Source: Bryoerythrophyllum caledonicum (Eukaryota; Streptophyta; Bryopsida; Pottiales; Pottiaceae). Taken from it: a stretch of DNA of 64,000 nt. Numbering within the stretch: the first letter of the stretch is position 1; each line of letters begins with the position of its first letter. Under the pieces are notes generated by a model, which had not been told where the DNA came from, made no database searches, and was given only the letters and a program-made list of their open reading frames with translations. The translations under genes were made by a program, and so were the position numbers. The stretch covers positions 20,408,462 to 20,472,461 of the forward strand of contig OZ020517.1 in assembly GCA_963971425.1 (NCBI GenBank), written 5' to 3'. Shown here piece after piece: positions 1 to 64,000 of the stretch.

Positions 1-1756
1 CACATTGCGAGCTCACGAGCGCCATCGCTCTTCCCTTAACCGACGCTCAAACTCACAAAAACCAAGTCGTTTCCGAAGAGAAAATTTCCGCGGCGCACGC
101 ACACCATCAACGAGAGTGAAGAAACATAGAAACTCATGAACGCAATTTGCACAAGTTGGTGAGTCTAGGATGGGCTTCGCAATAGCTTCCCATGCTGTGC
201 AAGGTGCAAGACGACAACGTAAACCCGTTACATCGCTCCTAAAGCCAGCTTTGTGTTAGAAATCTACAGCAACAGTAGATAGTGACGGTTTTGGGTATAG
301 TGACGGGTTTTGGTTTAGCTATTTCAGGAAACTGGAACACTTGGATGCTTTTTGCGAGCGGCGGTGATTTATCATCCAAAAGATGACTTCTGTCAGCGGC
401 GTGTTGGAGATTTGGATGATGTTATTTTGGATGACGACTGTGGATTCTTTGTTTGTGGAATGAACGCCTCTTCTAAAACCGTGGTGTCTACGACCGTGGA
501 TTCCTTATTTCTATGACCGTGGAGAGGTGCCTTCTTGAGCTTCTTGATGGGAGAGCTCGTTTTCTGAGCATCTTTGCAAGTATTTCAATTCTTAAGCGAT
601 CGTTGTATTCGTGACTGCGATGATGGAGCGCGAGACATGCGTGCAGCGGCAGCAGACGGCAGCGGGAGGCGTCATCAGCTTCCTGAGATTTTCTGCGGTG
701 GACAATGGTGATGGAGCGCGCTCAACAACTGTTTTCTCAGTAGCTTATCGCTTTCTATTAATGGCGGAAGAATGCGCAGTTTGAGATTTGAGTCACACTA
801 GCCAACGGTAGAACTCTTGAGCTTCGTTGTTAGCCTCTTTCTCAATGCCGTGTCTGCAATGGCGGAAGACGAGTTAATATGTAGACGGCGGAAGCAGATG
901 TACAATCCGGAATTTGAACGTCAATCGTCACGGTTGGATGGCAATGGAACGTCTTTGTTAACCGTTTCCGTTGTGTTTTATGCTTTCCTCTTCTGTGTTT
1001 GCCAGTTCTTGACGCGTATTTTGATATAATCTATGAATTCCAGGGATGTTTCTGCGAGTTCAATTGGACTTAGTTCAGCTCCGGCATTCGGACTTGCTCT
1101 TCTGATTCTTGGAGTATGACGAGTTAGGTACACGGCGGGAGCAGACGTGCGAGAAGAAATCGTCAGCTGTAGGCTTCATTTGGTTGGAAGGTAATGGAGT
1201 GTCTTTGTCAATTGGTTCAGTTATGTTTCTGATTCCATCTTCCAGGTCCGCTGCGTTTTGATAAGAACCGTTCAGTTTCAGAGATCATTGAGCGAGTTTC
1301 TTTTGCGTTTAGGCTGCGTTCAGTCTTGGCGTTTGGTTCATCCTTACTCGCTCTCTTCTGATTTCCCTACCCCGGCTGTGACTTCACTCAAAAATGTTCA
1401 TTCTTCGTCGGTTTCTTGTGCATTTGAGAGCACCTGAGGTTGTTGAGCATACCATGCATTCAAGCGGGTCCGTCTATCTGATGTTTTCAATTGTTTGATG
1501 CTTTTGCATTGCTTTGGATAGTGCATTGAATCGTCTGTGCATCGCTTTCAGCTCTTTAGATGAAGAGAACTTAGTCTAGGTTAGTAGCTCCCAAGGTTTT
1601 CTCATATTGATGTGAGATGAAGTTCTTCTCTTGATTTGATGTTCTTTTGGTTGTTAAATTTACTTGATAATTCCGTGGAAGCGACTACTGTTGACTCACT
1701 TGGTTTTATGTTTGTTGCCAGAATCATGTCAAAGCTGGACTGAAATTGGATTAGAG
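1..1756. other. Upstream region of the first coiled-coil gene, no convincing coding sequence
   Basis: I see no long open frame with protein-like content here. The only open stretch of note (817-1029, +) is short and not recognisable. The segment probably contains the promoter and leader of the gene that starts at 1757. A pyrimidine-rich tract ending in CCAG near 1720 could be the acceptor of a 5'-UTR intron. A short upstream ORF (ATG at about 1725, five codons) would precede the chosen start if that splice is used. The region also holds the imperfect duplication listed separately. Confidence 0.5.
868..1245 (+). repeat. Imperfect direct duplication of about 130 bp
   Basis: Copy 1 (868-1005) and copy 2 (1118-1245) both start with GACGAGTTA and share the order GGCGGRAGCAGA, GTCA, TTGG.TGG.AATGGA, GTCTTTGT and a final pyrimidine-rich stretch ending in CCAG. 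Similarity is patchy, which suggests an old duplication. Both ends resemble splice acceptors, so the unit may be a duplicated leader exon or intron end. No protein is recognisable in either copy. Confidence 0.5.
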
Positions 1757-4061
1757 ATGGAAGACAACGAAGCAGCAAACTCATGGAAAGAAATGTTCTA
1801 TGAGGCACTATCCAGTATGAAAGCCCTCGAGAAGGAGATCGTACTCAAAGACGGGGAGATTGAGTCACTATTAAGGCGAATCAGGGTTTCAGAAACAGGA
1901 CAGGTGATTCCGCCTGCTTCATCAATATCTAAAGAAAGGCTTATAGACGAGGTGAAAGACTTGAAAGGTGAGGTAAATGAACTGCAGGAACTCGCTCACA
2001 CCTTGACTTCGAAGCTGATAACAACGGAAACTTGCTTGCAACAAAGCCTCGACCGAAATATAAAGCTGGAGGTAAGTCGTGACACATTTCTATTCAGCTT
2101 AATGACTTCGGAAGCGTTAGGATTGGCTAGTCTGAGCTGGTAAAATTGGAAAGCTGGAAAGTATTTTTGTCTGTCATGCGGTCTGTTCCTGTCTGAAATT
2201 CTCTGCACGACAGTCATTACACAATTGGCGTTTGGGGTTATGATTTTATTGTGTAAGCAATTTCCTTGTTCTGGTGCTTTATAAGCTTTCTGTTCAGCCC
2301 ATTAATGAACTGTTTCGATTAATCCAATCTGCCCAACATGTAGGACGAGAAAAACATTGAGAGAGAACAGCAAGGAGTGCTGAACGCTGCTTTTGAGGGA
2401 TTGAAGGCTGAGGTGGAGGCTGTTCTAACTGCAACGGAGTCTTTCAAAGCAGAAGCTGTCCACAGCATGCAAGCATTGACAACCGATGTGCGAAGGTATC
2501 AAGTAAGCTTCACAGACCTTTTCAAGTACGTTACTTACTCATTAAGACTTTCTGTTAGTGAAGGCATTTTATTTTGTTGGTTTAGAAAGCTGTCATTCGT
2601 GAGATCGACACAGAAACATACCCATGATGTATAGGTTTTGTCTGCTTCAAGAAATGTCACTCACATCCAGATGCGAGTCGCTACTTGTCTGGTTGAACTG
2701 ATACGTTTATATTTACTTACTGGGAACGTAGGCAGCATCCGAACAGAAAATACAGAGTCTTAGACATAAAGTGGAGAAAATGGAGGATCTTCAGGGTGTA
2801 CAAAAGGGCGTGCTGAAAACGATCGCTGAGGAACAGGAGGTTTTGCGTTTGATCTGTAATACAAGAGCAGCCATGCAGCAAAACACCGCAGCTTCTCTGC
2901 AACATTTGGCAAAACTGGAGCAGTTTTGCGGAAAAACAATTCAGCAGGCATTGTCTATGGTTGACTCTGCAAGGACGAAGATGCTGCATAATAGCCAACA
3001 GGTTCAACATTCTGTCGGCCATTCTCAATGATCGCAGAAACTGCTGTTATTGGTTAAAACTGTGATGCATAAACAGATAGCAAAACATAGGGTATATCTC
3101 AAACCATTAAATTTCAGCGCCATATGGTAGTATCCATATGTTTCTAAGATGTTGAAGGCATGCTGCCCATTAGATGCCCGAAATGATGGTGCAACTCGAG
3201 GCGATGGTTACGAAGCACAAGAGAGACCTCAGTCAAGCAGAAAAGAATCTGTTGGAATGTCTGACTTCGCAAACAAGTTTAAGAGGGCTTCCAGATGAAG
3301 ACAGTAATGTTGAAAATTTAGAGCACGGTTTACCTGATTGTAATCAAGTCCATCTCAAGACACCAATAAGAAGATACTCAGCCACTCGCGTCGAGGTGGA
3401 GGAAACGTCTACCACAGGTCGTACTTCTGCTAAAGAGGTGCGAAATTCAACCTCTGACCATATCTAGTCCGGGTTTATGCCATGCCTAGCAACATGAAGC
3501 ACCTTTGTGCACAATGGTTCAGGAAACAAAAATTTGCTGTACTTGTAGAAAGATATGATCAATGATCATTGTGGTAGCTTTCATCCAAGGACGAGCGAGT
3601 CCCAACCGAGCTAACACAATATGATTTTTTAATATTTAGTGTGTCATTGATGCCCTTAGATTCACAAGCAATCAAATATGAACCAATCTCTAACGAAGCA
3701 TTCGAAACGGAAGCTGGATACTTCGAAACAACTTCAGAACTTCGAAGTCTTACGAGATGTGGTTGCGAGACGGTCTCCACAACCACTTCCTACCCATCAA
3801 GAGAGGGCTGAGGTACTCTCCCAGGTATCCTTGACTTGTTCCAGACAGCCATATCAGAGCTCTACCATTGTCTTACTAAATTTTATCAACCTGGTCATGG
3901 ATGCAGCTTCTTCTAACCACTATCTCATACACGAAGGGCTCTGTGACAAGTACTTACGAAATCTGGTCTCTGATCATGCAGGGCCATTGAGAATGAGCTC
4001 AAATAGCAGCTGTCCCGCTGGTGGCACAGCCAAGTCGAAGACCCCTCAATGTAAGAACTGA
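1757..4061 (+). CDS. Coiled-coil protein of about 390-470 residues, unknown function
   Basis: Exons read from the sequence: 1757-2071, 2344-2502, 2732-3001, 3174-3437 and 3660 onward. All have GT-AG borders and all junctions are phase 0. The start is the first ATG in frame (MEDNEAANSW...). The product is rich in Glu, Gln, Lys and Leu with heptad spacing over exons 1-4, typical of a dimeric coiled coil. I see no signal peptide or membrane segment. Exon 4 ends in a basic, Ser/Thr-rich tail with a TPIRRYS motif. The last exon is uncertain: the frame stays open to a TGA at 4061, but a donor at 3825 (CAG|GTATCC) could shorten it. The 159-nt second exon matches the fourth exon of the giant gene at 21-30 kb in length and phase, with 15 of 53 residues identical. 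I cannot name the family. A relation to the kinesin-5 stalk and tail is only a guess, since no motor exons lie upstream in the window. Confidence 0.65.
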
Positions 4062-4494
4062 TTTGCCACTAAAACATAACCACATTCAACCTTATACTTT
4101 AATTACAAGCTCACATTTGGAACGAATACACATCAATTCGGTATAAACCTGGTGAGGATTCTTATTAGATAATATAACCATTTACATCATAAACCGTGAT
4201 GCGACAAAGATGAAAAAAATAACACCATGCTCTTACAAAGAATGAGGCAGTGTCCAACAGCTGACTGCAAGAACTGTGATTTGCATTATGTAGTATGATG
4301 AAAAAGAAAGTTCGGTAGTCGCCAAAATTCTGTTTCCCATGGAAACATTCACGAATGCTATCTACTTTACATAGGTAACCTAGACACAAGCGTATGTAAA
4401 CAATCCATTTGAGTGGGGGCTAAACTGTTACATGGTACATATGGTTCTAACACTAAAATTTCTATTTGTCATTCTCATCGTATGATGCATGGCC
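4062..4494. other. Short convergent intergenic spacer
   Basis: Between the stop codons of two convergent genes. It is AT-rich with no credible frame and presumably holds both 3' UTRs and polyadenylation signals. Confidence 0.5.
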
Positions 4495-6930
4495 CTAGAA
4501 GACGGTGGAAACAACAGCATCTATATTGACGTCTACTACCGGTGTCCCACCAGGTTTTCTCCTATCTGGGCCACGGTGGACTTTGATGTCCAGTGGCCGA
4601 GGTCCTATTGACTCATGGTCTACAGGTGCGTCATTGGCTTCACATACCTTCAGCACTGCGTCGTAGACAAAGGATGGTATTTGTAGTTCCAGATCCCGCA
4701 TTCTGATGTAAGACGAAGTCGCAAGTTGCCATTCGTTCGCCCTTGATAGAGCTCCAATTATCTGCGAAAGAAAGGCAACATGTCCAAGTTCAAAAAGTTT
4801 GCTCTCTCCCATCTTCAGCAATAGAGTTATTTGCATAGTCACCCAGAGTTTCTGTAAAATAGCCCCCTGTTTGTACTTGTCATTCGTTCACTCTAAATAG
4901 TCATAAGATCAAAAGAAGAACTAGGGTTTAGAGCTTAGGGATTAAAGAGGTAGAATTATTATTACCTGAGAATAAGTGATACTATCTGGTTGGACGCAAT
5001 TAACCTCCATCTGCTGCAACCACTTGACAGCACCGAGTCCATCGCTAGCTCGTGCACAAGCTGTGATCATGGCGTTATAAGTCACAACAGTGGGCACCAT
5101 CCCGTCACGTTGCATCTCGTGAAACAAATCGACAGCCTTGGTGTAGTTGCCTGCCTTTCCTCGCACCGTGATCATGGTCGTGTACGCATATTCGTTCGGC
5201 TTCATACCGACCTTCAGCATGTGTTCCCACACCTGGTGACATCAAATGGATAAGAGGCTTCTCTTCTTACATGTACGGTGGACAAACTTGGAGAAGAGAC
5301 ATGAGAGAATGTGTACCTGCTCCGCCTTGTCAGTTAGGTTGCCCTTCTCAAGAGCGCTTAACAACGCGCCATACGACAGGATGCCGGGCTTCTGGCCACA
5401 CGCAGTCATCCTCTGGAACACCTCGATGGCGGACGCGGGCTCATGCGCCCTGGCACACGCAATCAACGCGGCGTTCCAGGCGAACGAGTCCGGCTCAATG
5501 CCCTTCTCCTGCATCTTGTGCAGCAGCTGCAGCGCCCACTTCCAGATGCCGCGCTTGCTGGCAGACCCGAGCAGGACCTGGAAATGCGAGAGCAGCAGGC
5601 GGTGCGTGGTCTCGTCCGGAGGCGGCCCCACGCTCATCATGTTCTCGTACACCTCCAGAGCCGCCCACCAGCGCTTGCCTCGCCCTAGAACCCTGATAAT
5701 GTGATTGCACAGCGAGACGTTGAGGTAAAACCCCTGCGCGCGCATGTGGAAGTACAGGAACTTCACGAGGTAGTGGTCGATCTCGCGTTGGCCGCACGCG
5801 CGGACCAGGTCGCGGCACATCTTCTCCGTGAATTTCACCGTGTCCTGCATCCGGGAGAAGAGCTCGCTGAGGGAGCCGATCGTGCTCGCGTCGCTGCTCA
5901 GCCATGCCCAGACGCGCCGGTAGCACAGCTGGGTCACGAACGCCGCGAGCTCCTGCTTCTGCGCCTTCTCGCGGGTCTTCTCCGGGCGCGGGAGCTCCTG
6001 GTGCTGCAGGTCGCGGTAGAGCTCCAGGACGCGCTCGCAGTTGCCGCCGCTCCGAGCGAGCACCTGGATCATGGTGCGGAACGTGAAGAGGTCGGGGACC
6101 ATGCCTGCCAGGCGCAGATCCTCGTACACCTTGAGCGCCTCCTCGGGGCGGCCCTGCTGGTCGTACATGCTGATGACCGTGTTGCAGGTGACGATGTCGG
6201 AGGCGACGCCGCGGCGACGCATCTCCTCCAGGATTTCCACGGCGAGGTCGTAGCAGCGGTTCGACTTGAGCACGCCCAGGAGCGCGTTGTAGGTGTAGAC
6301 GTTCGGGTGGAGGTCCGGGTGCGCGTGTTGCAGGTAGCGCAGGAGCGCCACGGCCGCGCGCGGCTTCTTCTCCATGCCTAGCTTTTGGATCACGGACGTA
6401 AAGATGGACAGCGGGAACGTCAGGTCGCACAGCACAGCGGCGACGGCATGCTCCGTCTGTGCGCCCCGGAGCGCCCAGGTCAGCGCGCGCACCGCGGGCG
6501 TCGAGTCGCGATCACCATCCCTGCGCGTCTCGGTTTCTTCCTGGATGCGCCGCACCAAAGAATCCTTCGTTTTCGTGCTCGCCTGGTATCTCCTCTCGCT
6601 GTTGCTCGCCTGGTGTCCTCTTCCATCGTTCACCTGGTGTTTCCTCTCCTCGCTCACCTGGTGTCTGCTAGCCTCGCTCGCTTGGTGTCTGGTCTCCTCG
6701 CTCTCGAATGCAACTGCGCCCGTCCTGGACACCGACATAGCCTTGGGGACATGGCAGCTCCTCAACCCTAGCACCTGCGGCCCCCTCTCCTCGCTCTCAT
6801 ACGACACTGCGGCCCTCCTGGACACCGAGCAGCTGCTGCAGTTGGGAAACCCTACAATTTGCTGCAACCTGGGCGTGGAATTCAGGGAAGACCAGACGGA
6901 GGCGGCCAAGTGGGGAGCGCACGATGCCAT
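4495..6930 (-). CDS. P-class pentatricopeptide repeat protein, probably plastid-targeted
   Basis: Exons, in order of transcription: 6930-5317, 5232-4966 and 4851-4495. GT-AG borders and phase-0 junctions give 745 residues. The start is the first ATG (MASCAPHLAASV...); an in-frame TGA lies just upstream, at 6978-6976. The first 60 residues are rich in Ser, Ala and Arg and poor in acidic residues, like a chloroplast transit peptide. Residues about 80-120 are a degenerate HQAS/HQVS repeat rich in Arg and Glu. PPR units of about 35 residues follow at about 190-290 and 400-640 (NVYTYNALLGVLK, DIVTCNTVISMYD, DSFAWNAALIACAR, NEYAYTTMITV, TVVTYNAMITACAR). The C-terminus carries a GPRP motif near the end. 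From memory the closest plant types are DG1/EMB2279-like plastid PPRs, which I could not test. The family binds organellar RNA in a sequence-specific way. Exon 1 is much richer in GC than the flanks, and long open frames on its opposite strand are by-products of that. Confidence 0.9.
6580..6715 (-). repeat. Coding minisatellite in the PPR N-terminus
   Basis: Roughly 27-30 bp units built around CTGGTGT and CTCGCT repeat about five times. On the coding strand they encode units such as RHQASEAS, RHQVSEER, KHQVNDGRG and HQASNSERR. The units lie between the putative transit peptide and the first PPR motif, where length change would be tolerated. Confidence 0.7.
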
Positions 6931-7400
6931 AGCGTTGGAAGCTCGTGCTGCTCCACTCTCGCAATTCGCTTGCAATCACGACGTACGCAGCCTCGGACAT
7001 TGGAGTGTGTCGTCGTCGTCGCCGTCCATCGATCGGAGAGGTTGAGCGGCACCGCTCTTGTGGGCTTGGGCAAGTGCTAGCTTTGGAAAAGATGATTTTC
7101 TACAAGGTCATGGAAAGAATTCGTGTGCAGGTCACGGTGTGTATCGAGTCACAAGATAATGTACCTCAGTTAGCAAGTCGTCACGGGCATCGTCACTTCA
7201 TTTGCTGGTAGTGCGGTTTATCTGAATGCGGGATCACGTTCAGGTAAGATAACCCAAAACCCATCGGCGACCCAATACCGCTTCTTTCTATATCCTTCCC
7301 TTCCTAGATTTCAAGATAGAAATGTAGCCGCTCATCACACCATTTATAAAATCAGTGGTCACTTTCCACAGGCAGGTTCAAAATGATTTGGAAAAAATGG
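6931..7400. other. Upstream region of the PPR gene
   Basis: Probable 5' UTR and promoter of the PPR gene on the minus strand. GC content falls quickly away from the start codon. I see no additional gene and no strong TATA motif that I would commit to. Confidence 0.4.
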
Positions 7401-7412
7401 GTATCATCTACA

Positions 7413-7580
7413 GAAGAAGACGAAGAACGTCGGTCCTCAGAGGGAGCCCGATGTGAATGAAGAAGAAGAAGAAGAAGAACGCCGGTGTCCGGAGGGAGCC
7501 TGGTGTGAATGAACTGTCTGTTCATTCCACTCCTAAGACCATGCCCACCATACAAGGAATTAGTAGTATGGAACTACTAA
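7413..7580 (-). mobile_element. Short SINE-like retroposon, copy A
   Basis: The element lies between perfect 12-bp target-site duplications GTATCATCTACA at 7401-7412 and 7581-7592. Read on the minus strand it begins with GTAGTTCC, shares the core GGGCATGGTCTTAG with copies at 37.0, 49.6 and 55.0 kb, and ends in a CGCCGG-type hairpin region plus a TTC-rich tail. The 3' hairpin-and-tail segment is present twice in tandem, each followed by TTC repeats. It is truncated at its 5' end relative to the 37 kb copy. No protein is encoded. Confidence 0.8.
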
Positions 7581-7592
7581 GTATCATCTACA

Positions 7593-9022
7593 CATTACAT
7601 GGCTATTGTCTATACATTACACAACCTCGGCATTTCATGGATATCATCTCAACCAATATCTTATTTTCCATAAATTTTAGACATTCATCAGTAGAGTTTT
7701 CTTGAAACTAAATTGGGTGAATAGCGTGAAATTAATCGTGTATCCAAGGTTTGATGGATTCTCCTCAAAGTACGAGCCAGGAATTGTAGGAGGCCAAAGT
7801 TAGGACGTCAAAGATTGGTCTCCCTTTATTAGAGTAGCCCAGAAGATAATCTTTTGGAAGATGAGCTAGCCCATGCCTACATGCATGTGTATGTGGATGT
7901 GGAGGTGGCCAAGGTTGAAAAGTAAAACCTAAATTAACTAGTAGGGAGTTCAAGGTCAAGTTTAAAGGGTGATGGATGGCACCATGGGTCCAATCTATTC
8001 TGAAGTTGAAGAATTGCAAGGTTCTAGTTTAGGTGAGGGATATGTGATGTGAGGATGTGAGATATGAGTTTATTAGGTGTGAGTTGTGCATGTGATGTGA
8101 GAGGTGAGTGACGTGTAATGCGAGAGATGTGTGAGGTGTGATGCAAGAGATGTGTGACATGTGATGCAAGAAATGTGTGACATATAATGCGAGCTTGGAT
8201 TTGTGATATGAGGATGTATGATGCTAGGAATGTGAGGGATGTGCGTTGTGAGTTTAGCAAGACATATATCCTAGGATTAAAGTTTAACCAAGATTTTTTT
8301 AACTATCGTATGTAGGGGTCACTTTGATACATAATAAATTGAGAATGGAGGATGTCCAATTTTTTGGAAAAAGCCCCAAAAATTAGTCTAGGTGGTATCC
8401 ATGTGATGCCAAGGTCATACATGTATAATACATATAAAATGAGTGATATCCATGTAATGCCTAGGTGATATCCATTGTGTCCGAATTGCTATGAACTCAC
8501 AAAATAATCAAAATAATCAATTCTACAGAGAGTGTTGACTAGTGGCAATGTTACACAGTAACATCTTTCATATTTGAATGCGATTCCATACACATAGTAT
8601 ATTGTGGTCATAAATAGGTCACAAATAGGCCGTTTTGACATATAAGTCTTTACTTGGCGGAGGAGATGGGATTTAATTGAATGTTGTAAGGACTTAAAAT
8701 AGGGGATGTGGGATGGAAGGTGTATTTCCTGTAGGAAGAGGAAGTAGGGGGTTAAATTAAAGGATGATGGAAGATAGATGTAGTTTTTTGGACGATGTTT
8801 GAGGAGATAGAAATTTCAAAGGAAGTTCAAATTTGTTCAATAAAACTAAATACTTATTTATCATGGAGAATTCATTTGTTTATCTTTCTTTTTTAACAAA
8901 GTTAAGAGATTAGAGTCAAAAACAAATTGGCATCTTTAAGCGACTTGGGCGCTTTGGAGTTGTCAGAAACATCTTCAAGTACCAATGACAATGGATAAGA
9001 CGAGATCGAAGAAGAAGCTGAG
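7593..9022. other. AT-rich spacer without genes
   Basis: Contains the 23-bp minisatellite at 8099-8190 and its degenerate surroundings. No coding frame is convincing. Confidence 0.5.
8099..8190. repeat. Minisatellite, 23-bp unit, four copies
   Basis: Four 23-bp units lie head to tail at 8099, 8122, 8145 and 8168. The unit has the form RAGAGATGTGTGACRTGTGATGC. More degenerate GATGTGA motifs continue on both sides, from about 8036 to 8260. No coding role is apparent. Confidence 0.8.
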
Positions 9023-10105
9023 ATGTTGTTCCATATGGCGGGCGCGACTTCCAGTTTTGTTGAACTTCTTAACTACAACAAATGGCATCCGGGAAGCACA
9101 ATATCTGTCAACTATGACAAAAGTGTTCGAGACACATTGTCATCCATGCGTGCTATACCAAGTCTTTTAAAGATGAATACCAATTTTTCCATTGATGAAT
9201 TCAATGAGCTTTGTGCTCTTGTTGCCACTTTTATCCAAGCACACGCATGTGTTACAGGCAAGGGTCACATTCTACGTGGACGACCTATGAAGTTGAATCT
9301 TGAGCAGCGCCTTGTGAATTTCTTATTGTACTTGAAGCACGATACTATTTATGCCTTGGATACATACACATGGAACTAGTTTACAACATTTGTCAATGAC
9401 GACGCAATTCTCATTGAATCGTGCATTAATGAAGCTCTACATGACGAGATTCGATAGCCAAATGCACAAGAAAGAGTATAAGTGGGGCAACACTTGACTA
9501 AATTTCATGGATGCATCGTCATTATTGATGGAACCTTGATTAGGATTAGGCCGCCTTGGCATGACAAAAATTGTGGTCGATATTATAATGGCGAATTTTT
9601 TTTGTTTAAACAATATAATGGTTGTGGACCATCAGGGCCTATTTTTCTATGTAGATGGTGGCTATCCAGAGGCATACTATGATATCAATTGTTGGTGATG
9701 CTCAAAATTGAGTAAAAACTGGCGTTAGTTTTTCACTCATACTAATGATTATTTTTAGTATCTCCTTGGTGATTATGGATATCAAGATCACAAGATGTTC
9801 ATCATGTGGCGTATGGAAAAGAGAGAGTATCCAGCTGATTATGGCGAAGGCATTGTGGCCGCATACAACAAAATGCATACCAATTTTACAGTGCGGGTGG
9901 AATGGGAATAGGTGGTTTGAAGCAAAAGTGGAGAAGTTTGATTAACTATACAATTCTACAAAGCCTTGTTTTCAACATGTCTTTTGGGCAGTTGCAATCC
10001 TCACAAATTTTTGGCACCGTCAAAGATGCAACTTGTCATTTGCAGTATTGGGTGATGTGCATGGTAGTGATGAAGACTGTGGATGGGAAGGCAATTTTTA
10101 GGGTA
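9023..10105 (+). pseudogene. PIF/Harbinger-type DDE transposase, inactivated
   Basis: The conceptual protein is recognisable as the plant PIF/Harbinger nuclease (DDE_Tnp_4 family). An N-terminal part (9023-9379) is followed in the same frame by stops, then by CIVIIDGTLIRIRPPW (first catalytic Asp) near 9510-9560. After a frame change near 9620 come a YVDGGYP...YYDIN segment (second Asp), YLLGDYGYQDHKMF, and AYNKMHTNFTVRVEW followed by GGLKQKW around the catalytic Glu. At least four stops (after 9379, near 9457, near 9480 and near 9690) and more than one frame change show it is dead. An active element would excise and insert at TTA/TAA-like targets. I could not identify terminal inverted repeats or the companion Myb-like ORF nearby. 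Confidence 0.85.
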
Positions 10106-10109
10106 TAGA

Positions 10110-12058
10110 TTTGTTGGACTTTAGTATTTTTTTGTTTAAATTTTGAAGTTTGAAGTTCATATCTTCAAACATTTTAGTTAGGCTTAATTGTACATCAATA
10201 TTATTAAAGTTTTTTGTAATAAAATATGTGTGGATAAAAAATTGCATGTATTTGTATTCAAGATGTTTTATTTTATTTGTATCAGAATGCAAAATTAGAG
10301 TAGCAATTTCATAATCTCTAATCTCAAATAGTAAAACTCCTTGGCTATATTTGACGTAAATACTTCAAAGTCATTGATTCTCTTTTCAACCATAAAATAA
10401 TCATCTAATATGCTCACAACTTTTCCTATTCCTTGACCACATTGATTTAAAGATTTTAACGTTTACAGTGAATAAATTAGGGTTATTTTTTCCAAGTTTG
10501 TTTAAAGGACCTCTGGACTTTGATAAGAAAAAATTGTTGATTTTTTGCATTTAAATTTTTTTTATAACTTTACAATGTTGTGGTGTTAATTCTTTGTACG
10601 CCAATACTTAGAAGTATCAATTTAAAAGTGAAGCATACTCAACAAACTTGAGTAATTAAAATAGATCCAAAAATCTCCACTCCACATTTTGATTAATCAT
10701 ATATCATAATTATTCATGTATATATCAAAATATACTAATCATGCATTCATGCATGCATATATATATATATATATGTTTTTTTATTTTATTGTATATCTAA
10801 ATATACTAAACTTATACATTCAAAAAAGGTAGTTTTGTAGGTGCTGAAAGAGATCAAAATCACTAAAAAATCAAGAGTCTTTAAAGACAAACTTAAATCA
10901 AAATTAAGCCAAAAGCATTTTGCATGATACAACATAGCATGTGGTAGGGTATTCATTGTATTTTAGTGTCTTTGATGTTATTTGCGATGTATTCGTAGCT
11001 TTTCCATGACTTCTATCACTCCAAATTGTAATTTGATTTTTATAGAGTCTACATGTAATGTGTGTGCAACACCATCACTCAAAATTAACAACCTACTTTT
11101 TTACGGATTTCATGCAAATTAAGATTTAACACATTAAAAATTGCACCTTTGGGCCTCTTAGGCACCAAATGGTTAAATGCCATAAATATGAGATAAGTTT
11201 GACTTGACTTAAAAGTATGAGATAAGTTTGACCTACAAGATTTAAAATTAGTTTTTTAATATCAAATAATTTAAGTTTGGTACATGTAGAAAAATTCTCA
11301 CTCATAATAGACCATCGTAGAAAAAGTTTCAAAAGATGTTCAATGTGCATCTTATTTTATTTTACATAAAATGCCATAGTTGTATTTTTACTTTTGTTTT
11401 ATTTAAAATTTAAGTTTGACAAAACTTTTATTCATTTGGCATCTTTGAACCAAATTTTAAGAATTGGAAACATTTGTCACAATTATGGAAACATGCCCAT
11501 CATATGCAAAGCTTAACTTGGGACTTTTGATCTCTAGAGATTTATTTCCATCAATGAATTATGTATACATCGTACAAGTATTCAATAAAACAATGTTTTA
11601 GGATTGATTGTAAGAAAATATTGTCTAACAAATGTTAAAGTATTGTAGTCGTCTTCTACCTCTCAAAGATGGGATCAAATATACTCTTATGGAATCATTT
11701 TTTGTTCAAGTTTTTACAATAGAAGGACATCTATAAATCCTTATAGATGCATAATTTTTACAATCCAACATAAGATAAGTTAATATTTCCCAAAGCAATG
11801 TTGTGAAGAGACAAGCAATTTTGGTTATTTATCAAGCTACTCAAAAAAATGATGACATGTATATATAATTAACTAAGAATACTTCTAATGTATATTTTCT
11901 ACAAGAAATCGTATTTTAGTTTAAAATTACACACCAAGAGGAGTCACCAATAAAGTGCATGTTGTATGCTTTTTAAACCCTAAAGAAATGTACTGTCTTT
12001 TTTAATTATATTAATCTCTAATTGAAAATAGGATCGAGGTGGTCTTTTGCACATTTTG
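10110..12058. other. AT-rich gene-free DNA
   Basis: Long runs of A/T with a short (AT)n stretch near 10755-10777. Open frames on both strands are short and of low-complexity composition. Part may be flanking or degraded remnant of the Harbinger element, but I cannot show that. Confidence 0.5.
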
Positions 12059-12294
12059 TGTTGAGATAGGTTGCTAGGGCAAGCGACCCTTAATTAACTC
12101 CAAGATCCTTGTCGTTCAACTATCGTATCTAGCACAATCAGATACAATCACGTAGTGGGATTTAGACTTAATGAATAGTTAATCCCTCTTTGCGGCGCTA
12201 CACCAAGGAACACTTCTCCTATCCCAGAGGGCTATGTATCCTTACCTACTTTTAAATGCATCCACCAAATGAACATGGTGATTATCTCACAACA
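12059..12294 (+). repeat. 5' LTR of the copia element with adjoining primer-binding-like motif
   Basis: Starts TGTTGAGATAGG and ends near TATCTCACAACA, an imperfect inverted match of its own start. Immediately after comes CGTTATTAGCAC, close to the TTATCAGCACG motif I remember at this position in many plant copia elements. The end is approximate because the 3' LTR is too short to confirm it. Confidence 0.6.
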
Positions 12295-12576
12295 CGTTAT
12301 TAGCACAAAGTCTTTCACCACGCAAGCTCTATTCCCTCTCTCCCCGATTCCCCGCTGCAACACAGATTTACATCAACTTACATACAACACTCTGAAGAAC
12401 ACATATACACATAGACTCACTATTTTTTTCCTCTCTCCCTCTTCCCCTCTCTTATTTTTTGTTGTTCTTTCTCCTGCACTTTCTTTCTTCTCTTAGAAGT
12501 CAGCATACACAAACGATCAGTTAGAAACACATGACCTAGACACCACGTCAGTGATTAAAAAATAGATAGAACCACA

Positions 12577-13411
12577 ATGTCTACACATGCCCGCGTACAC
12601 AAGACACGCGCACAGCCACTTGTGTTTGATCCGCTAGAGCCAGATAGAACTAACTTCCTAGAATGGAGTATTGACGTAAAAGCGTTTTTGTGTGCAGAAT
12701 AATTGGACGGGGCACTACATCCCAAAGGTGCAGAAGACCTTCCGACGTCCTACAAGTGGCAGACTTTACTCATCATACGCCAACACTTGGACGTTTGATT
12801 CTGACAACAATATGTGCAGGTAGACGAACGAGCAGAACTATGGAACCTGCTGTAAGCACGGTTTCGACATGAACAAACCATCTTCCTCCCCCAAGCGCAA
12901 AGCAAGTGGATCAACTTACGGATACTTGATTTCCCAGACCTCATCTCGTTCAACGCAGAACTACATCAAATCACAGCCCAATTGAAACTCTACGGCAACA
13001 ACATTATGGAGAGCGAATTGACTGATAAGACACTCTCCACTTTCCCTCTTGCTTGTGCATTATTCGCTCAAGAGATAAGAAATATGAAGTTCAAGAAACA
13101 TTCTCAATTGATGTCGTATCTCTTGTTAGCTGAAAAACAACAACTCCTCCTTAAGAATGTTGAATCCAGGCCCCCACGAGAGATATTCGAAACCGTGGCA
13201 GCAAAGGCCAACAAAGATTTACAGAACGGCACAACCTCTTGTGAGACACTAAGCACCAAAGCACCAAGATGAAAACAGAAAGGCGACAAAGGCCGATCAC
13301 CAGAGGTACGTACCCAAACTTAGGTTTGATAAAACCACCACGTCATATAAAGTAGGTGTCAAAGGATCATGTTATAAATGCGGCCACAAGGGCAACTATG
13401 CTAGAGAGTGT
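12577..13411 (+). pseudogene. Copia gag (UBN2-type) with CCHC zinc knuckle, broken
   Basis: The frame opens at ATG 12577 and shows LVFDPLEPDRTNFLEW, typical of copia gag, but a stop follows after 41 codons. Gag-like sequence continues through other frames (LHQITAQLKLYGN, LTDKTLSTFP). A perfect CCHC knuckle, CYKCGHKGNYAREC, is encoded at 13370-13411 and would bind the element's RNA in the capsid. Several stops separate these parts. Confidence 0.8.
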
Positions 13412-13559
13412 AGGACACCAAATTACGCCATAGAAATGTAAAAGGAGCTCCAAAAGTTGATAGGCGAGAAGAGGGAGACACACACCCTCGATGCACCGTC
13501 CCTCACCAAGCTCGACCCTGAAAACTACATGGTTTAGCATAGAAAGCTGCCGACTAAGG

Positions 13560-16500
13560 CCAATATTGCCTTGCTCGATAGCACATCTATGCATACTATC
13601 CTTCAGGACCAAAGTTTCTTTGAGTTCGTCAATCAAAACAAACCATGGCAAAATTGTGATATCGTCACAATAGCCGGTAGTCGGAATTTTAGATTCCGCG
13701 AAGGCCGGGCAACAATTGTATTGCCTGGGGGATTCCCCCTCAGATGTATAAGGGCCATGTATGCCCCAAACGCCCTCCGTGGCCTGATCTGCTGCAGGGA
13801 TTTACGGGCAAATAATATCCACGTCTCCACCGCGGTGGAGAACGATGAAGAGACGTTGGAGCTCAGGTAGAGAATGAGGACCCTCGCCACCGCAAATGCG
13901 GGAGCCAACGATCCTTATGAACTCCCTATCAATATAATGGGAAGAACCACATCCCACATTGGAATGATGAAGAGGCCAGTGATGACGTACGAGCACTCAG
14001 GCTTGCAGCTAGAAACTGTGACCTACCTCAGGGACAGACATTGAGAGAAACGACGTTTCTCACAACAATGAATACGGCCGGAATTTGGCACCAACGCCTA
14101 GGCCACCCATGAACGACCATACTGCGGAGAATGCTGCCCACACTAATGGGGCACAACCTGTGCACAAGAGATGCAGAGAAAATTGTTGAGTGTGCCGCAT
14201 GCATACAAGGAAAGCTGATCAGGATATCATCACGATGGAAGCTGCCAACGGAGATGCCCGCGGCACTAGATCGCCTTCAAGGGGACATATGTGGCCCCAT
14301 CAATCCTTCTTTAGGTCAGTTTAAATACTTCATGGTATTGATTGATGCATCAGGTAGGCACGTAGAAGTTTCACATTTAACAACTTAGAATATGGTTTTT
14401 CTGAAACTCCTAGCAATGATTCTCAATATAGGAACCATTTCCCAGAATATCCAATTAGATTCTTACAAATGGATAACGCACAAGAGTTCAGATCTCATAC
14501 GTTCAAGGATTTTTGCACAGCCTTAGGAATAGAACTTACGTACTCAACTCCTTATGAGCACTTGCAAAACAGCCTGGCTGAGGCATTTATAAAGAAAATA
14601 CAACTGGTGACCAGACCCTTATTGTTTCCAAACTCGATTACCACCCACAATAATGGGGTCATGCAATATTGCATGTTGTTTCATTGCTTAGATTACGCCC
14701 CACACTACTGCACACCTAGTCACCACTAGAGTTGATGACTGGATGAACACCGAACGTAGCTCACTTAGAAACCTTCGGTTGCCAAGTCTGGGTACGAGTC
14801 CTCGAGCCTAATGAGAAAACATTAACGGCACATAGACAACAAGCCATATATTTAGGACATGACTCACCAAGTATAATTAGATACGTACTACCAGAAACAG
14901 GAATAATACACAAAGCTCGGTTTGAAAACTGTAGGTTGATAGAAACCACGTTCCCGAGCTTAGCCAACCAAAAACAATACCCGAAACTGAACTTCAAAGC
15001 CATAGAAACATTCACACTAAACCTTGACCAGAGAACAACACTCGCCGAAACTGAAGTTAGAAAACTGATCAACCTTCAGAACCTCGCCGAGAAAATTCCA
15101 GATGGATTCCATTCATGTCCCCGCATGATTAGAAATCCCATCCTAGGAACTCAAAACCAACTAGCACCCGAACTATCCAAGAAAAGAAAAACACAAATAC
15201 GCAGCCTCAACCCTAGGGTCCAACGCACAAAACCAACAACCCTGCACACAGATCGGATAGCCGAAGTAGAACATGTAGAATCACGTGCACAAGAAGAAGC
15301 CTCATTTATATCACAACTCCCCAGTCTAGATCAGGACCCGGCTAGCTTAGAAGAAGCCAAAGCAAGTCTTGAGTGGCCACAATGGGAATCAACAATTCAG
15401 GCTGAATACAACTCCCTCAGAAAACGGGAAGTTTTTGGACCTCTTGTCATGAACTTATCAGCTAGCAAACCTATAGGCCATAAGCTTATTTTCACTAAAA
15501 AGAAAAACGAATAGGGCGAAGTAGTCCGATTTAAAGTCACGCTAGTCGCACAAAGGTTCATCGAGTGGCCATGAGTAGATTTCGAACAAACATACTCACG
15601 AGTAATGAACAGTACCTTATTTAGGTACCTATTAAGCCTAGCTGTACAATTGTCGTTAGAAACAAGACTACTAGACGTAGTCATGGCATACTTGTATGCG
15701 AACTTGGATACCGATATCCATATCCGGCCACCCCCGGATTTCCTACCTGAAGTCACACCCGCGGACCCTGGAAAATATGATGGATTAAAACTATATAAGG
15801 CGTTGTATGGCCTTAAACAAGTAGGAGAATGTGGTATTACCACTTGAAAACATTCCTGCCGGCCCATGGGTTCACAATCCATCAAGCTTTATTGTGCATG
15901 TTCGTCCTTAACGACAAATCAAATTTTGTTATCTTGGCAGTGTATGTCGATGATCCAAACTCGGTCGGGACTAAGGCAGTATGTATGCATGTTGAAAGCC
16001 TAGTAACGAGCATATTTGAGATGAAAATACTGGGACAAACATCTTTCTGCATGGGGCTGTAGATCCAAAAAAATTTGACGGAGCTATCCTACTTCACCAG
16101 GAAACATATGTGAAAAATTCCTCCGCACCTTTACCATGGATCATGCCAACGCACTAGCTGCGCCAATGGTCGGCCAAAGTCGCACAAACGAAGACCCCTA
16201 CCGACCTGGCGAAGAGAAGGAGGAGATTGACAAAACAAAATACCTCGCAGTGGTCGGCGCTCTACTTTACCTCGCCACGCACACCCGACCGGATATCTCA
16301 TTCGCAACAAGTGTCTTGGCGAGACATAGCCAGAAACCAACGATGCGGCACTGGAGCAGCGTGAAGCATCTTCTAAGGTACCTGAGGGGAACCGAAGATA
16401 TGGGACTATATTTAAGAAGAAACACCGAAGTCATCGTATACGCCGATTCCGGCTTCAAGACAGGCAAAGTATCTGGGAAGTCACAAACTGGATACATCTT

Positions 16501-16939
16501 CATGAAGAACGGCGCCCCAACTTCCTGGAGATCAGTCAAACAAACTATGACGGCCACGTCCACGAACCACGTATAGCTATTGGCGTTTCATGAAGCATCC
16601 CGAGAAGCCGTTTGGCTAAGAACGATGTAGAAGACAATCGCAGACCAATGTGGATTAAATTCACGAAAGAAGCTGACAACTATATATGAGGACAATGCAG
16701 CTTGTGTCGAACAAGTATCATCCGGATTTATAAAAGTTGATCGAGTCAAGCACATTAACCCGCGCATATTTGGCTTCACGCAGGACCTTACTGAAACCGG
16801 CCATATTAAAGTCAAGAAGATCGAGTCTACCCGCAACATTGTAGACATACTCACAAAGGCGCTACCAACTTATCAGCACGGAAAACTTATCCACGACGCA
16901 TGCGTGAGAACCATCCAAGACCTGACGACCAAACTGTAA
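13560..16939 (+). pseudogene. Copia pol: protease remnant, integrase, reverse transcriptase, RNase H, broken
   Basis: Domains in order: a protease-like segment with ALLDSTS near 13570; the integrase zinc-binding part with IWHQRLGHP near 14090 and CAACIQG near 14200; and the integrase core with LQGDICGP, FLQMDNAQEF and NSLAEAFI carrying the D, D and E positions. Then come reverse transcriptase with the YVDD active site at 15943-15954 and RNase H with VYADSGF and YEDNAA, ending at TAA 16937-16939. Stops interrupt almost every domain, for example after WP near 15570 and before GEVVRFK near 15514. Normal copia pol encodes all of this as one polyprotein, so this copy cannot be functional. Confidence 0.9.
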
Positions 16940-17014
16940 TTACAATCTTTTCTTCGCTAGGGTTTTTCATATATTTTCCCTTAGTTGAAGTTTTTAATGA
17001 GGTAATTAACGGTC

Positions 17015-17041
17015 AAGGAGGAGTGTTGAGATAGGTTGCTA
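17015..17041 (+). repeat. Polypurine tract and truncated 3' LTR start
   Basis: AAGGAGGAG at 17015-17023 is followed directly by TGTTGAGATAGGTTGCTA (17024-17041), identical to the first 18 bases of the 5' LTR. Beyond this only a short GATC-TTGTCGT match survives; the remaining sequence differs from the 5' LTR. Confidence 0.7.
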
Positions 17042-17049
17042 TGATCTTG

Positions 17050-20000
17050 TCGTCTTTCACCAAGCGTCCAAGCTTAATCACCTACACCCAAACACCTCCT
17101 CTAGCTACCTCCAATCCGCCAATCGCGGCAATCCATGCCCCGCGTGCACGTGCAGACTAAATAGCAGCTCCAAGTACTTTGCGTTCTCTTACAATATCCA
17201 CTAGCCACAAAACCGTCGCCCTATCCTACACAAGTGCACAACCACGATCTTGTCAACCATAAGTCGTGCTCTATGTCACCTCTTTGCACTCCCAAATCTA
17301 CTCCGACGCCCCAACACGGGGTGGACATGAAGCGTTTCTCGAGGGTGGTGAAGACTTCAGATCACCAGGCGTCACTAGGACCCAGCGCCTCTGTGAACGT
17401 TACTCTCTCAACCAGCTGCACAATGGTCTTATCAACTACTTCCCGAGTATCTCCCCGCAGCTTATCAAGCCTTGCAGGACATCATCTCCTCGTGCTCGGA
17501 AGCTTGGACCCCGACTGACTCCATTGTTGCTTCAGCTTGTTGTTGTCCCTAGTCCCTAGTGCACACTTTACCGCGTATAAGCACTTCAAGCTCCTATCAC
17601 TGAGTGTTGCATTTAAATACCACCAAATTCAGAGCTTTAAGGTGCACTTCCACAAGAAGCGGATCTGAAGAAGACTTTCTCTTCCACGCTAGTTGTAGAT
17701 GATATGCCAAAGTCAACAGGTTTTCATCCACGTTAGTTTGCCTAGAGTTGCCTTTCGCCACTTCTTTCAAACCTCATCCCTTCTATTTCATCCATTCTTT
17801 CTAAGCATGCTTGGAGTTTTGCAGCAAAACCAACACTCAAATATGGCTCTAAAAACACTCTAAACATAAAAATTTGAAGTTTTTAGGTGTCAATAAACCA
17901 CTAAGAATACACTCATATCTTAGTGGGCATCTTTTTCAAGTAAGAAACAAGTGAAATCCACTTGTAAATGTACAACAAGTCAAGTCAATGCCATTCTTAA
18001 AGAATGATCACATAATAAAAATGAAGATAATGGAGTGCACACACGCGCTCCCTCACTCCATCACAGAGGAGACTCAACTTGAGAAAGATGAGTCTTCTTC
18101 AACTAGATGTGGAGATCTTTTGGACTCCAAGTCCCAAATGAGGTGTCAAAAGACACCACCAAAGCCCTAAAAGTCAAAAGACTCTAATACTAACTCTAAT
18201 TACCAACTAGAGCTAGATTCTAAGCCTTCCTTTGGCCGCTATCCTCCTAGTTAGTTTATAACACATAAACTAACCTCGACAAATCCTCCAACGCGCCGAA
18301 CGTGACTATAGCATAATTCTAAAGGTCTGGTGTGAATAAAAATTATATTTCCACAAAGCTACTACTCTTCCGTATATTTATTTATCCGAAATCTTCATAA
18401 AGTTTCAAAATTCAAGATCAAAATTGAGACTACAGGAACCTGTCAGAAATGGAAAATGTCTTCTCATGGGAAATTGGTCCTTTAGGGATTAACAATCATT
18501 TTAGATAAATCACATGAAGAAAGAGTAAACAAGAATCTAAATTTTTGATTGAGCAACCATGAAAGAAAATTGCTTTTTTCTGCAGCCCCAAATAGCTTTA
18601 ACTAATATTTATGTCAAAATCCTCTCTTGCTAACAACACAAATATTACATTTCAATGTGGAACATTTGCATTTAGTTCAAGATAAGTCCTATATTTTTCT
18701 CATACTCTTTTTCATCCTAAAATATACCTGTTGGCCTTTGCAAAAATGAAAAACCTCATAGTATTGCACTTCAAACTTGTTGCTTTCCTCCAAAAATATA
18801 ATTTTCCTTACCTTTACCTTGCACCTTGCACTCTATTCCCACACTTTTCATTTCATTAAGTTTTAATTTCATATTCCTCATGCCTTTACTTCTAAGAAAC
18901 ATTCAAATTTTATTTGCAAATTATTTAGATTTTCCTTCCAACAACATATTGACATGAAGTCTAGCTTCACTTGGAATGAAAGCAATGTCATATTTTCTAG
19001 CTTTCAATCTAATAAATTCTCTTACACAAATTTGTCTATTTTTAGAATACGTTGAAGCATTTGTCTTCAAACAATCTAAAGCTCTCACTTCCCTATAAAA
19101 TTTCAAATTTGTTCCCTTATAAATAACCTATGTTATATGCCTTTTTATTGCCAAAAACACTTTGAAATGAATTAAAATAGTGTTATCATCATGAGAGATT
19201 TGTCATCTTATCGCTTGGAAGAATCCACCATTATCAAGGCTTCTTTAAGTGGTCACCAAAAGGCCTTTTTCAAGTCCTAATCAATATCCTAGTAAGGCCT
19301 TAATTTTTCCACCCTCTTTGATAATAAAACGTAATAAGAGTGTAGAAAAATAAAGCCAAGCTTTAACTTTACTGTCCTCCACTTCACAAAAAATACACAA
19401 ATGAACATCAATATGGATTGGGTGTTAAATATAAAGGTTTTAGAACTTGTTACATTTTATTACATGACCTCAATCAACAAATTTCAATCAATTTAGGTGT
19501 TGTTATTGAGTGATGGTTTGGGCTATGGGTTTGTATTTCCAAAACCATAATAAATTAAACAAATCAAATGTACATGCTTCAAAGACAAATATATACAATT
19601 GATGGAAGTGCAGTTTTAGGTGATTCCTCTTAGTTCTAAGTGAAGCCAATTGCAACAATGATTGAATTGAAACATAGACTGTATAATTTTCCACACAAGA
19701 AAAAAAGTTGTAGAATCAAATTATTAAAGTATATGTTTTTGATTTATTACATTGATCAATTTCAAAATATATTTGATTAGTTTGAAAGAATAATTTAGAT
19801 TATATTGAAGTATTTGATCATAGGTAAATATAAGAACTTACTCTATATTAGTTTTATAAAATACTAAAAATGAAAATATACAAAAATTACACATATTATG
19901 AAGTAAGTGTATATACTTGTAGGAGATAAAAATTACTATGCATTAAAATTTGATTAATTGTTCTAATTTAAGAACAGTTGAAATTTAATATGACAATATC

Positions 20001-21388
20001 AAATTCAGATTTCTTCAATTATCAAAGTCAGTCAATGAAACATTAATTATTAATTAATTCAAAATTATTGATTTTTGGGGTTGAATTTGAAATCATAGCT
20101 TTTTGTGCACAATTAGGAGATATTTATAAGGGTTTCTATATCGTTAGAAATTTTTCAAAACATTGTCAAATAAAAATTAATTTTATTTTGATCATTTATA
20201 AAATATGTATTTTGAATGAGGTTCATTTATTCCAAAAAAATTAAAATGTCATTGCAAATATATCACATATCACAAATAATAAATCAAATCAAATGATTAA
20301 CTTCAATCAAATCAAATGATTAGCTTCAATCAAATATTTGTTCTTTTGCATAAAATATTTCTTATCCTCTCAAAAGCCAATACCTCTTGTAAATTCAAAG
20401 TAAACATTGATATGGATTTTATGAATATTTCAACTACCATTTTTGAAGAAAAAAAGTGTGAAAACATATAATCTCATTTTTGAGGTTCAAGCTTATAACA
20501 AATATATTTGATGATAACTACCAAGATATTTCTTCATACATGCTTATAAATTGGACAAATGTGATAAATAAAGATTGTGAAATTGTACAATTTAATTTTA
20601 GGTAGGTTTATAATTTATGTGATGTCAAAAATTGAATCAATATATTTACATTTTAGGTTTTTAAAACCTTAAATTCAAAAATCACTTCTACAATGAGATT
20701 CATTCAAAATAAATTTTAAATGATATATCATGGAAAAAAAAGATTAAAAAAGATATATATACTTGGATACAATCAATACCAACAAGGAATTGAATTCAAA
20801 TTTTGGTGGTTTTTACAGATTAATTCAAGTTTTGGATGTTTTCTTTGTTCAATGATTATTGTTTAGTTGGTATTAAATTTTCTTATTCTTTCAACTAAGC
20901 ATTTCAATTTTCGTAGATAAAATTCAATCATTTGTGTGTAAATTTCAAACTTTCCTTTCATTTATTATAAACCAAATGCAAGCACGCTTTCAAAAACAAA
21001 AAAATAAATAAAGTCATCAACACATTTGAAAAAAACCATAAAAGTAAAAATGCTCATTTCCACTCTATAAAACATACTATTTTGTATACCAAAGTTTATC
21101 TTTCTAAATTTAACATAATTGCTTCATTCAAGTATTATTGAACAAACATACTTCTTATCGTAAATATTGTTCTCTCTATATATAAAATATTAATTAAATT
21201 GCTTTGTATATCAATTTTATAAACATTGTCTTTTGAATTTCAATAATCAATATATGTGATTAATTTGATACACTAATATTTATTCAATATACTGATTGCA
21301 TTTTGGTTATTTTCTAGGTATCTTTGTAAAAGATTAACATTTCACACAAATAAGCATTGATTGCATATTTATGTAGAAATTCTACAAG
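17050..21388. other. Gene-free region, becoming extremely AT-rich
   Basis: From 17050 to about 17700 base composition is moderate, with no recognisable protein. From 17700 to 21388 the sequence is dominated by A/T with short homopolymers and only short open frames. I see no RNA gene. The last few hundred bases must hold the promoter of the giant coiled-coil gene. Confidence 0.5.
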
Positions 21389-24300
21389 ATGGAAATTAAA
21401 AATCCATTTTGTTTAGAAGAAAAAGAATTGGTAACATTTTGTCATTCAAATATTATAGATGATGGAGAATATTTGAATTTTGAAGATATAATCTTGAATA
21501 AAAGTAATGACAAGACTTCAAACAAACGACGTCTTATCATAACAACAACATCAAGTGATCCAGTAAGTTCAAATTTTTCTTTGTATTTCTATAAGTAATC
21601 AAAACACAAATGTGTGTTGATAATTATGTAAATTTTTAGCACATCAAAACATTCATGAATATTTTATCTTTATTTTGAGTTCTAACTAAAATAATTATGC
21701 AAATACTCATCTCATTCATTTAGTCTTTATCATAGGTATTAATTGAATTCCGACCTAATTTATCGAAACCTTTGATTGATTCATTAGTGTCTAATTCTAT
21801 TCAATGTGATATCATTGAAAAAGAATGTGGAGATTCTTTACAAACTATACAACAATTAAAAAGGGAATTGGAGAAAGAAAAAGATGAAAGAGAAAAATAT
21901 GCTTTAGCATTAACAAAGTTTAGTGATATGGAAGAACAACTTGAAATGGAAAAAAACATGCGTAGTCAAGAATGCAAAAAATACGATGGAGTGGTATTGG
22001 ACTTGCAAAGTCAAGTTGAAAAACAAGCTGAAGAAATTAAAAGGCTATGGACTGAAAATCTTGCAATTGAAAGCGATGGTATAAAGTCAATTGAGAAGAA
22101 ACAACAAGAAGTTGTACTAGAAACAAATCAATGCATCTTGGGATTGGAATGTCAATTAGCCGAAGAATCAAAACAACATAAAATAACATATACAAATCAA
22201 GAATCAAAGTGTAATCATCTTCAATCAAAAATTAACGAATTGGAGATTAATCAAAATGTACTATTACATGAGGGTGATGATCTAAAATTAAGGATTCAAG
22301 AATTGGAAAACAAAAATGTAAGACCACAGACACCAACTTCATTTAATTGCATAAGTGTAATAATGATAAATTTAATAAATATATTACGTGATAATAATAA
22401 CAAATGGATGAGTATTTTTTGTATATTAATTTTATCAATGAAGTATTATAATTACCACCCAATTGATCATTATAATAGTTTGACTCATATAAAATGGAAT
22501 TATGTTATAGTTGCAATATCAAGAAGAAATGATGTTATCAACATTTAGAAAAGATGGTGATGATAAACTACTTGATTATGCAAAGTTGCAAAAAGATAAT
22601 GATATCTTGAAAGCAGAACTTGAAAAAGTTAATAACAATTACAATCGTACATCACATAAGTTGCGTCATAATGTTTCAAAAAGACGTAGATTAGAGGTAT
22701 GAACTGCAAAACTTCAACCCCATTTTATTCAAGATGGTGTATATTTTATAGTTTTCTTTATTGCTTCATCTTTTGTTGTTTAATACATTATTTAAGAATT
22801 ATTTTCATATTATACAATCTTATCAAATTATTCAGTTTTTTATTTTAGGCCGAAAGCGAAGGCGAGAAACAAGAACGTTTGAACTTGGCAGCAGCATTAT
22901 ATGAATTGGAAAACGAAATAGAAGCAACTGTTTCAGTCATTAATTCATTACAATCTACCACTTGTGAAAGCATTTTCTCATTGACGAGTGACTTGGAAAA
23001 ATTTCAAGTAATATATTTAAGACCATTTTTAAAATACTATTTTACTATCATCCCTAAAGGAATAAGATTTGTAATACAATTTATACATATGATTAAGTTT
23101 TTTGGTTTTGTTCTTTTTTTTTTAACAAATCTTATCATAGTAGATTTTTAATTTTGAGATATTGATCATTTGAATTTAGATGGAATTGGAGAAAATTGCG
23201 GATTCAAATGATTCCAAGCTTAAGTCTTTAATATGTCATAACAATGATATTATTAAGTCCATTGACATCAGTGAACAAAATCTCAATAAAAAAATTGAAA
23301 CAATGGACTCAACTATGAATTCATTCAAAGGTATACCAAATACAAAGCCTATTATTTTAAAAGTAACACATGAAAGTAAAAAACTTTTAAATGAAATTTC
23401 TAATGTAAAAGTTTCAATGGGCCAAGTATTAAAAATTCAAAAATCTCAAGCTCGTGCAATTAGAAAAGATGTGGCAGTAAAATTAAACACCATTGAAGAT
23501 GAAAAAGAGGCATTTTTTCAAAAATCAAAGGTTCTTGATGGAGAGAATAAAGGTCTTGAAGAAGAAAATTGTAAATTACGCCATGAAGTATCTACATTAA
23601 AAGTTGAAAAATCTAAATTTACTATGGAAATAAAAGGTTTAGATAAAGAAATTGAAGACTTACAAGATAATGCAAAGAACCTTCGTGAAGAAAATAGAAA
23701 GCTTTTGAAAGAAGCCAAATGGAAATCAGTTGGAAAGCAAGGAGGATATCAAGAATCTCTTCTTGTTCAAGAATGGGAAAAAAGATTAAAGAAGTTAGAA
23801 GTTGAATATGAAGTATTACGTCATGTTAAAAAGGTATTTAAGTATACAATGTGACAACTTATTTTCAAAAAAAAATTGTTTAAAGAAATTAATCTATTTT
23901 ATGATGGAAATGATGGTGATATACCATTATAATTATCATCATCTTAAATATATAGAAGTTGTAATAGTATAATTACATAATTTTCTTATAATATTGATAG
24001 AGAACTGATTCACAAAATCATAAACATATATATTATCATGAAATGTAGAATATAATATTCTTTAATTTTATATGTATATATATATATAATAGATAAATAG
24101 TAGAATATATCTTACTTGATTGTTTAGCTGAGATATTAACCATGTAGTACTTGTATATTTTATGATAATTAACTCAATTATATGTTTTATTAATATAGAA
24201 TGGTAAAATAATTTTTTTATTTAAAAAACCCAAACTATACAAGATTTTTAAATTCATTAAACTTGTGAAAATTTTACATTTTATATGATAATGAGTGTTA

Positions 24301-27300
24301 AATATGTAATTTTTATATAGGATTTGGTGAAAGATAAACGTCGTTTAGAAGAGGAATTGAATAAGGCAATGGAGAAGGGTTACAAAGGACTAGTGGGAAG
24401 TGAAGATCAAAAGCACGAAAGTGAATTATACAACATGACCCAAGAAAGAAACAAATTACGTAAAATAAAAATCACTTTAGCTATAGAAAATGTTTCGCTT
24501 AAAGAATCAGTAGTTGAATTAAATAAAAAATTTGATGCACTTCAAACTAAATGTGAATGTGAAAGCTTACCAGAATGGAAAGAAAAGGTACAAAAATTAG
24601 AGATAGATTGTGAAGATTGGAAAGAAAAGGTACACAAATTTGAGAAAGATTGTGAAGATTTGCAAGATTGGAAAAACAAGGCAAAGACACTTGAGATTGA
24701 ATGTAAAGAATTGCGTGACAATCAAATGAAAGTTGAAGGACATGAAATTGAATGCGTTTGTAAGAAGAAATCCACATCAAATGAACATGAAGAGGAATGC
24801 AAAGTAACTAATGAAGTTGTTCAAGACAATGGACAAGAGTACAATGATATTAGGAATGATGAATTTAACTCTTTGAAAGAAGAGTGCAAAAATTTACGTG
24901 AATGTAAACTTGATCTTACAACCGAATGTCGATCGCTTCAAGAAAAGATAGACTTTCTTAATGAAGAATGCAACATCCTTCGTGAATTCAAAGAAAAGAT
25001 TGAAAAAACAAATGAATATAGTGGTTGTAATGCAAACAAAGTACAAGCCGAATCTTTTGAATGTAATGACAATGTGAAAGAAAAAGGTACAACTTTAGAC
25101 AATTCAAATTTGGCGGTTGTTGAAAACTGCAACATCCAAGAGTTATTGGAGACAATTGCCAATCTAAAAGACAAAAATGTGAAGTTATGTGAAAATCATC
25201 AAGAAGCACTTGATAAACAATGGAATGTCCTTCAAGTAGATTTAAAAGCTTTTGAAGGAAAAATCGAAGAATTAGAAAGTGAATGTGAAAGCATTCGGAG
25301 AGATCATTTATCAAGTATGGTTGAGAATTCGGAACTTGCTAGAGATAAAGACAGATTATTAGCCATGTATAATGAACAAAAGTATAATCATGAAATACTA
25401 GAAACTGCACATGAGTGCCTACAACAGAATTATGAACAAAAAGAAGCTCAATACATTAAAGAAAGAAATAATTTTCATGCTTCTATTGAAAAAATCAATA
25501 GGCAAGTGTTGGAGCTAGAAACAAGTTTTTGTGAAAGGTTACATCAACAAGAAAATAATTATGCATCGTGTTTGCAATTAAAAACCATAATTAATGGATT
25601 GGACACCATAACTTTGACACGCCAAGAGTATGAAATACTTTTGGCAGAGAAAACCATAATGCTTCAAGAACGAGATAATACCCACAAAAAACTATGCAAT
25701 GTAGAGGTTCAAAATATTCAACTTAGCGCAAGTATTGAGTGTTTAAAACAAGAGGTATCATGTAGCAAACAAGGCCATGATGAAAAAGAAATTGGTGCAG
25801 AAGTATTGCTTGCTCAAGATGTTCTAAATCTTCAATCTATGGTAGATTCATTGGAAGAGGATTTGAAAAACGCAAATTTTGAAAAAAGCGGGATTATTGA
25901 TGTTAATATGTCTTTGAAGAAAGAACTCAATGAAGTCCATGAAGTTCTTTCACATCGTGAATATGAAAATCAAAAACTAAATGATACATTAGAAGCTCTT
26001 CAAAAGAGATCATCTTTAGAACAAATCCATTCCGCTGCTTCTTCATTAAAAGAACAACTTAGCAAAGTATCTAAAGAAAAAGATTCTATCAAAGAACAAG
26101 TTAATAAAGTGATTAAAGAAAAAGAACAGCTTGCTAATGTTGCAAATGAAAGAGATAATGTTATTTTTCTCCTAAAAGATGAAATTAAAAAATTGGAAAA
26201 AGAAAGAGAAGAATCATATTCTTCTTTGAAAAATCAATCACAACAAATGGTAGAAGAAGATACAATGGTGACGTCATCCAATTTCAAAACAATTGTCATG
26301 GAAAGAGATAACTTAAAAGAAGATTTAGTTGTTGTTCAAGACCAGTTAGAGTCTTTAAATACAAAAATGATAGATGCGGAGAATGATAAAACAAATAAAT
26401 CAAAATTGTGGCAAGATAAATACGAGAAATTTGAAGAGAAATGTAAAAAAATTGAGATTGAATTACACAATGCAAAGGAAGCATTGACCATGACAAAGGA
26501 AGTGATGCAAAAAGACATAGAACAAGCACTAAAAGAGAAACATGCCTATGAATTGATGGCAAACAAAGAGAAACAATCCTTGATTGACAAACTTGACAAT
26601 GCATCTAAAGAAATAAACATCATTGTAGAGGAAAAAAGTAAAGTAGTAGAAAAATGTAAAGAAAAGTTATCTTTGATGCAAATAGAAAATGAAGAATTAA
26701 GGGCTTTAGTGAAAGAAAAAGACAAAGTTACTTCAACAAAATATGAATTAGTGAATGGCCAATCAAATTGTGACAATATATTGAACATTCAAGGTATACA
26801 AATTAATTCTATGGAAAAAGATGCCAAAGAAATAGAATTGAATGAAATCAAGGTTAAATATGATATACTTGATGATGAAAATTCTATTTTGTTGCAAGAG
26901 AAAGAACGCCTCTTTGAGGAGAATAATAATCTCTTGGAAGAATTATCATTGTTTAAAAAAAATAATGAAATCAAGCTTGGAAAGAAAGGAAAACGTCAAT
27001 GGAATTTCAAAGGATATAAAGAAGAAATGAACATTTTATTACAAGAGAAGGAACATTTGCTTACTTTAGAGGAGTCTTATAAGCAACAGATTGTTGATCT
27101 TGAAGAAAAATGCACAGAAATACATTGTTTTTTTATTAATGAAAAAGCGTCACTATTGGAAAATCATGTTATTGAGATTACTTTGTTGAAAAAGGAAAAG
27201 GAAGAAATTGAGAATAATCATGCTATGGAGTTTACTCTGTTGAAAAAGGAAAAGGAAGAAATTGAGAATAATCATGCTATGGAGATTACTTTGGTGAAAA

Positions 27301-30255
27301 AGGAAAAGGAAGAAATTGAAAATAAGCATGTTATAGAGATTACTTTGTTGAAAAAGGAAAAGGAAGAAATTGAGAATAATCATGTTATTGAGATTACTTT
27401 GTTGAAAAAGGAAAAGGAAGATATTGAGAATAAACTTGAAGGATATCTAGTGCAACATGGTCGATCAATGAATGATCTTCAAAGCGAACTTACTACAAAT
27501 AAAGAGGATTTACTTTTGGAACAAAGAGAATGTGCATTAGTGGTTCAAGACTATTTAAAATTAAAAGAAGAAAATTTGATGTTAATTCAAATGAAAGATA
27601 TAATTTCAAAAGAAAAGATTGATTTAATCGCAAAGATTGAAGATGTGGAAAAAGAAAATGAAGAATCAAAAAATCAGTTAAAAGACGTAAACAATCAATT
27701 GTCATTAATTGAAAGCAAAGTACATGAAGTATTAAGTGAAAAAGAAAAACTAGTTGCTTTAGAATTGTGTTCAAGACAACAATTGGACACGCAAATAGTT
27801 GCTCAAGAACAATTGCAAAGTAGGTTAGAAGGAGAAATGATTAAACTCAATCAAGCAAAAGAAACTCTAATCCGAGAAAACGACAAGCTTTTTAAAGAAT
27901 GCGAGCAACATGCTCAATTACAAAATGAAGTTTTATCTTTATTGAAAGCAAAAGAAACTTCTTTTGAAGAATATAACAATCTTTCTAAAGAAATGATGAT
28001 GTTAAAAAGTGAAAAAGAATCACTTGATGAAAAGTATATCACAACCATGTCGGAAAAAAATCAAATTCTTGCTTCCCAACTTTCTCAACAAGATAGAGTT
28101 AAAATTTTCAAAAAAAATTTATTATCTCTTGAAGAAAACATCATTGATCTCAACCAAAGAAATAAAGAATTAGAAGCTGAATTGCAAAATACTAAAATGA
28201 CAAAAATCATGCAAGATCAACATACATACACTTCTACTTTATTTGATACCAATGAAGTAGCCATTTTTTGCAATATGGATGAAGACTATGAAAATCAAGT
28301 GAATGATAAATTTAATGAAGAAGATGAAGAACCAAATTCAATATTACCATATGTAGAATCCTTAAAGAAACAATTTGATTTCCTCAAACAACAACAAGAT
28401 GAGACAATAAAAGAAAGAGATACTCTAGCATTATCTTTAAAAGAGAACGTACAAGCTAATAATAATATTGTTTCTTATCAAACGGAAATTGAAACATTGA
28501 AGCAAAAACTGCATGTATTTAATCAACAATATGCTCAGCTTTTGCAAGAAAGAGACAACATATTACAAGAGAATACAACTCTACAACAAAATATTATTGA
28601 TCTTCAAGCTAAAATATCTAGTTTGAAGGTTGAAGGTGATATTATGAATTCTTCTACGGAATCCGAGGTAACAAAGCATGACGTTTCAAAAGAAAAGCTT
28701 CAAAAACACCAAATTGTTAGCTCGATGAAGACACTGAAAGAACAACAAATTAATCTATCCAAAGAAAATATGGAGATTGCTTTTGAAAATGAAGTTCTTA
28801 TAAAAGAGAGGGATAGCTTGCTTGTATATATTTCTTCATTGAAAAACCAACATGAAACTAAAGATACAACAATTTTAGAAGCATCTTTAAAAAGGAAGTA
28901 TGAAGAACTTGTCCAAAGTGTAGATGCTTTTTGTCAAAGTGAAGAAAGCTATGATGCCTTTAAAGTAAAGCTTGATGATTTGAAGAAAACAACCATTTCT
29001 ATCATTGAAAATTTTACAATAAGTGCAAAAGAAAAAGAAAAATTGGTTATTGAGATATCATCCCTCAAAAAAGAATGCCAAAAACTTCACATGACTCTTG
29101 TTAGTTCGGAAAAAGATAAAGAAACATTAATGAAAAAAATATTGGATTCACGTTCGACATTTGATCGTTTTGTTGGAGAAATTAGTCATTTGCAAAGGGA
29201 ACTGGCTGATAAAGAAATGAAACTTAGTCATACTATTGGTGAAAAAGAAAATGCTAATATCCAAATTGCAGATCTACAAATACATCTGAACAATCAACAA
29301 CGAATACAACATTTGCCAATGCCATATACAATGGAGAAAGTTCAAACTTTAGAAGCTCAAAATAGATGTTTGAGAATGGAAAAGGCAAGTTCAAAACTAA
29401 GATGAATTATTCCTTGAAAACAATTTACTTGATAAGGAAATAAAAAATATATTCCCTTCTATTTTGATAAGTATGTATTTTTTTTAAATTAATAAGGAAA
29501 TACCAAGATAATTCATTCATTTTACTTGATTTGATAACTCTTGTATTATCAATGGTAGAAATTAAAATATTCAAATCTAATTTTAAAATTAAAAATTTAG
29601 CATTTAAGAAATTACAATGAATAACTTTGACTCTGTTCTATTTCTCAGGATGTTTTAGAAGAATGCTTAAAGAAACGCTCAGAACTTAATGTAAGGCACT
29701 GTCTTTTTTAGAATCAATCCATATATGTGTGTCTGTATGTGTATATATATACTTTTGTACATAATTAATGTCATAAAATACAAATCAAAACATTAGTTGC
29801 AGTTTTGCTATGTTTTCTTACAAACTTTATGTATGGTTAATCTTAATTGGTTTTTCAAGTGAAAGCAATATACTTTGATAATTTTTCATCTTCTTAGAAC
29901 TTAACATCAAGATTCTTCTATGCAGGAAAGTCATTTATTCACCCAACACATGCCATCAATGACAAATTTCAATTGCATAAACCAACAACCTCCTCCTTCT
30001 CAACATCATCTTCATACTTCTTCGGTAAGTCGATACTATAAATCTTCTAAATCATTTTTCACAAAATTAAAATAGGTCTAATGACAATATCATGTTGTAA
30101 ATATGTCATCAATGATTTTGCTAATATCATTTCCAAATAATTGCTAATAGAATGTCTATGTTACATGGTAGCAGTTGTATGGTTCTAGATCTAATGCTCT
30201 TGGAAGGCCTCCAACTACCTTTCTTCCTATGCTTCATCAACAATGGCCTATGTAG
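21389..30255 (+). CDS. Giant coiled-coil protein, about 2346 residues, unknown function
   Basis: Nine exons: 21389-21562, 21736-22317, 22511-22696, 22849-23007, 23180-23833, 24321-29384, 29649-29690, 29926-30024 and 30175-30255. All eight introns are phase 0; seven are GT-AG, and intron 6 starts with GC in a good AG|GCAAGT context. Exon 6 alone is 5064 nt. The start is the first ATG of the first open exon (MEIKNPFCLEE...). Apart from about 60 N-terminal and about 60 C-terminal residues (the latter rich in Pro, Gln and His, ending QQWPM), the whole product is Glu/Lys/Gln/Asn-rich heptad sequence, that is, one very long coiled coil. There is no motor, membrane segment or signal peptide. Proteins of this build usually act as cytoskeletal, nuclear or organelle-tethering scaffolds; which applies here cannot be read from the sequence. 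Codon use is extremely A/T-rich. Exon 4 matches exon 2 of the gene at 1.8 kb. Confidence 0.8.
24570..24720 (+). repeat. Internal coiled-coil repeat with DWKEKV units
   Basis: Near the start of the giant exon, three units of about 17-20 residues resemble each other: EWKEKVQKLEIDCE, DWKEKVHKFEKDCE and DWKNKAKTLEIECKE. The conserved Trp, Leu/Phe and Cys positions differ from the rest of the coiled coil and could form a local structural motif. Confidence 0.6.
27162..27431 (+). repeat. In-frame tandem repeat, 54 bp x 5
   Basis: Five near-identical 54-bp units encode the 18-residue unit NHVIEITLLKKEKEEIEN, at about residues 1533-1622 of the giant protein. Variants are HAMEF, HAMEI and KHVIEI. Eighteen residues equal one heptad plus one hendecad, which keeps the coiled-coil stripe in register. 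High DNA identity shows recent expansion. Confidence 0.9.
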
Positions 30256-32794
30256 CAATGAGAATTTGAACCCTTTAAAGATGATAGGCGGCTATGGTTG
30301 GCTATGAAGACAACTAAATTGTACACAACCATCGTTCAATTTAGCCGGCAAAAACCAAATCGCAAAAGGCGAGGATTGCGGAGCTGATTCAGACAACCCT
30401 GCGCCAAGACATTTGCTGCTACTCTTTGACAATAGCTATGGCAGTTTAAATTGGGCATACTCGTCCTTAAACGATTAATTGTAACCACTTTTATATTTGA
30501 AGGCCCACTAAGTCACCTTTGAAAATACCTCGGATTATGTGAATCCGTGTTTTGTAATATACATGTGAATATTCCAATATGGAAGTATATATTGCAATTT
30601 ACAACAGGTATTCAAAGTTGCATGTAGACAATCATAGGTATAAAAAAACTTTTATGTATTTTGTTCCCCTAGTCATTATTTGATAAATTGGTTCTATTGC
30701 TCATCATTTGGGTATATCATGATTATAAGAAACTTCATTATTTTTAACAAGATACCATGATTTCTATTGTAATAAAAGATGTAATATAATCCATTGAATG
30801 TTGCATTTTGATAAAAGCAGAACTCAACATCTACATCAACGGATATGCTATAACCTGGTCAAAATTCAAGATCTATCAATCAATTGAAGAAAAATTAATT
30901 CTAGGGTATTAATCATTGGCTTTTGTACGTTACAATTAGAATGAATCAATAGAAAATATTTTGTATTTATCATTCAATTTTTTTCAATCAATCATTTCAT
31001 TTTGTATTTAAATGCAAATAATTTCCTTGATGCTAGGTACTTCAATTTTACAATGGTATAAAACTTCTTAATTTATGGAAATTGGCATTGATGGCACATA
31101 TTGGATTATTTATAATTCTATGGTACACTTGTAGATATTCGTCCCAATGGGGCAATGGGAATCTCTCGGAGACCCTGTCTTTGAGATACCATGTCTCTAA
31201 AATACCATGTCTCTGAAATGCCATGTCTCTGAGATACCAAGTCATAGGGATACCTTGACCCAATATCCAACCTAGATATTGGCCACTGGACGGGTACGTC
31301 ATCATTTTCTTTTCTTTAAAAAGACGGTAGCCTTAGGTTATTGTGTTGTTTTCATTATATAGAATTGTTGGCTTTTGTATTTTGATTGTATTTTGATACA
31401 ATCAAATGGCGAGTAGGACATTGGTGGCTAAAATACACCCACAAAATTGGCATTTGGTGGTTTTGACAGAGATAATTTGAAACATGTCTTAAGCCCGAAA
31501 ACATAAAAGAGTGTTGTACAATTTCCATTGTAATTACAAGCTAAAACATAATTCTAAATAGATTGTGAAATAAAGTTACACCTTGTTTTTGATAAAACTT
31601 TGTTGTTGTATTAAAATGTTGTTTATGTAAAATCTATTAAAAGTAAGTCTATTAACTTAACATTTTTTAATTTATAGAACTTTAACGGCTTATAACTTCA
31701 TTATCATTCCACTAGATATCTTACAATTATGAAATTCATGTTTTTCATTTGCTATTTGTTATAAAATATACATCAGACTTAAGATTACAATTGAAAGACC
31801 ACCAAGCTTTTAAAAATACAATGACTACTTGAAGTGAACAATTCATAATTTGTAAAAGTCAAGAGAAGGAATGTCTCATTGAAATTTTGGGTGACTTTAC
31901 AAGTATTAAGTCCAATGTCTCTCAAATTTCATTTACATTACACTATCAGCTCCCTTTATAGAAGCATATGATACAACAACAATTCTATTGTAAGAGGCAA
32001 CTTGGGTTAGAACAAATCTTCTCTCTTTACAACAACAATACTTCTTGTTACTGTAACAGGCATTACCCACCCTTTTCATTGTAACAACCACTCAAAATAG
32101 CAGCCTTTATATGCCTTTATCTGTAGGAGACATAACAAACAACGCTTAGCCAATTAAGACATAATATGTGGCAGTTGTTTGTCCTTTCATGCAGACTACA
32201 TGATTATTTACATGGTTTTTCATCTTACATGTTTTCAACCAAACCAACCCAATTGCAAAACAAAAAAACGTTTTTCACCTTGGAACATCTTGGATACCAA
32301 GCTTTCCAAGCACGGTAAGAACTCCATGAAAAATTGCTAAATTCTGAAGACACTACCATAAACTCCACACCAAAATCTCAAGATTTATAACTATCATGGG
32401 TTCCCGCATTCAGCAGCAGATCAAAATCATCAACTCAGTTCACAGAACACCGTGAGAGACATGCGAATTAGCAGAGGAATCTTAACATTTCTGTGCTGTA
32501 ACACACTGCTAGTAGATATCCTCAGCATGGTAGGAGACTTAAAATTTGATCTAGTAACCGTCTATGTTTTCTCTGATCTCTGGTGATCAGAGAAGTTCTG
32601 ACATTCGAGCTAAGTAACAACCAGTCTTTATTGCCAACTCACCAGAAGCTTTCACATGTGGTCTTCTGTGAAGCGTCCCCTCTCGTGATGCAGATCCAGC
32701 CTCCCTCGCCGTGGGTTTAGTGACACAAAATGAAACACGCCAAAGTTTTAATAAGCGCACAAAAAAAGGGACTTAAGATCAAACGCACCATATT
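30256..32794. other. 3' flank of the giant gene and AT-rich spacer
   Basis: No coding frame is convincing. It contains the 16-bp minisatellite at 31178-31241. The stretch from 32650 to 32794 should include the 3' UTR of the minus-strand glycosyltransferase. Confidence 0.5.
31178..31241. repeat. Minisatellite, 16-bp unit, four copies
   Basis: Four head-to-tail units of the form TCTCTGARATACCATG at 31178, 31194, 31210 and 31226, each with one or two differences. Confidence 0.85.
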
Positions 32795-34144
32795 CTAAAG
32801 AGCTGCCTTCATTGAAGCTACCTTGTGGCGCATTCCCTCAATGGTGAGGTCGAATGCATCACTCGTTAATCCGGCTGCAGCAGGATGTCTGTACACCACG
32901 TTGGGAATGATGGAGATAAGCTTCTCGCGCATCATACGCACCTGAGATGGCCTGATCTGCATCAAGATATCCTCGACAACGCACGAGCCATTCATTATAC
33001 AAGCTTCGGGAATGAAAACAGAGTACGCATCAAGCTCAGGAGGAAGGTGCCAGGTGTACTGCGTCTCTGCCGTGTCCTTGTGGAAGAGGACAGGAATGCA
33101 GCCTGAAACGACAGAATCTATTGTTGATCGGCGGGTCGCTGTGTCGCCCCGCGGCTGTAAGCAAAATTCTGCATGAAGGAGACTCTCGTAAATAGGCTCC
33201 GGGTTGTGACTGCACTTGATTGAAGCGCAGTCCAGCCTCGAGCACTTGGAGGAAGCATTGACGCATTGCTGTGATAAGATTTCTCGAATGCTTCCCACCT
33301 GCTGCGGCCTCAGAGCACCCGAGAATGAAAACAATGCAGTGCGTTTTTCTTCCCGCACTCTCTGGATCCAGAGCTGTAGGGATCCTGGGCTTGCAGGATG
33401 GAAGCCCACTGGATAAGGAATGGCTTGCTCGTTCGGCCGCCATGGCCGACGCTCCAGCACCATGAACGTCACATGCTTCATGGCCTCCAAATCGAACAAG
33501 GAGGTTCCCCAGTCTCTGTTACCTTCCTCCGGGATGGCGAAATCCCAGGCCGTCCTGCCAGCGATCATGAAATGGTCGCGGCCCCCGTACCGCCTCCATG
33601 GCTCAGTCGCATTCTGAAGCAACCAGGCCAGAAGCTCCAGCCCTTGTCGATGCAACCTCTTCGTCTCGTTGTAGAGAAATGACAGCGCGTCCAGTCCTGC
33701 GAAGAAAGGAATAAAATATATGTCGGCCTCTGCTGGTGTGTCCGTCAAGCAGGGATACGACTGCATCCGCTCGTGAAAGATGACCTCCAGCATGTACGCA
33801 TCGGTGCGATACCAGTCGTCTCCAAGGACGGCAGTGCTAGCGTTCACCAGCTCTCCAAATCCGTAATTCCGGTAATGCTTGCAGAACTTAATCCACGGCA
33901 CCAATCCGCCATCGCAGTACTCGAGAAGAGCAGTGTTGAAGCCGCGTGGAATGTTATACATGTGCACTCTCCTTCCCTGACAAGCTTCCGACCGAAGCAT
34001 CAGCTGGTGAGAAGTGAGCGGGAACTCCTGTTGAAATGGCTTTCCAGGGCTGGGACACGCCCACCGCGTCGCCAGTACGATGAGAAACAATGCGCAGCAT
34101 TTAATCGCCAGCTTCTTACTCGCAGGCGGCGGCATCTTGTGCAT
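32795..34144 (-). CDS. GT47 exostosin-family glycosyltransferase, MUR3/XLT2-like
   Basis: A single exon of 449 codons from an ATG in a good context (AAAAATGC). Residues about 11-28 form one hydrophobic segment after a basic N-terminus, giving a type II Golgi membrane protein. The luminal domain has the exostosin pattern: RRVHMYNIPRGFN (58-70), EVIFHERMQSYPCLT (120-134), IYFIPFFAGLDAL (142-154), GGRDHFMIAGRTAWDF (187-202), AIPYPVGFHP (241-250) and the donor-site-like stretch FCLQPRGDTATRRS (327-340), followed by SVVSGCIPVLFH. This combination is characteristic of the plant MUR3/XLT2 clade, whose members add galactose or related sugars from UDP-sugars to xyloglucan side chains. The exact sugar cannot be predicted. 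Length is at the short end for the clade because the stem is brief. Many family members are intronless in plants. Confidence 0.92.
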   Translation of the reverse strand: MHKMPPPASKKLAIKCCALFLIVLATRWACPSPGKPFQQEFPLTSHQLMLRSEACQGRRVHMYNIPRGFNTALLEYCDGGLVPWIKFCKHYRNYGFGELVNASTAVLGDDWYRTDAYMLEVIFHERMQSYPCLTDTPAEADIYFIPFFAGLDALSFLYNETKRLHRQGLELLAWLLQNATEPWRRYGGRDHFMIAGRTAWDFAIPEEGNRDWGTSLFDLEAMKHVTFMVLERRPWRPNEQAIPYPVGFHPASPGSLQLWIQRVREEKRTALFSFSGALRPQQVGSIREILSQQCVNASSKCSRLDCASIKCSHNPEPIYESLLHAEFCLQPRGDTATRRSTIDSVVSGCIPVLFHKDTAETQYTWHLPPELDAYSVFIPEACIMNGSCVVEDILMQIRPSQVRMMREKLISIIPNVVYRHPAAAGLTSDAFDLTIEGMRHKVASMKAAL

Positions 34145-35538
34145 TTTTGGAGTAAACTTTGAACTATCCTTGCAATCACCAAATGGCTCTCAGCTTTTCA
34201 TACGTATCTCATGTGCTCAACGACAGGAAGTAGTAGGTGGTGGAAAAGTAAGCAACACGTGTTGTATACAAAGACTAGAGGAGCACAATGTGAACAACAA
34301 ACCTACAATGCAGTCTACCAATCACGTCCTACGATCTAAGAACTGACAGCCAATTCCTGTGCAATGACTAACATAAAAATCCATACAATGTCACTACCTC
34401 TATCATTATATTACCTCACTAACTGCAGTAAGACGCTGTTATCAAATGCATCTCGAATCCTCAAATATCTGCATCTGGAGAAACAACACGTTACCTCGTT
34501 GGCCAACCAGAACCGACTCTGGAGCTCGCATCCCTGCCACCGCCTACCTCGTACGTATTGAACGGGCTCATCAATCCAAACCTCCTACTCCGCGCGTCCA
34601 TCCGCGTCCTCCAAACAACCGCATCAGCAGCTGGCTTACTTCAACACGCGGTCAATTACATCGACCGCTTCTCACAAATAACCAATCACGCATCCGCATA
34701 AATCACTCCAACCTCGCCCTAGCTCATCTCACACCAATAGACAATCACGCATCTGCATCAATCGGTCAAACCTCGCCGTAATTACAACAACAAAAAAACT
34801 AATCCTTCCTGCACCTCCTCTCCATTCAATCACCTCACTTCTCAGTTCAAACCAAACCCGCTGCAACCTAGATAGAAAACAGAAACGACGACGCCGCGAA
34901 CATCCGTCACCCGAACTTACAAAAAAACCGATGCGCTCCGAAGAAAAACTCTCTTTCTCAGCTCCAAAAACGCTATCCACTCGCGCTCTCACCGATCACC
35001 GCTCTTCCAGCTCTCCCGTCCTCCTCAGAGCATGAAACGAAACGAGACCAAGTGGAAAGGAGAGACGGAAACTCGCGTGGCACCACCGAGAAGCTCACGC
35101 CCTCGCGGTCCGCCTGCGCCATGGCGAGATTGCTGTGGAGATGGCGGGCACATACAGCATGACCACCATAGCCCCCGCAAGCGCTGTCAAGGCAAAATGA
35201 CGCACAGGCCCTCCAAGAAATTGAGCTTTCAAGCTTGGCACATCCCCGCCCGGTGCCAACGAGGCGCGTCCCCTGCCATGTCACCATTCCGGTGTGCCAT
35301 GTCAGCGTGCCCTCGGCATGGAATTGGTGGTGCCATGTGGGACTCAGTCGTCACTTCCAACTCCTTTAGGATCCGAGACTATTTGGGTTTGTTGATATTG
35401 GCATCTAAAATTGATTTGGACGAAAGACATTGTAAATTACAAATCTTTCCACAATGTTCAAATTTAAAGTAGCATTATAATTGATGTTCCAAAATCAAGT
35501 TGTTTGGAATAATTACTACTATCATAAATTAACATTCA
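34145..35538. other. Intergenic region with a GC-richer island, no firm gene
   Basis: The first part is presumably the promoter of the glycosyltransferase on the minus strand. From about 34560 to 35350 the GC content rises and open frames appear on both strands. On the minus strand a 60-residue frame ending near 35100 encodes a hydrophobic stretch (FALTALAGAMVVMLYVPAI), which might be a degraded exon of a membrane protein. It has no credible start or partner exons, so I do not call it. Confidence 0.4.
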
Positions 35539-35648
35539 TGAATGATCATTTGCTGCTTTTATTTGAGGCAATCATTGTATTCATGATGGTTACTGAATGA
35601 TCATTGCCGCTTTTATTTGAGACAATAACTGTATTTATCATAAAAGTT
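35539..35648. repeat. Tandem duplication of a 55-bp unit
   Basis: Copies at 35539-35593 and 35594-35648 share TGAATGATCATT and GCTTTTATTTGAG with several differences. It lies in AT-rich non-coding DNA. Confidence 0.7.
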
Positions 35649-35825
35649 AAATTAAGTATCCAAAATTGATCCAAGTTACGCGTGTTACAATTTTCCTCAT
35701 TATTAAACTGAGAATATGGAAAAGATTAACATATTGTGTTTATAAGATATCAACAAATACAAGAGTAAATCAAAAAGTATTGTAAGATTCTTTGTATGCA
35801 AGTTAGACCTCCACTTTAATTGTTA

Positions 35826-36018
35826 GGTTGAATTATTATTGTAGAACATTGACAATGGTTGAATTATTATGGTAGGACATTGGCAATGGTTTGAATTGTT
35901 GTTGTAAAACATTGACAATGTTTGAATTATTATCGAGGAACATTGACAATGGTTGAATTATTATTGTAGGACATTGACAATGGTTGAATTATTATTGTAG
36001 GACATTGACAATGGTTGA
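35826..36018. repeat. Minisatellite, 31-bp unit, about six copies
   Basis: Repeats of GGTTGAATTATTATTG followed by TAGGACATTGACAAT; the last two or three units are almost identical and the first ones more diverged. This gradient is typical of unequal exchange from one end. Confidence 0.85.
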
Positions 36019-37008
36019 ATTTTTGAATTATACTGCATGTGGTTTAAATATTACAAATTTAGGCACTCTTTGGATGTAGGGCTCTAATAATATGTGGGCT
36101 CTTTGGATATGGCACAAGCTCCTTGGAAGCTACAAAAGGCTCTCGACTAGTTACAATATTTTTATGGTATTCACACAAGGTCCTCAAAAAGTGAATTCCC
36201 ACCATGATGTCCATTTGATGTTTAAGAAAAATTTCCAATCTATCAACTTCAAAACGTGTGATTTCCTAACCCATTAGAGCCTACGAGCTCACGAGGCCTA
36301 TGAGAATATAAAAGTGTAATAGATCATGTAGACCATCATTTACAAAGATGGTACATTTCGTTGTGACCCCACTTCACAACAATCATTGTAGTTCGCCAAT
36401 GCCTGCATCTTTCTGGTGGCGCCGGTTGCGGTAGATGCTCATCTTGCTCCGCCTCTAAATTTTCTTGCTTGCTACATAGGTTAACCTGCCCAAGCAACCA
36501 AAAAAACGGACAGTTGGCCTTAAATATTCTAAATCTTCTCTTGTTCATTTTTCCATACTATAAAAAGTGACATTGTTAATCACATAGCAAGTCTCACTTC
36601 AAGTTGTTTCAAGGTTGTTGCTAAAAGTTCTTTGCAAGAGGCTCTAAATTGTGAGATGAATTAGCAAGAAAAGGCCGGCTCCTGATGCAGAACCAAGAAT
36701 ATTGCAGGATTGCTTGTGAGTTTATGGTTAGCACTCCATTCATCCTAAGCAAAGCCAAATCTTTTTCCATCAACTTAGCATTGACATAGAAGATTTCACT
36801 TCTTGGTTTGAATCTACTTTTATTCATGCAATATTATATTGTGGTAGTACAAGTACATGAAAGTTAAACTACCTAATGTTGCAGTTCCTTGCATAATCAT
36901 ACACATTTTATAATTCATAAAATTATACACATTAAATTTACACATTTTTACTCTATTCTTTTAGTGATTCAATTACATAGAGGTTCACTAATGTGTGTAC
37001 ATATGTAC
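36019..37008. other. Gene-free spacer
   Basis: AT-rich with no recognisable coding frame. The 5' target-site duplication of retroposon copy B, TGTACATATGTAC, occupies 36996-37008. Confidence 0.5.
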
Positions 37009-37158
37009 GCTACTCGTTACATAGTGTCTACCCTCGAAAGGGGGAAGTAGTTCCAGTTCGCTAATTCCTTGTCCGGTGGGCATGGTCTTAGCAATGGAAC
37101 GAACAGACACTTTACTCACGCCGGTTCCCTTCGGGAACCGGCGTTCTTCTTCTTCTTC
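37009..37158 (+). mobile_element. Short SINE-like retroposon, copy B (most complete)
   Basis: A 150-bp element between perfect 13-bp duplications TGTACATATGTAC at 36996-37008 and 37159-37171. It has a 5' part with GTGTCTACCCTCGAAAGG, a central part with GTAGTTCC and GGGCATGGTCTTAG, then a perfect 11-bp stem (37119-37129 with 37133-37143) around a TTC loop, and finally a (TTC)5 tail at 37144-37158. Target duplication plus a 3' simple-repeat tail is the signature of target-primed reverse transcription. I see no clear tRNA-type A and B boxes, so its origin is unknown. It encodes nothing and would depend on a LINE. Confidence 0.85.
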
Positions 37159-37171
37159 TGTACATATGTAC

Positions 37172-38031
37172 CAAACAAAATATCATAACAATGTATATAA
37201 AGGTGGAATAGATTGTTTAAATCAATTGTAAGAGACATTATTGTTTATGAAAATGAATGAAAATGGCTCTTGTGTCAAGGAATTAATCATCTCCCACACA
37301 CATTAATTTTAATATACTATACAACATAAAAGTACTTCTGAGTATAAGTTGTATTACATTGACTACTTTCAATTTTAATTACCCAATTTTGATCTAGTTT
37401 CACCTAACAAACATTTATCCTTAGTAATGCCCCACTTGTAATACATTAGGTGACTCTAGCGTTGTCAAAGGACATACGGTAGTGCTCATTGTTCTAGTAG
37501 ACTCCTCCATCTTAATTGTCAAAAGATTAAGTATCCGTATGCGGGACAAACGAGCCTTGGACATGGTTTATTATAAAAAATACTTATATTTGATTTTTTT
37601 TTGGTCAAGAATAGAAATTTTGATAAGCTTCACGATGTCCTTTATAAGATTTTGATAAGAAAATTTCTCTAAAAATTCAAAAAAACAAAACATGTTTTTA
37701 GTTTATTTTTTGGATTTGTAGGGAATAAGCTATGACACTTCAAAACCCATATGACCTCCAACCTCCGCCAACCATTCTCTAATCGCCACAACAACTTGAG
37801 GTTGGTCAATGGAACAAATTATAAGTACCATCTACGCTTGAGAGGGCATGGTAGAGAAAGGATTTTGGCTGTCTCTGCAAGGTTGGTTTTGAAGGACCAG
37901 ACACGGTCTAACTTGTTGGCTGAGTTCTAATGTAGAATTCATGAGCCATTGGACCCACCGACTAACCCATACCGCTCCTTGGCCCTTTTGCTATACCCCT
38001 CCAATCTATACACTTTACTATCATTTCAAAA
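37172..38031. other. Gene-free spacer
   Basis: AT-rich sequence with no coding frame and no repeat I could define. Confidence 0.45.
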
Positions 38032-38168
38032 CCCAAGATGATACCATCTCGAAGCCCAAGATGATACAATTTTAGTGCCCAAGATGTTACGATTTTGGAG
38101 CCCAAGATGATACCATTTTGAAGCCCAAGATGATGCCATTTTGAAGCCCAAGATGATATAGTCTTGGG
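38032..38168. repeat. Minisatellite, 23-bp unit, about six copies
   Basis: Head-to-tail units of the form CCCAAGATGATACCATTTTGAAG, five complete plus a partial one. Open frames across it on the minus strand (HLGLQNG-like repeats) follow from the 23-bp periodicity shifting frame and are not taken as coding. Confidence 0.9.
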
Positions 38169-39666
38169 CAAAGCTTTGGTCAAGTGTGAAGCAGTCCCCA
38201 AAATAATTTTTGTCCACGCACTTTTCTTGTTCTGGTAACTTTTCGGAATTAAATCTCTTTCTAAACAATGCCCAAGGAAAAAAAAATGGGGGAAAGAAAC
38301 TTCAACCCCATTTATTGCCGTCACAATTCGGGCAGGCGCAGCTGAATGTTCACCCCGCTGCCCGCCCGCCCGACCTGCCCCGGACCAAAAGATTGAAGCC
38401 GCTTCCAGTAATTTTAGCCGGAGCAGTTGCAGTCCATCCAGTTATTTCTCTTCCCAAACCTAAATCTCAACCCGAGTTTACAGGCAGATTTCTCCTTCTC
38501 CTTCTTCTTTTTTCAATCTGGTTCTATCACCTCAATTAGGGTTTCACGGTTAGGGTTTAGGGTTTGGTTTCCAATAGGTTGGAGCCTTTGATTGCTACAT
38601 TGATCATTGCTTCTTTTGCTACGATTTGAGTGAACGCTGCTCATACGTTGGAGGCAAGGAACAGGCTCATCATGTCGTGATTTTGATCAAAGTGGGTTTA
38701 GGGCTTGCAGTGATTTTTGGAGAATAAAATGAGGTCAATGGTGCGAGTGGTTTTTTAGACCATGTTGCAAGATGGAGCTTCTTCGAGTTATTGTTTCAGT
38801 GTAGAAACAGATTACCACGGAACGTCAAGAGATTTCGCAGCACATGGGTTGAATTTCTGGTCCTTTGAATGTGTGATTATCATCACATAGTTCATGAATA
38901 GGTAACTGATTTGAGCATAGTTTCATCAGTGATTGCGTGATTTTTATCACGAGTATAGTATTCTCAGGGTCCTACTACTGCCATGGCTAGAGATTGCTTG
39001 CCGTGGGGACAGGTTATTTTCCATGGCCTGATCTGGTCCTCAGCTTATCTGCTGATGGGCGTGATGATGGCGTTTCCTCTGTGTCACCGAGCCGTGAGAT
39101 CACTCTTTTCCACCTGAACTGACAGATTTGGTGCTAATCTGCTCATTTCCTATTCCCACACAGCGACTGCGTGATCGAGGTACTACATCCTAGCTCTCTT
39201 GTCATGTGGTAGACATTGCCTTTAAACAGTCAGAATCAAAATGTGTCTTTACGACTTGTGATTTGGCTTCTGCGTCAAATTTGAAGAAAAGAAATTCTAC
39301 TTCTCTGAACTGACTCTCAACTTGACTGATGTAGTTGTGCAAGGCATGTGTTGGAGGAGCGCACGATGGAGATTGTTGTCATGATCTTATTAGCAATGAG
39401 CTTACAAAAAGTTGATATTACTACATCAAAAAGCATGTGGTGGAGCTGCAAAGGCGGGAAGAAATTGATGTTTTTATGCTGTGAGCTTCTATGAACTCTC
39501 GTGAGGATTATCTCAGTTTGTCACATGGAGAATTGATACAACAATTAGAGAGGATTCTGTACTTACAATTCTGTAGCAACAAAAGTTACTGCTTCATCTT
39601 CCATTCACTTTGCTTCTTGGCTACATTCCAAATCTCGGATGTCGATCAATTGTGAGTCCTGTTGTC

Positions 39667-40279
39667 ATGTCGAGGTTTGGGGTTGGAGATTCTCAAGAGG
39701 AATCGGTTAGCTCTCCAATGGATACTGAAGAGGAAGAACCTCTTCTAAGGTGAGTGTCTATCTGCTCTAGAAAACCCATTGCATTCCCTCTTTCACGGAG
39801 CTGAAGAAACATTTTTCGCAGAATACGTCGTGAGTTGAAGATGTAATGAAAGTATTCCATTTCACAAGGTTTGTTAGCTCAATATCTGGTTTTTTTGGAC
39901 GTCCATTCTTGAAGAGACGAAGAATCTGTTGTTGTCTATCTCTTGACATAGGCGTCAGAAGGGAGTGATGACTTTGTATTGGTGAAAGATCTCGAGGACT
40001 TAAATTCACTGTTTTCCCCCACATGTGTACGAGTTTGGAACATTTGATTAGTGTTCCGTCAAGCTCTAATAATCATTTTAAATGAGAAAGTATAAAATCA
40101 ATAAAAAGAGGGTTATCTTATTGAAACTTTCGGTGCCTCCTATCAACTCACTGGGCTGTCTTATTTTTCAATTTAGAAGTGCATGTTTAGGGGTCATGAT
40201 CACGTAACTTACTGTGATCTTTTTTCGCAGAGTATGTGGTGAAAGTGATGATGCAGACATTGTTGCTATTAACAAGTGA
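39667..40279 (+). CDS. Possible small two-exon ORF (43 residues)
   Basis: Exon 39667-39749 begins with an ATG and encodes an acidic peptide (MSRFGVGDSQEES...EEEEPLLR) ending at a good donor (AAG|GTGAGT). Joining to an acceptor at 40229-40230 (TTTTTCGCAG) continues as VCGESDDADIVAINK and stops at 40279. A near-copy of that acceptor, TTTTTCGCAGAATACGTCGTGA, lies at 39812-39833 and would give a different short end. The acidic EEEPLL sequence resembles a dileucine sorting signal. The upstream 1.2 kb (38.5-39.66 kb) contains a TAGGGTTTAGGG telo-box-like motif at about 38550 and could be a long leader. It may equally be a non-coding transcript or a decayed gene. Confidence 0.3.
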
Positions 40280-40507
40280 AAATCCGCAACAAAAATTGAT
40301 TGGTGAAGTGAAGATGATCATGTGGCTTTCACCGCACCGGTATGTGATGATGAACTCCGCTGTTTTTTTAAAAAAATTCTGATGACTGGCTTACAATGAA
40401 AAGTCAAACTCATGAGTGAAAATTGTAGCGACTGCAATTCCTCTGGCTGCTACTAACAACTCATACTCAACACTAATCGCATCAACTTTATTGTAATGTG
40501 TAGAAGC

Positions 40508-42576
40508 TTAGTTCTGGAGTGGATTGGGAGGCGGCGGCTGCTGCTCGTGAATCTCGATTTCTTCCATCTCCTCGTGGCTGCTGCTACTTTGCAGCACTAG
40601 GGGAGGAGGAGGACTCATGGGTCGGCTGAGGAGACTGGCCAGGCTGCTGTGTCCTTGGGGCGGCTTGCTGCTGCTTGAAGTCCCGGTGGGCTGGGAGCTT
40701 GTCACGTCCAGGGTCACGTCTTTGCAGATCCTGGCAATCGCCAGCTGCATCTATAAACGCCTTGTGTCAGTCTCTCGAACCAAACTTTCATCAAGGTACC
40801 CCCCTCTTTTCTCACTCTAAATTGAGTGGTGGTCAAATCCTTCAATTCAGTGAATGGAAGAGCTTGGTGGTCTTTGAACTCAAGTAGCGTGAAGGAAGAG
40901 ATATTAGTCGCCTTTCTCTCTCCCTTGAGATAATTTTAGATTAACCAACAATTGTTTAGAGGTGATTTCACTAGACTCTGAATGGAGACAGGAAGATGAG
41001 TGTGAGAGTGATGGTTCACCTTTTCACCATCCGGTTGCTGAACAGCGTAGATGACCTCAGTAGGGTCGGTGAACAGGGGCTTATTGTTATTTGCACCGGC
41101 GGCAGCAATCTGTGCAGACCTTCTTGCATGCGGCACCACTTGGTTGATGACGCGCGCCCTCATGGCTCGTGGCGACAAGCCGATAATTTGTATGCCCTAC
41201 AACAATTCAATACAATCGATGCGAAGTGTTGTTAGTAACAGTCATTTGCAAAGATACCATGAGTTTTGACCTCTTCTCTCATTTTTAATCTGCTCTAATC
41301 AGCTCCAGAAGGAAGATGGAAGCTAAGATTCATGACCTCTCCTTTAATTAGAGAACACTAAACTCTTCCATGCTTTAGTAGAAGAACCACCAAAGTTTTC
41401 TTTGATCAGTGAATAACCGTATAACAAAACAGAAAAAGGGGGGTAAGCCTGGGTGAATTTTCTTGTTTTCAGAGGTGACGGATTCGTTTGATAAAGTTTT
41501 TTAGTTAGGAAGGAGAGAAGAAGTATGCCGTGCATACAAGAGGGCGCAAGTGAGGATCTTCCACATTAGCAACTGGCGAGACTTGCGTTGTTGGCCAGTT
41601 TGCAATGATGTGGCCTTCATCGTCTGCCATGGGCATCCTCGACACTTTCACCACCATCACAGCTACGAAGATCTGGCCCATTCACGCGTATATCAAAAAA
41701 CAATCGTCCACAAGCAAGATAATGCTAATTAGACTTCATGATTTGTTGTTATAACCCGTCCTCGAAGTGGTTGAGATTACCGATGCTCTACCTGGTAGGA
41801 GAGAAGAATGCAGTACAAAACAAGGGGGGCAGCGCAGCTGTATTTTTTGCACGGTTGCTGCTTTGCGTACACCGAGATGGAGAGCAGCGACAGGGAAATT
41901 TGTGCGATGGAGTACTGTCAACAACACCAAAACTCTCATCATACATATCACCAATGAGCTATTTCCACAAGAGATTGATATGTATTTACCAGGGAGGGTA
42001 TGTAGCCTCGGGAGCAGATGAAGGCCACGAGCTCCACAGCTCGGTTGAGCATCATGGGGTATAAGTGCCATGGGAAGTAACTGGCTGTGAAAAGCTGGTA
42101 ACACAGCACTCCCACTATCTCAATCTGCACATGATTTTTCAACACAAGTTTTTCTTCCCCCTTCAGTGAACAATCCAAAGTTATCATGGATGTCGACAGC
42201 AGTTGTGCAATCTTATCAACAAACACCAATAGCATCTAATCAAACTCACACCCACTTTGCAGATATCTTTATGAGAGGTTAAGATGTTTCCTTCATAAAT
42301 ATGTATCAATGGTTTGTTTTCCTCATGGATGATGAATGACATGAGCCAGTTGAGTGATGTGAGGAGAATGACTAGAATTATGTTGGAGGAGGTAGTTATT
42401 TGAGTACATACCAGGTCGACGGAAACGAGGAAGGCGAAGAGAGCCACGACGTATTTGTGAGTGAGGATAATCTGCTGATATTGCGAGCCTGATTCTGGCT
42501 GTTGTGAAGTGGGTCGCCTCCGCCAAACATTGAACCGCCATGATGTCGGCATGGTGATACTTTTTTCTTCATGCAT
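40508..42576 (-). CDS. Multi-pass membrane protein of about 284 residues, family not recognised
   Basis: Five exons, in transcription order: 42576-42412, 42124-41990, 41672-41538, 41196-41020 and 40750-40508. All have GT-AG borders and all introns are phase 0. The first in-frame ATG gives MHEEKSITMP. Residues about 41-68 (KYVVALFAFLVSVDL joined to IEIVGVLCYQLF) form one hydrophobic stretch, and residues about 81-110, including LVAFICSRGYIPSL and IFVAVMVVKV, a second. Two or three membrane passes are therefore likely. The C-terminal 170 residues are soluble: a central part with GIQIIGLSPRAM and DPTEVIYAVQQPDGEK, then a Ser/Pro-rich tail ending QQPPPPNPLQN. The N-terminus is uncertain: an acidic frame upstream (SSFSEDDADDLQ, about 42600-42650) could belong to an extra exon. 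I do not recognise the family and assign no function. Confidence 0.7.
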
Positions 42577-43260
42577 CAAACGCCGACTCGCCGGAACTGA
42601 GGCCGGAACTGGAATACACCTTGCAAATCATCAGCATCGTCCTCTGAAAACGAGGATTCAATGTTGGCATCGTAGCTGCAAAAAGCGGTAAATCGTCTTC
42701 CACGGCACCTTTCTTCATAAGGAGAAGAAGACCAAAATGAAAGGGGGTTAGTGAGAGTGGGAGGGATACAGAAAGGTGTTGGTGGTGACTTGGAATACCA
42801 AACAACCGATAACTGTAACCGCCAACTAATCCATCCATACGTTAGAGTGTCCCACTTTCTTTCGGACTGTTTCATGCCAAAGGTAATCACTTGCACTTGT
42901 AAAAACCATACAATCTTTTCCACCAAGTGAAGAGCGCCGAGGACAAGGTTGTGTACAAGTAGGTGACTGTCTCAAAAGACTCCCTTACCTTGTGTCAATT
43001 ATACTCCGACCCAGAAGATATCAGGTCTTCAACTTGTTACAAACTTGTGCTGTCACGAAGATACTAAAAAAAAACTATCCAAGTTGTGTAATCGATCAAA
43101 ATTGAAATGTACAGGACGTTTACATGTGGTGTCAACCCAAGCAACTACGCCTCTGCTAGTATTTACAGCTTAAACGTGTAGATAGTAAAACATGGGCCTT
43201 GATGTATCACTTCAGGTGGTATATTACAAAGGGGATATGTGAGATGAGAAACTCTTTCCT
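42577..43260. other. Intergenic region upstream of the membrane protein gene
   Basis: Includes an acidic, serine-rich open stretch near 42590-42710 (minus strand) that may be an unassigned 5' exon of the membrane protein gene, then AT-rich sequence and the 3' UTR of the receptor kinase. Confidence 0.4.
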
Positions 43261-46200
43261 TCAGGTCTCAGGCTGCAACATGAGATGGGGAGGCTGGGAA
43301 GTGAGGAGTAGTTGTTGTCTCACCTTGAGATCCTCCAACTGAGCCGTGACGTGCATCATGGTGGGGCGCCGGCGCGCCTCAGTCGCGGTGCACGCGACCG
43401 CGAGCATGAGAAAGATGCCAAGGAGCTCGGTGGAGCCAGTGCGCGCGACGACGGGGTCGTAGGCGTCCATGTGGCGGTTGGCCTTGGCGAGCGCCTTCAC
43501 CCACGCGACGAGGTTCATGCCGCTCTCCATGCCGTGGAACGCAGGGCCGATGGGGCGCTTCCCGGACGCGAGCTCCAGCATCACCACGCCGAAGCTGTAC
43601 ACGTCCCCCTTGGCGGTGGCGCGCCAGGTCTCGCCGTACTCGGGCGGGACGTACCCCGGCGTGCCGGCCACCACGGTGCTCACGTGCGACATGTGGAGCT
43701 CCATGAGGCGCGCCAGCCCGAAGTCCGTGAGGCAGCTCTCGAAATTCTCGTCCAGGAGGATGTTGCTGGTTTTCATGTCGCGGTGGATGATGAGCGGCTC
43801 GCACTGGTGGTGCAGAAACGCCAGTCCCTGCGCCGTGCCGGCGGCGATGCGGAGGCGGAGCGGCCAGGTGAGCACCGCCGCGCGCTCCTCGCTCTCGTAG
43901 AGCCAGTCGTCCAAGCTGCCGTTGCTGAGGCACTTGTACACCAGGAGGCGCTCCCGGGAGCGGCAGCAGTAGCCCAGCAAGGGCACCAGATTCGGGTGCT
44001 GGATCACGCCCAGCGTCTCCATCTCAGCGCGAAACTCCCGGTCGCCCTGCGCGCCGTCCTGCACCAGCTTCTTGATCGCCACGGTCGTTCCGTCCGCCAG
44101 CTTCGCCTTGTACACCATCCCGAACCCGCCGTCGCCGATGATCTTCGCGGAGCTGAAATTGTCGGTGGCCAGCACGAGATCCGAGTACGTTAGCGCCTTG
44201 AGCGACCCCCCGAAGCTCTTGAGCGGGATATAGCTCTGGCTCATGGGCGACGATGCCGCGTCGTAGACAGCATCCGTATCCATGAACACCGCCGCCTGCT
44301 TTGTGTGCAGCCGCCGGCACTTGAGAAACAGCAGGAACACGGATCCGCCCAGGAGAAACAGCAGGATGGCACCGAACACGCCGACGAGAGTGCACGTCAG
44401 GACGAGATTCTTGGAGGATCCGGTCACCGTCGACTCCGGCGGCACGCGCTGCGGCGCGGAGCTGTTCACACAGGACTTCATCTCCTGCGGGCCGGGAATC
44501 TGCGTCGCGTCCGGGATCCGGCACAGCTTGAAGTCGTTCACCCACGCGCTCGGGTCAAAGTTCCGGAACGACGCGTTGTACGGCACCGGGCCCTCCAGGT
44601 CAGGATTATAAGAGAAGTTGTACGTCCACAGGAAGCTCAGCTTGTTGAGCGACGCGGGGAGCGCGCCGGAGAGGTGGTTGTACGAGAGCTGCAGGCTCTG
44701 CAGCGTCGGCGCCAGGCTCTCGAAGATGTCAGGGATGGAACCGTTGATGCGGTTGTGGCGCACGTCGATGTTGTAGAACGGGACGCCGCGGAAGGTGGGC
44801 GGGATGGCGCCCGAGAGGTCGTTGTGCGAGAGCAGGATGCACGAGAGGTTGGAGGCGAGCGAGGCCGGCTCCGGAATCGGCCCCGTGAGGCTGTTGTTGG
44901 AGAGCTCCCAGTAGGCCAACGACACCCTCTTCCCCTTCAAGATGTCCAGCCACTGGCCCCTGCACTGGTTGTGCTTCAGATTCTTCGCCATGTTCTCGAA
45001 CGGCGGATCCTCGCCTGGGATCCAGCTCAACGCCAACGAGCACTCACCGATATCGATCGGTGGAAAGTCGTTCGCTTCTCGGATGGCGGCGAACATGGCT
45101 CCTGCGTCCACGCCTAGAGAGAAGAAGTTGCTCGGGATGGCGCCTGAGAGCTCGTTGTTGCGGAGATTGAGCCAGAGCAAGCTGCGGCACTGGGTCATCT
45201 CAGGAGGAATCGCGCCGCTGAGGTGATTCTCCGCGAGTTGCAGCCACAGGAGGCACTGGAGGTTGCCGAGCGAGGCCGGAAGCGCGCCGCGGAGCTGGTT
45301 CACGGAGAGATCCAGCCCTTCCAAGGCTGTCAAGCTCCCGAACGATCCCGGAATGGAGCCTGTGAGATGGTTTCTAGCTAATCTCAGGAACCGGAGCGCG
45401 GTCAGATTCCCGAGCTCCGGCGGAATCTCGCCGGATAAGCTGTTGTTGCCCACGTCCAGGTGCACGAGCGCCGGCGCGTACGCGAGCTCCACCGGGATTG
45501 CACCCGAGAACCTGTTGGAGTGCGCCACGAAGAATCGGAGGCTCGTCACCTGGTGTAACCATCTCGGAAGCGTCCCAGAGAGCAAGTTCCAGCTCACGTC
45601 CATCGCTGAGAGGCTCTGGCATCCCGTGAGCGTTTCCGGGAGAGCGCCGGTGATGCCGTTCTGGCTCAACCCCAACGACTGGAGCTGCTGCAGCCGCCCC
45701 AGCTCCGAAGGTAGGGCTCCAGTGAGCAAATTGCTCTGGAAGTTCACGAAGGAGAGACGCGTGCAGCTTCCTAACGCTGCCGGGATGGCGCCACTGAACC
45801 TGTTGAAGGAGAGGTCGAGGTAGGTGAGCTCAGCGCACCCGATTGCGTCCAGGACGTCGGATAAGCTGCCTGTCAGCTCGTTCAGGTACACGTCCAGCTT
45901 CTGCAGGTTCGTCAAACGTTGGACTTGGCCCTGAAACAACTCCCCGGTGAAGTTGTTGTCCCTGAGAAGAATCTCTTCAATCATGCGGCAGCTCCAGAGC
46001 TGCGGCGGCACCGGGCCCTCCAGATGGTTCCCTGACACGTCCAAGGACTCCAAGCTCAGGCAGAAGGCGAACATCTCTCCTGGGAGCCTCCCTTCAAATC
46101 CGTTAAAGGATAGGTCTAACGACTGCAACAAATTTTCCATCATTGATATCAGCATGTGAGATAAATCAGCAACTTGAAACCACCACAAGAGAAGAAGATA

Positions 46201-47411
46201 TTGAAGCTCTTTCTAATTCACCTGACGTTTGAATAAGACACCCCTTCTTTTTTAACACCTCTAACCAGTTTTCAATTCGTCTAAAAGGAGCTAATACTCA
46301 TGGTACTCTTTCTTCAGACCACCGAGCTCTTCTTTTCATCTGATAACTAATTAGGGTGAGGAAAGAGTAGCATGATAAACCGAAAGAGGGGTGTCTATCT
46401 GATTGACTGTTACAAACAACTCTAACAACAACACAGAAGGTGTGGTTTGGACCACCGACCTGGAGGTTGATACATGTGCCGAGATCGGCAGGAATCTGTC
46501 CACTGAAGTTGTTGTGAGCCAGCGATAATTCCCGGAGGGCTGTGAGCCTCCCAAGTCCAGTGGGCATGCGTCCTGTGAAGTTGAATTTGGAAAAGTCTAG
46601 TTTCACAATGCGCGTCTCGCCTGCCCACTCTCCACATTGCACTCCGTAATACCCACACGGCGAAGTGGAGTTGTCCAGCTTCAACCAGTTCAATTTGATG
46701 TTGTACGTCTCGTTGGAGAGCAGGCTTGCCCAGCTCTTGAGCGCTCTCTGGTCTTCACTGAGCCATGACTCGCCTTGTGAGGGCATCGCTTGCAGACCTA
46801 ACAAAAGAAAGTCAGTAAAATAGAAAACAAGCCAGTCTTCCAAAGAACTCACCGAGGCCTCACAAAATGACACGGCAATTCTCACGCACATGAAACACTA
46901 CTCGAAAAAGCAAGAGACATTGTATGAACTAGTAATTAGTCATAATGTAAGTCGCTTCACTAGAAAGAAACACTTTTCCTGCCTCACTGAAACTATTCAA
47001 ACAGTGACTGTATCATCACTATCACCAAAAAACATGCCATGTTTCCAACTCCATCACTCCTTCCACGTAATTTATTTCAAGGTTTCTACATCGGAACTCC
47101 TAATAATCAAACCTGGCAGCATTTTTCAATCGGTTGAACCTGTCTCTATCAGACCTCCTCTGAAGTCAAGGCAATCAGCCCCACAACTACCACTTTCTTA
47201 CCTACAAAAGAAAAAAAAAAAAAAAAAAAAAAAACATGATGAACTCACCTCGTACAAACCCCGCCACCGCGTCGTCGCCATCCGCCACAACAGCCGACGA
47301 CGGCAAAGCAGCAGCAGCAATCGCCCAAATCCCAAGCCCATAGAAGAAGACGACGAACCTCAACGACACCAGGAATGGCAGCATTCTAAAGACGTGAAGA
47401 CGCCGCTTCAA
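43261..47411 (-). CDS. Leucine-rich-repeat receptor-like kinase, EMS1/PSKR/BRI1-like
   Basis: Three exons, 47411-47249, 46797-46460 and 46122-43261, give 1120 residues; intron 1 is phase 1 and intron 2 phase 0. Exon 1 encodes a signal peptide (an alternative start is the ATG at 47384). Exon 2 encodes the LRR N-terminal cap with SPCGYYGVQCG and the first LRRs. Exon 3 has about 20 more LRRs of the LxxLxLxxNxLxGxIP type. They are interrupted at residues about 502-569 by a non-LRR island, the arrangement used for ligand binding in BRI1 and PSKR. A membrane helix spans 739-768. The kinase domain (about 829-1100) has GDGGFG, VAIKK (Lys 851), IHRDMKTSN (Asp 949), TDFG (Asp 967) and GTPGYVPPE, so it is an RD kinase and looks active. 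It would act at the plasma membrane as a peptide or steroid receptor; the ligand is unknown. The exons are very GC-rich, unlike the flanks. Confidence 0.93.
47197..47234 (-). promoter_or_regulatory. Candidate recursive splice site in receptor kinase intron 1
   Basis: On the transcribed strand, about 15 nt after the exon 1 donor, a run of over 20 T is followed by CTTTTGTAG|GTAAG. A long pyrimidine tract, an acceptor and a strong donor joined with no exon between is the layout of a ratchet (zero-length exon) site. It could also serve as an alternative acceptor or simply be a poly(T) tract. Confidence 0.35.
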
Positions 47412-48756
47412 CTCATCTCACATCCCAAAATCCCCCTCCCAAACTCTCCAATGCCCTAATCAACCCACGAATGGTGCCATCCTCCTCGTGCCCTCCTTTG
47501 CTCACTCTCACCTCAAAACACTCACCTTGCTCACTCGCAGCTGCCTCACCTCAAAAACCATGATCCCCACCTTCGCGATGATAAAAGCCTCTCACCCAGA
47601 CACAAAACCCATCCCCCTCACAACCCAGTTGCGTCACGCCTCGGGAGCAGCCCCGGGAGCCAAATATTTCACGCCTCGGGAGGAGCTCCAGAACCCAAAT
47701 TTGACCCCCGGCTTGAAGATCCGAAGCGCCTTGTGAGTTGAACGAGTCTGGGTCAAAGGGTGAGGAGCATGTTGTACTACGAGCGCGACGTGTGGTGAGT
47801 GCGTTTTTTTGTTGGGAGAATGAGCTTCAAGTGGACGTAGCAGCAGTGGCAGTGGCAGTGGTGTTGGTGTTGGTGTGTGTGGGAGATGAGGCATGCGGAT
47901 GTTGTCAAACTGGATTCAAGGGATTTGACGTGAGATGGTCGCCATGATCGGCAGCCGAGGACGGAGCTTTTCTCTTTTTAAGGAGTTCGTGGAAGTGGGC
48001 GTGCGATGATGCGACTCAGCCTCTTGTACGATTCGTTTGCTTCGGTCAAAACCCTAGCTTGGTGAAGGGCACGTTCGGCATTTGCATGCCCAATAACCAA
48101 TTAAAGTCCAAAAAGTTGAAATATGAAATTTAGAAATTTTCCGCATAAATTTCTAAATTAGAAGATTTGAATCAATCTAGTGGCCATGGGGTTGGAATCC
48201 ATGACCTTTGTTAGACCATTCTAACAATCTCTTCATTCGGGTTTTTACTAACAGTCTCTTCATCCGTATTTGTTTCATTTATCCATTTTCAAAGATTGTT
48301 TGTTTTATTGCATGGAGGCGATTCAACTATTTTTAGCATTTTCCTATGATTAAAAGCATCTCCATTGGTAAGCGCGGCCTCGCCATTCAACGCTAGATGA
48401 GCTTGGCGCCTTCATCGGGCAGGGTACTGGCGATTTGCTACCATGGCGGGAAAATCTTCTTTCTAAGTCGAGTGTAGGGCAAATAAGACTGGGGGCCATG
48501 ACCAATTGCCGGGGATAAGTTACGTGACGAGTTCACGATGTTAGTTTACGTCGTCTTGTACTATGCAATCGATACTCCTCCCTCCATACATGCACATTGC
48601 TTAACTTGTTGGTGGTAGGGAGTTCACTTTAGAGCATCTCCACTCGGAACACCTACCCACCCACAATGGTCTGGGGAACGTCCTCGTGGAAAGAGGCCCG
48701 CAATCTAAATGTCGTTCTCCATCATGCACCGCTGCCGGAAGACTTATACATATGTT
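47412..48756. other. Promoter side of the receptor kinase and gene-free DNA
   Basis: Contains an imperfect direct repeat of about 35 bp (CACGCCTCGGGAG...CCAAAT) at 47636-47703 and two GAGCATCTCCA-like motifs (about 48356 and 48633) of the kind seen at MITE ends. I could not pair them into a complete element. Confidence 0.4.
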
Positions 48757-48985
48757 TTTCTTGTAATAGCCAATGGAATTACAATTTCAACCCAAGTGGT
48801 TTTATATTTTTCCGATGAAATGTGAACTAGTTGTGAATTTACAAAGTGTGCTCTCATCCTTAGTTGTTGGCCGCCATAAGCGCCGACTGAAACTAAAGGG
48901 TCATGACTGATAGCAAAACCTCTTATTTGAAGTTGAATGGGTCCTAAATGGATGGAAGTGGATTGAGTATTTCCCAAATTTATAG
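48757..48985. repeat. Dispersed repeat family 1, copy at 48.8 kb
   Basis: Similar over about 230 bp to 56556-56785: both contain ATTTCAACCCAAGTG, a TGAATGTGAAYTA-type stretch, AAGGGAT or AAGGGTCATGA, TAGCAAA-CCTC and ACTAAATGGGT-like blocks in the same order. The following sequence (GGTTACCTTG) is shared too. The nature of the element is unknown. Confidence 0.6.
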
Positions 48986-49578
48986 GTGTCTATTATGGAT
49001 TTTGGTTGGTTACCTTGGGGTTAACTTAGATGTTTAATTTTTGAAGTAGAGATTCCCTTTTCTAGTATGGGCATTTAGAAATTATGCAAACATGATGTTC
49101 TCATACCATTAGATATGTTTGTAAGGTATGGAAGGAGACAAGACATACAATTCCTCTATTTTCAGAAAGAAAATTAATTGTCTAAATTTAGATGAATAGA
49201 AATGGAGGTTGTTTCCATAGGATATGGTTGGAACCAATTTTTTGTATCAAGGGATCTTACATCAAATCTAGCTATGCCATGCCATACCTACATCGACAAC
49301 ACCATTCACTGCATATATTGCCGACCAGACTATTTCAAAATACTTGCAATAATTTCACCTTGCGCAAATTACAATGATCCACCTCAATTCTCAATCCACA
49401 TCAAATCACGTACGTCAAAAGATAGTGTGGGATGTTTCAAGACTGTTTATACAAAACTAATGTGGATTGATGGAGAGGTGGTGTGGAGCAGCAGGGAGTG
49501 ATAAAGAACAACCATGAGGTGGCAATGAGTGGCGTGACACATGTTGAAACGTGTCCATCCTAATTTTGTTCCAAAACC

Positions 49579-49704
49579 TTGTCTACCTTGAGACGGATGA
49601 GTAACTCCATACTACTAAACTTATGTCTGGTGGACATTGGTTTAGTGGTGGAACAAACAAATACTTTATTCACTCCGGCCCTGTGAGGACTAGAGTTCTT
49701 CTTT
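49579..49704 (+). mobile_element. Short SINE-like retroposon, copy C
   Basis: A 126-bp element between perfect 15-bp duplications TTTTGTTCCAAAACC at 49564-49578 and 49705-49719. It shares with copy B the order TTGTCTACC, GTA-TTCC, GGTGGACATTGGTTTAG and GGAACAAACA, and ends in TTCTTCTTTT. The 3' hairpin is largely decayed. It starts about 19 bp further in than copy B. Confidence 0.85.
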
Positions 49705-49719
49705 TTTTGTTCCAAAACC

Positions 49720-51422
49720 AAAATTGATGTGGTCCACATCATATTTTCCCACATTATCAATGCATCCACAATATATTCAGTGAACAATGTATATGCCAAG
49801 GATTTGTAAGTGCAGTATATATGACTAGGTTTGTGATTTCAAATATAGTATATAATTCTATAAGATTACACTTCACTATATCACTATTAAATACTTTTTA
49901 ATATACTTAATCCACAATGGAATAGTCAAGGAACAAATTAGGAAAGTAAAAAGAAAGATAAAGACCCAATGAGAAACAATAAATTCTAGATTTTATCAAT
50001 TATCACTTCTTCTTGTAATCAGTTGTAACTAAAGATGATTGTGGAAGAAATTAACTCTTGATAATAGATCAATTCTACTCAGATTCACATCCATTTGGAA
50101 GAACAAGTTTTTTGAGCAACTAGAGTTTTCCTAAAAGTGCTTCCCGAATGGGCAAGCCAGGAGGAATGTGGTGCCAGAGAGTATGAGATGTATAAACGGA
50201 AAGAAAGAGAGCATGAGGAAATTTCATGTCGCCTTTTTCTGCACCAGTGAAATGCTTTGCAACCAATGTTCTTGGGCCCTACCCCATGCAAGCTAAAGCT
50301 CCCCCATAGTACCCTAAGTTCTCACAGGGTTGACCAATAGTTCCCCCAAACCTTTCCCAAGCCAAGACACCATGTACATGTGGTCCCGGTTACTAACATA
50401 AGACCCTAAGATTCCGGGTACCTATCCAATGTATTATGGTGACTTTCAGGAAAACTCAATTGAGTATTATGTCTAGAAACACGGCTGAGTAGGCCTTTTG
50501 ATTTGAAAATATTCTAGTAGGACTATATCTTAAGCTCTAAGCGCCTAAGGAAATAATGAAAATAGGGTCTTAACCTTTTTAGATTAAAAAAGGAAAATTT
50601 CATGTATTCCCAAATTGCCCCATATTATAAGATATAATCACTTCTTCATATTCCTATTTGATTTAAAAAAAAATTAGAAGTATAATAGTCATACAACAAA
50701 TCTTCAAATTTTCTTCAAAAAGCATGTCCATTTCTCTATTTAGTTCAATTTTACAGTTGGCAAATATTTACTTTTTAAAATAGTAATGATCATTTTGGTC
50801 TCAATCTCTTACTTTAAATATAACTACTATATTTAAAGTAAAATACTCAATAATAATATTATGTTACTTTTATAATGATTATAATACAAAAAATCCATTT
50901 ATTGATATTCAATATTCAAAATGGATGAAGAATCATTAAGATAGGTAAATGAAATAAATGAAAAGTGGGTGAACAAGAGGGAGTAATCAAACAAGACAAT
51001 TGCAATCTTGTATGGGTAACCCGAATCCAAAAATGACAAAAACGACACTGTTCATGGACAGTGTGTAGACTTTGAGCCTGCAATTGTACAAGCAATCACC
51101 TGCACATCACCAGCAATGTACTTGTGATATGTCAAATTGGCATGGAAGTTATAAGTAAGGCATTGAGGAGCATGCCGTCGAATTGTTGCGGAGGAGGAGG
51201 CACTGTCAAGTTCTGCAACGGTGCAGAGCCGGGGACCACCCTCTTGTCTCTGTTAGTTATTCAAATGTGGAGGCGTGGTGACCTGCCATGGCATCATCAG
51301 ATGTTATTTACGTTATCAATGTCGAATCATAAGAAGCAATAAAAAAATCTGACGTATACGGCCTGCCACATGACGAAGGATTGTACCCAGAATTATCAGA
51401 GTTCTTTTTGGCGTAAACTGTA
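49720..51422. other. AT-rich gene-free DNA with part of a dispersed repeat
   Basis: Bases about 50186-50360 match the right arm of the foldback element at 52.1-52.3 kb (AAAGAGAGCATGAGGAA, TTCTTGGGCCCTACCC, CATAGTACCCT). Nothing else is recognisable. Confidence 0.5.
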
Positions 51423-51731
51423 AGGGCATCCTCAAAGCATCCACGCAATATGGGATCTCTATATTTTGGGGCTACAAGTGTTTGAACGAGTTTTTGGAGG
51501 AGGAGGGTGGGGTAAAACCTGGTCCCTATTTTATTTTTGGATGGAGGACCTATTTAAAGCACAAGGGGCCTCTTCGAAAAAATTGGGGCCGCATGCTCCA
51601 AATTTGTCCACAAAAAATCTTCAAAAAGCCTCTAGACACCTAAAATGAGAGGGTGTCATTAAGACAAGGGCCCACCTCCTTGAAGACGCTCGTAGCTCCA
51701 AAATATAGAGATTCCGCAATATGCACCCTCA
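51423..51731. mobile_element. Small TIR element (MITE-like), about 310 bp
   Basis: The left end (51424-51475) and the right end (51692-51730, inverted) share GCAATATG-like sequence, then ATCTCTATATTTTGG and GCTAC, giving an imperfect terminal inverted repeat of roughly 35-50 bp. The interior (about 51490-51650) resembles 55430-55600, with GCCTCTAGA near its end. No coding capacity. The target duplication is unclear. Confidence 0.55.
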
Positions 51732-51815
51732 ACCACAAAAGTCAGTGATGTGTAGGGAGCCTCACAAGAATGGAGGGCATGGTGCCCCAACCCAACACGC
51801 CCTGTACAATCGCTT

Positions 51816-51862
51816 CACGACCTAAACAACCACTTCACGACCTAAACAACCACTTCACATCC
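51816..51862. repeat. Short tandem repeat, 20-bp unit, about two copies
   Basis: CGACCTAAACAACCACTTCA occurs twice in a row with partial extension. It lies between the MITE-like element and the foldback element. Confidence 0.6.
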
Positions 51863-51930
51863 AAACTCGCAACGAGACTATACAATAGGGATTGTATTGG
51901 AATCCTCTGAGGGTTCTCCATCCTATTTTT

Positions 51931-52301
51931 GGGTAGGGCCCAAGAGCATTGATTGCCATGCATTTCATTGGTGCAGAAAAATAGAGTCTTTTCTTTCCGT
52001 TACAAAATCTCGTCTTGCCTTTTTCATTTCTTTCCTCTTGAGGAAGGTCTTTCAAGAAAATTTTAATGATATAAACAGTTCAAAAAGCCTTGTGAGTCGT
52101 AACAAAAGTTGTTATTTTATTATTATTGATTCCAGCTTTAAAGAGAAGTCTTTCCTAAAGAGGAAGGAAATGAAAACGGCATGGTGAGGTTTATAATACA
52201 GAAAGAAAGAAAGAAATAAATAAAGAGAGCATGAGGAATTACTTGCTCATACTTTCTACACCATGGAAATGCATGGCAATCAATGCTCTTGGGCCCTGCC
52301 C
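51931..52301. mobile_element. Foldback element with long inverted arms
   Basis: The left arm (51931-52055) and right arm (52138-52301) are inverted copies. The outer ends read GGG-AGGGCCCAAGAGCATTG and its complement, the inner parts share TTTCATTTC-TTTCCTC blocks, and the right arm carries about 40 extra bases. The spacer is about 80 bp. A transcript would fold into a hairpin of more than 100 bp. A third, unpaired copy lies at about 50186-50360. Confidence 0.75.
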
Positions 52302-52490
52302 TAAACAAGCTCAAGCTCATCCATAGTACCCTCATAGAGTTGAGAATAGTTCCTCCACACCTTTCTCTTAGGCCCATGTAGTTCCAATTCCAATCAGCTC
52401 TCTTTAGACAAGTATTTGATACAACAATTTCATTGTAACACATAGCTTGGGTAAGAACAAATGTTTTCTCTTTAGAACAGAACAAAAGTA

Positions 52491-52540
52491 ATAACACTAA
52501 ATACACACCCTTTTAATAACACTAAATACACACCCTTTCC
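52491..52540. repeat. 25-bp tandem duplication
   Basis: AATAACACTAAATACACACCC plus TTTT occurs twice consecutively, nearly identical. Confidence 0.75.
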
Positions 52541-54115
52541 ATGGAGGGTGACCCCCTCTCACTTTCAGATTAACTCCAATAGCTCTCGATTGATCTATAA
52601 TCATCAACTTAAAGAAAATGAATGGGGGACATTGAGATTCTTTGTATAATACTGTATAAGAGGGATGATGTTCTTCTTTCTAGATCATGGCTAAAAGTAC
52701 TTCTAACTTGAGGGTAGTGACTACCAAACTCTTTAAAAATAGACCACCAAACTCCTCCATTGACCTGGTAGTTGTTGAGAATGAAGAAAGAATAATATTA
52801 ATATGAAAAGAGAGGCATTTATTAGAACTTTTGGTGACTTTGAAAGAACTCAATTCTACTTCATTCATATTAAGGTATAAAGATAAATGTATTTGGAATC
52901 ATAAATTACTGGACAAAAGTTGAATAAGTTTTCAAAATTTTAAACCTTATATGTCACAAAGGCCAATTTGAGGCCTTTTCCAATCTGTCTAGGCTCAAAT
53001 TTAACTATTAGTGGCTACTAGTTTATAATGCTTATAGATGTTTTGTGGTAATTATGGGATAATTTTCCTCTATCCATTACATTCTTTACATCTTTTTGAA
53101 GATTTTAATCCAATGCTAGAATAGTATACTCAAAATTACATGGAGTAAGTTTTATGTGAAAAACCAATGTAGAAAAGAAGCTTGCCACAGTAAATATATA
53201 ATCTTTTGATGTTGCTTCAACATTAATAGTACCATAAAATCTTCCACAATTGATGTAAAAAGTTATCAAAATATTATCTTTTAAACACATGGGTATGAAA
53301 GTATTTGCAAAATGCATCAAAAACCTAAATAGTATTTTGATAATACAAGAAATAAATCGATATTGGAAGAAAAAAGGTGGAAGTGAGAGTCTTAGAGGGG
53401 ATTGATCCTTCACATGACATGTCTTGGAATGGAATCATCACATGGAATACTAGACTATCCTCATATATGTAAAAGAGTAGTTTTTCCAATTTTAGTGATC
53501 AAATTTATGATAGCCAATACAAGGTATACTCCATGGGATCCAAGCATATAACTAAACTTCAATCAATTTTTATTTTAGCATAGCACCATATAATGGTTTT
53601 CCCAAAATAATTCTCAAAAGGAAAAACACTGAAATTTATATAGGCAGAGCAAAGAAAATTTCATATGGTTGTAATTGTTTTTATTTCTAGTGGTGTTTGT
53701 TCAAAATCAAAGTAAAAAGATTGTTTTCTTGAAGATGGTCAAACCTTGATTCTTATAATAAATAAGTTTATGTGTAAAAGTGATGACCATGATATAGTGC
53801 TACAATAAGTGAAGAAAAAAAACAAGGTTGGATGTGGAAGTCAAAAATATAAATAGAAGTAAGAGGGAGAGTGGAACTCGTAGTGTATTTCTTGTTTTTC
53901 TTGTTAGACAAATTTCAATAAAGAACCAACATGTGAGATATGCATGACTATCCAGTTATATATAATAGATTAGCTTCTATTAATGCCATTAAGTACATCC
54001 ATGGATGATACTATACAAAGCATTTGTAAAATTCAAGTCCTCAAAAAACTCAAATCAGTTTGCATAGCACATGGAAAATAAATCAAGTTTCAAAGTGGAA
54101 ATGATAGTAGACACT
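52541..54115. other. AT-rich gene-free DNA
   Basis: No convincing coding frame or RNA gene. Some local similarity between about 53850-53960 and 54100-54220 (AACATGTGAGA) suggests old duplication. Confidence 0.45.
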
Positions 54116-54684
54116 ATAGGATAAGAAGCTCAAAACGATAAGAGTGAGAGTAAAAGTGAAGGTGGACTTGTTTATGTCAGAAAATATGTTTTAGTGGCAA
54201 GTTAACATGTGAGACAAACACTATGATTACACATATGAGACTAACTTTTACATGTTGTCATGGAATGTGGCATCGGGGGCCTCACCACATCGTGTTATTT
54301 GCGTGGATTAATTTTTTCCAATCTACATATGTTAGAGACATACATCCGACACATCACATTCATCATTCATCATTCAGATGATTTCATCTACTTAGGAATT
54401 GTGTGTGAGCGTGTAGCGGTGCGCACGTCCTTGATTTGACATCTTTGTCAAGTCAAGCTTTGTGAGTGAGTTTAGAGAGTGATTGGTGAATGTCTTTATT
54501 TGAAAGTGGGTATATCATTGGTAAAAACGTTCCATTTTATATTCTACTTGCTCCTGTTGTGGAGTGTGAGACGCTAGACTAAGTGAGTAATTTCATTGTT
54601 TTCCTCGAGAATGTACTATGCATATTGTGTTTCTAAAATAAACACAATAGAAGAATAAAAGTGACATTGGAGAATTGTTTGTTT

Positions 54685-54965
<281 letters not shown>

Positions 54966-55060
54966 TTTGGAAGAGGAGACCAATGTCAATTGAAAGTGTG
55001 TGTTTGTTCCACCACTAAAGCAATGCCCACTGGACAAATGATTAGTGGTATGGAACTACA
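54966..55060 (-). mobile_element. Short SINE-like retroposon, copy D body
   Basis: On the minus strand it begins GTAGTTCCATACCACTAAT, contains GGGCATTGCTTTAGTGGTGGAAC, and runs into the (TTG)n array. It is truncated at the same 5' position as copy A. The hairpin region is diverged (GGTCTCCTCTTCC). Confidence 0.75.
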
Positions 55061-55080
55061 ATAGGATAAGAAGCTCAAAA

Positions 55081-56555
55081 TGAGCCATTTTATGAGGTTT
55101 TTTAATTTTTAATTTAATTTTTTTAATTATGGGTTATGTGACTCCGGTAGGGTTTAATTGTTTTATAGTCTTCTTTTATGGAGAAGAATGGGAATTGCGT
55201 ATTGGACAACAATGGTGTTGATATTTTTTAAAGTGTTTCTAATGGAGGTATTTGGGATTTTTGAATGTGTCTTCAATGGATGTTATGGAAGGGATATAGG
55301 TAGTAGCTATGGTTATGTGGAGTTGCAAATGGGGCGTGTGATAGAAGGAAATCTTTTGGGTCCCAAGAAGAGTTGTTTTTGGATTTGCCTAAATACCCCA
55401 ATCGAGCATTGCACCAAGCCTTAGGCTTCGAAGGGTGGGGAGGGTAGGGACAAAACCGGCCCCTATTTTTGTTGGAGGGGGGCCCTACTTGATCCAAGGG
55501 GGGGCCACATAGGATAATTTGGGGCAGCAACTCCAATTTTGTCAAAAATAAATTAAAAAAGCCTCTAGAACCCTAAATGGGGCAGGGCCAGAAAAATGGT
55601 CCCATCTAAGCTTGGCGCTCGACCCACGCTCGACCCACGCTCGACCAGGGTGAATTGGAGATCCGTTATTTTCTAGCATTTTCCATGTATTGGCCTATCC
55701 TAATTTTTATGATACATATTTTTTCTATGAACATGTGATAAAAGATTTTTCAAAAGTCATTGGAGAGTTTGTTGATAATGCCTTTATTCCATGTCCAATT
55801 TTCTATGTTTGAAAGAATTTCAACTAATTCTACTACATCATTGTTTTTAAGGTAATTGGATAAAAACCTATGGGGCCTTTATCAGGGTGTCACCCATAGA
55901 TAGCCATTCATCTCTTTGATAGTAGTATGGTGTTATGTGAGCATGTTTGTATGAGTGTTGGCAATCCTATGTTCCTTGTGACTCTCTATGTTGGCTAATT
56001 GATTTGCTTATTCATTTCCATCAACGTTGACATGGGCCCTTACTTTGTATAAGTTGGTGGGTTGTGTACGTGATTGGGGCATTTGTACCATTGATGTGAG
56101 AATGGTTTCATCCGGGTGACTCTTGTGTATGGTAGGGTGTTTTATATATGTATTTAGGAGATATAAAACATTTATGTAGTTTGTAAAGATGTTTGCGGGT
56201 TTGTCTAGATATTTGGTGGTTAAAATTTGTAGTGTTTTATGGACTAGATTTTTTCATCTTAACACTCTACATAATAATTTATGGTCAAAAGTTGATGGCA
56301 TTTCACCAATCATGTTGCAAAAAAGGCTTAAGAAAGAGTGTTGGCCTTCAAGAATGCATGTAATATTCTTTGGCAAACTATTTTTGGGATAGAGAAGAGA
56401 ATAGGCAGCCATTTTATACTTGAAAGATTGTATGAGATGATCAACAAGTATACCAAACAATGACTAATGTTGGTATAACTTAACATAACCTCCCATAACT
56501 AACAAGTTAAGAAATGTGTATATATGGAGAGGACAAATAATAATACATTTCATTT
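55081..56555. other. Gene-free DNA with a dispersed repeat fragment
   Basis: 55430-55600 resembles the interior of the MITE-like element at 51.4-51.7 kb. An 11-bp motif GCTCGACCCAC repeats nearly three times at about 55617-55646. No gene seen. Confidence 0.5.
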
Positions 56556-56785
56556 TTTGTGATAGCTAGTAGATGAAATTTCAACCCAAGTGATTTCATA
56601 ATTTTTAGTTGAATGTGAATTAATTGTGGATTTTCAAGTGTGTTGGCATGTGCAGCCAGTGCGGTCAATTGGTACCCTCGAAAGGTACGGACCAAAATTA
56701 AGGGATCTTGAGTAATAGCAAACCTCCATTTGGAACTAAATGGGTGGTAATGGAATAGAAGTGAGTTGGAAATACTATAAGCTCC
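56556..56785. repeat. Dispersed repeat family 1, copy at 56.6 kb
   Basis: Counterpart of 48757-48985, with the same block order, including ATTTCAACCCAAGTGATTTC and AATAGCAAACCTCC. Confidence 0.6.
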
Positions 56786-59700
56786 ATTTACAACAACCAT
56801 TTGCAACAACCTTGTTTGTTCTACCAATTATAAATTCTATTTGGTCTAGAAATGTGCACATGTACTTGACAAGCCAACTATTATAATAAGAGTGGTTGTT
56901 GTGATAGATGCTATTGTATCTCAACTTTATACGTGTTGGTTATAGATTTTGATTGTTACGATGAGGTTACCTTGATTGCTGTTATTTGGTATATTCAATG
57001 GTTTTCTCATATATCTCTTCCTAGTATCAATTCTTGAATGGTAACTGTTCAAGAAACTAGATGAAAAAATGTGGAGAATTGGTACATTTGGTTGATTTTG
57101 GAGGGAGTTGGCTTTTCGTTCTACTTGCTTTGGAAAATGCGACAAGGAATGGAAGTTCTCCTCGAAAATGTCTAGATCCTTTTCAAATGTGGTTTTCTCA
57201 AACAAACAATCATCCAATGTTATTTATAGAAGAAAATTTGATCATTTTGCATAATAATTTTTCTTATTAATATGCTACTCAAGTTTGAATCTTGTGGCAA
57301 CATGTTTTCCAGTTTTCTAAAGTTTTCTTCTTAAAATAATGGGGGTTAAGTTGGAAGCATGTTTGAACTCTATCCATTCAACGCATTATAAAAATGTGTT
57401 CCTCAAAAGAGTCTTTTAAAAAATCTTTTAGAAGGAATTTATTTAGATCCCTTCATACTAGAGCTTAAAGATAAAAATCCTTTGTCTTCAAAAGTGCTTG
57501 CACAAAAGTTTTTAAAAGATTTTTGGCACCATTACAATTACTTCTCAATTCCAACAACATGAGAACAAATACACAATATTTGCAAAAAGTGGATAGGAGG
57601 AAGTCCGCTTTTTGTCTTTCAAGAGATCCTAATTTTTTCACATATGCAAGGTTATATTAAAAAATTCATGAAACATCCATTGAAGAATAAGATCCTTGAT
57701 GCCTTAAAAGTGGTTGAATATTTTTTATTAAGTACATTTAAGGAGATAATGCTCTTGAGTTCGAAAGAGTTGGCAAAGCTTTACAAGCCTTATCTTATTC
57801 TTTTTATTAATCCTTGGATATTTATTAAAGCTCAAACAATGTTAATAGAGAACAAGGCATTAAACAATGAGTAATAAAATTGTGATAATGATTTTCTTGG
57901 TTAAAAAAATCCACATAATATTATTCCATTAGTTTCTAGACACTTATCTACTTTTATATCATAAGAATTGATTTTAATATTCAATCACTTTACAAATATT
58001 CAATTCATATTCTTTGGCCTTTAGACATGACCTTTGGGCTTCAACAGAATGACCATCCATGCCCTCCATTTTATAGGTTAAAAAAACTTGCCCAAAAAGT
58101 GATAGACTCTTGGCCAAAGAGATCAATGTCCATTTACCATAGTATGAAACGACCTTGAATATGAGGAGCCAATATATTCCGGTAGACTTTTAATGATTGG
58201 GTGACGATTAATCATTCTATAATTTTAAAATGAAATCTAATTTTGTGGGCAAATGTTGATTTAAATAGTTCCATCTAAATGCCTATACGCATGAGGGATT
58301 TTTCCATACTAAGAAAATGCTAAAGTTGCACCATGATTTATTATAATGGAGTAAAATAATACTACATTCATCCATACTTTGTATAGATTTAAATTTTCAT
58401 CCACACATGAGCATCATGTGTCTCTAAATTTGACATTTTCATCTACTTGAAAAATAACTTGATACCATTTGCCTTCTTTGAGAATCTTTGCTCCACTAGT
58501 TTTAAACTATCGAGATGAACTTTTTCAGAATGCAACTTTTGGATCTTCTTCTAAATTGTTATGAGATGATGTGGTAAAAAATTTGTGATTTTTGACCATA
58601 CAAATTGAAAGATAATTGCAATCAAAGTGAATAGTTTGTCCCCAAAACAAGTACTTGGTCCTTTAGGGGTTAAGATTTGGCGCAATCTAATGTCTAACCG
58701 CTAAGGGAGAAAAAAAAATGCACACAAGAAGAATAATTCCAAGACTTCTCAAGCGTAACTTGTATATAGAAATGGCCATGCCCACTTCATGTGATCAACC
58801 AGACAAAAGCAATATGTATTGCATAGATGCCTAGATGATGTTTGCATAATGTATTATCATTGTAGGTTTTTTTTGCCACCGATCTAAAGTGGGCCTTAGA
58901 CCTTAGGTCTTAGCCCAATTTGGACTAGCAAGTGGACAAGTATGAAAATGTACCAAAGACCTAGTTGATGTTCTGTATAATCTACGTGCTTGAAGATTTC
59001 TATTTCATCCACTTGTTGGTCTATAGTGAGTCTCAGAGCATCACCAACAACTCCCTTGAATGAGCCTTCAAATAGGGAGAATCACTATAGTGGGTCAAAG
59101 ATCAAAGAGATGACTTTCCATCAACGCCCTTAGACACTTCAAACTTTTCCCGAGTCCCTCTGAACATAAAGGTCCACTCTGTAAGGAGGCTTCTATAGAG
59201 TGCCCTTGAACTTGCCCTCATCATCGCTTTTCACTCGTTCTTGTCTCTCATTGACTCAAATAGGAGTCGAGGGCGGGATTTTGAGGACTTGTAGGCCAAG
59301 AACCTACAACTTCCTCCGCTAGCCAAAAATAGCCCCTCTAAAAGCCATATTTAGGGACCTCGCATCCACAACTGTTGGGCATGCTCTATAGGCCCAATTC
59401 AAACAAAAAATCCGACAAAAGTGCAATGTACCATTTTCCTATCTAAGACACTTGTAGACACTTGTAGATTGCCTTTATGTCCAGTTGCTAGTATGAAGTT
59501 GGTCTTAAAGAATCAAATTTGCTATGCAACCCACACACACACACTTGAGTACAACTACGCTGCAAGGTGGCAAACAGTTCAATTCTGATCATCATAGCAA
59601 GTGAGATATCCCCGAAAAGACAAACACAATCCTCTGAGCAGTTCATGATTCACAAGCATCACAGGCTTTTGTGACAAAATCCCATGGCATGATGACGTTT

Positions 59701-60246
59701 CAAAAAGCTCAAGGCATTGAATATTGGAAAGATGGACACATCATGATATGGTACGCAAGCTTTGTGTAAATCCCGTTGACTACAAAATATTAACTTATTT
59801 ATGAGTAACCGAAAGCCAGAGAGGAATGCAGCAGCTGGGTCCCTTGCATAATTGGTGACAACGCTGTACTAGAAAGGATGGTGCATAATTTCCCTGCAAG
59901 GCTGTCTCAGATACACACCAGAGTTGACTCTCTAGATGTCAAGTCGCAGCTTCCTGTTCAGAAAGGTCCGCATCAAAATTTCATCCCTTTTCCCAGACGG
60001 GTCGCACATCTTGGCCATCAATATAGTATGATGCAAGCTATGTATTCAAGGACAACAGCTAGCATGTACACACAGCAATTCAATCCAAAGTCTAGTGATG
60101 GAAAAATCCTTTAGATTGCCACTCAAAATGATGATACAATTCGCTCAATTCATATGTTACCTCTTTAAATGTTATTATTATGCCATACATGTTAAGCAAA
60201 TTTTGCTCCCAAAAAACTTACACTACTGACTGCTATATGTCAAGTG
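56786..60246. other. Gene-free DNA
   Basis: AT-rich to about 59000, then of mixed composition. An open frame at 59878-60114 (+, 78 residues, MVHNFPARLSQ...) has fairly protein-like content and might be a stray terminal exon. I find no partner exons or clear acceptor, so it is not called. Confidence 0.4.
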
Positions 60247-60797
60247 TTGTGACATGTCTCATGTGGGAGTTCGTTCCCACAAGGTTCTGGAAACAGCCAT
60301 AAAATTTGGTTAAAATAGAAAATTATGAAGACTTAGTGGATAGGTGTCGTACCACGAATTTTCAAATTTTTTAGTTAGTAAGATAGGAGAGATTAAAATA
60401 CAGAAAATAGTTAGGTGGGAAGGTTAGGGCAAATCTAAGTGTTAATCTTTAGTAGTATTAGTATAAGGAAAATAGAGAGTGCTTACAAAACGTTAAGGGG
60501 GGATAAATACTGACCCGAGCCTACACCTTAACCCGACCCATACCGACCCGAGCCCAAGCTCAAGGACCCAAGCCCGAGGACCGGAGTTCAAGGGCCGAGC
60601 CCTAGGGTACAAGCCGCCAATACCTTCCAGGACGAAGCATGAGTAAAGTCCGGAGAAGGAACCTGCGAGCCGGAAGTCAACGGAGGGGAGGGGGGCCATA
60701 TGAAAAACCGGAGGAAGATCGTGAGGGGAGGAAAAATCCACCAGCCCGTACATCACATCTCAAAGCAGCTGAGGTGGAAACTAGGGAGCGATGCAGT

Positions 60798-61080
60798 CGA
60801 GACAGAAACCGGAGACGCGAGACGGAAATCCAAGACAGAAACCCGAGACGGAAACTTGAGACGCAAGACAGAAACCCGAGATGCAAGACAGAAACCCGAG
60901 ACACGAGACGGAAATCCGACACGCGAGACGGAAACCCGAGACGCAAATCCGAGACGGAAACCTGAGACACGAGATGGAAATCCGAGACGCGAGACGGAAA
61001 TCCGAGATAGAACCTGAGATGCGAGATGGAAATCCGAGACGCGAGACGCAAATCCGAGACAGAAACCCGAGACGAGAGGA
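60798..61080. repeat. GC-rich minisatellite of GAGACGGAAATCC-type units
   Basis: Alternating units of about 9-13 bp such as CGAGACGGAAATC, CGAGACGC and AAGACAGAAACC fill almost 300 bp. Frames on both strands stay open and encode highly charged (RDGNPRRETE-like) or Ser/Arg/Phe-rich repeats. This follows from a repeat with few stop codons and is not evidence of a protein. Confidence 0.85.
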
Positions 61081-62083
61081 CCGAGCCAACTGAGCGGAGG
61101 TGCAAGACGAGAGAACCGAGCGAGCTGGGCGAGGTCCAAGCCGGAGGAGTCCTTGCTACGATCATCCATGACTCGACCAACATCCTTGTTGTCTGCAGGT
61201 TTGTTATCACCACTTGTGACCCTCGCGAAGGTCGCGTCCAACCCGACCTTGAGCCGAAGCGCCAAGAAGCGAAAGAGGAGAGATAAGAAGTGAAGATTTG
61301 AGGATTTGGTTTGGAAGTAGGCCTAGAATCTTGTTTCGTAGGTAACTGTTCATTCGCGGACTAGGCCCCGGTTTGAACTTGGATTTGAATTGGTTTGCCT
61401 TGGGATTTGTGTTTGGATGCCTTTGGACTTGGTGCGTTGAGTAAGTGGGATGGTGGCCGCCACCGCCAAGGGTAGTTAATGCCGCCGTTTTTAGTTTGAA
61501 GGCATCATTTTCTTTTGGTGTTTGTGTGTGTTCTTGACAGTATAAGTGAGGAGTCTCTTGGCATCTCTCTTGACTGCTTGATGTGTGTATTTGCTTTCTG
61601 TTTGACTCTAAACCTACGCTCTCAAAATCCTTCCATGGTTGGAGAGCTCAAATTCTTTTCATGACTGTGAGTGCCATTTCAAGTAGTCCACTCTTCAATT
61701 CGTTCTAACCTTCTCGTTGTTGTTTCGTTGCTCCATCATTTAGAGTAGTTAGATAAGGTGGGAATAACAGGTGAGACAACAGGAGGGTTAGGGAGGCGTG
61801 AATATAAAATTAAACTTTTGTTGTTGTTTCCTTGTGCCATCACATAGAACTAGTTAAGGTAGGATGGGAATAATAGGTGAGACAATAAATGTTTAACAAA
61901 TGACGAGGGGGGAGTGACGGGTGAGGAATGAGTCTTGGTATGTCTTGTGTGACCTACCGGTGGCAATATGTAGCCGGTTGTGAAGGTGTATTTCAGATCC
62001 CGGATTCATCAACCTTTGGTCGGATGATTGATTCTTAGGAGCACTACATTACCTTGGCGTCAAGTCTAGTTTCAGTCCTTTCC
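61081..62083. other. Non-coding, probably retrotransposon leader or LTR
   Basis: No coding frame. The stretch between the minisatellite and the gag-like sequence has neither gene nor clear boundary; a long LTR would explain it, but the second LTR would lie outside the window. Confidence 0.35.
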
Positions 62084-62340
62084 TTTGTGCGAATGTCTAT
62101 TGGGGATGACTGAACCCAAGTCTATGAGTTAGGGACACAGTAGGACCTCGTTTGATCCCTTGTGCGAATGTCTATGTGGTTATAAGTAGGAAACACTCTA
62201 ACAACTCGGATTACCTTGAGAGGACGAAAGAGATCTAACTACTCCCTTTGTGCGAATGTCTATTGGGTGCGGAAGGAAGGATTTTGTTATCTAAAGGAAA
62301 GGAGTAGAGTCGGTGGTCCCTTGTGCGAATGTCTATGTGG
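62084..62340. repeat. Four spaced copies of a 17-18 bp motif
   Basis: TTGTGCGAATGTCTAT followed by TGGG or GTGG occurs at about 62085, 62160, 62249 and 62321, spaced 74-89 bp apart. The intervening sequence is largely different, so this is motif-conserved spacing rather than an ordinary tandem repeat. Confidence 0.75.
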
Positions 62341-62925
62341 ATCAATTAGATAATATTCTTTTAGTCATCCCGAGGTAAAGGAAGGACTAACAGCTCGGAT
62401 GGTAGGTAGGTAGGTAAGCTACGTGCTTACCACAACAGTTGAACTAGTTCCGGGCCGAGTAGGATCGTACCCGAGGATCCTTCCCCATCCGGGCCGAGTC
62501 GGATAACGGAGAAGACCCCCTTTGTAATTGTGAATGAGGTGGTTGGTCTGGTTAAGCCTAGCCCTTATGGTCTAACCTTTCTTTTCTTTCTTTTAAGGTA
62601 TCTATTGTGGTAGGTTCAATATTATATAGATATAGGCATATTGTTAATTTTGCAGTTCTCAAGGATTTTCTATGGGAACGAATACCTTAGGGTATCTTTT
62701 GTGTTAAGATGTGAATACTTGCCAAAGCGTACTACAACAATATGACAGTCTAGAATAGCATAAACCAATAGAATTAGTAGATAAGAACTCTAGGTCCAAA
62801 CCGGAATTCTTAAACGGTACTATTAAAGTACTAATCTAGAATCTGGACATCCAAACGAGATCGGAATCCGGAACCGTCATCACGAGCCCAACTTCGTCCG
62901 GTAGCCGGATGGACTTCGACACAAC

Positions 62926-62932
62926 TATAAAA
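62926..62932 (+). promoter_or_regulatory. TATA box, likely LTR promoter
   Basis: TATAAAA about 190 bp before the first ATG of the gag-like frame, in an otherwise mixed-composition region. It is well placed to drive a retrotransposon transcript starting near 62955-62965. Confidence 0.5.
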
Positions 62933-63118
62933 TGGGACCACAAAAAGAGGGTACCACCCATTTTCACTTTGTCATTTGTAGCTCTCTCTCTTCTTCTCTG
63001 CCTTCCGTCTCCTTTGCTATTAATAGTCCAGAAGTTTATCCGGTAGAATAAGAGCTTGTGTGAGGACAATGCGTGCACCGGTGACCGGAGAGACTGTGAG
63101 GTTAGGATTTCGTAGAAC

Positions 63119-63892
63119 ATGAGCGGAGCAGAAAACCGCACCACTAGGATGATCAAGGGCAGGACGGAAGCCAAGACTACCAGCATGGTTCCGCCAATTC
63201 AAAAGTTGGTTCCAGCCATCCCAGCGGACGAGGAAGATTTCCGGATTTTCGAGCACTACCTCGGAATTGTGGGGTGCAACGGCCTGTTAGATGTGGCGTG
63301 GGGAGTGAAGGATGAGAACATGGTGATGGAGTTGATGGGAACTCTAGTCAGCTAGTTTGGCAGGAGCATCCGGGCGCGTCCGGAGTGATGGGGAGCATTG
63401 GAATGGAAGAAGACCTACGGCTTTAATGATGGAGTAGTGAAGGTGGCCGAACAAAGGGACGACTTCTTGAACGAGGAGTTCACCGACTACGTAGACCCGA
63501 AGGATGGGTTCAATACTGCAGATCTATGCAACCCGCACGCCCATGTGGTAATAGGGTTTCTAAACCCTATTTTTCATCCGTAGTGGCCGAGGCGGATCGT
63601 ATCCAAGTCGGATGCCACCTTCCTCAAGTCAATGAGGTAGAAGATCACGGTGGATTGGCCGCTCTCATGAGCGACTTAATCAACCGATTGGTAAGAAACC
63701 TCTGGAAGGTGAAGAAGGCTGGAACCCCTCTTCCTTCCTATCTGATCCACCTCTACGCGCATAATGAGGTGCTAACCCTAGCAGAGTAGAATGCCTACAA
63801 GGTGCTTCTGAGTATTCAGAATTATGGCAGACTAGAGACGGACTCGGAAGAGGAGTCTGACGCTCCAGACCCCCCTCTGATTGGCAACACGT
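63119..63892 (+). pseudogene. Gag-like reading frame of an LTR retrotransposon, broken
   Basis: Opens with MSGAENRTTRMIKG and continues in one frame through TAG (63353) and TGA (63386) to TAG (63581). A second frame then continues with VVAEADRIQVGCHLP...SYLIHLYAHNEVLTLAE and NAYKVLLSIQNYGRLETDSEEESD. The basic start, helical middle and acidic, Pro-rich end are gag-like, and the leader with a TATA box and short repeats fits an LTR element. I recognise no protease or polymerase before the window ends, so the superfamily (Ty3/gypsy or other) is undetermined. Confidence 0.5.
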
Positions 63893-64000
63893 AGAATCGC
63901 AAGAGGAGCCGGTCAATTCAGCCGGAGGCGGAACTGGAACCTGCTCGCCCAAGCCAACCAGGAAAAGATCAAGTCGATCCAGAATCGGCCGGACCGTCTA

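Follow-up and report, generated by a model that had tools for sequence, protein, structure and literature searches.

Long coiled-coil spacers are described in passages of PMC5082667 as proteins with a very long heptad coil, short non-coil ends and a sequence that is freer to vary than their length. Moss DNA that is methylated as transposons are has its own description: the parts of PMC9994747 that bear on P. patens give ~80% CG and ~80% CHG methylation for its transposons, and bryophyte gene-body methylation is called reduced or absent in a passage of PMC10952607.

At the locus described here, nine phase-0 exons at 21389-30255 on the forward strand of the window (the whole 64,000-nucleotide stretch of Bryoerythrophyllum caledonicum DNA that was analysed) join into 2346 codons and one terminal stop. 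All nine exon lengths are multiples of three. The introns measure 150-487 bases; seven are GT-AG and one, intron 6, is GC-AG with the donor AAG/GCAAGT.

Exon 1, 21389-21562, forward strand: 58 codons; carries the start ATG and a non-coil N-terminus (residues 1-60 give no heptad signal).
Exon 2, 21736-22317, forward strand: 194 codons; the coil starts here.
Exon 3, 22511-22696, forward strand: 62 codons.
Exon 4, 22849-23007, forward strand: 53 codons.
Exon 5, 23180-23833, forward strand: 218 codons.
Exon 6, 24321-29384, forward strand: 1688 codons; main coiled-coil rod, followed by the GC donor.
Exon 7, 29649-29690, forward strand: 14 codons.
Exon 8, 29926-30024, forward strand: 33 codons; Pro/His/Gln-rich non-coil tail.
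Exon 9, 30175-30255, forward strand: 26 codons and stop; tail end ...LHQQWPM.

Exon 6 (5064 bases) has no stop in its own frame compared with 61-215 in the other five frames, and under an independent-base model the chance of an open frame of this length is ~10^-71. The exon lengths and the stop-free joined frame bear out the nine phase-0 exons, 2346 residues and 5-kb exon proposed in the earlier note. As far as the searched libraries reach, the data support a plant gene that is real and intact, belongs to no recognisable family and has yielded no second copy.

Searches of Pfam, NCBIfam and PDB returned either nothing or generic coil matches. In Pfam, no family rose above its own cut-off and no motor was matched in any of the three parts searched, namely exon 6, residues 1-585 and the C-terminus. 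Exon 6 matched no Pfam family at E values up to 1, residues 1-89 matched nothing, and the four matches to residues 1-585, all sub-cut-off, do not include NAB. A GRIP domain was not found in exon 6 or the C-terminal 107 residues. TPR_MLP1_2 (PF07926) has no match in exon 6, but this profile matches nothing genome-wide and may miss a moss NUA when searched exon-wise. No PDB relative was found, and neither end has a significant PDB match. The strongest generic coil match, SMC_prok_B to exon 6 (E 1.6e-7), scores 29.5 bits where the cut-off is 567. Identities as SMC, Rad50, Filament or Rab11-FIP3 were rejected as generic coil matches far under the curated cut-offs, and so was PSK, which the C-terminus matches at E 0.066, under its cut-off. 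Literature on plant Bld10, moss sperm coil proteins, Sphagnum, moss codon usage and methylated moss genes supplied nothing that was used for membership. The claim of no recognisable family holds provisionally, and judged from its sequence the gene is provisionally an orphan.

The hydrophobic periodicity of 3.5 residues lies above all 200 shuffles in each of four segments (residues 61-585, 1001-1500, 1501-1900 and 1901-2260), is marginal in residues 586-1000 (2.31 versus a shuffle maximum of 2.28), and is not found at either protein end by the same windowed power test. Heptad periodicity, measured in this way, extends over most of the protein. A stricter one-register test is passed by 4.9% of 28-residue windows (0.65% in the shuffle) and covers only 23% of the protein, suggesting flaws in the coil or frequent shifts of register. 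The description "purely coiled-coil" finds support, as 3.5-residue periodicity, in the four segments and marginal support in residues 586-1000; the heptad signal is missing at both of the "distinct short ends". Mean Kyte-Doolittle hydropathy over 19 residues peaks at 0.83, so no membrane-like stretch is seen. Four motor motifs are absent from all six frames of the window, in a search that would miss any motif interrupted by an intron.

Exons 1-6 have no second copy that we could find in the 437-Mb assembly; apart from the locus itself, the lowest E values are 0.17 (exon 6) and 0.59 (residues 1-585). Within 17-33 kb no direct repeats bracket the gene, and the sole inverted pair around the whole of it is 25 nt long at 76% identity, so that neither the multiple copies nor the element ends of a transposon-encoded protein are seen. 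The seven direct-repeat families found in this interval all lie within coding exons 5-6, accompanied by a few short non-coding tandem arrays; the "repeat-filled block" noted previously is true only in this weak sense. Two sets of repeats in exon 6 are in frame:

24572-24714, forward strand: a 42-bp and a 51-bp tandem duplication (14 and 17 residues).
27155-27433, forward strand: tandem array with a 54-bp (18-residue) unit in 5.2 copies.

Among five compared units of the 54-bp array, pS is 0.11 and pN 0.098.

The gene lies inside a compositional island:

18500-32500, no strand: AT-rich island, ~28% GC compared with a sampled genome mean of ~41%; CpG-depleted, with uneven CAG/CTG depletion.

The coding frame and the upstream flank are strongly depleted in CAG/CTG; depletion is weak in the introns (o/e 0.79/0.70) and downstream flank (0.85/0.66), where a loss of CWG is not clear. 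Island CpG is low but inside the range of 85 sampled windows, with one exception (0.11 versus a sample minimum of 0.22). At two-fold codons, C is kept in 17 of 174 cases before G (10%), in 3 of 30 in CHG and in 95 of 329 in CHH (29%). The silent-site CG deficit was matched in none of 5000 permutations; a test on the CHG silent sites alone falls short of significance (400 of 5000). CpG across codon junctions occurs 26 times compared with 53.7 in synonymous shuffles, and G-ending codons make up 6 of 151 for Gln versus 128 of 629 for Lys and Glu together (P ~1e-7). The CG effect is nearly missing in the exon-2 frame, which takes in some intron (0.17 versus 0.22). GC3 was compared in 51 open frames of 200 codons or more, taken from 23 other loci as well as the window, and is lowest in the three frames of the gene (0.19-0.23; next 0.34).

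The CG pattern is common to the sampled transposon-like frames. Of the neighbouring genes, GT47 and the LRR-kinase lack the contrast and the PPR gene barely has it (0.74 versus 0.85). Some possibly ordinary genes share it, including two frames at locus L015 with GC3 of ~0.6, so the pattern alone is no proof of transposon-type methylation. AT-rich stretches elsewhere in the window, at 8-12 kb and 48-60 kb, have the same CG and CWG depletion. Taken together, these data suggest that the low GC stems from old damage by CG and CHG methylation and not from a foreign source, and the interval 18.5-32.5 kb may be an old CG/CHG-methylated domain. This explanation for the low GC of the locus looks to be new here.

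Selection on individual residues looks mixed. CpG within arginine codons (CGN) is kept (31 seen, o/e 0.98), whereas CpG that can change silently falls to an o/e of 0.42-0.45; if both decayed equally, P would be 4e-5. Erosion has brought CHG-context replacement sites (21 seen, o/e 0.29) to the level of the other codon phases (0.28 and 0.32), so that CHG-type loss extends to sites that change amino acids; retention of CpG as a sign of residue-level selection in its own right is weakened by this test. The earlier argument from intactness in an AT-rich block to selection thus stands for the frame, which stayed open through the decay, and less clearly for the residues. One tentative extension is that methylation-driven C-to-T change rewrote the protein of a gene long resident in transposon-type CG/CHG-methylated chromatin, selection holding only frame, coil and length. 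Ser, Thr, Ala and Pro codons ending in A or T would then have been purged before codons starting with G, leaving a spacer whose amino-acid sequence is set largely by epigenetic state.

The best overall reading, to which we give a probability of about 0.45, is a coiled-coil spacer or tether of roughly 325 nm with restricted expression. A long coiled-coil rod is the most likely shape of the 2346-residue protein; the rise of a coiled coil is 0.1485 nm per residue, and ~2200 coil residues would span ~325 nm. The coil would dimerise, and the short non-coil ends (~60 and ~85 residues) would bind partners, a tether or spacer mode of action that we favour. In the inherited cell lineage the gene may long have carried transposon-like methylation, in which case its expression is probably restricted to one stage or cell type. 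That it serves as a scaffold in the motility apparatus of sperm is a guess, and an unlikely one, made because mosses have flagellate sperm and the assembly has SAS-6. Nothing points directly to sperm, the better SAS-6 locus having an ordinary GC of 42%. The data speak neither for nor against the cytoskeletal, nuclear, meiotic-axis and organellar roles listed in the earlier note. The LEAFY domain of the assembly is ~94% identical to PDB chain 4bhk, which marks the assembly as moss.

Four other explanations were weighed. A vegetative scaffold, namely a cytoskeletal (interphase or mitotic), Golgi or nuclear-pore coil of golgin, NUA/TPR or CIP1 type diverged beyond recognition, is unlikely. In its favour, passages of PMC1322226 describe plant-specific long coiled-coil clusters as mostly of unknown function and high-coil-coverage proteins as dropping out when coils are masked, and the CG contrast of some ordinary-looking frames means that restricted expression is not compelled. 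Against it stand the empty Pfam search with exon 6, the missing GRIP and NAB matches (TPR_MLP1_2 is unmatched too, by a profile that may miss a moss NUA), the lack of a membrane-like segment and a putative transposon-type methylation that would be unusual for a housekeeping gene. A motor-less kinesin or myosin derivative (for example CENP-E-like) that retained its stalk alone would account for the long stalk-like coil; with no motor motif in the window and no similar coil found elsewhere in the genome, we consider it highly improbable.

Recent acquisition from an AT-rich donor would fit the extreme GC3 and the failure to find a second copy, but the gene has introns of 150-487 bases, and both the decay in the other AT-rich stretches and the CG contrast of transposon-like frames indicate that such a composition can arise within the host genome, which makes a foreign origin improbable. 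A silenced gene, or one on its way to a pseudogene but still free of stops, would explain the even depletion of CHG-context replacement sites and a pN close to pS in the repeat units; it is rather unlikely given 7038 coding bases still open in a decayed, AT-rich block and the CpG kept in arginine codons. Compared with these explanations, the spacer or tether with restricted expression remains our preferred reading.

If the methylation reading is true, the locus is a natural test of gene survival in silenced chromatin and of the extent to which mutation can rewrite a coiled coil that keeps its length and frame. Should the gene prove silent in every tissue today, it would be turning into a pseudogene. 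The composition of the moss sperm motility apparatus is, to our knowledge, poorly known, and the protein is a large candidate scaffold for a moss. Read from sequence, the locus would be an orphan gene whose mutational record is informative.

Set beside known systems, the protein shares a very long heptad coil and short non-coil ends with giantin, other golgins, NuMA and Bld10/CEP135, but has no recognisable end domain or sequence match and is described here from one species only. With CIP1, NUA/TPR, NMCP/CRWN, NET and FPP, which are plant coiled-coil families, it has in common a plant origin, a long coil and no motor; it differs in lacking a Pfam match to NAB or, with a profile that may miss a moss NUA, to TPR_MLP1_2. 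Kinesins (CENP-E/KIN-7, KIN-12) and myosins carry a motor domain with a P-loop, golgins a C-terminal GRIP domain or transmembrane anchor and NET proteins an N-terminal NAB domain, none of which was found in the moss protein by the motif, Pfam and hydropathy scans. Bld10/CEP135 is marked by conserved regions at its N- and C-termini and by its place in the cartwheel. The locus resembles transposon-type methylated moss DNA in its CG depletion, its loss of silent C before G and the CAG/CTG depletion of its coding frame and upstream flank, but, unlike such DNA, it is an intact nine-exon gene with no second copy found rather than a repeat.

The nine exons proposed in the earlier note, at 21389-30255 on the forward strand, are present and join into a single 2346-codon frame whose one stop lies at its end, with all nine exon lengths divisible by three. 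Of the eight introns, all are GT-AG except intron 6, which is GC-AG (donor AAG/GCAAGT). Exon 6 (24321-29384, 5064 bases) has no stop in its own frame compared with 61 to 215 in the five others, and an open frame of this length has a chance probability of about 10^-71 under an independent-base model. Its tandem duplications have periods of 42, 51 and 54 bases, each a multiple of three; it also carries one weak 22-base array with a period that is not. Judged from its sequence, this coiled-coil gene is very probably (about 0.93) a real protein-coding gene.

In the predicted protein, a 3.5-residue hydrophobic period exceeds 200 of 200 shuffles in each of residues 61-585, 1001-1500, 1501-1900 and 1901-2260, and is marginal in residues 586-1000 (signal 2.31, shuffle maximum 2.28); it was looked for and not found in residues 1-60 and 2261-2346. 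Under a stricter single-register test, 4.9% of 28-residue windows pass compared with 0.65% in the shuffle, and coverage reaches just 23% of the protein, indicating that the coil register is frequently interrupted. The highest mean Kyte-Doolittle hydropathy of any 19-residue window is 0.83, so the protein has no membrane helix by that measure, and none of four kinesin or myosin motifs occurs in any frame of the window.

Pfam returned no family for exon 6 or for residues 1-89, four matches for residues 1-585, all below cut-off, and one sub-cut-off match (PSK, E 0.066) for the C-terminal 107 residues. The PDB search yielded nothing significant, the top match being the coil of a bacterial M protein (E 0.022). 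Searching viral contigs with exon 6 gave no match, and searching prokaryote genomes gave seven pattern hits, none confirmed. SMC- and Rad50-type coil matches in NCBIfam were rejected as far under their cut-offs (the strongest, at E 1.6e-7, scores 29.5 bits where the cut-off is 567). The proposal that the gene has no recognisable family thus holds for Pfam, NCBIfam and PDB, libraries without plant proteomes, and not as a wider claim; a relative may well exist in other moss genomes. Within the 437-Mb assembly of 894 contigs to which the window belongs, a second copy of exons 1-6 (the extent of the search) was not found among the best-scored candidates, and the best other matches (E 0.59, with three internal stops, and E 0.17) are at chance level. 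The assembly's LEAFY DNA-binding domain matches PDB chain 4bhk, which we take to be the Physcomitrium patens protein, with 238.9 bits and 100 of 106 residues (a hand count from the printed alignment), the next chain scoring 173.6 bits. SAS-6 is found in two places, the better at 90.3 bits. These matches identify the source as a moss.

The gene lies among the following features:
5242-6975: PPR protein frame, 577 codons, GC3 0.84
14747-16937: open frames resembling Ty1/copia polyprotein pieces by eye, with an SH3_retrovirus Pfam match at 14747-15514
32795-34189, reverse strand: GT47 exostosin-type glycosyltransferase frame, 464 codons, the next recognised gene downstream
43261-46212: LRR receptor-kinase frame, 983 codons, with an extreme GC3 of 0.85 compared with 0.23 in the coiled-coil gene 13 kb off
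48000-60000: another stretch rich in AT (36% GC), depleted in CG and CWG as is the DNA around the gene
54685-54965: perfect (CAA)n repeat, about 94 units long, perhaps very unstable or an artefact of assembly

From about 18.5 to 32.5 kb, GC content is near 28%, compared with a mean of 41% over 85 two-kilobase windows, three of which fall under 30%; these come from 17 ten-kilobase stretches, two flanking the window and 15 at hand-chosen places on 11 large contigs, a small and not strictly random sample. The gene's frames of at least 200 codons have the three lowest GC3 values (0.19, 0.19 and 0.23; next 0.34) among 51 such open frames, many of them not genes, taken from the window itself and from 23 further loci. 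Its fourfold-site GC of 0.17 is near that of its introns (0.21), compared with 0.85, 0.86 and 0.54 in the PPR, LRR-kinase and GT47 neighbours.

The ratio of observed to expected CpG is 0.10 for the introns, 0.16 and 0.46 for the upstream and downstream flanks and 0.50 for coding sequence; the LRR-kinase region and the gene-rich stretch at 1-8 kb have 0.9-1.0. CAG/CTG stands at 0.30-0.36 in coding sequence and upstream flank, but the introns have 0.70-0.79 and the downstream flank 0.66-0.85. By two-kilobase steps the island shows CpG of 0.11-0.55 and CWG of 0.18-0.57, the 85 sampled windows having medians of 0.66 and 0.73 and minima of 0.22 and 0.13, respectively. In two-fold codons, the silent third base is C at 17 of 174 sites followed by G, at 3 of 30 in CHG context and at 95 of 329 in CHH context; the CG deficit was matched in none of 5000 within-amino-acid permutations and the CHG deficit in 400, which alone is not significant. 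On the opposite strand, CAG accounts for 6 of 151 Gln codons compared with 128 G-ending codons among 629 for Lys and Glu (P about 1e-7).

The CG-versus-CHH contrast is strong in frames at other sampled loci (e.g. L006, L018, L012 and L013) that read as transposon-like by eye; the GT47 and LRR-kinase neighbours lack it, and PPR shows it slightly (0.74 against 0.85). It also appears in some possibly ordinary genes, such as two frames of locus L015, and is weak in the exon-2 frame. Passages of PMC9994747 give about 80% CG and 80% CHG methylation for P. patens transposons, with CHG the stronger silencer; gene-body methylation is described as reduced or absent in bryophytes in part of PMC10952607. 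We infer that the island, gene included, is probably long-methylated and transposon-like. Elsewhere, a coil-containing open frame (L026:1183-2115 on contig C3; 310 codons, GC3 0.34) shows the same marked loss of C at silent sites followed by G (0.06, compared with 0.38 in CHH) and could represent another gene in decay or part of a transposon.

The earlier note took the gene's intactness as an argument for selection, and this stands in part. Arginine codons, in which decay of a CpG alters the residue, have retained their internal CpG (31 observed against 31.5 expected), but CpG in the two phases with silent change is down to 0.42 and 0.45 (P about 4e-5 for equal decay). The neighbours (PPR 0.96, 1.09, 1.02; GT47 0.90, 0.79, 0.91; LRR kinase 0.65, 1.26, 1.02) show no comparable difference in the same direction, except slightly in GT47. 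The CHG-type results point the opposite way: CWG over codon positions 2-3-1, which alters residues, is depleted (21 seen, observed/expected 0.29) to the same degree as CWG in the remaining phases (0.28 and 0.32). Before a codon starting with G, NCA and NCT fall to 14 and 7 (43 and 35 expected), whereas NCG, at a small count, shows no shortage (8, with 5.7 expected), a result that speaks against mere amino-acid preference. The frame has thus been held, and CHG-type decay appears to have made much of the residue-level detail drift. This pattern also fits a recent loss of constraint; five tandem units in exon 6 have a pN of 0.098 and a pS of 0.11.

If the gene is translated, two coiled-coil chains would form a rod of about 325 nm (2200 residues at the coil rise of 0.1485 nm per residue), whose short end segments may bind partners. 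Transposon-type methylation suggests that the gene is silent in most tissues. Sperm is the first candidate location, as mosses have motile flagellate sperm (PMC5424408, in part) and the genome has SAS-6, although none of the present results links the gene itself to sperm. A kept frame with drifted residues fits spacer coils, in which, according to a portion of PMC5082667, length matters and sequence is free to diverge.
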